This document shows positions 1 to 35,017 of a stretch of DNA of 35,017 nucleotides, piece after piece. Both the position numbers and the translations under genes were made by a program. The first letter of the stretch is position 1, and every line of letters starts with the position of its first letter. The stretch comes from Flammeovirgaceae bacterium (GTDB lineage Bacteria > Bacteroidota > Bacteroidia > Cytophagales > Cyclobacteriaceae). The notes beneath the pieces are model-generated. The model had not been told where the DNA came from, ran no database searches, and saw only the letters and a program-made list of their open reading frames with translations. Location of the stretch: the NCBI GenBank assembly GCA_021300095.1, contig JAJTHV010000123.1, positions 1-35,017 on the forward strand. The letters run 5' to 3'.

Positions 1-1276
1 ATAACATTCTTCGTAAGCGCATTTTTTCTTTCCCCTCTACGCTTTTCATTTTAAGTAAATATTGATCTTTCCATTCCTGATTGCTTTGCCTTCTAATGGA
101 TCTACCTTTTTCTGAAGTGGTGCAACTTGATTTAATGTTACAGCCTGTGCAGTTGACTCCTTGATATATTTTAGCTTCTGTATTTCTACGTTTGTCTCTT
201 TTAATCCCATGCATCGGATGAAGTTCTTGCCCTTGTGAACAGGTGTAAATGTCTTGCTCTGTATTGTAGCTAAATTCAATACCTGCTTCTATCTCACGGA
301 GTTGTTGATGGTTATGACTAATAGGAACAAAGCATTCAATACTCTTCTCTTTCTCTAAGTATTCGATTTGGTTAATCACATAGTAGCCGGCATCAGCAAT
401 AACTTTTTCTGGAGTAATACATAAGTCTCTCTCAACTTGCTCTACCATTGGTGTTAGTTGATTTCTATCATTGGCATGATTTGTCATTGTTGAACACACA
501 ATCATATGATTCTCCGCATCGACTACAGCTTGAAGATTGTAACTGAGGTGCCTTCCATGGCGGCTTTGCATAATTCGAGCATCTGGATCGGTAGGACTCA
601 ACTTCTTTGCCTCCGTATTTTCGAGTACTTCCTTTTGTTTTCTTAGTTGCTGTATTTCTTGCTGTATTGTCTCTAACTGCTGAGCCATAAGTTTCTTCTG
701 CTCCTCCATTTCTAATAGCTCATTTTCGGCTTGATCAGACTGTTCTAAACCAGCCATATATTTACTAAGCTCTGCTTCTAAATCAACTAGTCTATTATCA
801 ACTGTACTAAGATCAATATACATACCCGCATTGGCTCTAATCTTTGAGCCATCGATGCTGATGATTTTGCCTTTTATGTATCCCGAGTCTTTAAGAAGTT
901 GATTGAACTTTAGCAACACTAACTCAATTGCTGTACCATTTTGCCTTCTAAAGTTGGCTATGGTTTTATGGTCTGGAGCTAATCTTGTCATTAGCCACAT
1001 CAATTCAATATTTCGATGACATTCTCGCTCCAATTTCCGGCTACTACTAAGGCTATTTAAATATCCGTACAAGTACAGCTTTAATAAAAGAGATGGATGA
1101 TAGGCTTTCCTTCCGATATCTAATCGACCTTTCTCTTCAAACAACGAAAGATTTTCTTTTGTAAAACAATCTGCCATTAAATCGATCAAACGACAGTAGT
1201 GTTGGGCAGGAACCATATCGTCCAAGCGTGTGAAGAATTCACTTTGAAGTCTGTCGTTTCCTAAAATGTAGTGCAT
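1..1276 (-). CDS. IS1182-family transposase, C-terminus cut by window edge
   Basis: The frame starts at the ATG at 1276 (MHYILGNDRLQ) and stays open to base 1, giving 425 codons with no stop. The N-terminal part (about residues 15-120) has the DUF772-type helical domain seen in IS1182 transposases. IISIDGSKIRANAG holds the first catalytic Asp (D142). A long charged coiled coil follows (about 155-225), then VIADAGYY with the second catalytic Asp, and a Cys cluster C-TGC-5-C near residue 390. The catalytic Glu should lie just past the edge, after MKSVEGKEKM. The protein acts in cut-and-paste DDE transposition. A 77-codon ORF at 46-279 in another frame is only a shadow. The visible part shows no frameshift, so the element may be active. 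Confidence 0.9.
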   Translation of the reverse strand, partial: MHYILGNDRLQSEFFTRLDDMVPAQHYCRLIDLMADCFTKENLSLFEEKGRLDIGRKAYHPSLLLKLYLYGYLNSLSSSRKLERECHRNIELMWLMTRLAPDHKTIANFRRQNGTAIELVLLKFNQLLKDSGYIKGKIISIDGSKIRANAGMYIDLSTVDNRLVDLEAELSKYMAGLEQSDQAENELLEMEEQKKLMAQQLETIQQEIQQLRKQKEVLENTEAKKLSPTDPDARIMQSRHGRHLSYNLQAVVDAENHMIVCSTMTNHANDRNQLTPMVEQVERDLCITPEKVIADAGYYVINQIEYLEKEKSIECFVPISHNHQQLREIEAGIEFSYNTEQDIYTCSQGQELHPMHGIKRDKRRNTEAKIYQGVNCTGCNIKSSCTTSEKGRSIRRQSNQEWKDQYLLKMKSVEGKEKMRLRRML

Positions 1277-1332
1277 ATCTATTGTTTTGCCCTATAAAGA
1301 TAAAAACATTAGATGTATTTTTACACAGCCTC
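1..1332 (-). mobile_element. IS1182-type insertion sequence, one end only
   Basis: This is the 5' (upstream) end of an insertion sequence whose other end lies beyond the left edge. Read on the minus strand, the likely terminus begins GAGGCTGTGTAAAAA (about 1332 down to 1318), a form typical of the ends of IS1182/IS5-like elements. A 40-odd base leader and the transposase ORF follow. The exact boundary and the target duplication cannot be fixed without the missing end. The element is inserted in the 3' part of the neighbouring ATP-grasp gene. Confidence 0.8.
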
Positions 1333-2196
1333 ATAGATGTGCGCTGGCTCTGCTCCGCAGCCGTTGAGTTCGACAATTTTTACGTGGCCATCTTCTAAAT
1401 CTTTCAATGTGGCGCATCGCAAATCATAACGACCAAAATAAAAGCCATTGATTTGCTGGCTGATGCGATCGAATGACTGATTGAGTTGCTCGGTGATGAG
1501 GTGATTGGCATTTAAAAATGTGGTGCCGAGGCAATGGTTGCCAATGGAGACTAACTCCATGCGTTGGCCTGCGGGCAAAATAGTTTGCAGCCGCGATTGA
1601 TAGGTGACTTGTAGCAAATTCCATTGCAGCCGTGCGCGGTCTTTTTCTAAAATGAGTTGTTGCAATGTTTTGATACCATCGCCTGTGACGGAAAGAAATT
1701 CTTTCATGGTGATGGAGTTGACAAAGCCGCGCGGTTGGCTGGGGAAGCGGAGGTAGTACACGCCAAACTCCAGCGGCAAATCGACCAGTTCTTGGGCGAT
1801 GAAGTTGATTTTGATTTCGGAAAGATATTGATCGATGTCGGCTTCGGTTTTTATTTTGCGCACCATCCATCCGCGCTCGCCCATGTCGGGTTTGAAGATA
1901 ACGGGCAAATGCAATCCGGCTTGTTGGAGTTGCGCAAGCACTTGTTGTCGCGTGGCTGGAACTTGAATTAAAATGGCGATGGGCTTTACTTCGTTGGGAA
2001 CTAATTGCAAAACCTCATACTTTGATTCGCCCATCATACCACCTGTGAGGATGCCGGGGTTGGAGGCGGAGAAGTAAAAGAGGGAACGCTCGCGTAGGGC
2101 GTACCAAAACCACAGAAAGAAAATCGGGAATTGAATAATGCCGAAGGGCCAATATTCCCAGTGAAAAAGTTTGATGAAGAAATTTCGAACGTTCAA
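1321..2196 (-). pseudogene. ATP-grasp (D-Ala-D-Ala ligase-like) protein truncated by the IS
   Basis: The readable product is 291 aa. An N-terminal aromatic, membrane-associated stretch (about residues 10-50) is followed by an ATP-grasp fold: VIFKPDMGERGW near 100, the central strand FIAQELVD near 133, and RYDLRC with VELNGCGAEPAHIY near the C-terminus, where the metal-binding acid and Asn lie. The family is widespread in Bacteroidota, and no substrate is established. The last residues (EAV) and the TAA stop are read from the IS terminus, so the natural C-terminus is missing, probably some tens of residues. It starts 5 bases after the DinB-like gene, so the two were probably one operon. The ATP-binding core is nearly complete, and residual activity is possible but doubtful. 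Confidence 0.8.
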
Positions 2197-2201
2197 CGGG
2201 C

Positions 2202-2726
2202 TTATGATCTGCTGGTAGCCATGGATTGCTTTTGGTGGTAGCGCAAGGTAGAAACGGCTATACCAAAATCGGGTGGCAAAGAAATATAGGGAGCTACTTC
2301 GTGTATGCCGATTTTCATGATGGCCATGTGGTGCACGGCATGCTCGATGTTGTAAGTCAGCTCGCGGAAGTAGTTGGTTTCCACGATCAACGATTCCTCG
2401 CTGGTGGGATGGTATCCTACTTCGAGTTTTAAAGGTTGATCTTGCTGTTTTTGATTGATGAACTCGATGATGCGTTGAATGGTGCCTAAGGCAATGGCTT
2501 TATCCGTTTCAATGAGTTTGTCGTGATTCCGTTTGTCGTAGTTGACAAGGCCTTTGTTGTATCCTTCTTCCAGACAAATAAAAAATTCCAGTGTGTGGCG
2601 CAGATGTTGGCCAATGGTGGAATTGCCGAGGGCAACTGAGGGCTTCAGCAAGTCGTTATCTCGCAGTTGTTCTACCAAATGAGAGAGTTGCTTGAGAATA
2701 GCAGAGGCTGCCGATGAAAGTTGCAT
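2202..2726 (-). CDS. DinB-fold metal-binding protein
   Basis: This 174-aa protein has the four-helix DinB/YfiT-like layout. H41 and H44 lie in IGQHLRHTLEF, and H129, H132 and H133 lie in NIEHAVHHMAIM, a spacing consistent with a metal site. Such proteins act as thiol-dependent transferases or have unknown function; the sequence does not show which. It is read first, with the truncated ATP-grasp gene starting 5 bases after its stop. It is cytoplasmic, with no signal peptide. The family is fairly sure, the role is not. Confidence 0.75.
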   Translation of the reverse strand: MQLSSAASAILKQLSHLVEQLRDNDLLKPSVALGNSTIGQHLRHTLEFFICLEEGYNKGLVNYDKRNHDKLIETDKAIALGTIQRIIEFINQKQQDQPLKLEVGYHPTSEESLIVETNYFRELTYNIEHAVHHMAIMKIGIHEVAPYISLPPDFGIAVSTLRYHQKQSMATSRS

Positions 2727-2790
2727 AATTAAAAAGTACAGTAAAGGTAATTGTTTAAAGGATGGGATTTTTGCCGTCTGTCAACAAATT

Positions 2791-3249
2791 TCAAGGAAGT
2801 AGTTTCTTCCAGTTTTGGTCGCCTTTGGTTTTAAGCGTTTTCTCGTTTTTGTTCCAGTCTTTGAGCGTGTTGGTGCCCCAGAAATTGTAGAAGAGGTATA
2901 ATTTGCCATCCAGGATTTTAAATGTTTCAGGATCGATTTTTACTTTCTCTCCTGTTTCGCCCATCGCATAAGCACACCATCCTCCGTAGGCGGGCTCGTA
3001 TTTTTCCGGAGATGCTTTGAATTTATTTAAGTTGGCTTGGCTGCTGAACCAATAGGTGACGCCACGGAGTGCAAATGAAAATTGGCTTTTGCCTTCGGCT
3101 GGCTTATTGTCAAAATAGCTGACAGGATCATAGCCTTCGATGGCTACATTTTTTTTGATATTGAAGTTCTTTTTCCGGGCATCGTCTGTTTGCGCGAAGG
3201 CGATGATGGAAAGAAAAAGAAAGGCGAGGGATAAGAGATTCGCTTTCAT
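2791..3249 (-). CDS. Secreted YHS domain-containing protein
   Basis: The product is 152 aa. Residues 1-19 are a signal peptide ending AFA before Q20. The mature part carries a YHS domain: VAIEGYDPVSYF near 35-46, then an F-x-F and YWF strand, FKASPEKYEPAYGGWCAYAM near 78-97, and FYNFWGTNTLKDW near 120. YHS domains are small folds sometimes binding metal. Stand-alone secreted versions are common in Bacteroidota, with no settled role. The gene is divergent from the toxin-antitoxin locus and separated by about 65 bases from the DinB-like gene downstream, so it may be its own transcript. Confidence 0.8.
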   Translation of the reverse strand: MKANLLSLAFLFLSIIAFAQTDDARKKNFNIKKNVAIEGYDPVSYFDNKPAEGKSQFSFALRGVTYWFSSQANLNKFKASPEKYEPAYGGWCAYAMGETGEKVKIDPETFKILDGKLYLFYNFWGTNTLKDWNKNEKTLKTKGDQNWKKLLP

Positions 3250-3393
3250 CGATTAATTCATTAGTGATGTTGTTTCACGTATTTAACAAAGGTGGGTTTT
3301 TGGTATTGCTTTCATTGTCGTGCAGACGGCAAAATGAAGTAATAGTCGATTAGTAAACGAAATTTGAGTATTTTTAATTAATAATTTGCCCTT

Positions 3394-3648
3394 ATGTCTA
3401 ATGCGGAAGTAAAAAGAAAATTGATTTCAAAAATCAAAGATTCAAAAGACGAAGCTCTTTTGAAGGATCTGTATTCTTTACTTAAAAATGAGTCAAGGTC
3501 GGAGATATTACTACTCAGTGAAGAGCAAGCTAAAGCCATTCGCGAAGCGGAACAAGAAATTGAAAACGGACATTACTTAACGGATACAGCTGTTCGTAAG
3601 AAAACAGCCCAATGGCTCGTTAATTTGGTCCATTACAGCATCTACTGA
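3394..3648 (+). CDS. Antitoxin of a RelB-like type II toxin-antitoxin pair
   Basis: This 84-aa acidic, helical protein shows the layout of small Bacteroidota antitoxins: an N-terminal helical region (AEVKRKLISKIKDSKDEAL), then LSEEQAKAIREAEQEIENG, and a C-terminal toxin-binding tail ending near QWL. It should bind and neutralise the RelE/ParE-type protein coded directly downstream and repress its own promoter. The last eight residues (NLVHYSIY) look foreign. If one A is restored between 3620 and 3621, the frame stops right after QWLV. The present C-terminal tail is therefore probably the product of a frameshift. Confidence 0.65.
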   Translation: MSNAEVKRKLISKIKDSKDEALLKDLYSLLKNESRSEILLLSEEQAKAIREAEQEIENGHYLTDTAVRKKTAQWLVNLVHYSIY

Positions 3649-3907
3649 AAAAGACCAAATCTTAACTTATTGGCTTTACCGAAATCGATCCAAATCCTAC
3701 CCCAAAAAACTCGATCGTCTATTTCACCAATGTGCTAAGATGCTATCTAGGCATCCCCTTTTAGGCAGGCGAACATCGTATACTGGCGTTCATGTAAAAT
3801 TAATACGGGACTACTTTCTATTCTATAAGTTTGATGATAAGTTCCTTTACGTGCTTCGGATTTGGGATGCCAGAAGAAAACCGGAAGAATCACCCTTCCG
3901 TTTGTAA
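3612..3907 (+). pseudogene. RelE/ParE-like toxin, frame broken at its start
   Basis: From 3623 to 3907 one frame is open and reads IWSITASTEKDQILTYWLYR, continuing with RNRSKSYPKKLDRLF, HPLLGRRTSYTGVHVKLIRD, YFLFYKF and VLRIWDARRKPE. This is a clear RelE/ParE mRNA-interferase or gyrase-toxin fold. The frame has no ATG before 3740. The ATG at 3612 (MAR) is one base out of phase and meets TAA at 3621. Adding one A after 3620 gives MARIIWSITAST, a normal 98-aa toxin overlapping the antitoxin end. The toxin is thus most likely inactive, unless the base is a sequencing error or a rare start codon is used. Confidence 0.75.
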
Positions 3908-3933
3908 CTCTGCCTATCAAATCTTTAATATTG
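3901..3933 (+). promoter_or_regulatory. Candidate promoter of the MoxR gene
   Basis: TTTG at 3901-3904 and TAATATTG at 3926-3933 are separated by 21 bases and match the Bacteroidota -33/-7 pattern (TTTG and TAnnTTTG) with one mismatch. The MoxR ATG lies 31 bases further on. The -33 element overlaps the end of the toxin frame. Pattern match only. Confidence 0.4.
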
Positions 3934-3964
3934 CAGTCCGTTTAAAATAAGTATTTCAACAATT

Positions 3965-4954
3965 ATGGCATTTACTTCCTCTACTGAGCTCCATCAAGCG
4001 CATCAAGAAAAAATCAAACAGGTATTTGGAGAAGTCTCTAAAGTAGTGGTAGGCCAAAATTATATGGTCAACCGCCTGCTGGTGGGTTTGTTTACCAATG
4101 GTCACGTATTGCTGGAAGGAGTACCCGGATTGGCCAAAACCCTCACTATTTCAACGCTTGCCAAGGTATTGCACCTGGATTTTCAACGAATTCAGTTTAC
4201 CCCAGACCTTTTACCGGCCGATTTGATCGGAACGATGATCTATAATCAAAAAGACGGCAAATTTGAGGTAAAAAAGGGGCCCATTTTCGCCAATATTATC
4301 CTGGCAGATGAAATTAACCGCTCTCCGGCTAAGGTGCAATCGGCACTTTTGGAGGCGATGCAGGAGAAGCAAGTGACTATTGGCGAGACCACATTTAAGT
4401 TGGATCGTCCTTTTTTGGTGCTGGCCACTCAAAACCCGGTAGATCAAGAAGGTACTTATCCACTACCCGAGGCGCAGGTAGACCGCTTTATGATGAAAGT
4501 GTTTGTGAACTACCCGACCAAAGAGGAGGAATTAGAGATTATGCGCAGAATCTCGAACATGCAGTTCGGCTATGAGGTAGACACCATTCTTACCAAAGAA
4601 GACATTTTCGCCATCCGCGAAGAAGTGAACAAAGTGAAGATTTCGGAATCGCTGGAGCGCTATATCATTGAGTTGGTAACGGCTACCCGCAAGCCGAAAG
4701 AATACAAACTCGACCACGAAGCTCAATACATCCAGTTTGGTGCTTCACCACGCGCCAGCATTAACCTCAACTTATCCGCCAAAGCGGTAGCCTACATGGA
4801 GGGCCGCGACTATGTACTGCCCGAGGATATCAAAGAAGTGGCGCTGGATGTGATGAACCACCGTATTTTACTCAACTACGAGGCCGAAGCCGACAATGTG
4901 AAAACGGCTGATATTGTAAAGGCATTGTTACAAAAGGTGCCGATCGGGAAGTAA
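3965..4954 (+). CDS. MoxR-family AAA+ ATPase
   Basis: This 329-aa protein is the usual MoxR length. Walker A is GVPGLAKT (52-59), Walker B is IILADE (111-116), sensor 1 is ATQNP (154-158) and the QVDRF box is at 171-175. A C-terminal lid helical region ends at VPIGK. MoxR proteins are cytoplasmic chaperone-like ATPases that act with von Willebrand A-domain and DUF58 partners on envelope or cofactor proteins. Here the usual downstream DUF58 and BatA/BatB genes are absent. The next gene, 341 bases away, is a TonB-dependent receptor, so the partner must lie elsewhere. The start at 3965 is supported by the AT-rich leader CAACAATT. Confidence 0.93.
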   Translation: MAFTSSTELHQAHQEKIKQVFGEVSKVVVGQNYMVNRLLVGLFTNGHVLLEGVPGLAKTLTISTLAKVLHLDFQRIQFTPDLLPADLIGTMIYNQKDGKFEVKKGPIFANIILADEINRSPAKVQSALLEAMQEKQVTIGETTFKLDRPFLVLATQNPVDQEGTYPLPEAQVDRFMMKVFVNYPTKEEELEIMRRISNMQFGYEVDTILTKEDIFAIREEVNKVKISESLERYIIELVTATRKPKEYKLDHEAQYIQFGASPRASINLNLSAKAVAYMEGRDYVLPEDIKEVALDVMNHRILLNYEAEADNVKTADIVKALLQKVPIGK

Positions 4955-5295
4955 TCCATCTTAAATTTTAAAGTGGCCTTGAAGTCGTAGACCACGGAAC
5001 GCATGTTAAAACAAATTGCCGGTTGGCATCCTGTCGGTTTATTGCCCTTTCGGGATGATCAACAGGTTAACGAAAGATTACATTCTTTAAGTTAGTATCA
5101 ACCAAATGTTATGCGGACTTGCTGCGTAACTGATTCACTTTCAGTTGAAGTAGCCATAAAAATCAAACTTTAATTAGTTTGAAATCGAGCTATTTGAGAC
5201 CTTTTTAAAGGCTTCACTTAACAATTTCATAACACTGCCGACCAGATGAGGTAATATGGCCACCCGACCTTTGCACGAAATTAAATCTATCTGTT
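4955..5295 (+). other. 341-base gap between MoxR and the TonB-dependent receptor
   Basis: No gene is convincing here; a 30-codon ORF at about 5004-5096 has no recognisable content. There is an inverted repeat TCAAACT (5163-5169) / AGTTTGA (5176-5182) with a 6-base loop, and a short palindrome CCTTTTTAAAGG (5200-5211). Just before the receptor gene, GACCTTTG (5266-5273) resembles a -7 element with one mismatch. The inverted repeat could be an operator or a weak terminator, since it has no T-run. Confidence 0.5.
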
Positions 5296-8136
5296 ATGCG
5301 TGCATTTTTACGGTTTCTAGCGTTCTTTTTTATTACTAGTTCAGCTCTTGCGCAATATGGTTCGATCAGTGGCAAGGTAGTGGACTTTAAAACTAAAGAG
5401 GCTATCATTGGAGCCAATGTTGTCATTCAAGGTACATCCGTAGGTGCTCCAACCGACATTGAAGGCAATTATTCTATAACTAACCTCAAGCCTGGTAACT
5501 ATACTCTTACTATTTCTTATGTTACCTATAAGCCTCAAACAGTACCAGATGTTTCTGTAGAAAGTGGTAAAATAACAACGGTTGAAATCACCTTGGTAGA
5601 AGATGTAGCCGAACTTCAAGAAGTTGTAGTAACTGCTACACGTGAGGTAAATAATGACATCTCCCTTATGAAAGGCATTCAAGAAAGCAAATTAGTTGTA
5701 AGCGGAATTTCATCAGAACAAATTGTAAAGCTTCCAGACAATGATGCTGCTCAGGTAATGAAAAGAGTTCCGGGTATTACGATTGTGGACAATCGATTTG
5801 TAATGGTTCGTGGTATTCCTGAAAGATACAATCAAGTTATGATTAATAATGCCATTGCTCCGAGCACCGAAGTTGATAAAAGATCCTTTTCATTTGACTT
5901 GGTTCCAAGCGGTGCAGTAGATCAATTACTAATTTATAAATCTGGAACCGCTGAATTGCCTGGAGATTTTGCGGGTGGCGTTATACAAGTAATCACCAAA
6001 AGTACTTCCAATGAAGAGTATACCTCTTTTGGTTTAAACATGGGATACCGCATGAATACAACCTTTAGTAATTTTGCCAGCACAAAAGGAAGTGCGACCG
6101 ATTTTCTAGGATTTGATAATGGCTTTCGCTCTTTACCGAATAATTTTCCATCAGTTGAGGCACTAAAAAACACTGGATCTTTAAGTTCGCTTCGTGCAGA
6201 ATCAGGAAAATTGCTGACTAATAACTTCGATCTGTCAAACTCTAGTGCATTCTTAGATCATGGCCTCAATTTTGGTCTTGCACGGAACGTTAAGTTTGGG
6301 AAGGTAATGGCCAGTAACCTTACTCATATCTCTTATGGAAGAGGCTATATGACATTTGATGCCGGCTACACTCGCTACTCGGATTTTGACAAAAGCCCTA
6401 CTACTGTTTCCGTGCCTGTATACAATTTTGCTGACAAATATCACGTAGACGAAGCCAAAATAAACGTAACCCACAATTGGCTCTTTAAGCTGCCGGGAGG
6501 CAACAAAATTGAATTCAAAAATATCTTTGCACAACTCGGTGAGAATCGCACCATTCTACGAAGTGGAAGTGATGTTTCCTCTCTGCCAGGGAACTATAAC
6601 AACAATGCCTATCACTATACTAGCCGATCTATTTATAGCGGACAGCTTCAAGGAAACTTTGTTACTCCAAATGGCCTCAACTCCTTTTCTGTTTTACTTG
6701 GTGTAAATCTCCTCAAAAGAAACGAACCCGACTTTAGAAGATTTAGAAGAATCTTTGACAGCAATAAGCAAGAATACCGCATGATCTTACCCCCAAGCGC
6801 AAACTTGTTTGATGCAGGACGTTTTTATTCTAATCTAACCGATGTAGGTTATTCAAATGGGCTCAGTTTCGAGCATAAATTTATAAAGTCGGAAGAGAAA
6901 AGAGTGCCTCTTCTGAAAGCAGGTTATTACGCAGAATACAAATCGCGTGAGTTTGACGCTCGATATGTTTCTTACTTGTACCCTACGATTTTCGATGGTC
7001 AAATTGGGGACGACCTGTCTTACCAGCCTTTATCCTCTATTTTTAGTCCTACCAACCTTTTCTCAGTAAACACTGATGGCTCATTGAAAGATGGATTGGC
7101 AATTCAAGAAGGAAGTCGTGAGACAGATTCTTATAGAGGAAACAATCTTCTCTTAGCCGGATATATTTCTGCCACTGTCCCTGTTGGGAATTTTGATATC
7201 TCGGGAGGAATTCGCGTAGAACGTAATGATCAAAAATTGATTTACAAGAAATCAGGAGCCGATTCAACGATAAATAATCTAGTAACATCACCGCTTCCTT
7301 TCATTAATATTGCCTACAACATCAACGAGCTCTCTCTGGTGCGTTTAGCCTATAGCCGAACTGTGAACAGACCTGAATTCAGAGAAATTGCGCCCTTCTT
7401 GTTTTATCAGTTCGAATACAACTTAAATGTTCAAGGCAAACGAAATCTAACTGTATGTGAGATTGATAATATTGATCTCCGTTGGGAGATGTACCCTAAT
7501 CCAGGCGAAGTCATTAGTGTGGGCGCATTTTACAAATACTTTAAAAATCCGATCGAATTTGCTCAGGTAAACGCTTCTGGTAACCTTCAATTTAGTTACC
7601 AAAATGCACCCGAAGCAAATTGCTATGGATTAGAATTGGAGATTCGCAAGTCTCTTGGAATCTTTGGAGTGTCTAAGTTTTTGCGCAATACATCGGTAAA
7701 TCTTAACTCGTCTATAATTAAAAGTGAGGTGGACATGGGCGCAGCAGCCGCAGCTTTTCAAGAACGCAGAAGACCTCTGCAAGGTCAGTCACCTTATGTT
7801 GTAAACTTTGGTGCCTATTATAATGATCCGGAATCCGGATTTGGTGTGAACCTAGGCTATAATATTTTCGGAAATCGTATTTTTTCTGTAGGCAGTGTGC
7901 TTTTCCCAACTTGGATTGAAATGCCACGTCATTCGGTGGACTTACAAGTCTCTAAAAAAATCAACCGGATGGAAATCAAATTAAACGTTCAAAATTTGTT
8001 GGATGCTCAGTATCGTTTTTATCAGGACAATGATGAAAATCAACAAATCGATGAACGGATCGATGATCCCATTCAAAAGTATCAAACAGGTGCCCAATAC
8101 ACCCTTTCCGTTGGCTGGAAATTTCTAAAAAATTAA
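5296..8136 (+). CDS. TonB-dependent outer-membrane receptor
   Basis: The protein is 946 aa. A signal peptide ends SALA before Q20. A carboxypeptidase-regulatory-like beta-sandwich (about 22-110; SISGKVVDFKTKEAIIGANV) leads to a TonB-box-like LQEVVVTATR, the plug (about 140-230; IVKLPDNDAAQVMKRVPGIT, then GDFAGGVIQVITK), and a beta-barrel ending YTLSVGWKFLKN. It imports a ligand across the outer membrane using TonB/ExbBD energy. It is shorter than typical SusC (about 1000 aa), and no SusD follows. The next gene is a putative surface lipoprotein, likely its partner. A strong terminator after it argues for separate transcripts. The substrate is unknown. Confidence 0.92.
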   Translation: MRAFLRFLAFFFITSSALAQYGSISGKVVDFKTKEAIIGANVVIQGTSVGAPTDIEGNYSITNLKPGNYTLTISYVTYKPQTVPDVSVESGKITTVEITLVEDVAELQEVVVTATREVNNDISLMKGIQESKLVVSGISSEQIVKLPDNDAAQVMKRVPGITIVDNRFVMVRGIPERYNQVMINNAIAPSTEVDKRSFSFDLVPSGAVDQLLIYKSGTAELPGDFAGGVIQVITKSTSNEEYTSFGLNMGYRMNTTFSNFASTKGSATDFLGFDNGFRSLPNNFPSVEALKNTGSLSSLRAESGKLLTNNFDLSNSSAFLDHGLNFGLARNVKFGKVMASNLTHISYGRGYMTFDAGYTRYSDFDKSPTTVSVPVYNFADKYHVDEAKINVTHNWLFKLPGGNKIEFKNIFAQLGENRTILRSGSDVSSLPGNYNNNAYHYTSRSIYSGQLQGNFVTPNGLNSFSVLLGVNLLKRNEPDFRRFRRIFDSNKQEYRMILPPSANLFDAGRFYSNLTDVGYSNGLSFEHKFIKSEEKRVPLLKAGYYAEYKSREFDARYVSYLYPTIFDGQIGDDLSYQPLSSIFSPTNLFSVNTDGSLKDGLAIQEGSRETDSYRGNNLLLAGYISATVPVGNFDISGGIRVERNDQKLIYKKSGADSTINNLVTSPLPFINIAYNINELSLVRLAYSRTVNRPEFREIAPFLFYQFEYNLNVQGKRNLTVCEIDNIDLRWEMYPNPGEVISVGAFYKYFKNPIEFAQVNASGNLQFSYQNAPEANCYGLELEIRKSLGIFGVSKFLRNTSVNLNSSIIKSEVDMGAAAAAFQERRRPLQGQSPYVVNFGAYYNDPESGFGVNLGYNIFGNRIFSVGSVLFPTWIEMPRHSVDLQVSKKINRMEIKLNVQNLLDAQYRFYQDNDENQQIDERIDDPIQKYQTGAQYTLSVGWKFLKN

Positions 8137-8150
8137 TTGAAATTTTCTTT

Positions 8151-8182
8151 AAAAAGGGACTGTTTGGAACAGTCCCTTTTTT
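8151..8182 (+). terminator. Intrinsic terminator after the TonB-dependent receptor
   Basis: The stem AAAAAGGGACTGT / ACAGTCCCTTTTTT with a short TTGGA loop is followed by a T/A-rich tail. It starts 14 bases after the receptor stop codon. Confidence 0.9.
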
Positions 8183-8386
8183 ATTTATAATCGTTAACAA
8201 TTCATTCATCTGAATTTGAAAAGATTCTTCTGGAATAAATTTATGATAGTCAAAAGTTCAAAAACAAGTTATTGTATATCACCTTATTATAACAATCAAT
8301 CTAATCATTATAAGTAAGGCGAGGCTCGTAACATTACAATAACAATCTGATAATTCAGCCATAATTAGGCTGTGGTTTATTGCATC

Positions 8387-8394
8387 TAAATTTG
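8387..8394 (+). promoter_or_regulatory. -7 promoter element of the surface lipoprotein gene
   Basis: TAAATTTG matches TAnnTTTG exactly and ends 24 bases before the chosen ATG at 8419. No convincing -33 TTTG is present. Its position places the transcription start downstream of the earlier in-frame ATG at 8380, which supports 8419 as the real start. Confidence 0.5.
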
Positions 8395-8418
8395 GGGATA
8401 ATTTTAAAAAAATATTAC

Positions 8419-10764
8419 ATGAAAAAATTACTAAAACTTAGTGCGCTTTTCCTGTCGCTATTTATGGTAGTGGCAATACAAAGCTGTAAGGATGATCCAG
8501 CACCAGCACCCCCTACATTAACTGGTCCCACATCTGTAGCTTCAGTTCAAGTTGCTGCAAAGGCTGATGTTACATTTACTTTCACCGCTGCTGGTGGATA
8601 TCAAACCAGCACCGTAACTGCTGTGGGTGGTACCGCAACAGTTAAAACTCCTCCAACCGCTGGAGCCACAACTGGTTCAGTAGTAACTGAGTTTACTGCT
8701 GGTAATACAGCAGGAGCTGGTTCAGTAACACTTACTCTAACTGATAACAAAGGCAACAAAGTAACTCAAACTGCTGTGCTCAACGTTACAATAAGTGCTC
8801 CTCCAACTGTAACATTGTTAAACGCTTCTGGATCTGTTGCAGCTGGCACTACTATCGATGCAACTGTTACCATTACTGCTGCTAACGGAGCTAAGAACAT
8901 TACTTATACAACCACTGGCGGTTTAACTGGAGCTCCAGTTAGCCCAATAACTATTGCTGGTAGTCCAACCGCAGCAACTAATCAGGTAATCACGTTTACA
9001 GTTCCTGCTAATGCTGTTGTAGGTTCAACCCTTACCGCCATCATCACTGGTACTGACAATCAAAACTTAAACTCTTCTCCTGTTGTATTTACTGTTACTG
9101 TATCTGACGTTGCCAATGTTCTTACTGGTACACTCACAGCCAATAAAACGCTAACAAGCGGAACCCCTTGGACTGTAAAAGGCCAATACATTGTAAATTC
9201 AGGAGTAACTTTAACGGTTGATCCTGGAACTATCGTAAAGGGTGACAAAGCGACAAAAGGTCTTATCATCATCAAGCCAGGTGGAAAGTTAATCGCTGTA
9301 GGAACATCTACTCAGCCGATCGTATTTACTTCTTCACAGCCAATCAATGAGAGAGATCGTGGCGATTGGGGTGGTATTGTTTGGTTAGGAAATGCATTCG
9401 TTAATCAAGGCACTGCTCCTGCTGTAGAAGGAGTTTCACCTAGCCAAACTTACGGAACACCTAGCACTAGCGATGCCAACGCAGGAACTAACACTGAAGA
9501 CAACGGTAAATTGAAATACGCTCGTATTGAGTATGCAGGAATTGAGTTGTCACCTAACAACGAAACAAATGGTTTGACAATGGGCGCATTGGGCTCAGCC
9601 ACAGAAATTGACTATGTGCAAGTTTCTTATGGTGGCGATGATGCGTTTGAGTGGTTTGGAGGAACGGTAAATGCAAAACACTTAGTTGCCTTTGCAACGT
9701 GGGATGACGATTTTGATACCGACTTTGGTTGGAGAGGAAAAGTGCAATATGGTGTTGCTGTTAGAGCTCCTTTCATTGCTGATCAATCAGGTTCAACTAG
9801 CTTTGAAAGTGATAGCCAAGCAAATGCAAACCCTATCGGAACAATATGTACAGATGCTGCAAAATCAGGCTGTACACAAGGTGTTTTCTCAAACATGACT
9901 GTTTATGGTCCTCGTGAGTATAGCCGCGGTATTTCTGGTAGCTACACTCGCGCAATGCACATCCGCAGAAGAACTGCTGTTTCAATATTTAACTCGGTTG
10001 TAACAGGTTATTTGTCTGGTCTTCAAATGGACGACCTTGGTACTTCTACCAACTACCCTACAAATTATGATGCGACTGCAGCTTCTAGCACAGATTTAGG
10101 AAAATTAGCAAACAATGAATTGTACGTTTCATTGTTGCCAAATACTCCTTCTGATATTGGTTCTAATGCAACAGCATTAACTGCAATCAGCAATGCAACA
10201 GGTAACTCAATGTTTGGTGCTGGTGGTGGTTTAGTACCTTCTACTTTCCCTCAAACTGTATACCGTGCTGCTGGTGCTGCAAACAACGATTATGCTCCGG
10301 CATTTATTTCTACCTGGACATCTTCAGGAACCGGTCAGGCGCTCAGAAACAATTGGGCTAGTGCAGCATCTACAATCGCTGAAACCAATAACGACCCAGC
10401 TAACAAAGACAATGGAACTATCGCTTTCGCAAATGGCGTTGGTACAATTGTAAACGGTGTTACTGCAGGTGCTTGGACAGAAGGCACTTCTGTAGCTGTT
10501 GTTAATCCATACGCAGGTTCAGGATTAAGAACTACTCCTTTCTATGCAGGAAGTTCTAGCACAAGTTATCCTTCTAATCCTGACTTTACTCTAAACTCAG
10601 CCGATGCTACTGTTGCTGGTAAGCGTTTAGATCAAGGAGCTAGCTTCACAGATGCAAGATTAACTTCTGGCTTCACTGTTACTACATTTAGAGGTGCATT
10701 TGATGGCACAACCGATTGGACTGATGGTTGGTCAGAATTCGTGCCTTTGACTAAAGTTTATTAA
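8419..10764 (+). CDS. Large putative surface-exposed lipoprotein, partner of the receptor
   Basis: With the ATG at 8419 the protein has 781 residues. A lipoprotein signal ends AIQSC at C23, and the mature end C-K-D-D-P matches the Lys plus acidic export signal known to send Bacteroidota lipoproteins to the cell surface. Residues about 30-235 are Thr/Ala/Val-rich Ig-like modules. From about 240 on, a parallel-beta type domain includes VNSGVTLTVDPGTIVKG, ERDRGDWGGIVWLGNA, YGGDDAFEWFGGTVNAKHLV, and an Asp-rich WDDDFDTDFGW that could bind Ca. Homologues often lie next to TonB-dependent receptors and are sometimes mislabelled as transporters; that is from memory. It has its own promoter and terminator. 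The ligand is unknown. Confidence 0.75.
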   Translation: MKKLLKLSALFLSLFMVVAIQSCKDDPAPAPPTLTGPTSVASVQVAAKADVTFTFTAAGGYQTSTVTAVGGTATVKTPPTAGATTGSVVTEFTAGNTAGAGSVTLTLTDNKGNKVTQTAVLNVTISAPPTVTLLNASGSVAAGTTIDATVTITAANGAKNITYTTTGGLTGAPVSPITIAGSPTAATNQVITFTVPANAVVGSTLTAIITGTDNQNLNSSPVVFTVTVSDVANVLTGTLTANKTLTSGTPWTVKGQYIVNSGVTLTVDPGTIVKGDKATKGLIIIKPGGKLIAVGTSTQPIVFTSSQPINERDRGDWGGIVWLGNAFVNQGTAPAVEGVSPSQTYGTPSTSDANAGTNTEDNGKLKYARIEYAGIELSPNNETNGLTMGALGSATEIDYVQVSYGGDDAFEWFGGTVNAKHLVAFATWDDDFDTDFGWRGKVQYGVAVRAPFIADQSGSTSFESDSQANANPIGTICTDAAKSGCTQGVFSNMTVYGPREYSRGISGSYTRAMHIRRRTAVSIFNSVVTGYLSGLQMDDLGTSTNYPTNYDATAASSTDLGKLANNELYVSLLPNTPSDIGSNATALTAISNATGNSMFGAGGGLVPSTFPQTVYRAAGAANNDYAPAFISTWTSSGTGQALRNNWASAASTIAETNNDPANKDNGTIAFANGVGTIVNGVTAGAWTEGTSVAVVNPYAGSGLRTTPFYAGSSSTSYPSNPDFTLNSADATVAGKRLDQGASFTDARLTSGFTVTTFRGAFDGTTDWTDGWSEFVPLTKVY

Positions 10765-10788
10765 TAGTTTTTAAACTCTCTTCATTTT

Positions 10789-10822
10789 AAAGACTTGCCC
10801 CAAAAGGGCAAGTCTTTTTTTT
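10789..10822 (+). terminator. Intrinsic terminator after the surface lipoprotein
   Basis: A perfect 12-base stem AAAGACTTGCCC / GGGCAAGTCTTT with the loop CAAAA is followed by a run of T. It lies 24 bases after the stop codon. Confidence 0.93.
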
Positions 10823-10845
10823 ATCTTTATAGTTAAAATGCCCTT

Positions 10846-11391
10846 ATGAAATATAGCGCGATTGTAGGCCTACTATTAATGATGTCTTGTTCGAAAGGAT
10901 ACACACCGTCTGAACATCTTTCCGCTAAACAACAAGACGAGATGATGTGGAAAATCATTCGCTACTTGGCTAAGCCACCAGAGGGTCTTACCAAGCCTGA
11001 GCGATTCTATAAAGGCTATGATCCATATTATCAGGAACAACAGGTGAGGTATCGATTAGACTCCTACTATATTGATGAAAATACTCATTATTTCTTAGTC
11101 AGTAGAATTGCTCCAAGCATTCAGGAAAAGCGAGTGGCCACTGGTGGAATTGCAAAATTTGACGAAAATGGAAAACTGATCGAGTATGAAGAAGTGTTTC
11201 GGACTTGGAAAATGAAAGATACCGATCTAAAGATAAAAGCCGGAAAATTATTTGACTTAATGGTAAAGGGTGAGCCTCTAGAAAAGTACCAAACAAAATT
11301 TACCACGCCAGAAGAATACATCGAATTCCCTGACGATATCAACTATTTTGACAAAGCAGAAAAGGAATGGAAACAAAAGCAACCGAATTAG
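10846..11391 (+). CDS. Small lipoprotein of unknown function
   Basis: This 181-aa protein has a short signal with the lipobox LMMSC (C15). The mature end C-S-K-G lacks acidic residues, so it is more likely to face the periplasm than the cell surface. The body is charged and rich in Lys, Glu and Tyr, with no domain I recognise; segments such as KPERFYKGYDPYYQEQQVRY and FDENGKLIEYEEVFRTWKMK suggest a beta-rich fold. It starts just after the terminator of the preceding gene, so it has its own promoter, possibly TATCTTTA at about 10823. Its relation to the receptor pair is unproven. Confidence 0.65.
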   Translation: MKYSAIVGLLLMMSCSKGYTPSEHLSAKQQDEMMWKIIRYLAKPPEGLTKPERFYKGYDPYYQEQQVRYRLDSYYIDENTHYFLVSRIAPSIQEKRVATGGIAKFDENGKLIEYEEVFRTWKMKDTDLKIKAGKLFDLMVKGEPLEKYQTKFTTPEEYIEFPDDINYFDKAEKEWKQKQPN

Positions 11392-11576
11392 TCTTTGCTC
11401 ACTTCGTAATAACGTTACCTCAAAATAAACCCAATATTAAAAACTTCATAGTTTAGTTACTGCCCCTAAAAATTAAGTTAATATTCACATCCTACCTTTC
11501 GGTCATAATAAACTGGGTTTTTGAAGTCGTGCTTTGCCGATTTGTCTAGAAATCCCAAGTGTTGGTCTTGAAAACG

Positions 11577-11623
11577 AGTAGTCAATATTCTAGAAAGCTC
11601 AAGCTTTCGTTCATTTGACTACT
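11577..11623. promoter_or_regulatory. Two-part hairpin upstream of the sugar-acid operon
   Basis: The outer arms AGTAGTCAA (11577-11585) and TTGACTACT (11615-11623) pair over 9 bases. The inner arms GAAAGCT (11593-11599) and AGCTTTC (11602-11608) pair over 7. Unpaired 6-7 base bulges separate them. It ends 26 bases before the first ATG of the operon. There is no T-run, so it is more likely an operator, leader structure or repeat than a terminator. Confidence 0.55.
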
Positions 11624-11648
11624 ATTTCAAACACCAACCGTTTAAAAG

Positions 11649-12710
11649 ATGAGCTTAACGAAAGGAAATGTGAAGAAGATTTTGTTCACCGTAGGATCGC
11701 TTAATCAAACCACCCAGATGCATGCCATCGCATCGCATCTACCTGAATACGACTGTTACTTCAGTCAATTTTATAGTGACAATCCGATTATTCAATACTT
11801 CGTTAGCAAAGGGATAGCTGACCACACCATCTTATCCGGTCAATTCAAAGAAAAGGCCGATACCTATCTGCGGCAGTATCACTTAAAAAATGATTACGCA
11901 CAGTCCGTTTACAAAAATCGTTATGACCTAGCTGTTGTCTGCAGCGATTTGCTCGTGCCTGTCTCTATTCGCCAAACAAAATCAATTTGGGTGCAAGAAG
12001 GCATGACCGACCCCATCACACCACTATCCCGAATTGTTAAGGCACTCGATCTTCCGCGTTATTGGGCAATGAACACTTCCCTGAATGGCACTTCTAACTT
12101 GTGCGACATTTATTGTGTGGCCAGCGAAGGCTACAAAGAGCATTTCCAAAAATTAGGTACAAAGGATTCGAAACTCGTTGTTACGGGCATGTCGAACTTT
12201 GATAATGTAGCGGCACTTGCCTATAACAATTTCCTGCATCGCAATTATGTGTTAGTTGCCACTTCTGATATTCGGGAGTGCATGGGATTCGAAAATCGGG
12301 TTGCTTTTATACGCAAAACCGTAGCCACTGCCAATGGTCGCACGTTGATTTTTAAACTCCATCCCAACGAAAAAAAGGAAAGAGCCATTCGTGAGATCAA
12401 AGAAAATACACCACCCGGCACACTGATTTATACCGATGGAAACATCAATCACATGATCTACCATTGCGATGAATTGATTACACAATATTCGACTGTTGTA
12501 TATGTAGGCTTGGCGTTGGGTAAAAAAGTGCACTCCTATTTTAACATGGACGAATTACGAAAAAAGACACCGATTCAAAACGAAGGAAAATCGGCAGCGC
12601 ACATCGCGGAGATTTGCAGACGGTACATCGAATATCCAAATAGTCTTTCACAATTTTTAAAAAACGAATTGCCTTCCATTGAGGCTAACTACCAAAAAAT
12701 AGCCTGTTAA
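11649..12710 (+). CDS. GT-B-fold glycosyltransferase/epimerase-like protein
   Basis: This 353-aa cytoplasmic protein has two Rossmann-like halves. The first starts KKILFTVGSLNQTTQMHAIA and includes YDLAVVCSDL. The second includes NYVLVATSD, LIFKLHPNEKKE (about 233-244) and YSTVVYVGLALGKKVHSYF (about 280). This resembles CDP-glycerol/capsule transferases and UDP-GlcNAc 2-epimerase relatives. As the first gene of the operon with the cytidylyltransferase and NeuB-like synthase, it may transfer the CMP-activated acid, or it may replace a NeuC-type epimerase. The sequence alone does not decide. The spacing to the next gene is 24 bases. Confidence 0.55.
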   Translation: MSLTKGNVKKILFTVGSLNQTTQMHAIASHLPEYDCYFSQFYSDNPIIQYFVSKGIADHTILSGQFKEKADTYLRQYHLKNDYAQSVYKNRYDLAVVCSDLLVPVSIRQTKSIWVQEGMTDPITPLSRIVKALDLPRYWAMNTSLNGTSNLCDIYCVASEGYKEHFQKLGTKDSKLVVTGMSNFDNVAALAYNNFLHRNYVLVATSDIRECMGFENRVAFIRKTVATANGRTLIFKLHPNEKKERAIREIKENTPPGTLIYTDGNINHMIYHCDELITQYSTVVYVGLALGKKVHSYFNMDELRKKTPIQNEGKSAAHIAEICRRYIEYPNSLSQFLKNELPSIEANYQKIAC

Positions 12711-12734
12711 AATCGTTCTAAAAAAGACAAGCCT

Positions 12735-13544
12735 TTGAAAATAGTAACCGTTGTTCAGGCCCGCATGAGTTCCACTCGCCTTCCCGGCAAGGTAATGTTA
12801 CCGTTATGTGGCGAACCGTTGCTAGTAAAGATGCTGGAGCGTTTAGCCCACGCAAAAAATGTGGGTAAAATTGTAGTAGCCACCACCAAAGATGCGGAAG
12901 ACAATGCGATTGCTTCACTTTGTGAGGCAAACCACGTAGCGGTTTATCGCGGAAGCAAATACGATTTATTGGATCGGCATTATCAAGTTGGCCACATGTA
13001 TAAAGCCGATGCGGTAGTAAAAATTCCCTCCGATTGTCCCATGATCGATCCTGCTGTTATTGACAAAGTCATCGGTTACTATCTCAATCATCAACACAAA
13101 TATGATTACGTCAGCAATTTGCATCCTGCCAGCTATCCGGATGGGAATGATGTTGAAATAATGTCGATGAAGGCATTGGAAAAAGCGTGGGAATCGGCCA
13201 CAGCCAAATTGGAACTGGAACACACCACTCCTTTCATTTGGGAGAACCGAAATCTTTTTCGAATCGGAAATGTAAAATGGGAAAGTGGTTTAGACTATTC
13301 GATGTCGCATCGTTGGACGATTGACTATCCGGAAGATTATCAGTTCATCGAAGCGATTTACAATCAATTGTATCCCATCAAAAATATATTTTCTCTTTCC
13401 GATATTTTAGAATTGGTAAAGGCACAACCAGAAATACAATCCATCAATCAAAAATGGGCAGGCGTAAACTGGTACCGCCATCACTTAGATGAATTGAAAA
13501 CAGTCGGAAAGAATCAAACCAAACTAATTGAAGAAGCACAATGA
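12735..13544 (+). CDS. SpsF-like cytidylyltransferase
   Basis: This 269-aa protein belongs to the CTP_transf_3/SpsF family, relatives of NeuA and KdsB that join CMP to acidic sugars. The nucleotide-binding start is MKIVTVVQARMSSTRLPGK, followed by VVKIPSDCPMIDP (about 95-107) and the RWTIDYPEDYQFI box. The start codon is TTG at 12735: the family motif needs these first residues, and the next ATG (12764) would delete part of the CTP-binding loop. It overlaps the transketolase N gene by 4 bases (ATGA). By context it should activate the product of the NeuB-like enzyme. SpsF activity on a defined sugar is poorly known. Confidence 0.8.
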   Translation: MKIVTVVQARMSSTRLPGKVMLPLCGEPLLVKMLERLAHAKNVGKIVVATTKDAEDNAIASLCEANHVAVYRGSKYDLLDRHYQVGHMYKADAVVKIPSDCPMIDPAVIDKVIGYYLNHQHKYDYVSNLHPASYPDGNDVEIMSMKALEKAWESATAKLELEHTTPFIWENRNLFRIGNVKWESGLDYSMSHRWTIDYPEDYQFIEAIYNQLYPIKNIFSLSDILELVKAQPEIQSINQKWAGVNWYRHHLDELKTVGKNQTKLIEEAQ

Positions 13545-14398
13545 CTGAAGAACAAATAACTGATTTGCAAAAACTCGCACTTGCTGTTCGCGAAAACATC
13601 GTGCGTTTGTCGACCGATGGTGGTTGCTTTACAGGCGCATCACTATCGTGTGCCGATTTACTCGTCTATCTCTATTCACATTATTTAAATGTCAACCCGT
13701 CTAACTTAACCGATCCTAATCGCGATTATTTGTTTTTATCCAAAGGTCATGACGTGCCTGCACTGTACAGTCTATTTGCCGAATTGGGTTTTATTGATTC
13801 ATCTCGATTAGCCAATCATTTGGAAACAAATGATCACATCTACTGGCATCCAAATACACACATTCCGGGAGTTGAATTTCATTCGGGTTCGCTCGGTCAC
13901 TTACCGGCTGTAGCAATGGGTGTAGCTATGGACTGTCGTATTAAAAAGCAATCCAACAAAATTGTAGTAATTACCGGAGATGGTGAACTGAACGAAGGTT
14001 CTGTATGGGAAAGCGCGCTCGTAGCAGCAGCTTACAAACTCGATAATCTAATTTGGATTGTAGATCGAAATTATTTTCAGGCAAACGTGGCTACCGAAGA
14101 ATTGATTCCGCTCGATCCGATTCATAAAAAATTTGAAGCATTTGGATGGAATGCCATCGATGTGGATGGTCATGATTTTAGTGCCATGCACAATGTGTTT
14201 TCTTCCCTCACCACACCGAATGGAAAACCCACTGTGGTGGTTGCGCACACCGTTCGTGGCAAAGGCTTGCCCAGCATTGAAAAAAGAGCCGATCGTTGGT
14301 TCTGCAATTTTACACACGAAGAAATAAGCGCATTGCTGCACGAACTGCACGAAAACAAATTAGCTGAATTGAATTCTGAAACATTAGTAGTACGATAA
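13541..14398 (+). CDS. Transketolase-like protein, N-terminal (TPP-binding) subunit
   Basis: The 285-aa product covers the PP domain of transketolase. It has SKGHDVPALY (68-77), HSGSLGHLPAVAMGVA (114-129) and the TPP/Mg motif GDGELNEG (146-153) with VDRN further on. The partner subunit is the next gene, which overlaps by one base. Split transketolases occur both in core metabolism and in sugar gene clusters. Here the pair lies between the cytidylyltransferase and an aminotransferase, so it probably moves a two-carbon keto unit when building a special sugar precursor. The substrate is inferred from context only. Confidence 0.88.
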   Translation: MTEEQITDLQKLALAVRENIVRLSTDGGCFTGASLSCADLLVYLYSHYLNVNPSNLTDPNRDYLFLSKGHDVPALYSLFAELGFIDSSRLANHLETNDHIYWHPNTHIPGVEFHSGSLGHLPAVAMGVAMDCRIKKQSNKIVVITGDGELNEGSVWESALVAAAYKLDNLIWIVDRNYFQANVATEELIPLDPIHKKFEAFGWNAIDVDGHDFSAMHNVFSSLTTPNGKPTVVVAHTVRGKGLPSIEKRADRWFCNFTHEEISALLHELHENKLAELNSETLVVR

Positions 14399-15327
14399 TG
14401 AATTACGAAGAACTAATTTCTGAACTAGCATTAGCCGATGAGCGCTACATCATCATGACGGCCGAAAACCGTGCCCTCATTCGCAACATTCCAAAAAATC
14501 CTGCACTAGCGGATCGCTTCATCGATACAGGTATTACCGAACAAACGATGATCGGCATGGCAGCCGGATTAGCTCTGCGCGGTCGCGTGCCTATTGTTCA
14601 TGCGTTGGCGGCATTTCTCACGATGCGTGCGTATGAATTTATTCGCACGGATGTGGGCATCGCTCATCTTCCAGTAAAGCTCACCGGATTTATTCCAGGG
14701 TTTCTTTCCGATGGAAACGGACCCACGCATCAAGCCATTGAAGATGTATCGATCATGCGTGGCATTCCCGGTATGCAAGTTTTTGCTCCTGCCGATGAGG
14801 AAGATATGATTCTGATGTTACCTGAAATTTGGGACTCGTCATCACCTGCTTACACACGCGCCAATCTAATAAAGCCTCTGGTCGCACACAACAAAAATTT
14901 CAGAATTGGCAAAGCCGAAGTGATTGCAGAAGGATCTACAATCACATTCCTGACATACGGAATGTTATTCAATAATGTATTACAAGCCAAACAAGTTTTA
15001 GAAGCTCAAGGTCTTTCTATTGGGCTGGTGAACATGCGCAGCTTAAAACCAGTGGACGAAGAAGTAATCATTCGCACAGTCAAAGAAAGCGAATTGGTCG
15101 TGGTGGTCGAAGATCACTTCACGACAGGAGGGCTGTATTCCATCGTAGCTGAAGTGCTGTTGAAAAATCAGTTGACGGGTAATGTGCAGCCCCTTTCACT
15201 CAACGAACAATGGTTTCGTCCGGCCAGACTAACGCAGGTGCTGGAATACGAAGGGTTCACACCCGAGAAAATCGCTGCTCGCGCACTAGGAATTTTAGAA
15301 TCCACCGCAACAAAAATCCAATTATGA
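14398..15327 (+). CDS. Transketolase-like protein, C-terminal subunit
   Basis: This 309-aa protein contains the pyrimidine-binding domain with TGITEQTMIGMAAGLA (44-59), where E48 matches the Glu that activates thiamine diphosphate. It also has DGNGPTHQAIEDVSIMRGIP (about 105-124) and a C-terminal transketolase domain beginning near 180 (GSTITFLTYGMLFNN). It overlaps its partner by one base at the start and the aminotransferase by 4 bases at the end (ATGA), so translation is probably coupled. It should form an alpha2beta2 enzyme with the preceding gene product. Confidence 0.88.
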   Translation: MNYEELISELALADERYIIMTAENRALIRNIPKNPALADRFIDTGITEQTMIGMAAGLALRGRVPIVHALAAFLTMRAYEFIRTDVGIAHLPVKLTGFIPGFLSDGNGPTHQAIEDVSIMRGIPGMQVFAPADEEDMILMLPEIWDSSSPAYTRANLIKPLVAHNKNFRIGKAEVIAEGSTITFLTYGMLFNNVLQAKQVLEAQGLSIGLVNMRSLKPVDEEVIIRTVKESELVVVVEDHFTTGGLYSIVAEVLLKNQLTGNVQPLSLNEQWFRPARLTQVLEYEGFTPEKIAARALGILESTATKIQL

Positions 15328-16661
15328 TCAATCGCCACTATCCGGATATCACCATCAGCAATGCGTGGTATCAACGTGCCCGTCAAGTTATGTTTCCGGT
15401 TACGCAAACGATGGCCAAAGGCCCATCACAATACGTGAATGGCGTGGCACCGAAGTATGTAACGCGTGGTAAAAATGCCCATGTGTGGGATGTGGATGGA
15501 AATGAATACATCGACTACACGATGGCCGTTGGTCCTGTGTCGCTAGGCTATGCATATGATCGTGTAGACGAAGCCATCAAAAATCAATTGAAAGACGGCA
15601 TTACATTTTCGCTCATGCATCCGCTCGAAGTTGAATTGAGTGAGCTTATCCATCGAATAATTCCAAATGCAGAAGGTGTACGCATTGCCAAAACAGGTGC
15701 CGAAGTTTGCAGCGCAGCGGTGCGTGTTTCTCGTGCATATACTGGAAGAAAAAAGGTGCTGTGCTGTGGGTATCACGGCTGGCATGATTGGTACATTGGC
15801 ACCACGAGTCGGGCTGAAGGAATTCCGGAAGAAATCAAAGAATTAACAGGCACCTTCGAATATAACAATATCGAATCGCTTCGCGCACAGCTAACAGAAG
15901 AAGTTGCATGTGTCATTCTGGAGCCATTCATCTTCGAACATCCCAAAGAAAATTTTCTTCAGCAAATACAAGCGCTTTGTCAAGCCAATGGATCGTTGTT
16001 GATTTTTGATGAAATGTGGACAGGCTTTCGGGTAGCGCTTGGCGGAGCACAAGAATATTTTGGCATCACACCTGACTTAGCTGTTTACTCAAAAGCTTTT
16101 GCCAATGGCATGCCCATTGCTTTGCTCACGGGCCGAAAAGATGTTCTACAGCTATTCGAAAAAGATGTATTCTTTTATTCTACTTTCGGAGGAGAGGCGC
16201 TCTCGCTCGCTGCGGCCGTAGCCACCATTCAGGAAATGGAGGAAAAAAATGTGGCCGCTGCTTTAGCTGCCAAAGGCAAAAGACTAAAAGACGGGTACAA
16301 TCAGATTGCTGAAAAAAATAATCTGAGTGCCGTAACTACGTGTCAGGGATTTGATTGCCGAACCATTATTACGTTCAATGCATCGGCAGGAGATCCGCTG
16401 ATCCTTAAATCTTTCGTACAACAAGAAATGATCAAGCGTGGCATTCTGTGGGGCGGATTTCACAATGTTTGTTTCACCCATTCCGAAGAAGATCTCAATC
16501 ATACACTGCAAGCGTACGAAGAAGTATTGCCATTACTTGTGGAAGCTATTCAAAAAGGAAACATTGAATCGATGCTTCTCGGCAAACCAGTAGAAGCGGT
16601 ATTCCGAAAAGTAGGTAACGTACAAAAAGCTTTCAGCGAAAAAGTGCTTCAGGTAAAATGA
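15324..16661 (+). CDS. Class III (PLP) aminotransferase, HemL-like
   Basis: The start is the ATG at 15324 inside the ATGA overlap; an upstream TTG-type extension to 15210 reads through the neighbouring gene out of frame and is not real. The 445-aa protein has AKTGAEVCSAAVRVSRAYTG (122-141), YHGWHD (150-155), the PLP acid in IFDEMWTGFR (D229) and the Schiff-base lysine in YSKAFANG (K257). The fold is that of glutamate-1-semialdehyde aminomutase, but the sugar-cluster context and the different N-terminus argue against heme synthesis. It probably adds an amino group to a keto or aldehyde sugar. It overlaps the SDR gene by 4 bases. Confidence 0.87.
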   Translation: MINRHYPDITISNAWYQRARQVMFPVTQTMAKGPSQYVNGVAPKYVTRGKNAHVWDVDGNEYIDYTMAVGPVSLGYAYDRVDEAIKNQLKDGITFSLMHPLEVELSELIHRIIPNAEGVRIAKTGAEVCSAAVRVSRAYTGRKKVLCCGYHGWHDWYIGTTSRAEGIPEEIKELTGTFEYNNIESLRAQLTEEVACVILEPFIFEHPKENFLQQIQALCQANGSLLIFDEMWTGFRVALGGAQEYFGITPDLAVYSKAFANGMPIALLTGRKDVLQLFEKDVFFYSTFGGEALSLAAAVATIQEMEEKNVAAALAAKGKRLKDGYNQIAEKNNLSAVTTCQGFDCRTIITFNASAGDPLILKSFVQQEMIKRGILWGGFHNVCFTHSEEDLNHTLQAYEEVLPLLVEAIQKGNIESMLLGKPVEAVFRKVGNVQKAFSEKVLQVK

Positions 16662-17464
16662 CAGAACTATTCTCACTAAAAGATAAAGTCGCCATCGTAA
16701 CGGGTGCGTGTGGGTTGCTTGGCAAAAAACATTGCGAGGCATTAGCGGAAGCAGGTGCATTTGTGGTGGCAGCCGATGTAGATGCAAAGACATGTATCAC
16801 TTTTGCAAATGATTTAGGAAATAGCCATCTCGGCATCGGATTGGATGTTACCAACGAGGCTTCCATTCGCGCAGCAAAAGAGGAAGTCATAAAAAAATAT
16901 GGTCGGATAGATGTATTGGTCAATAATGCCGCCATCAACGACATGTTTGAAAACCCGATTGCTGCACTCGAACAATCACAATTTGAAAACTATCCACTTC
17001 ATCTTTGGCAGCGATCGCTGGATGTGAATGTAACCGGAGTGTTTCTTTGCAGTCAGGTTTTTGGAACGGTCATGGCCGAAGCAGGTAGCGGCAGCATCAT
17101 CAACATTGCTTCTACTTATGCGATCACTGCTCCCGATCAAAAATTGTATCTCAACGAAGCGGGCGAACAAACTTTTTATAAATCGGCTGCATACCCGAGC
17201 ACAAAAGGTGCTGTGTTGGGCTTCACTAAATTTCTTGCATCCTACTGGGGAAACAAAGGCGTGCGCGTCAATGCGCTCTCACCAGGTGGCGTAGAAAATG
17301 GTCAAGATGATTTTTTCATCAAAAATTATAGCGAACGTACACCACTTGGACGAATGGCAGACCGCACCGATTACCAAGGTGCGATTGTATTCCTGGCGAG
17401 CGATGCTTCAAGATATATGACAGGCGCGAATCTGGTAGTAGATGGGGGATGGACCATAATATAG
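16658..17464 (+). CDS. Short-chain dehydrogenase/reductase
   Basis: This 268-aa classical SDR has the cofactor loop TGACGLLG (15-22), D40 after the second strand (favouring NAD), NNAA (89-92), the catalytic S152, and Y179-x3-K183 (YPSTK). The C-terminal RYMTGANLVVDGGW is standard. Translation is coupled to the aminotransferase. By context it oxidises or reduces a sugar hydroxyl/keto group in the same pathway, possibly making the keto group used by the aminotransferase. The substrate is inferred. Confidence 0.9.
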   Translation: MTELFSLKDKVAIVTGACGLLGKKHCEALAEAGAFVVAADVDAKTCITFANDLGNSHLGIGLDVTNEASIRAAKEEVIKKYGRIDVLVNNAAINDMFENPIAALEQSQFENYPLHLWQRSLDVNVTGVFLCSQVFGTVMAEAGSGSIINIASTYAITAPDQKLYLNEAGEQTFYKSAAYPSTKGAVLGFTKFLASYWGNKGVRVNALSPGGVENGQDDFFIKNYSERTPLGRMADRTDYQGAIVFLASDASRYMTGANLVVDGGWTII

Positions 17465-17507
17465 ATGTGAGGTATGAGAATTGAGATTAGAGATTAAATA
17501 CAATAAA
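17465..17507 (+). repeat. Heptamer-periodic stretch before the KdsC-like gene
   Basis: From 17466 the units read TGTGAGG, TATGAGA, ATTGAGA, TTAGAGA and TTAAATA, each 7 bases. They fill nearly the whole gap between the SDR stop and the next ATG (17508). A similar 7-base period occurs before arsS. Confidence 0.6.
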
Positions 17508-18017
17508 ATGTCTATTGACGAAATAAAAAGACGAGCGAACAAAATCAAGTTGATGATAACCGATGTGGATGGTGTGCTTACCGACAATGGGGTGTACTAT
17601 TCCGGTAATGGAGAAGAATTGAAACGTTTTTCGTTTCGCGATGGCATGGGTGTTGAGCGCTTACGCAAAATCGCTTCCATTGAAACGGGTATCATCACGC
17701 GTGAAGATTCTCTTCCGGTTTTTAAGCGTGCCGAAAAACTAAAGATCAAAGAATTGCACATGGGTGTGCAAGATAAGGCGCTACGCCTTCAAGAAATCAT
17801 GGAGCGCATCCAAATTTCAAAAGATGAAATCGCTTACATCGGAGATGATATCAACGATGAGGAAATCATGAAGCAAGTGGGATTGTGCGCTTGCCCAGCC
17901 GATGCCATGAGCTTCGCCAGACGCGTTGCTCACTATGTATGCACCACCAACGGAGGGCACGGTGCTTTCCGTGAGTTTGCCGAACTAATCATTAACAGCA
18001 AAATAAATCTAAACTAA
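17508..18017 (+). CDS. KdsC-like HAD phosphatase
   Basis: Starting at the ATG at 17508 (MSIDEIKRRA) the protein is 169 aa, the usual KdsC length. It has the HAD nucleophile box DVDGVLTD (19-26), the Thr/Ser motif in GIITRED (61-67), a conserved Lys near 90, and IGDDIND (111-117). This subfamily forms tetramers that remove phosphate from Kdo-8-P, KDN-9-P or Neu5Ac-9-P. Lying directly before the NeuB-like synthase, it probably dephosphorylates that enzyme's 8- or 9-phosphate product. An upstream TTG at 17481 in frame lies in the repeat and is less likely. Confidence 0.85.
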   Translation: MSIDEIKRRANKIKLMITDVDGVLTDNGVYYSGNGEELKRFSFRDGMGVERLRKIASIETGIITREDSLPVFKRAEKLKIKELHMGVQDKALRLQEIMERIQISKDEIAYIGDDINDEEIMKQVGLCACPADAMSFARRVAHYVCTTNGGHGAFREFAELIINSKINLN

Positions 18018-18029
18018 AATTCTACGATT

Positions 18030-18920
18030 ATGAATCATGTCGTGTTGAACAATGGAAGAGAAATAGGCGCAGGTTATCCCGTCTATATCATTGCCGAAAT
18101 TGGTATCAATCACAATGGCTCTGTTGACATTGCCAAAAAGCTGATTGACTGGGCAAGCATTGCAGGCTGCGATGCGGTGAAGTTTCAAAAAAGAACACCG
18201 GAATTGTGTGTTCCCAAAGATCAATGGGACAAGCAGCGCCAAACTCCCTGGGGCACCATGAGCTACATCGACTACAAGCGCAAAACCGAATTTGGAAAAG
18301 CGGAGTTTGAAGAAATCGATTTGTATTGTGCGCAAAAGAAAATTGATTGGTTTGCCTCTGCTTGGGATGAACCTTCGGTAGATTTTCTCGAGCAATTCAA
18401 TCCGGTCATGTACAAGTTAGCATCAGCTAGTTTAACTGATTTCGATTTGATTAAAAAAGTGTTGACCACCGGTCGTCCGCTGATGTTATCTACCGGTATG
18501 TCTACCGAGATGGAAATTGAAGATGCCATCGACTTAACCGGCACGCGCAACGTGATGGTGGCACACTCTACTTCGGCATATCCATGCGATCCGGCTCAAT
18601 TGAATTTGAATATGATCCGCACACTGATCAACAAATTTGATTTACCGATCGGTTACTCCGGTCATGAAACAGGCCTAGCTCCTACTTTAGCAGCCGTTTC
18701 ATTAGGTGCCACTTTCGTGGAACGCCATGTGACGCTTGATCGCGCGATGTGGGGTTCTGATCACGCTGCTTCGGTAGAGCCGCAAGGAATCGTGAAATTG
18801 GTTCGCGATATCCGCGATATCGAGAAAAGTTTAGGCGATGGAGTAAAGCGTGTGTATGAAAGCGAACTCGAACCGATGAAGCGGTTGAGAAGAGTCATTA
18901 ATCAAACCGTAAATGCATAA
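18030..18920 (+). CDS. NeuB-like sugar-acid synthase without SAF domain
   Basis: This 296-aa TIM-barrel enzyme has the NeuB signatures IAEIGINHNG (about 21-30), VKFQKRTPE, KLASASLTDFDLI, LSTGMSTEMEIEDAI, HSTSAYP, PIGYSGHETG and FVERHVTLDR. NeuB enzymes condense phosphoenolpyruvate with an N-acyl hexosamine or a hexose (6-phosphate) to make nonulosonic acids. Typical NeuB proteins are about 340-350 aa and end with an antifreeze-like SAF domain. This one stops after the barrel with no sign of truncation. Paired with the KdsC-like phosphatase, it suggests the phosphorylated route used for KDN. The substrate is not readable from sequence. Confidence 0.87.
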   Translation: MNHVVLNNGREIGAGYPVYIIAEIGINHNGSVDIAKKLIDWASIAGCDAVKFQKRTPELCVPKDQWDKQRQTPWGTMSYIDYKRKTEFGKAEFEEIDLYCAQKKIDWFASAWDEPSVDFLEQFNPVMYKLASASLTDFDLIKKVLTTGRPLMLSTGMSTEMEIEDAIDLTGTRNVMVAHSTSAYPCDPAQLNLNMIRTLINKFDLPIGYSGHETGLAPTLAAVSLGATFVERHVTLDRAMWGSDHAASVEPQGIVKLVRDIRDIEKSLGDGVKRVYESELEPMKRLRRVINQTVNA

Positions 18921-18982
18921 AGGCTGGCCACATTGCCAAGGATTTTTCCCTTAGTGCCTTTATGACTCAGCGGTAAAATTAA

Positions 18983-19870
18983 ATGAAAGTAGAGACCATT
19001 ACATTTCTGATTTTAATTTCCTCGGCAGCCTCCATCATTTGGCTGGAACGGAAATATCCATATACCAAAGGTCTACCCTTTTTCCGTGAAGGATTTTGGG
19101 TAGACTTGGTTTGGTATACATTGATTCAAAGCTTCTTTTTGAAGATTCTCATCTTCGATTATATCATTCTACCCATCGATCAGCGCTTTTCGCTATCATC
19201 ATTGAAACTGATCTCCAATTGGCCTGTAGCAGTACAAGTTTTGTTTTTTCTGATCACCCATGATTTTTATATCTATTGGTTTCATCGGTGGCAACATAAT
19301 TCAAAAATCCTGTGGCGGACACATGAGGCACATCATTCCGTCAAGGAAGTAGATTGGATTGCAGGTTCACGTTCACATGTTGTTGAAATCATCATCAATC
19401 AAACCATCGAATTCGCTCCGATCATTTTGCTTGGCGCAGATCCCATCGTGGTTCCGATCAAAGCGTGTATCGATGCGGTGTGGGGCATGTACATTCATTC
19501 GAATATCAACGTGCGCTCCGGCAAGTGGCAATACTTTATCAATGGCCCTGAAATGCACCAATGGCACCATGCTGAAACTGTAGAAACGTACTTCGCCAAT
19601 TACGCTACTAAGTTTGCTTTTTGGGATTGGATGTTTGGAACAGCCTATCTACCCAACACAAAACCAAATGTCTTCGGTTTGCCGTATAAATATCCGAAAG
19701 ACTATTTTTTACAACATGCTTTTTCGGTAAAACGATTTGATGAAGATGAACTGAAGAAGAAAAAGGGATGGAGCCAATACCTTGACCTTCGCTTTTCAAT
19801 TATGAAGTGGTTTAATGGATTGTTTTCTACTTCGGAAAAACGAAGTTCAAAAAACGAAAGTGTGGCCTGA
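18983..19870 (+). CDS. Fatty acid hydroxylase / sterol desaturase family protein
   Basis: The protein is 295 aa with about four hydrophobic membrane segments. Its di-iron His motifs are HDFYIYWFHRWQH (93-105), HEAHH (114-118) and HQWHH (192-196), with one more His upstream at about H172. Such membrane oxygenases hydroxylate or desaturate acyl chains, sphingoid bases or carotenoids. It starts 62 bases after the NeuB-like gene and overlaps the SMR gene by one base (TGATG). Lipid modification is the general role; the exact lipid is unknown. Confidence 0.88.
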   Translation: MKVETITFLILISSAASIIWLERKYPYTKGLPFFREGFWVDLVWYTLIQSFFLKILIFDYIILPIDQRFSLSSLKLISNWPVAVQVLFFLITHDFYIYWFHRWQHNSKILWRTHEAHHSVKEVDWIAGSRSHVVEIIINQTIEFAPIILLGADPIVVPIKACIDAVWGMYIHSNINVRSGKWQYFINGPEMHQWHHAETVETYFANYATKFAFWDWMFGTAYLPNTKPNVFGLPYKYPKDYFLQHAFSVKRFDEDELKKKKGWSQYLDLRFSIMKWFNGLFSTSEKRSSKNESVA

Positions 19871-20235
19871 TGCAGTGGTTTTATTTAATTGTCGCTGCGC
19901 TATTGGAAGTGGGTTGGATCTTCAGCTTAAAGAAATTCAGTTTCGCGGAACTAAAGAAATTTTCATTTCAACTCGTCATTGAACAGCCTCAGACAGCGAC
20001 CGGATTACTGCTTCCATTATTTGGCTACATTCTGTTCGGGCTTGGTAACATCTATTTTTTCTCCCTCGCGATGAAGCAAATCCCTGCCTCCACTGCGTTT
20101 GCCATTTGGATGGGGCTCACGCTAGCTGGTGTTAAACTTGTGGAAGTTCTAATTCTTAAGCATGAAACTAAACCACTTGATTTAGTTTATCTGGCGATGT
20201 TAGTTATCGCCATTATTGGTTTAAAGAAAAGCTAA
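19870..20235 (+). CDS. SMR-type small membrane protein
   Basis: This 121-aa protein has four predicted transmembrane helices. E13 in AALLEVGW sits at the place of the proton/drug-coupling Glu of EmrE, and IPASTAFAIWMGLTLAG matches the conserved third-helix region of small multidrug resistance proteins. It overlaps the hydroxylase stop by one base and ends the operon, one base from the convergent GT39 gene. It could export a cationic compound, or it could flip or carry a lipid-linked product. The transport substrate is unknown. Confidence 0.8.
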   Translation: MQWFYLIVAALLEVGWIFSLKKFSFAELKKFSFQLVIEQPQTATGLLLPLFGYILFGLGNIYFFSLAMKQIPASTAFAIWMGLTLAGVKLVEVLILKHETKPLDLVYLAMLVIAIIGLKKS

Positions 20236-20236
20236 T

Positions 20237-21892
20237 TCAGTTCAATTGGAGTAGGTGACTTTTAGACAACGTGCCCTTGCGCGTGGCTGCATTCATAAAA
20301 TCGCCTTGCGGCTGACTGATATGATAATTGGAAAATGTTTGTAGAATCTGATAGTGTATTCCGGTATCTGATAGTTTCTTGAGGAGTCCTTCGCTGCAAA
20401 AAAATAAAAGCTTGTTGTTCATCTTCAGCAATTGTTCTACCGAATAATACGTTACAATTTCACGATAGTAAAAATCGAATGAATAGGAATTATCGCCCTC
20501 TATCATGGCAACCGTTCTTGTTGGGTATTTCTGATTTACGTAAAAGGCAGCCTCGCTTCCGGATTGATAGTGCACCAAGTCGCGCGTAAAGAAAAAAGCC
20601 AGGTAAACATACAGCATACAGCTTGCAGCTACAGTTCTGCCAAATGCTGTTTGAAGAGTCATGCTCTTATCCGATAATTTTACGACAATGAGTAGGCTAA
20701 TCAAAATCCAACCAATTGCTAAAAACAAAAGTTCTGGTTGAAACCAAATCGTTAATGCAATGGCTGCGGTAAATGCTAATACTGATTGAAAATAGAAAAG
20801 GCCCCGCCAGAATACATTTTTTGTGTAAGTCACCATCTCACACAAATAAAAAGCACTGAGTATGCTCATAAACGGAAAAATGATATTCATGTAGTGAGGT
20901 AGCTGAAATCCTGAAAAGGAAAAAAGGAGAAATGTAAATACCGTGTTGCCGATGGTAATCAGTTCCGGTATCTGTTTGAACTTGGTTTTAACGGCTGCAA
21001 AGATGGCTCCGAAAAATAAAATGGAAGAAGGAAAAAAAGCCCAAAGGGTGGTATGCAAAAAGAAAAACTTGTCGCCTTCGCCTTGAATGGGTCCTGTGTT
21101 AAAAAATCGCCCAAACTGACTATCCCAAAAGAAAAAACGGATTCCGGAAACGCCTGTCTTTCCAAAAACAATTTTTTCAGGATGAAGATCAAATTGCTGG
21201 TAGAGACTGAACAATTCAGGAGTGATGAATACCAAAATTAGTACGATCGCTAGTAACCATCGCCAATGAAATAATGTGAGCCACTCTTTTTTCCAACTCC
21301 AATGAATGAGCAATCCTATACCAATGGTGCTGATTACAAAAATTCCTTTGGTCATGATAGCGCAGGCAGCTAGCAGTGTTCCTAGGATTAAATCCAGCCC
21401 GAATTTTTGTTGCGAAGCCCTGTATAAATGAAAAACACTTCCAATAATCAATCCCATCAGATACGGTTCGGCCCGCACATCGTTATTGGATAATACGGCA
21501 TGCATAGCTGTGAGATAAATCAGAACTGAAATTTGGGCAACCGTCCTCGTGTAAAACAAATTAGCAAAGCGAAAAGTATACCATCCGCCCAATGCCCAAA
21601 ACAACAAGGCAGGAAGTTTATAGGCGAATGTGGTGATGCCAAAGATGTGATAACTGAGTGCTATCATCCAAAACGGAAAGTGGGGTTTATCCAGCCAATC
21701 TCGTCCTTGTAAAATCAGGTTCCCATAATCTCCGGTAAGCACCATTTGTTTCGCAAGCGTAGCATACACAGCTCCATCGGGCTCTATTATCGTAAAGAAT
21801 AAACCCGTCAGGTTAACTAAAATACCGGCTCCCAAAAAATACCTCCATCGGGCATCAAGCCACTGTTCCCACGAATAATTCAACAATTTCAT
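20237..21892 (-). CDS. GT39/ArnT-like membrane glycosyltransferase
   Basis: This 551-aa protein has about 11-12 hydrophobic segments and the PMT/ArnT features. An acidic loop follows the first helix (IIEPDGAVYATLAKQM, E37 and D39), with GRDWLDKPHFPFW (63-75), NNDVRAEPYLMG (about 135-146) and TKG in the next loop. These enzymes move a sugar from a polyprenyl-phosphate donor to lipid A, protein or another acceptor on the outer face of the inner membrane. A soluble tail of about 130 residues is periplasmic. It is convergent with the sugar operon and divergent from the PAP2 gene. The acceptor is unknown. Confidence 0.85.
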   Translation of the reverse strand: MKLLNYSWEQWLDARWRYFLGAGILVNLTGLFFTIIEPDGAVYATLAKQMVLTGDYGNLILQGRDWLDKPHFPFWMIALSYHIFGITTFAYKLPALLFWALGGWYTFRFANLFYTRTVAQISVLIYLTAMHAVLSNNDVRAEPYLMGLIIGSVFHLYRASQQKFGLDLILGTLLAACAIMTKGIFVISTIGIGLLIHWSWKKEWLTLFHWRWLLAIVLILVFITPELFSLYQQFDLHPEKIVFGKTGVSGIRFFFWDSQFGRFFNTGPIQGEGDKFFFLHTTLWAFFPSSILFFGAIFAAVKTKFKQIPELITIGNTVFTFLLFSFSGFQLPHYMNIIFPFMSILSAFYLCEMVTYTKNVFWRGLFYFQSVLAFTAAIALTIWFQPELLFLAIGWILISLLIVVKLSDKSMTLQTAFGRTVAASCMLYVYLAFFFTRDLVHYQSGSEAAFYVNQKYPTRTVAMIEGDNSYSFDFYYREIVTYYSVEQLLKMNNKLLFFCSEGLLKKLSDTGIHYQILQTFSNYHISQPQGDFMNAATRKGTLSKSHLLQLN

Positions 21893-22051
21893 TTCACAAA
21901 ATTAATCAGTAAAAAAAGTAAACCTGCGCCCTTCCTTTACAAGACTTGTTTATCAAATTGTAAAGAGAAGTTCGAATAATGGATTAATTCATAACAATGG
22001 TTTTATCTGTCAATGAAATAGAAGTAATAATTCATTGGTAGAATTGCCATT

Positions 22052-22723
22052 ATGAAACAGATTTCATCTGAAGTAACTTTTACTAGCCGGCTGTATATTT
22101 TTTCTGTCGTTTTACTTTGTATTCTTTCCGTTTTCATACCAAAAGGCGCAGATGTTCTGTTTATTAATGGAAATCATTCCGAATTTTTAGATCAGTTTTT
22201 CTCATCGATTACTCACTTGGGAGCCGGGCATTTACTGATCCTGATTTTGATTGCTTCGCTTTTCATTCGCTTTCAATGGTCATTGCTTACCATTTCTGTT
22301 TGGATAAGCCATGGAATCGTGTGCGCTCTTTTCAAAAGAGTTCTATTCCGTCATCTGGATCGCCCCAAACAGTTGATTGATAACCAACTACTCTATTTTG
22401 TTCCAAATGTAGATGTACATACACACTTCTCCTTTCCTTCCGGGCACACAGCCACAATATTTTGCATTTGTTTTCTGCTGTCATTGTGGATAAAAAACAG
22501 AATGGCAACGGTTTTGCTTTTGTTCGTTGCCCTGCTGGTTGGATATTCTCGAATTTATTTACTTCAGCATTTCCTGATGGACGTGGCTGCCGGGGCAACC
22601 ATTGGCGTCTTGTGCACTTACCTATTCTGGCACTACTTTCAACAGGCAAATTTGCCAAGGTGGGCATCCAATTATTTGAAAATTGATCTATCTCAGTCTC
22701 TGCCAAACAAAAAAACAGCCTAA
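22052..22723 (+). CDS. PAP2-family membrane phosphatase
   Basis: This 223-aa protein has about six membrane helices. Its phosphatase motifs are K95/R96 with RP (104-105), PSGH (129-132) and SRIYLLQHFLMD (166-177), with the catalytic His residues H132 and H173. Likely substrates are phosphatidate-type lipids, undecaprenyl diphosphate or lipid A phosphates, with the active site on the periplasmic side. It is divergent from the GT39 gene by 159 bases, and both could belong to envelope glycolipid handling. A secreted phosphodiesterase gene follows in the same direction. Confidence 0.88.
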   Translation: MKQISSEVTFTSRLYIFSVVLLCILSVFIPKGADVLFINGNHSEFLDQFFSSITHLGAGHLLILILIASLFIRFQWSLLTISVWISHGIVCALFKRVLFRHLDRPKQLIDNQLLYFVPNVDVHTHFSFPSGHTATIFCICFLLSLWIKNRMATVLLLFVALLVGYSRIYLLQHFLMDVAAGATIGVLCTYLFWHYFQQANLPRWASNYLKIDLSQSLPNKKTA

Positions 22724-22798
22724 TCACTCGAAATTGATTGAAGGATAATGCTCCCTTCATGTTGAATTAATAGTACCTACCGACCTTTGTACTGCAAC

Positions 22799-23728
22799 AT
22801 GAAGTATCAACTGATCCTACTTATCAGTTTCATTTCTTTCAAAGTTGGCTTTTGTCAACTGCCGACTTCCTCACCTCCAACCAAAATCAAAATTCTCTCT
22901 TGGAACATCTATATGCTTCCGGGTGTAGTTAAGAAAGCTGGAAAGGTCGAACGTGCTGACGCCATTGGAAAAATATTAAAGGATAGTGATTATGATGTGA
23001 TCGTCTTTCAGGAAGCCTTCCATGGCAGAGCGCGCAAAAAAATCTATCAGCAACTGAAAGATCGATTTCCCTACCAAGCCGGCCCGGCCAATCAGCAACT
23101 CATTTCATGCAAAACCAACAGTGGCATCTGGATTTTCAGTAAACACCCAATTGTAAACTCTCGGTCGATCATCTTTAAGAATCGATCAGGCATTGATGCC
23201 TTTTCACGAAAAGGGGGACTTATTGCAGAAGTAATGATTGATCAAACATTGGTGCAAGTAGCCGGTACTCATCTTCAAAACTCCGGCCCTGCCTGGATAC
23301 GTCAGAGTCAATGTGTGGAATTTTATAATCGTTTACTGAAACCCATGCAGAAAGAAGGTGTTCCACAAATTTTGTGTGGTGACTTTAATGTCAATCGCAA
23401 AAAAGAGGAAGAGTACAATTTTATGTTGCAAACGCTACGCGCTACCGATGGAGAATTATGCAGTGAAATAAAACACACCTACGACCGTCAACAAAATGAT
23501 TTGCATGTGGAAGCCGGCCAACAAAAAGATCTGATCGATTATATTCTGATTCGCGATTCTGAAAATCTAGTGGCCGGTTCTTCTCGGCAAATCAAAGTGA
23601 TGCGCGAGAACTGGCATCGCCAGCATGCCGATCTTTCTGACCACTTTGCATTAGAAGTTGAAATTCAATTCGCACAACCCGCACTGGTATCGCAGTTAAA
23701 TCAGACAAGCGGGCAGTTTCACAAATAG
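22799..23728 (+). CDS. Secreted sphingomyelinase-like EEP phosphodiesterase
   Basis: The ATG at 22799 starts a signal peptide (MKYQLILLISFISFKVGFCQ); an earlier TTG lies inside a promoter-like stretch. The 309-aa protein has the endonuclease/exonuclease/phosphatase fold: N36 in LSWNIYMLPG, E72 in VFQEAF, THLQ (about 157), GDFNVN (about 195-200), and SDHFAL with the catalytic His near the C-terminus. The layout matches neutral sphingomyelinase/phospholipase C proteins rather than DNases. It probably cleaves a phospholipid or phosphosphingolipid head group outside the cytoplasm. No membrane anchor is visible. Confidence 0.8.
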   Translation: MKYQLILLISFISFKVGFCQLPTSSPPTKIKILSWNIYMLPGVVKKAGKVERADAIGKILKDSDYDVIVFQEAFHGRARKKIYQQLKDRFPYQAGPANQQLISCKTNSGIWIFSKHPIVNSRSIIFKNRSGIDAFSRKGGLIAEVMIDQTLVQVAGTHLQNSGPAWIRQSQCVEFYNRLLKPMQKEGVPQILCGDFNVNRKKEEEYNFMLQTLRATDGELCSEIKHTYDRQQNDLHVEAGQQKDLIDYILIRDSENLVAGSSRQIKVMRENWHRQHADLSDHFALEVEIQFAQPALVSQLNQTSGQFHK

Positions 23729-23735
23729 AGATTCC

Positions 23736-24431
23736 CTAATTTATCTTCCTCAACTTTTCCAACTGGGTTTCTTTCACTTTTTTGATTTGCACAGCTGCAT
23801 TGGCGATAGAGTCTTGGGCTTTTTTATTATTCTCGATTTTTATTTTCAACGCAGCATTCTCTAATTTATTTGCCTCCAGTTCTTTCTCTAGCTTAATGCG
23901 CTCCAGTTCATTGTTGGCCAATTTGTTGGCCAGGTCTTTTCCCTGATTGATAAACCGGACGGATTGTTTATCCACTGCATCCAATGCTTGTTGTGTTTCG
24001 TCAATCTGGCCTTGTGCTCTTTCGCGGTTAAAGCGCACGCCAAACTCTTTAGCCATCCGCTCCAACTGTTTGTTGATCATCTCTACATCTTTGCTATCCC
24101 ACTCGCTGGGCTTAATTCCAAGCCACGCAGAAACTACATTTCCGCCTTCGGTGATAAAAGCATAAATCGATTTTTTGGCATATACATTTCCATTGAAAAC
24201 AGGGTCGGTAATCACTAATGGGTCTGAAGACAAAAACTTGATTTTACCTACTTCTTTTAAATAGCGTGTCAAGGAAGCACTCACATCCGATTTTTTACCT
24301 TCCAAATCCACTGCAAAGCCATCTATGTTTTCACCTTTCAGGCGTTGTTTTTGTTTCTTTACCGGCACGCTTTGCGCTTGCACTCCCAATCCTACCAAAA
24401 GAAAAAAAACCGTAACTCTAAACTTAATCAT
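23736..24431 (-). CDS. Secreted coiled-coil protein of unknown function
   Basis: The start was set to the ATG at 24431 (MIKFRVTVFFLLVGLG), which gives a signal peptide ending VQAQ; the upstream ATG at 24476 adds a tail with no signal features. The product is 231 aa. The N-terminal half is a small globular region (LVITDPVFNGNVYAKKSIYA, AWLGIKPSEWDSKD). From about residue 105 to the end it is a charged coiled coil rich in Lys, Glu, Asn and Gln. No family was recognised. It is convergent with the phosphodiesterase gene and divergent from the epimerase gene. Confidence 0.7.
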   Translation of the reverse strand: MIKFRVTVFFLLVGLGVQAQSVPVKKQKQRLKGENIDGFAVDLEGKKSDVSASLTRYLKEVGKIKFLSSDPLVITDPVFNGNVYAKKSIYAFITEGGNVVSAWLGIKPSEWDSKDVEMINKQLERMAKEFGVRFNRERAQGQIDETQQALDAVDKQSVRFINQGKDLANKLANNELERIKLEKELEANKLENAALKIKIENNKKAQDSIANAAVQIKKVKETQLEKLRKIN

Positions 24432-24487
24432 ATGGGTTATGTTATTTTGACAACACTTTGCTTTAATCAGCTTCAAAACTACAAATA

Positions 24488-25399
24488 ATGCGCCACAAAA
24501 TTTTAATCACCGGTGCCAGCGGTTTGGTAGGCACTCATCTTTCGCAGTTACTCCTTAAAAAAGGCTATGAAGTAGTGCAGTTGGGGCGAAGTAAAAAGTC
24601 GGGCAACATTCCATCATTCGTTTGGAATGTGGAAAAGCAAGAGATGGACACCAACGCTCTGGAGGGTGTAGATACAATCGTACATCTGGCGGGTGCCGGC
24701 ATTGCCGACAAGCGATGGAACGAGGCGCGTAAAAAGGAAATTCTGGAAAGCCGCACCCACTCCACCCGACTTCTATTCAATACTTTAAAGCAAACAACCC
24801 ATCAGGTAAAGAACTTCATCTCTGCTTCTGCCATCGGTTACTATGGATTTGAGAAAACCAACGATGTATTTACAGAAGAAAGCAACGCAGGGAAAGATTA
24901 TCTGGCACATGTAACCAAGCAATGGGAATCCGAAGCGGATCAAATGACAACAATCGGCATACGGCTGGTGAAAATACGAATCGGAATTGTGTTGAGTGAA
25001 AAGGGAGGTGCCTTGGCCGAAATGGCTAAGCCGATTCAATGGGGCGTGAGCTCTCCCCTCGGCAGTGGTAAGCAATGCCTGAGTTGGATTCACATCGATG
25101 ATTTGTGCGCACTATTCGCCAAAGCCATTGAAGATACAAAGTGGCAAGGTGCCTACAATGGTGTGGGAAAAACATGGGCCACCAATACCGAATTGACGAA
25201 AGTAATCGCCAAAGTTTTGCATCGCCCTTTGTGGTTGCCTGCAGTCCCTTCGTTCGTCTTAAAAATAATTTTGGGAGAAATGGCTTCCCTCGTTCTCACC
25301 GGAAGCAAAGTATCGAATGCAAAAGTAGAGCGAAGTGGTTTTACCTACGCTTACATCGATCTGGAGAAAGCAGTCGTTCATCTGCTGAGGAAAAAATAA
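24488..25399 (+). CDS. TIGR01777-type NAD(P)-dependent epimerase-like protein
   Basis: This 303-aa protein has the extended-SDR Rossmann start ILITGASGLVGTHLSQLL (5-22), VHLAGAGIADKRW (about 66-78), ISASAIGYYG (about 112-121) holding the YxxxK-like active-site area, and the C-terminal DUF1731 region (LWLPAVPSFVLKIILGEMAS). This family is YfcH/SDR39U1; it binds a dinucleotide, and the substrate is not known. It is followed by a repeat-bearing gap and a LOG-family gene in the same direction. Confidence 0.9.
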   Translation: MRHKILITGASGLVGTHLSQLLLKKGYEVVQLGRSKKSGNIPSFVWNVEKQEMDTNALEGVDTIVHLAGAGIADKRWNEARKKEILESRTHSTRLLFNTLKQTTHQVKNFISASAIGYYGFEKTNDVFTEESNAGKDYLAHVTKQWESEADQMTTIGIRLVKIRIGIVLSEKGGALAEMAKPIQWGVSSPLGSGKQCLSWIHIDDLCALFAKAIEDTKWQGAYNGVGKTWATNTELTKVIAKVLHRPLWLPAVPSFVLKIILGEMASLVLTGSKVSNAKVERSGFTYAYIDLEKAVVHLLRKK

Positions 25400-25422
25400 T
25401 TGAACAATAGTTTACACTAAGA

Positions 25423-25468
25423 CGCAAAGGGTTGCCATGCAAGTAAAACGCAACTTGGTGGCTTTGCG
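25423..25468 (+). repeat. Hairpin with CGCAAAG arms between the epimerase and LOG genes
   Basis: CGCAAAG (25423-25429) pairs with CTTTGCG (25462-25468), and GTTGC (25431-25435) pairs with GCAAC (25450-25454). A T-rich tail (ATTGTTTTATTTTTTC) follows shortly. It may end transcription of the epimerase gene, and it resembles dispersed CGCAAAG intergenic repeats seen in Bacteroidota. Confidence 0.55.
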
Positions 25469-25517
25469 CGCATTGTTTTATTTTTTCTAACTTGTCCGGC
25501 AAATAATAATTTGGATT

Positions 25518-26276
25518 ATGTGTGCAAAACAGAAAAATGGAAAAAAAGTAAAAGAAGTGAGCACGTTGCCACTGGAAGAAGAGCATCGAATTCGCAAAGC
25601 ATTTAAAGATAAGGACTGGGCAGAAATCAAAAGTTCCGACTCGTGGGTGATCTTTAAAGTAATGAGCGAGTTTGTGGAAGGTTTTGAAAAGATGGCGAAG
25701 ATCGGGCCTTGTGTTACTATTTTCGGTTCTGCACGGGTGAAGCCAAACAACCCTTATTATAAGATTGCCGAAAACATTGCTGAGCAATTGGTGCATCAAG
25801 GTTACGGTGTAATTACCGGTGGTGGTCCCGGCATTATGGAAGCCGGAAATAAAGGTGCGCACAAAGCCGGAGGAAAATCAGTTGGCCTCAACATCTATCT
25901 GCCACACGAGCAAAAAGGAAATGTTTACATCGATCCGGATAAGTTGATTACGTTCGATTACTTCTTCGTGCGCAAAGTGATCTTTGTAAAATATTCACAG
26001 GGCTTCATCGTAATGCCAGGTGGTTTCGGCACCATTGACGAACTGAGCGAAGCGCTTACACTCATTCAAACAAAAAAAATCGGACGCTTTCCCATCGTAC
26101 TTGTTGGTAAAAAATTCTGGGCTGGCATGATTGACTGGATCAAAAAAGTGTTGGTTGCCGAAAAAATGATTAGCAAAGAAGATCTGGATTTATTTAGTCT
26201 TGTCGACACACCCGAAGAAGCTGTGAAAGCCATTGACGACTTCTACACCAAGTATCTACTCTCCCCCAACTTCTGA
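25518..26276 (+). CDS. LOG-family (TIGR00730) Rossmann protein
   Basis: This 252-aa protein has GPCVTIFGSARV (about 64-75), the nucleotide site GGGPGIMEAGNKGAHKAGG and the catalytic PGGFGTIDELSEAL, the signature of the Lonely Guy lysine-decarboxylase-like family. Characterised members cleave nucleoside 5'-monophosphates such as cytokinin or AMP into base and ribose 5-phosphate. The N-terminal 60 residues are charged and longer than in the short forms. It overlaps the ureohydrolase gene by one base (TGATGA), so the two are co-translated. Despite old annotations it is not a lysine decarboxylase. Confidence 0.9.
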   Translation: MCAKQKNGKKVKEVSTLPLEEEHRIRKAFKDKDWAEIKSSDSWVIFKVMSEFVEGFEKMAKIGPCVTIFGSARVKPNNPYYKIAENIAEQLVHQGYGVITGGGPGIMEAGNKGAHKAGGKSVGLNIYLPHEQKGNVYIDPDKLITFDYFFVRKVIFVKYSQGFIVMPGGFGTIDELSEALTLIQTKKIGRFPIVLVGKKFWAGMIDWIKKVLVAEKMISKEDLDLFSLVDTPEEAVKAIDDFYTKYLLSPNF

Positions 26277-27076
26277 TGATCAGCGTACTCGGGATTCCGT
26301 TCGATGCCAACTCTTCTTTTCTAAGAGGAGCAGCATTAGCTCCTGCACGCATCCGCTTAATGGATACGGAAGGATCAGCGAATTCATTTTCGGAGTTGGG
26401 CAACGAAATAAAAGTAGGACTCAGTCACAACGACTTGGGCGATTTAAAATTTGAAAGTGCCGATCCAGCCAAAGCCTTTGACATCATCAAAAGTGCGATT
26501 GCCAAAGAATTAGCATCTAACCGAAAAGTTTTGTCGCTGGGAGGCGATCACTCCGTGTCGTATCCGATCATCGATGCATATTCCGAACACTATCCGAATT
26601 TGCATGTGCTTCATTTGGATGCGCACACCGATTTGTATGACAATTTTGAAAACAATCCATATTCACATGCATCACCATTTGCGCGGCTCTTGGAAAAAGG
26701 AAAAGTCCAATCGCTTACGCAAGTAGGCATTCGCACGCTTACCAACCACCAGCGTGAACAAGCCAAACGTTTTCAGGTAAAGATCATCGAGATGAAAGAT
26801 TTCAATTTTGATTTTATTAAACACTTGAAAGGTCCACTTTATATCTCACTGGATTTGGATGTACTCGATCCGGCCCTCGCACCGGCTGTATCGCATCACG
26901 AACCGGGAGGTATGTCTGTCCGCGAATTGATTCACATCATTCATCAAATCAAAGTGCCTGTGGTTGGTGCTGATCTCGTGGAATACAATCCCATTCGCGA
27001 TCACCAAAATATGACGGCCATGGTGGGATATAAGATGATGAAAGAGGTGATACACCTTCTATCTCTAACGAATTGA
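26276..27076 (+). CDS. Ureohydrolase (agmatinase/arginase family)
   Basis: This 266-aa protein has all the manganese ligands: GGDHS (89-93, H92), DAHTDLYD (115-122: D115, H117, D119) and SLDLDVLDPALAP (191-203: D193, D195). The family hydrolyses agmatine, arginine, formimidoylglutamate or related guanidines to urea or formamide and an amine. The start overlaps the LOG stop. Substrate residues cannot be assigned by eye; agmatinase or a formimidoylglutamase-like role is most likely. An intergenic promoter follows its stop. Confidence 0.88.
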   Translation: MISVLGIPFDANSSFLRGAALAPARIRLMDTEGSANSFSELGNEIKVGLSHNDLGDLKFESADPAKAFDIIKSAIAKELASNRKVLSLGGDHSVSYPIIDAYSEHYPNLHVLHLDAHTDLYDNFENNPYSHASPFARLLEKGKVQSLTQVGIRTLTNHQREQAKRFQVKIIEMKDFNFDFIKHLKGPLYISLDLDVLDPALAPAVSHHEPGGMSVRELIHIIHQIKVPVVGADLVEYNPIRDHQNMTAMVGYKMMKEVIHLLSLTN

Positions 27077-27132
27077 ACTTTTTCAATCAAGCGATTGTCG
27101 TGCAGAGGATACTTTGCTGAACATCCAAATCG

Positions 27133-27140
27133 TAACTTTG
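27133..27140 (+). promoter_or_regulatory. -7 promoter element for the AhpD-like/arsS pair
   Basis: TAACTTTG is an exact TAnnTTTG match. A TTTG at 27113-27116 lies 16 bases upstream, slightly short of the usual spacing. The AhpD-like ATG lies 26 bases downstream. Confidence 0.55.
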
Positions 27141-27165
27141 TTTTTATTGCACTTAACCTACCAAC

Positions 27166-27501
27166 ATGGAAAGCACCTATTACAACCCGGAAGACCTTAA
27201 AAAATTTGGCAGCATTGGCGAGTGGGAGAAAAACCTGGCTGATAAATTTTTCTCATACTATGGCGATGTTTTTAAAGAAGGTGACTTAACAGCCCGCGAA
27301 AAATCGCTGATCGCACTGGCCGTAGCACACACCATTCAATGCCCTTATTGCATTGATGCCTATACGCAAGATTCACTCGAAAAAGGTGCTACCGAAAAAG
27401 GAATGATGGAAGCCGTTCACGTAGCAGCAGCCATCCGCAGTGGCGCCACATTGGTGCATGGTGTGATGATGATGAACAAAGCCAAAAAAATTTCCATGTA
27501 A
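27166..27501 (+). CDS. AhpD-like carboxymuconolactone decarboxylase-family protein (ArsS-associated)
   Basis: This 111-aa protein has the AhpD core: LAVAHTIQCPYCIDAYTQ, with C59 and C62 forming CxxC, and EAVHVAAAIRSGATLVHG (83-100), where the His lies after the cysteines. The whole length and sequence match the peroxidase-like protein often coded next to ArsS. It may be a small redox partner or may handle arsenic/selenium thiol chemistry; its activity is not known. The gap to arsS is 48 bases. Confidence 0.85.
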   Translation: MESTYYNPEDLKKFGSIGEWEKNLADKFFSYYGDVFKEGDLTAREKSLIALAVAHTIQCPYCIDAYTQDSLEKGATEKGMMEAVHVAAAIRSGATLVHGVMMMNKAKKISM

Positions 27502-27510
27502 AGGGTACTT

Positions 27511-27547
27511 TATTCCAGCATCCAGTTTCAAGTATCCAGCATTTTAC
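27511..27547 (+). repeat. Heptamer-periodic stretch before arsS
   Basis: From 27513 the units read TTCCAGC, ATCCAGT, TTCAAGT, ATCCAGC and ATTTTAC, each 7 bases, and end 2 bases before the arsS ATG at 27550. They share period and placement, but not sequence, with the stretch at 17465. Confidence 0.6.
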
Positions 27548-27549
27548 CC

Positions 27550-28605
27550 ATGATCAAATCCCTTCATGCTCGTCATCATCAACTAGCGCAACAAGAGCGA
27601 CAAGTAGAGTGGCTGAGCAACGGCGTTTTTAAAGAAAACAAATTACCCACCTTTCAGCGAAAGCTTGAACAGTCCGGGCAATTTCCGCTGCGCTCTGAAG
27701 CCATTGAAATTTTTCAAATCAACATCGGCTACATGTGCAATCAGGTTTGCAAACATTGCCATGTAGATGCAGGGCCCGATCGCAAAGAAATAATGACGCG
27801 CGAAACCATGCAGCAATGTCTGGATGTGATGGAGAGCGCAAAAATCAAAACGCTTGACATTACAGGCGGTGCACCGGAAATGAATCCTGATTTTCGTTGG
27901 TTAGTATCAGAAGCACACAACCGTGATGTGCAGGAAATCATTGTGCGCTCGAACCTCACAATCTTTTCCGCTAATCCAAAATTCAACGACCTACCGGAGT
28001 TTTTCAAACAACACACTGTGCGGGTGTGTTCCTCATTGCCATTTTACAATGCCGACAAAACCGATCGCCAAAGAGGCGAAGGGGTATTCAGTGATTCTAT
28101 CAAGGGATTGCAAATGCTCAATGCGGTTGGCTATGGAAAAGAAGGAAGCGGGCTGATCCTTGATTTGGTCTACAACCCCACCGGTGCGTTTCTTCCGGGC
28201 GATCAAAAAGCACTGGAGCGTGATTTCAAAAAAGAATTAAAAAATCATTTTAATATTGATTTCAATCAACTCTTTACGATCACCAACATCCCCATCAGTC
28301 GTTTTTTAGATTTTCTGATTGAGTCGGGCAACTATGAAGGTTACATGGAAAAACTGGTGAATGCGTTCAATCCAGCAGCTGTTGCCGGAGTGATGTGTAA
28401 GAACACCATCTCCATTGATTGGCAAGGCAATATGTATGATTGCGACTTCAATCAAATGCTAGGACTGAAAGTAGAAAAGACAGCAAGCCAACATATTCGC
28501 GAATTCTCATTAGCATCATTACAAAATCGAGAAATAGTAATCAACCAACATTGTTTTGCATGCACAGCCGGTGCGGGTAGTAGCTGTCAGGGAGCTACAG
28601 TTTAA
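27550..28605 (+). CDS. arsS: ArsS, arsenosugar-biosynthesis radical SAM protein
   Basis: This 351-aa radical SAM enzyme has the cluster motif CNQVCKHC (C63, C67, C70), then HVDAGPDRKEIMTRETM, the SAM-binding GGAPEM (about 103-108) and RSNLT. The C-terminal DUF3641 part has Cys clusters in CKNTISIDWQGNMYDCDF and CFACTAGAGSSCQG. ArsS joins the 5'-deoxyadenosyl group to dimethylarsenic species, the step after ArsM methylation. No arsM lies in the window. It follows the AhpD-like gene, and a purine nucleoside phosphorylase 1.6 kb away could act on an adenosyl product (inference). Confidence 0.88.
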   Translation: MIKSLHARHHQLAQQERQVEWLSNGVFKENKLPTFQRKLEQSGQFPLRSEAIEIFQINIGYMCNQVCKHCHVDAGPDRKEIMTRETMQQCLDVMESAKIKTLDITGGAPEMNPDFRWLVSEAHNRDVQEIIVRSNLTIFSANPKFNDLPEFFKQHTVRVCSSLPFYNADKTDRQRGEGVFSDSIKGLQMLNAVGYGKEGSGLILDLVYNPTGAFLPGDQKALERDFKKELKNHFNIDFNQLFTITNIPISRFLDFLIESGNYEGYMEKLVNAFNPAAVAGVMCKNTISIDWQGNMYDCDFNQMLGLKVEKTASQHIREFSLASLQNREIVINQHCFACTAGAGSSCQGATV

Positions 28606-28649
28606 AATTTTAGATTGTCAGGTTAACCCAAAATAATGCTACCGATAAG

Positions 28650-29060
28650 TTATCGTTTTAATTTAGCAGGTGCTACTAATTTTTGAATTCGTTTATGGCT
28701 GATTCGAATGGGGGCAATGGTTGCATCTACCCTGCCAACTGATTCTTTAGACCATCCATTTTCAGACGTTAAATTCACTTCTTCAAGTTTAAGTTTTAGT
28801 TGATTTTGGTATTCTACAAGTTCTTTCCTCGCTCTTTTATGTTTAGAAGAAAACAGGGTGGAAGATTTTTTTATTCTACCGGTCAGTAAGCCTACTGTTA
28901 TCTGTAGGGAGTCACTTAATTGAGTTAGTGATTCGGTAGCTTTTTTCCTTTCCTGCGCTATTCTCTCCACATTGCCCGACTCGAGTTTTTCGGATTGGGC
29001 ATAGATTGAATAGGTTGATGAAAGTACAAACAGGATAATCACTAAAAATGATGTCTTCAT
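28650..29060 (-). CDS. Small secreted basic protein of unknown function
   Basis: The start was chosen as the ATG at 29060 (MKTSFLVIILFVLSS), giving a signal peptide ending IYAQ; the upstream ATG at 29102 adds a hydrophilic leader. The product is 136 aa. The mature part is helical and rich in Lys, Glu, Ser and Arg (NVERIAQERKKATESL, SKHKRARKELVEYQNQLKLK) and resembles a short coiled coil. No family was recognised. It is convergent with arsS and divergent from the creatininase-family gene. Confidence 0.65.
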   Translation of the reverse strand: MKTSFLVIILFVLSSTYSIYAQSEKLESGNVERIAQERKKATESLTQLSDSLQITVGLLTGRIKKSSTLFSSKHKRARKELVEYQNQLKLKLEEVNLTSENGWSKESVGRVDATIAPIRISHKRIQKLVAPAKLKR

Positions 29061-29138
29061 AAATAAGGTATTTACCTCTCTCATGATAAATCCGTGCCGC
29101 AATCCAGTTTGATCGAAAAACTACTCACACGTCACACT

Positions 29139-29152
29139 GCATACATGTATGC
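29139..29152. promoter_or_regulatory. Perfect 14-base palindrome
   Basis: GCATACATGTATGC is fully self-complementary. It lies in the 305-base divergent gap (29061-29365) between the small secreted protein and the creatininase-family gene, about 79 bases upstream of the former. It could be an operator for a dimeric regulator. The rest of the gap is AT-rich with no gene seen. Confidence 0.4.
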
Positions 29153-29365
29153 GTATTTAATCGTGAACAATGGCATGAGAAATTGTAGATTTTTATGCCC
29201 AATGCAGTGGCGATAACGGGCAGGATTTTGCAAAAAAAAACAACATAATACTATTGAACCCTTAAACTTGCAATTCCAACAGCCGAACAGAAATATCTTT
29301 TTGCTGAATATTCTTGTCATTTATTTTAAGTTTACTTTACCAAAAGATATAAAGTCATAAAGTTC

Positions 29366-30127
29366 ATGCGTCCATATGTACTAAAAGAGACCAACTGGAA
29401 AGCCATTCAGCAAACAAAGTTTGACGTGGCTGTGTTGCCATGGGGTGCTACCGAAGCGCATAATTATCATCTCCCCTACGGCACCGACATCATCGAAGCA
29501 GAAGAAGTAGCGGCTGAGGCAGCACGGCTAGCGTGGGAAAAAGGCGCGAAAGTAATAGTGTTGCCATGCATTCCGTTTGGTGTGAACACCGGCCAGTTTG
29601 ATGTAACCCTGGACATCAACATGAACCCGAGCACTCAACTGGCCGTTTTACACGATGTGGTTGATACACTTAACCGTCAGGGCATTCATAAACTCGTTAT
29701 CTTCAACAGTCATGGTGCGAACCATTTCAACAATGCGATTCGGGAGTTGGGGTTGAAATTTCCGGATATGTTTCTGTGTGCTTGCACCTGGTTCAACGTG
29801 GCTGATCAAAAATTATTCTTTGAAAACAAAGACGACCATGCCGGTGAGATGGAAACGAGTGTGATGATGCACCTTCGTCCGGAGTGGGTGTTACCGCTAT
29901 CCGAAGCCGGAGATGGCAAAGCGAAGCGATTTACATTTAAAGCAATACAAGAAGGATGGGCGTGGGCCGAGCGCAGATGGACGAGCGTAACGAAAGACAC
30001 AGGTGTAGGCGATCCCAGCAAAGCTTCCGCTGAAAAAGGCAAACGTTTCTTTGAAGCCACCACCCAAAAAGTAAGTGAGTTCTTTTTCGAGCTAGCCAAA
30101 ACCGATCGGAAGGATTTTTATAAATAA
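29366..30127 (+). CDS. Creatininase-family amidohydrolase
   Basis: This 253-aa protein has the family metal ligands E30 and H32 (WGATEAHNYHLPYGTD, with H35 and D41), FNSHGANH (about 113-120) and a Glu in DDHAGEMETS (about 152-161). This family includes creatininase, the FAPy deformylase ArfB and mycofactocin MftE; all cleave amide or lactam bonds with metal help. The substrate is not evident. The purine phosphorylase gene follows after 52 bases of repeat-rich DNA, so a shared role in purine or nucleoside handling is possible. Confidence 0.87.
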   Translation: MRPYVLKETNWKAIQQTKFDVAVLPWGATEAHNYHLPYGTDIIEAEEVAAEAARLAWEKGAKVIVLPCIPFGVNTGQFDVTLDINMNPSTQLAVLHDVVDTLNRQGIHKLVIFNSHGANHFNNAIRELGLKFPDMFLCACTWFNVADQKLFFENKDDHAGEMETSVMMHLRPEWVLPLSEAGDGKAKRFTFKAIQEGWAWAERRWTSVTKDTGVGDPSKASAEKGKRFFEATTQKVSEFFFELAKTDRKDFYK

Positions 30128-30131
30128 CTTA

Positions 30132-30173
30132 ATTTTCAAATCACCTCATTTTCAAATTATCTCATTTTCAAAT
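30132..30173 (+). repeat. Three-copy 16-base tandem repeat before the phosphorylase gene
   Basis: The core ATTTTCAAAT occurs at 30132, 30148 and 30164, exactly 16 bases apart, with linkers CACCTC and TATCTC. The third copy ends 6 bases before the ATG at 30180. Confidence 0.8.
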
Positions 30174-30179
30174 TAACTT

Positions 30180-30995
30180 ATGCTAAAAGAAATCAATGAA
30201 GCCACCGAGTATCTAAAAAAACATGGTGTTGATCATCCTGAAATCGGAGTAATACTGGGAACGGGCCTGGGTAATTTATTCGTAAAAGAAATTAAGAACC
30301 CCATCGAAATCAATTACAATTCCATTCCACATTTTCCGGTATCTACTGTTGAGTTTCACAAAGGCAAACTGATTTACGGAGAAATCAAAGGAAAGAAAGT
30401 ACTGGCCATGCAAGGCCGATTTCACTATTACGAAGGCTACAGTATGCAAAAAATTACGCTACCCGTGCGCGTGATGAAAATGCTCGGCATCAAAAGCCTG
30501 TTGATTTCTAACGCAGCCGGCAACATGAATCTGAAATGGAAAAAAGGTCAATTGATGTTGATCGATGATCATATCAACCTGCAACCGGACAATCCTTTGC
30601 GTGGCGAAAATTTTGAAGTGCTGGGACCGCGTTTTCCGGATATGAGCGAACCTTATTCCAAAAAAATCAACAAGCTGTTGTTGAAAATTGCTAAGGAGAA
30701 AAAGATAAAATTAAACCAAGGCGTGTATGTAGCAGTGATGGGTCCGAACCTGGAGACGCGTGCCGAGTACCGATTCTTGCACCAAATTGGAGCCGATGCC
30801 GTGGGCATGAGCACCGTGCCCGAAGTGTTGGTTGCCAACCACATGAGTTTACCTTGCTGTGCGATTTCGGTCTTAACGGACGATTGTGATCCGGATAATC
30901 TGAAACCCGCTGTAATTTCTGAGATTATTGAAACGGCTGGCAAAGCAGAAGCCAAGTTGACACAATTATATGTGTCTTTGATTAGTAAGCTCTAA
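30180..30995 (+). CDS. Purine-nucleoside phosphorylase
   Basis: The 271-aa length and motifs match the trimeric purine nucleoside phosphorylase family: GVILGTGLGN (23-32) for phosphate, MQGRFHYYEGY (77-87), ISNAAGNMN (109-117), MGPNLETRAEYR and GMSTVPEVLVA. The enzyme splits (deoxy)inosine, guanosine or similar nucleosides with phosphate to give base and ribose 1-phosphate. It is cytoplasmic. Bacteroidota members of this group often carry DD in place of the usual Asn region (VLTDDCDPDNL here), so the base preference is uncertain. It may simply serve purine salvage. Confidence 0.9.
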   Translation: MLKEINEATEYLKKHGVDHPEIGVILGTGLGNLFVKEIKNPIEINYNSIPHFPVSTVEFHKGKLIYGEIKGKKVLAMQGRFHYYEGYSMQKITLPVRVMKMLGIKSLLISNAAGNMNLKWKKGQLMLIDDHINLQPDNPLRGENFEVLGPRFPDMSEPYSKKINKLLLKIAKEKKIKLNQGVYVAVMGPNLETRAEYRFLHQIGADAVGMSTVPEVLVANHMSLPCCAISVLTDDCDPDNLKPAVISEIIETAGKAEAKLTQLYVSLISKL

Positions 30996-31050
30996 ATTCC
31001 CAAGCAACCTTTTGGTTTCGATTGGCGTCTAATGCACAAAACAGACGCTT

Positions 31051-31974
31051 ATGAAACCAAGTTTACTCCTCCTGCTAGTAGGTTTTTATTTTACAGCACC
31101 CGCTCAAATGAAAGATGGCGACTCCAGCTTCGCCTCTTTATTTGCATTCTCCTCCTTTGCTCAATCGCAGAAAGAAGATGGTGAATTTCATTTGGAAAAA
31201 GAGTACAAAATCAACAGCACCGGACAATTACGCTTACATTGCTCCGATGCAAAAGTGACCATCAAAGGTTCTTCCCGCAGCACTGCTCACGTCAAAATTG
31301 ACCGGGTTGTAGAGTCCAAGGGTCTTTTTTTTGGTGACCGTGAATTTTCGGTTGACGTTCAGGAAATCAATGGCAACCTCACGATCAAAGAGCGCTCACA
31401 AGGCAGCGTAGGAATGATTGGCTATTATCATGTTAAATACACAATTGTCATTGAAGTGCCGGAAGGCATCAGCTTGGATGTGAATGGCGATGATGGCGAC
31501 TATACACTCACTTCGATCAACGGAAAAATTGATGTGAATTTAGATGATGCCGATGTTCAGTTGTTTAGTTGCAAAGGAAATGATTTCCGTTTTCGCTTAG
31601 ATGATGGTGACATACGGATGGATCAGGGTCGTGGCATGTTGGAAATTGATGGCGATGATTCCGACATTGAAATCAGAAATGCCAACTTTACCAGCGTGGT
31701 GGCTGATGTGGATGATGGTGATTTTATTATCGAAACCACCCTTGCCGATAATGGCAAATACTCCATTGATGCGCAGGACGGTTTGATTTCTTTTACGGTT
31801 CTATCCGGAGGCGGTACGTTTGATGTGCGTCATGATGACTCCCGCGTCACTGCCGAAAATGGATTTGTGTTACAAGATAAATCCGAAAGTCGTACTCGTT
31901 TTGAATTGCCGAACGGTAAAGCCCAAGTGGATCTGCGTGCTGATGATGCACGCGTGAAGCTCGCCCGATTATAA
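31051..31974 (+). CDS. Secreted Asp-rich beta-repeat protein (DUF4097-like)
   Basis: This 307-aa protein has a signal peptide ending APAQ (about residue 19). From about 50 it is a beta-strand repeat protein of the DUF4097 adhesin-like type, with regularly spaced Asp pairs: NGDDGDYTL, NLDDADVQL, RLDDGDIRM, DGDDSDIEI, DVDDGDFII and RHDDSRV, about 20 residues apart. This suggests a right-handed helix with one acid-lined face, possibly binding divalent metal. It has no anchor, so it should be periplasmic or released. It is convergent with the plug-like gene after 8 bases. The function is unknown. Confidence 0.75.
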   Translation: MKPSLLLLLVGFYFTAPAQMKDGDSSFASLFAFSSFAQSQKEDGEFHLEKEYKINSTGQLRLHCSDAKVTIKGSSRSTAHVKIDRVVESKGLFFGDREFSVDVQEINGNLTIKERSQGSVGMIGYYHVKYTIVIEVPEGISLDVNGDDGDYTLTSINGKIDVNLDDADVQLFSCKGNDFRFRLDDGDIRMDQGRGMLEIDGDDSDIEIRNANFTSVVADVDDGDFIIETTLADNGKYSIDAQDGLISFTVLSGGGTFDVRHDDSRVTAENGFVLQDKSESRTRFELPNGKAQVDLRADDARVKLARL

Positions 31975-31982
31975 TTTAAAAA

Positions 31983-32339
31983 TTATTTTCCCTTCGCATT
32001 GAATTGATCTTGCAAAGAATGGGGTAGATTATCAAAATTTTTAAAAGTGATGATAACAACTCCATTCTTTCCATTCTCTGCATATTGATCAAAAGCTTCT
32101 TTATCTTTCAATACCTGCATCGACTCGATATTAATTGCATCTAGTTTATCCAGATCCAATCCATCCTGATCATCGGCTTTGAATTCCAATACACGATCAT
32201 TCACTTTCAAAACAAGGTATGGTTTCTGCTTAGCGAATAGCTTAACCGTGCCGTAATTTGGTTCTTTGTCTTGTGCCGCCCCTGAAATTGAAATCATCAC
32301 CATCAGGCAAAGCGCTAAAAGAAGAGAGTTGGTTTTCAT
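31983..32339 (-). CDS. Secreted stand-alone TonB-plug-like protein
   Basis: The start is set to the ATG at 32339 (MKTNSLLLALCLMVMISISG); the longer frame to 32399 reads through repeat DNA. The 118-aa product has a signal peptide, then the pattern LDAINIESMQVLKDKEAFDQ followed by ENGKNGVVIITFK. This matches the part of TonB-dependent receptor plugs where I-ExIEVLK-G-x-A and NGVIxI occur. No barrel follows. Such short secreted plug-like proteins are seen in Bacteroidota without a known job. Confidence 0.6.
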   Translation of the reverse strand: MKTNSLLLALCLMVMISISGAAQDKEPNYGTVKLFAKQKPYLVLKVNDRVLEFKADDQDGLDLDKLDAINIESMQVLKDKEAFDQYAENGKNGVVIITFKNFDNLPHSLQDQFNAKGK

Positions 32340-32356
32340 AGCAATTTTTTTTGTCT

Positions 32357-32429
32357 TTAAGTTAAGCCTCATTTTACACCTCACCTCACTCCTCTCCACA
32401 AGAGAGGAAGTCAGTAGAGCTTAACTTAA
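32357..32429 (-). repeat. Nested inverted repeat between two minus-strand genes
   Basis: The outer arms TTAAGTTAAGC (32357-32367) and GCTTAACTTAA (32419-32429) pair over 11 bases. Inside are TCCTCTC / GAGAGGA, pairing over 7 bases with a short loop, and CTCACCTCACT. The GGTGAGGTG-like core resembles dispersed Bacteroidota intergenic repeats. It starts 10 bases after the isomerase stop and may end its transcript, although no T-run follows on the minus strand. Confidence 0.65.
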
Positions 32430-32439
32430 CGACCTTGTT

Positions 32440-33303
32440 TTAAATGTTACAAATCTTGATCGCGTTCTTTAGCGAATTCAATTTATCCTTGTGTGCAGGT
32501 ATAAACTCTTGCGCTACATATCCTTTAAATCCAGTTTCCACAATGGCTCGCATGATAGCAGGATAGTACAGTTCCTGGCTCTCGTCAATCTCATGGCGGC
32601 CTGGAACACCACCCGTATGAAAGTGCGAAATGTATTGGATGTTTTTGCGGATGGTGGCAATTACGTCCCCTTCCATGATTTGCATGTGGTAGATATCATA
32701 TAGCAACTTGAAGTTTGGTGAGCCAAGTTTTTCACAAAGTCTTACTCCCCATGAAGTGTAGTCGCACTGATAATCTTTGTGATCTACTTTGCTATTAAGC
32801 AGTTCCATCGACACGAGCATGTTGTATTTCTCCGCCACCTTCATCACCGGCTCCAGTCCTTTGGCGCAATTCTCTAAACCTTGCTCAGATGATAAACCAT
32901 TTGCATTTCCGCTGAAGCAAATCACATTCTTCAATCCGGCATCGGCCGCTTTCGGAATATTAGCCGTATAGTCTTTCAACAGCTGCTCGTGAGAGCCAGG
33001 GTTATTGAACCCGCGCTGTAAGCCCCAATCATTCGCATAAGCCATCGCGCATGTCAATCCATATTTTGCGGCAGTAGCCCACTGACTGGAGTTCAATAAA
33101 TCAATGGATTTAATGCCCATTCCCTTAGCTGCTTCACATAGTTGCTCCAGAGGGATATCGCTGTAGCACCACTGACAAACTGAGTGATTGATTTTTCCGT
33201 CTATATCTTCCGGCAAGGCCATCATAGAGTTGGCGATTTGAGGTAGTGTAAAGGTGGCGGCAGCGCTGGCTGCCATTGTTTTTAATGCTTGCTTTCTGTC
33301 CAT
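32440..33303 (-). CDS. TIM-barrel isomerase/epimerase (hydroxypyruvate isomerase-like), exported
   Basis: The 287-aa protein belongs to the AP-endonuclease-2/xylose-isomerase-like barrels. Metal and acid residues are visible in MELLNSKVDH (about 165-174), LYDIYHMQIMEGD (about 199-211), HFHTGG (about 226-231) and AQEFIP (about 264-269). The first 30 residues (DRKQALKTMAASAAATFTLP) look like a Tat-type signal, but the pair is Arg-Lys rather than Arg-Arg, so export is likely but not sure. The usual substrate is hydroxypyruvate or a keto sugar; the real one is unknown. It is divergent from the YoeB-type locus. Confidence 0.8.
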   Translation of the reverse strand: MDRKQALKTMAASAAATFTLPQIANSMMALPEDIDGKINHSVCQWCYSDIPLEQLCEAAKGMGIKSIDLLNSSQWATAAKYGLTCAMAYANDWGLQRGFNNPGSHEQLLKDYTANIPKAADAGLKNVICFSGNANGLSSEQGLENCAKGLEPVMKVAEKYNMLVSMELLNSKVDHKDYQCDYTSWGVRLCEKLGSPNFKLLYDIYHMQIMEGDVIATIRKNIQYISHFHTGGVPGRHEIDESQELYYPAIMRAIVETGFKGYVAQEFIPAHKDKLNSLKNAIKICNI

Positions 33304-33482
33304 AGGTAAAAGTTGGTGGGACTAGTTACAAATTCGGATAGTAATATTCAACGGAATGTTGATGGAAATCTTATTTCATTTGCTGGAATCGTTCCCAGTT
33401 GCCTATTCCATGACATTAACATCGAATTAATTGACTGTCGATCCCGATAAAAAATTTCAAAAATTCAAATAGACAAATACCT

Positions 33483-33490
33483 TAACTTTG
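33483..33490 (+). promoter_or_regulatory. -7 promoter element of the toxin-antitoxin pair
   Basis: TAACTTTG is an exact TAnnTTTG match ending 18 bases before the antitoxin ATG. The in-frame TTG at 33488 lies inside it, which favours the ATG at 33509 as the start. The -33 element is weak (TTTC at 33455). Confidence 0.55.
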
Positions 33491-33508
33491 CAGGTATCAT
33501 CTAATGCT

Positions 33509-33733
33509 ATGGAGACCACCATTCGAATCAACACAGATCTTTTGACTCCTGAAATAATGGAGGGGATCAAAAAAATGTTTCCTCATAAAACAGTCGACAT
33601 TACTATTCATTCTGCCGATGATACGGAGTATATTTTAGAGAATCCTGCATTCGCAAATGAGCTTAAAGAACGGATGGAAACCTATCAAAGTAAAAGAGAA
33701 AGCATCTTACTAAAACCGGAAGATTTAGTATGA
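33509..33733 (+). CDS. DUF2683-type antitoxin
   Basis: From the ATG at 33509 the protein is 74 aa. It begins with a short DNA-binding-like strand (METTIRINTDLLTPEIMEGI), then FPHKTVDITIH, DDTEYILENPAFANELKERM and a C-terminal toxin-wrapping tail ILLKPEDLV. This matches the DUF2683 antitoxins that accompany YoeB-like toxins in Bacteroidota and archaea. Its stop overlaps the toxin start (ATGA), so the two are co-translated, and it probably represses their shared promoter. Confidence 0.8.
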   Translation: METTIRINTDLLTPEIMEGIKKMFPHKTVDITIHSADDTEYILENPAFANELKERMETYQSKRESILLKPEDLV

Positions 33734-33999
33734 GTGGAGTTCGGAACATTGAGTTTGTTCCCAAAGCTTTCAAAGAATATCAAAATTGGATTGAAACCGA
33801 TCGTAAGACGGCCTTGCGAATAGGTGATCTGATTAAAGATATCTTAAGGAACCCATTTGAAGGAATAGGAAAACCAGAAGCTCTCAAGCATCAATTTAAG
33901 GGAGCTTGGAGCAGAAGAATTGATCATGAACACCGCTTGGTCTATTCTGTTACAGAAACATCTATTGTTATTTATTCCTGTTACTCGCATTATCAATGA
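33730..33999 (+). CDS. Txe/YoeB-family mRNA interferase toxin
   Basis: This 89-aa protein has the full YoeB layout: IEFVPKAFKEYQNWIETD (8-25), PFEGIGKPEALKHQFKGAWS (about 42-61), RRIDHEHRLVYSV and the C-terminal IYSCYSHYQ with the catalytic His-Tyr pair. YoeB toxins bind ribosomes and cut mRNA in the A site. The gene is intact, unlike the toxin at 3612. It stops exactly one base before the convergent amidohydrolase stop codon begins. Confidence 0.9.
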   Translation: MSGVRNIEFVPKAFKEYQNWIETDRKTALRIGDLIKDILRNPFEGIGKPEALKHQFKGAWSRRIDHEHRLVYSVTETSIVIYSCYSHYQ

Positions 34000-35017
34000 T
34001 CACTTCTCATTTCGATAAACCACGCCATCCTTCATCACAAATTTCACCTTTCGCACATCCGAAATAACTTTGGATGGATCGCCCAGAACAATCACAATAT
34101 CCGCTTTCAATCCTTCTTTTAAACTTCCCACTTGATTTTCCAAATGAAAGGCCTTGGCATTGACACTGGTAGCGGCACGTAACACTTGCAATGGCTGCAT
34201 TCCATACTCTACCATCAACTCCATCTCCAACGCATTTTCACCATGCGGAAAAACACCCACGTCACCTCCCATGCCAATGGCCACACCGCTGGCAATGGCT
34301 TCTTTAAAACTTTTCTTTTTGTTGGTCACGTTGGCAGGCTCTGCGGTTACACCTTTTTTCCAACCGCGGTATTGTGAAATCATATCAACAGCCGCGATGG
34401 TAGGAATGTACGTCACGTTATGCTCTTTCATCAACTTGCCAATTTCCACATCAATAAAATCTCCGTGTTCGATCGTTTCTGCTTCGGCCATCACTGCTCT
34501 GCGAATGGCCTCTTTTGATTTGGCATGACATACCATTACACGTCCGCTACTGCGCGTTACTTCATTGATCAATTTCAATTCATCGAGTGTAAACGAAGGC
34601 TGATCTTCGCCTTGCAAACCCCACCGATAGTCGGCATAAATTTTTATGAAATCGGCACCTTTGCCAATTTGGTCGCGCACCACCCGCACCAAGTCGTTGC
34701 CATCGGCAGGCTCCGCACCAAGCATAATTTCCTGATCGTGATCGTATCCTTTCGGTCCGTATGATCCAGTAGAAACAATGGCGCGTCCGGCTACCATCAA
34801 TCTTGGACCCGGAATAATTCCTTCGTTGATGGCACGTTTTAATGCCACATCCGAATAGCCTGCGCCTTCCGTACCTAAATCTCGGGCGGTAGTAAATCCG
34901 GCCATCAATGTGTTTTTTGCATGAACGGTAGCGCGCGCAGTTCGGTACGCATCGGTTTCTTTTAACACTTGTGTATCCCAATCAGCAATGTTGTACGGAT
35001 AGAGGAGCAAATGCGAA
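34000..35017 (-). CDS. Amidohydrolase-family protein, N-terminus cut by window edge
   Basis: The frame is open to the right edge and reads SHLLLYPYNIADWDTQVL, so the His-x-His metal motif (EGHSHL in relatives) straddles base 35017 and the true start lies outside; the apparent TTG start at 35010 is internal. Visible parts are LMAGFTTARDLG, KGADFIKIYADY (with a Lys at the usual carboxylated site), VCHAKSKEAIRRAV, TIEHGDFID and IGMGGDVGVFPHG with the last Asp. It resembles imidazolonepropionase-like or Xaa-Pro dipeptidase-type amidohydrolases. The substrate is not clear. Confidence 0.88.
   Translation of the reverse strand, partial: SHLLLYPYNIADWDTQVLKETDAYRTARATVHAKNTLMAGFTTARDLGTEGAGYSDVALKRAINEGIIPGPRLMVAGRAIVSTGSYGPKGYDHDQEIMLGAEPADGNDLVRVVRDQIGKGADFIKIYADYRWGLQGEDQPSFTLDELKLINEVTRSSGRVMVCHAKSKEAIRRAVMAEAETIEHGDFIDVEIGKLMKEHNVTYIPTIAAVDMISQYRGWKKGVTAEPANVTNKKKSFKEAIASGVAIGMGGDVGVFPHGENALEMELMVEYGMQPLQVLRAATSVNAKAFHLENQVGSLKEGLKADIVIVLGDPSKVISDVRKVKFVMKDGVVYRNEK

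Follow-up and report, generated by a model that had tools for sequence, protein, structure and literature searches.

Oxidation followed by amination of a finished ulosonic acid is the logic of the Kdo8N pathway of Shewanella, in which KdnA transaminates after oxidation by KdnB. An excerpt of PMC5125639 identifies KdnB as the 8-oxidase of that pathway. The KDN pathway of Bacteroides thetaiotaomicron (BT1714 synthase and phosphatase) and Prymnesium parvum combines a NeuB-family synthase acting on a phosphosugar, a phosphatase, and CMP transfer; its substrate, like that of the known Kdn-9-P synthases, is mannose-6-phosphate (Man-6-P) according to an excerpt of PMC6200933. An 8-amino nonulosonic acid is known from the O-antigen of Flexibacter maritimus (excerpt of PMC3210612).

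The window analyzed here, a 35,017-nt stretch of DNA, contains ten genes between positions 11649 and 20235 that form a self-contained, probably mobile cassette (Table 1). Like the KDN pathway, the cassette has a NeuB-family synthase, a phosphatase, and CMP transfer, but it adds a transketolase, an aminotransferase, an SDR, a glycosyltransferase, a hydroxylase, and a small transporter, carries SpsF in place of NeuA, and has a phosphatase below the KDN equivalog cutoff. It would share with the Shewanella pathway the oxidation and subsequent amination of a finished ulosonic acid, although with an SDR and a class III aminotransferase instead of an Fe-ADH and KdnA and on another ulosonic acid. Pseudaminic/legionaminic clusters recovered for comparison share SpsF, the same aminotransferase family, and an oxidoreductase with the cassette. 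One (L152) is a complete pseudaminic cluster with SpsF, a HemL-like aminotransferase, and an aldo-keto reductase; unlike the cassette, it begins at UDP-GlcNAc with PseB and PseC, both of which, like its synthase PseI, exceeded their cutoffs. The other (L153) has SpsF and a HemL-like aminotransferase with an SDR.

From the computed gene set, conservation, fusions, mapped active-site identity, and neighbors, we infer the reactions, substrates, and lipid link set out below. As a tentative reading, the ten genes would make an aminated nonulosonic acid from a phosphosugar, activate it with CMP, and place it on a membrane lipid. If true, this nonulosonic acid route would dispense with the usual UDP-sugar enzymes and have a nearly cassette-exclusive transketolase, and it would link bacterial membrane lipids with sialic-acid-like sugars. 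The route was not found in the literature searched.

Table 1. Genes of the cassette, with positions in the window
Feature	Position	Strand	Basis
GT-B-fold protein, candidate transferase for CMP-activated sugar	11649..12710	+	Fold, alignment motifs
SpsF-type cytidylyltransferase, TTG start	12735..13544	+	CTP_transf_3, E 6.6e-30
Split transketolase, N-terminal (TPP) chain, TktN	13541..14398	+	Transketolase_N, 2.8e-29
Split transketolase, C-terminal chain, TktC	14398..15327	+	Transket_pyr and Transketolase_C
Class III (HemL-like) aminotransferase	15324..16661	+	Aminotran_3, 4.9e-48
SDR oxidoreductase	16658..17464	+	adh_short_C2; TGxxxGxG and YxxxK spotted by eye
KdsC-type HAD phosphatase	17508..18017	+	TIGR01670; ATG 17508, ORF opens at TTG 17481
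SAF-less NeuB-family synthase, 296 aa	18030..18920	+	PF03102
FA_hydroxylase-superfamily membrane di-iron hydroxylase (FAH), OlsE-like	18983..19870	+	Sole NCBIfam match OlsE, below cutoff
SMR-family small membrane transporter	19870..20235	+	PF00893

Gene content and distribution of the cassette

A preliminary description of this DNA had named eight genes as a tight operon. All eight were found between 11649 and 18920 on a single strand, separated by +24, −4, −1, −4, −4, +43, and +12 nt, and their families were confirmed by profile scores or, for the GT-B protein, by an AlphaFold2 model and Foldseek. The eight genes stood, but the operon end did not; the operon continues to 20235 with two further genes (gaps of +62 and −1 nt), and this hydroxylase, the SMR protein, and the lipid-gene neighbors had been missed. 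The aminotransferase start was moved from 15210 to the ATG at 15324. The earlier proposal of a CMP-activated ulosonic acid pathway lacking PseB/LegB or a recognized NeuC agrees with the ten-gene block, in which none of these had a match above cutoff; the first gene, which has an epimerase-like fold, scored 18.5 against Epimerase_2 (cutoff, 30.6).

The transketolase pair, aminotransferase, SDR, and NeuB occurred together in 49 of 57 loci with full flanks, drawn from 80 loci that, by design, represent the nearest NeuB relatives and of which 23 had too little flank to be counted. In a sample of 296 genomes of the phylum, which is fairer than the 80 loci but uneven and dominated by family f36, the cassette aminotransferase was found in 44 genomes, all with a short NeuB (44/44; Fisher test, P = 2.6e-22, uncorrected for kinship). 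TktC was accompanied by the cassette aminotransferase in 35 of 36 cases (Fisher test, P = 6.6e-36, also uncorrected for kinship), the sole exception being a gene with 7 stop codons. The association of the gene set is well above chance. The preliminary description had named as its contrary case a NeuB firmly within a characterized clade whose transketolase and aminotransferase are not conserved with it; because both are conserved with NeuB, the locus differs from that case.

The cassette aminotransferase was also present in named Hymenobacter and Mucilaginibacter strains, and the cassette was found in Ignavibacteriota, Myxococcota, Chloroflexota, and one methanotroph plasmid (Methylomagnum). 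An aminotransferase match was present in 36 plasmid records; among the four examined, only that of Methylomagnum had the cassette; two haloarchaeal plasmids and one Shinella plasmid had the aminotransferase without it, with a different SDR adjoining the Shinella gene. In one genome (G102), the cassette genes were divided between two distant loci, with all retained. Three contigs were counted under two labels each (L003 = L170, L064 = L123, and L072 = L180).

The synthase and its probable substrate

The window NeuB matched PF03102 with 252.9 bits (cutoff, 22.1), and, as previously described, no SAF domain was matched in its 296 residues in a profile search. In canonical NeuB/NnaB, Arg314 is supplied by the C-terminal SAF (antifreeze-like) domain (excerpt of PMC6795526). 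The protein did not reach the cutoff of the canonical NeuB/NnaB equivalog (TIGR03569, 255 versus 399.65) or of pseudaminic acid synthase PseI (TIGR03586, 192 versus 340). No characterized enzyme was found in its clade, and the best solved structure was 6ncs (148 bits).

Across 97 NeuBs (74 cassette-like, including 14 from partial or NeuB-only loci, 10 transketolase-less, 9 two-gene, and 4 Chlorobi-like rows), 15 of the 16 mapped contact positions were invariant, with the contacts Phe288 and Arg314 falling outside the active-site alignment. The varying position (T76 in the window, Nme N74) differs between groups. Two-gene units lack amino-sugar genes; their NeuBs form one clade (98/92) within the cassette NeuBs in the tree as rooted, and just 3 position differences were conserved between the two groups. 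Because transketolase-less cassettes exist and the mapped active site is like that of two-gene units, the NeuB substrate is probably an ordinary sugar phosphate, for example Man-6-P, and amination probably follows later. In the first proposed step, the SAF-less NeuB would condense PEP with an aldose phosphate of central metabolism, most likely Man-6-P, to give a KDN-9-phosphate-type acid, and in the second, the KdsC-type phosphatase would strip the phosphate.

The phosphatase scored over the cutoff of TIGR01670 (KdsC type; 147 bits versus 107) and under that of the KDN-9-P phosphatase equivalog (NF058599; 161 bits versus 180), and at three loci (L013, L032, and L052) it is fused in front of NeuB in a single protein. 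Phosphatases over the KDN cutoff were paired with other NeuBs in all six loci fetched (of seven), so a KDN label for the two-gene units is no proof. These other NeuBs are just 30 to 38% identical to the window NeuB, and given this identity, the missed KDN cutoff, and the lack of a characterized clade member, KDN-9-P is named here by analogy. Replacement of the Kdo route was rejected as a role for the cassette, since a separate KdsA was found in 16 of 16 genomes tried, its own included.

Transketolase pair and amination enzymes

Equivalents of the TPP and Mg residues H66, H100, D155, N185, E411, and H473 (Escherichia coli TktA numbering) were kept in 18 of 18 sequences. Those of H26, H261, H461, and D469, which we take to be the substrate pocket, were altered in all 18 (to F, W, F/L, and N, respectively). 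Phosphate is presumably bound by R358, S385, and R520. Judged by spacing and motif, the last residue of TktN is an Arg at the place of R358 in 58 of 59 sequences (MAFFT left R358 unaligned), and in TktC a YxR motif occupies the R520 place in 59 of 62 sequences, with the three others cut short; no counterpart of S385 was matched by MAFFT or by spacing and motif. The two arginines are thus probably retained, which makes a loss of phosphate-binding residues too strong a reading, and a sugar phosphate may well be the substrate. SpsF is fused to TktN at two loci (L021 and L022).

In nine genomes, the transketolase was cleanly absent from the cassette, with nothing in its place. When seven cassette proteins were compared between versions with and without it (ten transketolase-less rows), conserved changes were found in FAH alone (3 of 76 positions), with none in the aminotransferase (0/164), SDR (0/107), or NeuB (0/121). 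A genome-wide search of one such genome (G317, also labeled G096, whose contig is that of L064) returned transketolase-like proteins at only 25 to 39% identity.

The preliminary description had ordered the pathway as extension, oxidation, amination, and PEP condensation. The transketolase would lengthen or shorten a sugar phosphate by two carbons, the SDR and aminotransferase would convert it to an amino-aldose phosphate, and NeuB would join this to PEP, giving an amino-ulosonic acid of nonstandard length; amination before PEP condensation is aminoDAHP-like logic. The near exclusivity of TktC to the cassette and the probably kept arginines favor the sugar-phosphate role that this order needs, and the SpsF-TktN fusions and kept TPP and Mg residues are also consistent with it. 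The order is nevertheless unlikely and was not supported, given the nine genomes that retain aminotransferase, SDR, and NeuB with nothing replacing the transketolase, the distant proteins in G317, the unchanged partner enzymes, the altered pocket, and a mapped NeuB active site equal to that of two-gene units. In the phosphosugar-first pathway, the transketolase might, with some doubt, be an accessory step, which the six proposed steps leave unexplained.

The aminotransferase did not reach the cutoff for glutamate-1-semialdehyde aminomutase, HemL (TIGR00713, 249.8 versus 527.3). Of 10 loci fetched around its relatives, 5 had both SpsF and a HemL-like aminotransferase, L152 and L153 among them, and the presence of these two proteins in nonulosonic acid clusters suggests that the acid is the amination target. 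In the third step, the SDR would oxidize one hydroxyl and the aminotransferase would convert the carbonyl to an amine, giving amino-KDN, with the amine placed by guess on the side chain at C8 or C9.

Sugar transfer and lipid-gene neighbors

SpsF, the sole CMP-transfer enzyme in the block, would form the CMP-sugar in the fourth step. All family matches of the GT-B protein were below threshold, Epimerase_2 included. With its AlphaFold2 model (pLDDT, 93), Foldseek ranked UDP-GlcNAc 2-epimerases at the top and the CMP-bound capsule polymerase 8a0c eighth (E = 3.4e-9; TMq, 0.45). E117-G118, H238-P239, and S281 were invariant in 44 sequences (43 of 50 available relatives were aligned, with L005 left out for its stop codons), while the best fold matches were still the epimerases. 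The motifs of CMP-sugar GT-B transferases are, we assume, D/E-D/E-G, HP, and S-T. Fold and motifs suggest that the first gene probably encodes a transferase for a CMP-activated sugar; it may alternatively be epimerase-like. In the fifth step, it would move the sugar onto a lipid at the cytoplasmic face, with ornithine lipid plausible in several genomes.

FAH was present in 46 and SMR in 40 of the 49 loci that have full flanks and carry the transketolase version of the cassette. Upstream of the glycosyltransferase, seven loci carried LPG_synthase_TM, and an SMR gene was found in none of them; LplT lay at the cassette edge in L171. These three unrelated transporter families substitute for each other at cassette edges (62-row table, including two duplicate pairs). 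Ornithine-lipid synthesis genes adjoin eight cassette loci: an above-cutoff OlsF that follows immediately in the same orientation (L117, L175, L176, and L177), a truncated OlsF on the L072 = L180 contig, and OlsB-OlsA pairs at L178, L179, and the Methylomagnum locus L171. The eight loci and the interchangeable transporters point to an amino-nonulosonic acid carried on lipid as the probable product. A cassette-adjacent histidine kinase (L064 = L123), an alpha-galactosidase, and a T9SS-tail protein were considered as lipid genes and proved irrelevant on checking.

Most known nonulosonic acids are carried by polysaccharide or protein, and the product could be a conventional one of surface polysaccharide or LPS, with the nearby lipid genes incidental. 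In its favor, legionaminic acid transfer in Bacillus subtilis requires SpsF (excerpt of PMC7439481). We consider this reading improbable: once the ten genes are set aside, the most widely shared protein clusters occur in no more than 8 of 81 clustered sources, so no polysaccharide machinery travels with the cassette; KdsA is separately present in the 16 genomes tried; and the transporter replacement, the OlsF/OlsBA adjacency, and the gene proximity given below also argue against it. Alternatively, the SDR, aminotransferase, and transketolase would build a separate amine head group; OlsB/OlsF-type enzymes, in genomes that have them, would acylate it, and plain KDN would be attached to that lipid. 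This reading would fit the active site shared with two-gene units and the N-acyltransferases at the eight loci. It is less probable still, since the complete OlsF copies exceed the ornithine-lipid equivalog cutoff, which makes ordinary ornithine their probable substrate, and the SpsF-aminotransferase clusters suggest that it is the acid that becomes aminated.

Genome-wide co-occurrence does not support ornithine lipid as the general acceptor of the lipid-borne product. Of the 44 cassette genomes, 12 had OlsB/OlsF (PF13444), as did 105 of the remaining 252 (Fisher test, P = 0.09), and none was found in the window's own genome at E 1e-8, so ornithine lipid cannot be universal; in 7 of the 12, the gene lies within about 5 kb of the cassette. 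No ulosonic acid on ornithine lipid was among the literature matches listed. More broadly, and still short of an even chance, this may be a widespread sialo-lipid cassette, in which an aminated sialic-acid-like sugar is built with the aid of a dedicated transketolase, starting from a sugar phosphate of central metabolism. Carried by an aminolipid, whether ornithine lipid or a different one, and flipped to the cell surface, it would be a bacterial counterpart of gangliosides.

In the sixth step, the lipid would be hydroxylated by the OlsE-like hydroxylase and carried across the membrane by the SMR protein or by the transporters that take its place. FAH belongs to the OlsE superfamily and did not reach the OlsE equivalog (NF052566, 110 versus a cutoff of 475), and neither FAH nor SMR reached a specific family cutoff. 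The histidine motifs of FAH were invariant in 36 of 36 sequences (35 of 60 relatives were aligned, with L072 left out for its stop codons).

Gene content, conservation, and distribution of the cassette

The eight genes named in the preliminary description lie in a single operon with intergenic gaps of +24, -4, -1, -4, -4, +43, and +12 nt. Their identities were correct: a GT-B-like protein (GT), an SpsF-type cytidylyltransferase, a split transketolase (chains TktN and TktC), a class III (HemL-like) aminotransferase (AT), an SDR, a KdsC-type phosphatase, and a NeuB of 296 aa with no SAF hit. The tight operon was confirmed and is larger than described, with an FA_hydroxylase-superfamily protein (FAH) and an SMR-family protein added at the 3' end. 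The general idea of an unusual CMP-sugar-acid pathway built on this gene set was also right, and the cassette fits best among phosphosugar-type nonulosonic acid pathways, as a new version whose target is likely a lipid. No description of such a cassette was found in the titles and abstract openings of the openly licensed literature searched, which is weak evidence of novelty. Comentions of transketolase and nonulosonic in that literature were unrelated by title, and no such cassette was among the matches listed for ornithine lipid with nonulosonic or neuB (the neub match was an author's name).

Features of the cassette and its surroundings in the window
Feature	Position	Strand	Remark
TonB-dependent-receptor-like protein and 794-aa protein with lipoprotein-like start	5296-10764		Upstream; lipoprotein-like start read by eye
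Eight genes, GT to NeuB	11649-18920	+	Single operon
TktN/TktC junction	14386-14403		Chain split exactly at the probable phosphate-binding arginine
AT start (ATG)	15324		4-nt overlap with TktC
FAH	18983-19870	+ (same operon)	Gap of +62 after NeuB
SMR-family protein	19870-20235	+ (same operon)	1-nt overlap with FAH
ArnT-like membrane glycosyltransferase and PAP2 phosphatase	20237-22723	- (ArnT-like)	Adjoins cassette; ArnT-like match 59.7 bits, cut-off 567

The genes upstream of the operon look ordinary. At the place of the downstream ArnT-like gene, one related locus (L002) has a 556-aa minus-strand ORF and another (L003) has no ORF. The source assembly consists of 473 contigs, and the closest relatives of the window NeuB are in metagenome bins labelled Flammeovirgaceae and Bacteroidetes.

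A NeuB search of genome contigs produced 80 loci, of which 57 had full flanks (NeuB preceded by at least 8 kb and followed by at least 2.5 kb). In these nearest NeuB relatives, a set biased by construction, the co-occurrence that had been proposed as a check was found: TktN, TktC, AT, SDR, and NeuB were together in 49 of the 57 loci, with FAH in 46 and SMR in 40 of those 49. All ten genes were present in 32 of the 57 full-flank loci, above script-set identity limits. A 296-genome sample of the phylum provided a fairer test. It contained 44 genomes with cassette-type AT (scores of 497 bits or more, the next matches dropping to 291 bits), all 44 with a short NeuB, and TktC (at least 272 bits) was found in 36, of which 35 contained AT (Fisher test with relatedness not accounted for, P = 2.6e-22 for AT with NeuB and P = 6.6e-36 for TktC with AT). 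Short NeuBs occurred in 111 genomes, 67 of them without AT. In G159, the sole TktC genome lacking cassette AT, the TktC copy is decayed and interrupted by seven stop codons (G159:C118:24023-24892).

TktC at 279 bits or more was present in 9 of 57 other genomes of the window's genus and 3 of 38 in the order, and given this patchy occurrence the cassette is probably mobile. Beyond Bacteroidota, record labels place it in Ignavibacteria, in bins of Myxococcota, and, lacking FAH and SMR, in an Anaerolineae bin; the methanotroph Methylomagnum ishizawai carries it on a plasmid. In one genome (G102) the cassette was divided between two widely separated places, one with GT-SpsF-TktN-TktC-AT and the other with SDR-phosphatase-NeuB-FAH, and both were retained. 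The remaining genes lay apart from the transketolase and AT in L128 and L129. Phosphatase-NeuB pairs with no other cassette genes alongside were seen in the same neighbourhood in four loci of one family (f36; L130 to L133) and in Chlorobium ferrooxidans (L075), where the pair, read by eye, lies between fumarase-like and HtpG-like proteins. Mucilaginibacter aquaedulcis (L034 and L112) has a phosphatase-NeuB gene with no adjoining cassette genes; its genome also encodes a cassette-type TktC at another site.

The transketolase

The transketolase is not essential to the cassette. Cassette-type TktC was absent from 9 of the 44 AT genomes, and nine loci (L117 to L125) had the order GT-SpsF-AT-SDR-phosphatase-NeuB-FAH with only the transketolase pair gone; one of these, L120, had an extra alpha-galactosidase gene between NeuB and FAH. 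Among positions 90% conserved both with and without transketolase (one of ten transketolase-less rows being a duplicate contig), the versions differed at 0/164 in AT, 0/107 in SDR, 0/82 in SpsF, 0/73 in GT, 0/49 in phosphatase, 0/121 in NeuB, and 3/76 in FAH. With almost no conserved differences, the transketolase probably leaves the substrates of the other enzymes unaltered, judging from sequence.

TPP and Mg residues were retained in the transketolase chains. In all 18 sequences, F, W, F/L, and N stood in place of the substrate-pocket residues H26, H261, H461, and D469 of the E. coli enzyme. The last residue of TktN was Arg in 58 of 59 sequences. Where TktC had a TAEN motif (57 rows), this Arg preceded the motif's Glu by 23 residues in 52 cases, as R358 precedes D381 in E. 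coli. At the site of the LSR that holds R520, TktC had a YxR motif in 59 of 62 rows; the remaining three rows were cut off. With arginines at the places of R358 and R520 and changed residues elsewhere, phosphate binding has probably been kept and the rest of the pocket altered.

Predicted synthesis and amination of the acid

Sixteen active-site contacts of NmeNANAS were mapped onto NeuB, namely, eleven published contacts and five further ones. Fifteen were invariant in all four NeuB groups, which comprised 74 cassette-like rows (14 from partial or NeuB-only loci), 10 rows lacking the transketolase, 9 from two-gene units, and 4 Chlorobi-like rows; the sixteenth, a loop residue, varied. The eleven came from PMC6795526, whose Phe288 and Arg314 fall outside the alignment. 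The two-gene units consist of a cytidylyltransferase-phosphatase fusion followed by NeuB; when the tree was rooted on two distant outgroup rows, their NeuBs formed one clade (98/92) nested among the NeuBs of the cassette, and only three group-conserved differences (80% and 70% limits) separated cassette from two-gene NeuBs in the whole protein. The step order first proposed, in which two-carbon extension, oxidation, and amination precede PEP condensation, is probably, though not certainly, wrong, since transketolase-less cassettes exist and the mapped active-site residues of NeuB match those of the two-gene units.

Because the two-gene unit has no sugar-building genes, its substrate should be a central metabolite. 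One two-gene row, L079, is of Streptomyces origin. In S. coelicolor, Kdn is a constituent of the main polymer of the cell wall (PMC7831098), which maps to SCO4873-SCO4882 (PMC13011467); L079 presumably corresponds to this region. Characterised Kdn-9-P synthases use Man-6-P, one exclusively among seven sugars (PMC6200933). By analogy, and with moderate confidence, NeuB is assigned to KDN-9-P-type synthesis. NeuBs adjoining over-cut-off KDN phosphatases were only 30 to 38% identical to the window NeuB (six of seven such loci fetched), and no characterised enzyme was found in its clade. Near one such phosphatase (L164:2870-4615), NeuB makes up the C-terminal portion of a 581-aa protein, and the N-terminal portion is weakly SpsF-like (24%).

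Phosphatase and NeuB were a single protein in Mucilaginibacter and Taibaiella loci (on full reading for L013, L032, and L052 and by length for the others), and SpsF and TktN were one protein in L021 and L022. The phosphatase-NeuB fusions support a phosphorylated NeuB product that would lose its phosphate immediately.

SpsF was beside or fused to AT in 5 of 10 loci around AT relatives from the genome sample (L147 and L152 to L155), four of these stretches also holding a NeuB-family synthase; neither was seen in the other five. L153 contained SpsF, AT, a longer NeuB, and an SDR 39% identical to that of the window, and L152 contained an SpsF-AT protein and a KidO-like aldo-keto reductase along with PseB, PseC, and PseI, each over its cut-off. 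Published work describes an 8-amino nonulosonic acid in the O-antigen of Flexibacter maritimus (PMC3210612) and Kdo oxidation at C8 as the first step to Kdo8N in Shewanella (PMC5125639). From these parallels we infer that the SDR would oxidise the finished acid and AT would then aminate it, the carbon being a guess. As a caveat, PMC3694923 describes a Legionella serogroup 6 locus in which a HemL-like AT accompanies PseG and a cytidylyltransferase. A one-chain SpsF-aminotransferase protein, about 680 aa long and with no function found for it, is recurrent (L152:7481-9577, L154 at 6838, L155 at 7370, and L071 at 15436), and the L152 copy lies inside a complete pseudaminic acid cluster.

Predicted transfer and the possible lipid acceptor

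The model of the first gene product, GT, had a GT-B fold (pLDDT 93), with UDP-GlcNAc 2-epimerases as best fold matches (E 1.4e-10) and a CMP-bound capsule polymerase at rank 8. Its invariant E-G, H-P, and S residues are consistent with bacterial sialyltransferase motifs. Because the block holds no other candidate, a transferase is the economical reading of the model; epimerase-like activity would also be conceivable from it.

FAH belongs to the OlsE superfamily (110 bits, cut-off 475), with its histidine motifs retained in 36/36. SMR, LPG_synthase_TM, and LplT proteins are associated with lipid flipping. Loci without a detected SMR gene often had other transporters. With no SMR found, LPG_synthase_TM proteins were immediately upstream of GT in L026, L035, L053, L080, L126, L134, and L179 (identified by Pfam in five of these, and in L080 and L179 by BLAST), and Methylomagnum had LplT (552 bits, cut-off 297). 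Across 62 rows, the transketolase-containing ones comprised 40 with SMR, 5 with LPG_synthase_TM, and 8 with neither; the 9 transketolase-less rows had neither.

Eight cassette loci had ornithine-lipid genes alongside. In L117, L175, L176, and L177, the same-strand gene after FAH or SMR encoded OlsF, a bifunctional ornithine lipid synthase (718 to 725 bits, cut-off 620); L180 (the L072 contig) had a copy truncated by the contig end (451 bits). OlsB and OlsA, all below cut-off, adjoined the cassette in L178 and L179 (both divergent) and in Methylomagnum (L171; same strand). Ornithine lipid was not supported as a general acceptor: PF13444, the OlsB/OlsF family, was no commoner with the cassette (12/44 versus 105/252 other genomes) and was not found in the window's own genome. 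The lipid can therefore be an acceptor in some genomes only; in 7 of the 12, PF13444 lay no more than about 5 kb from the cassette. In L181, OlsF (709.5 bits) neighbours a lone second NeuB.
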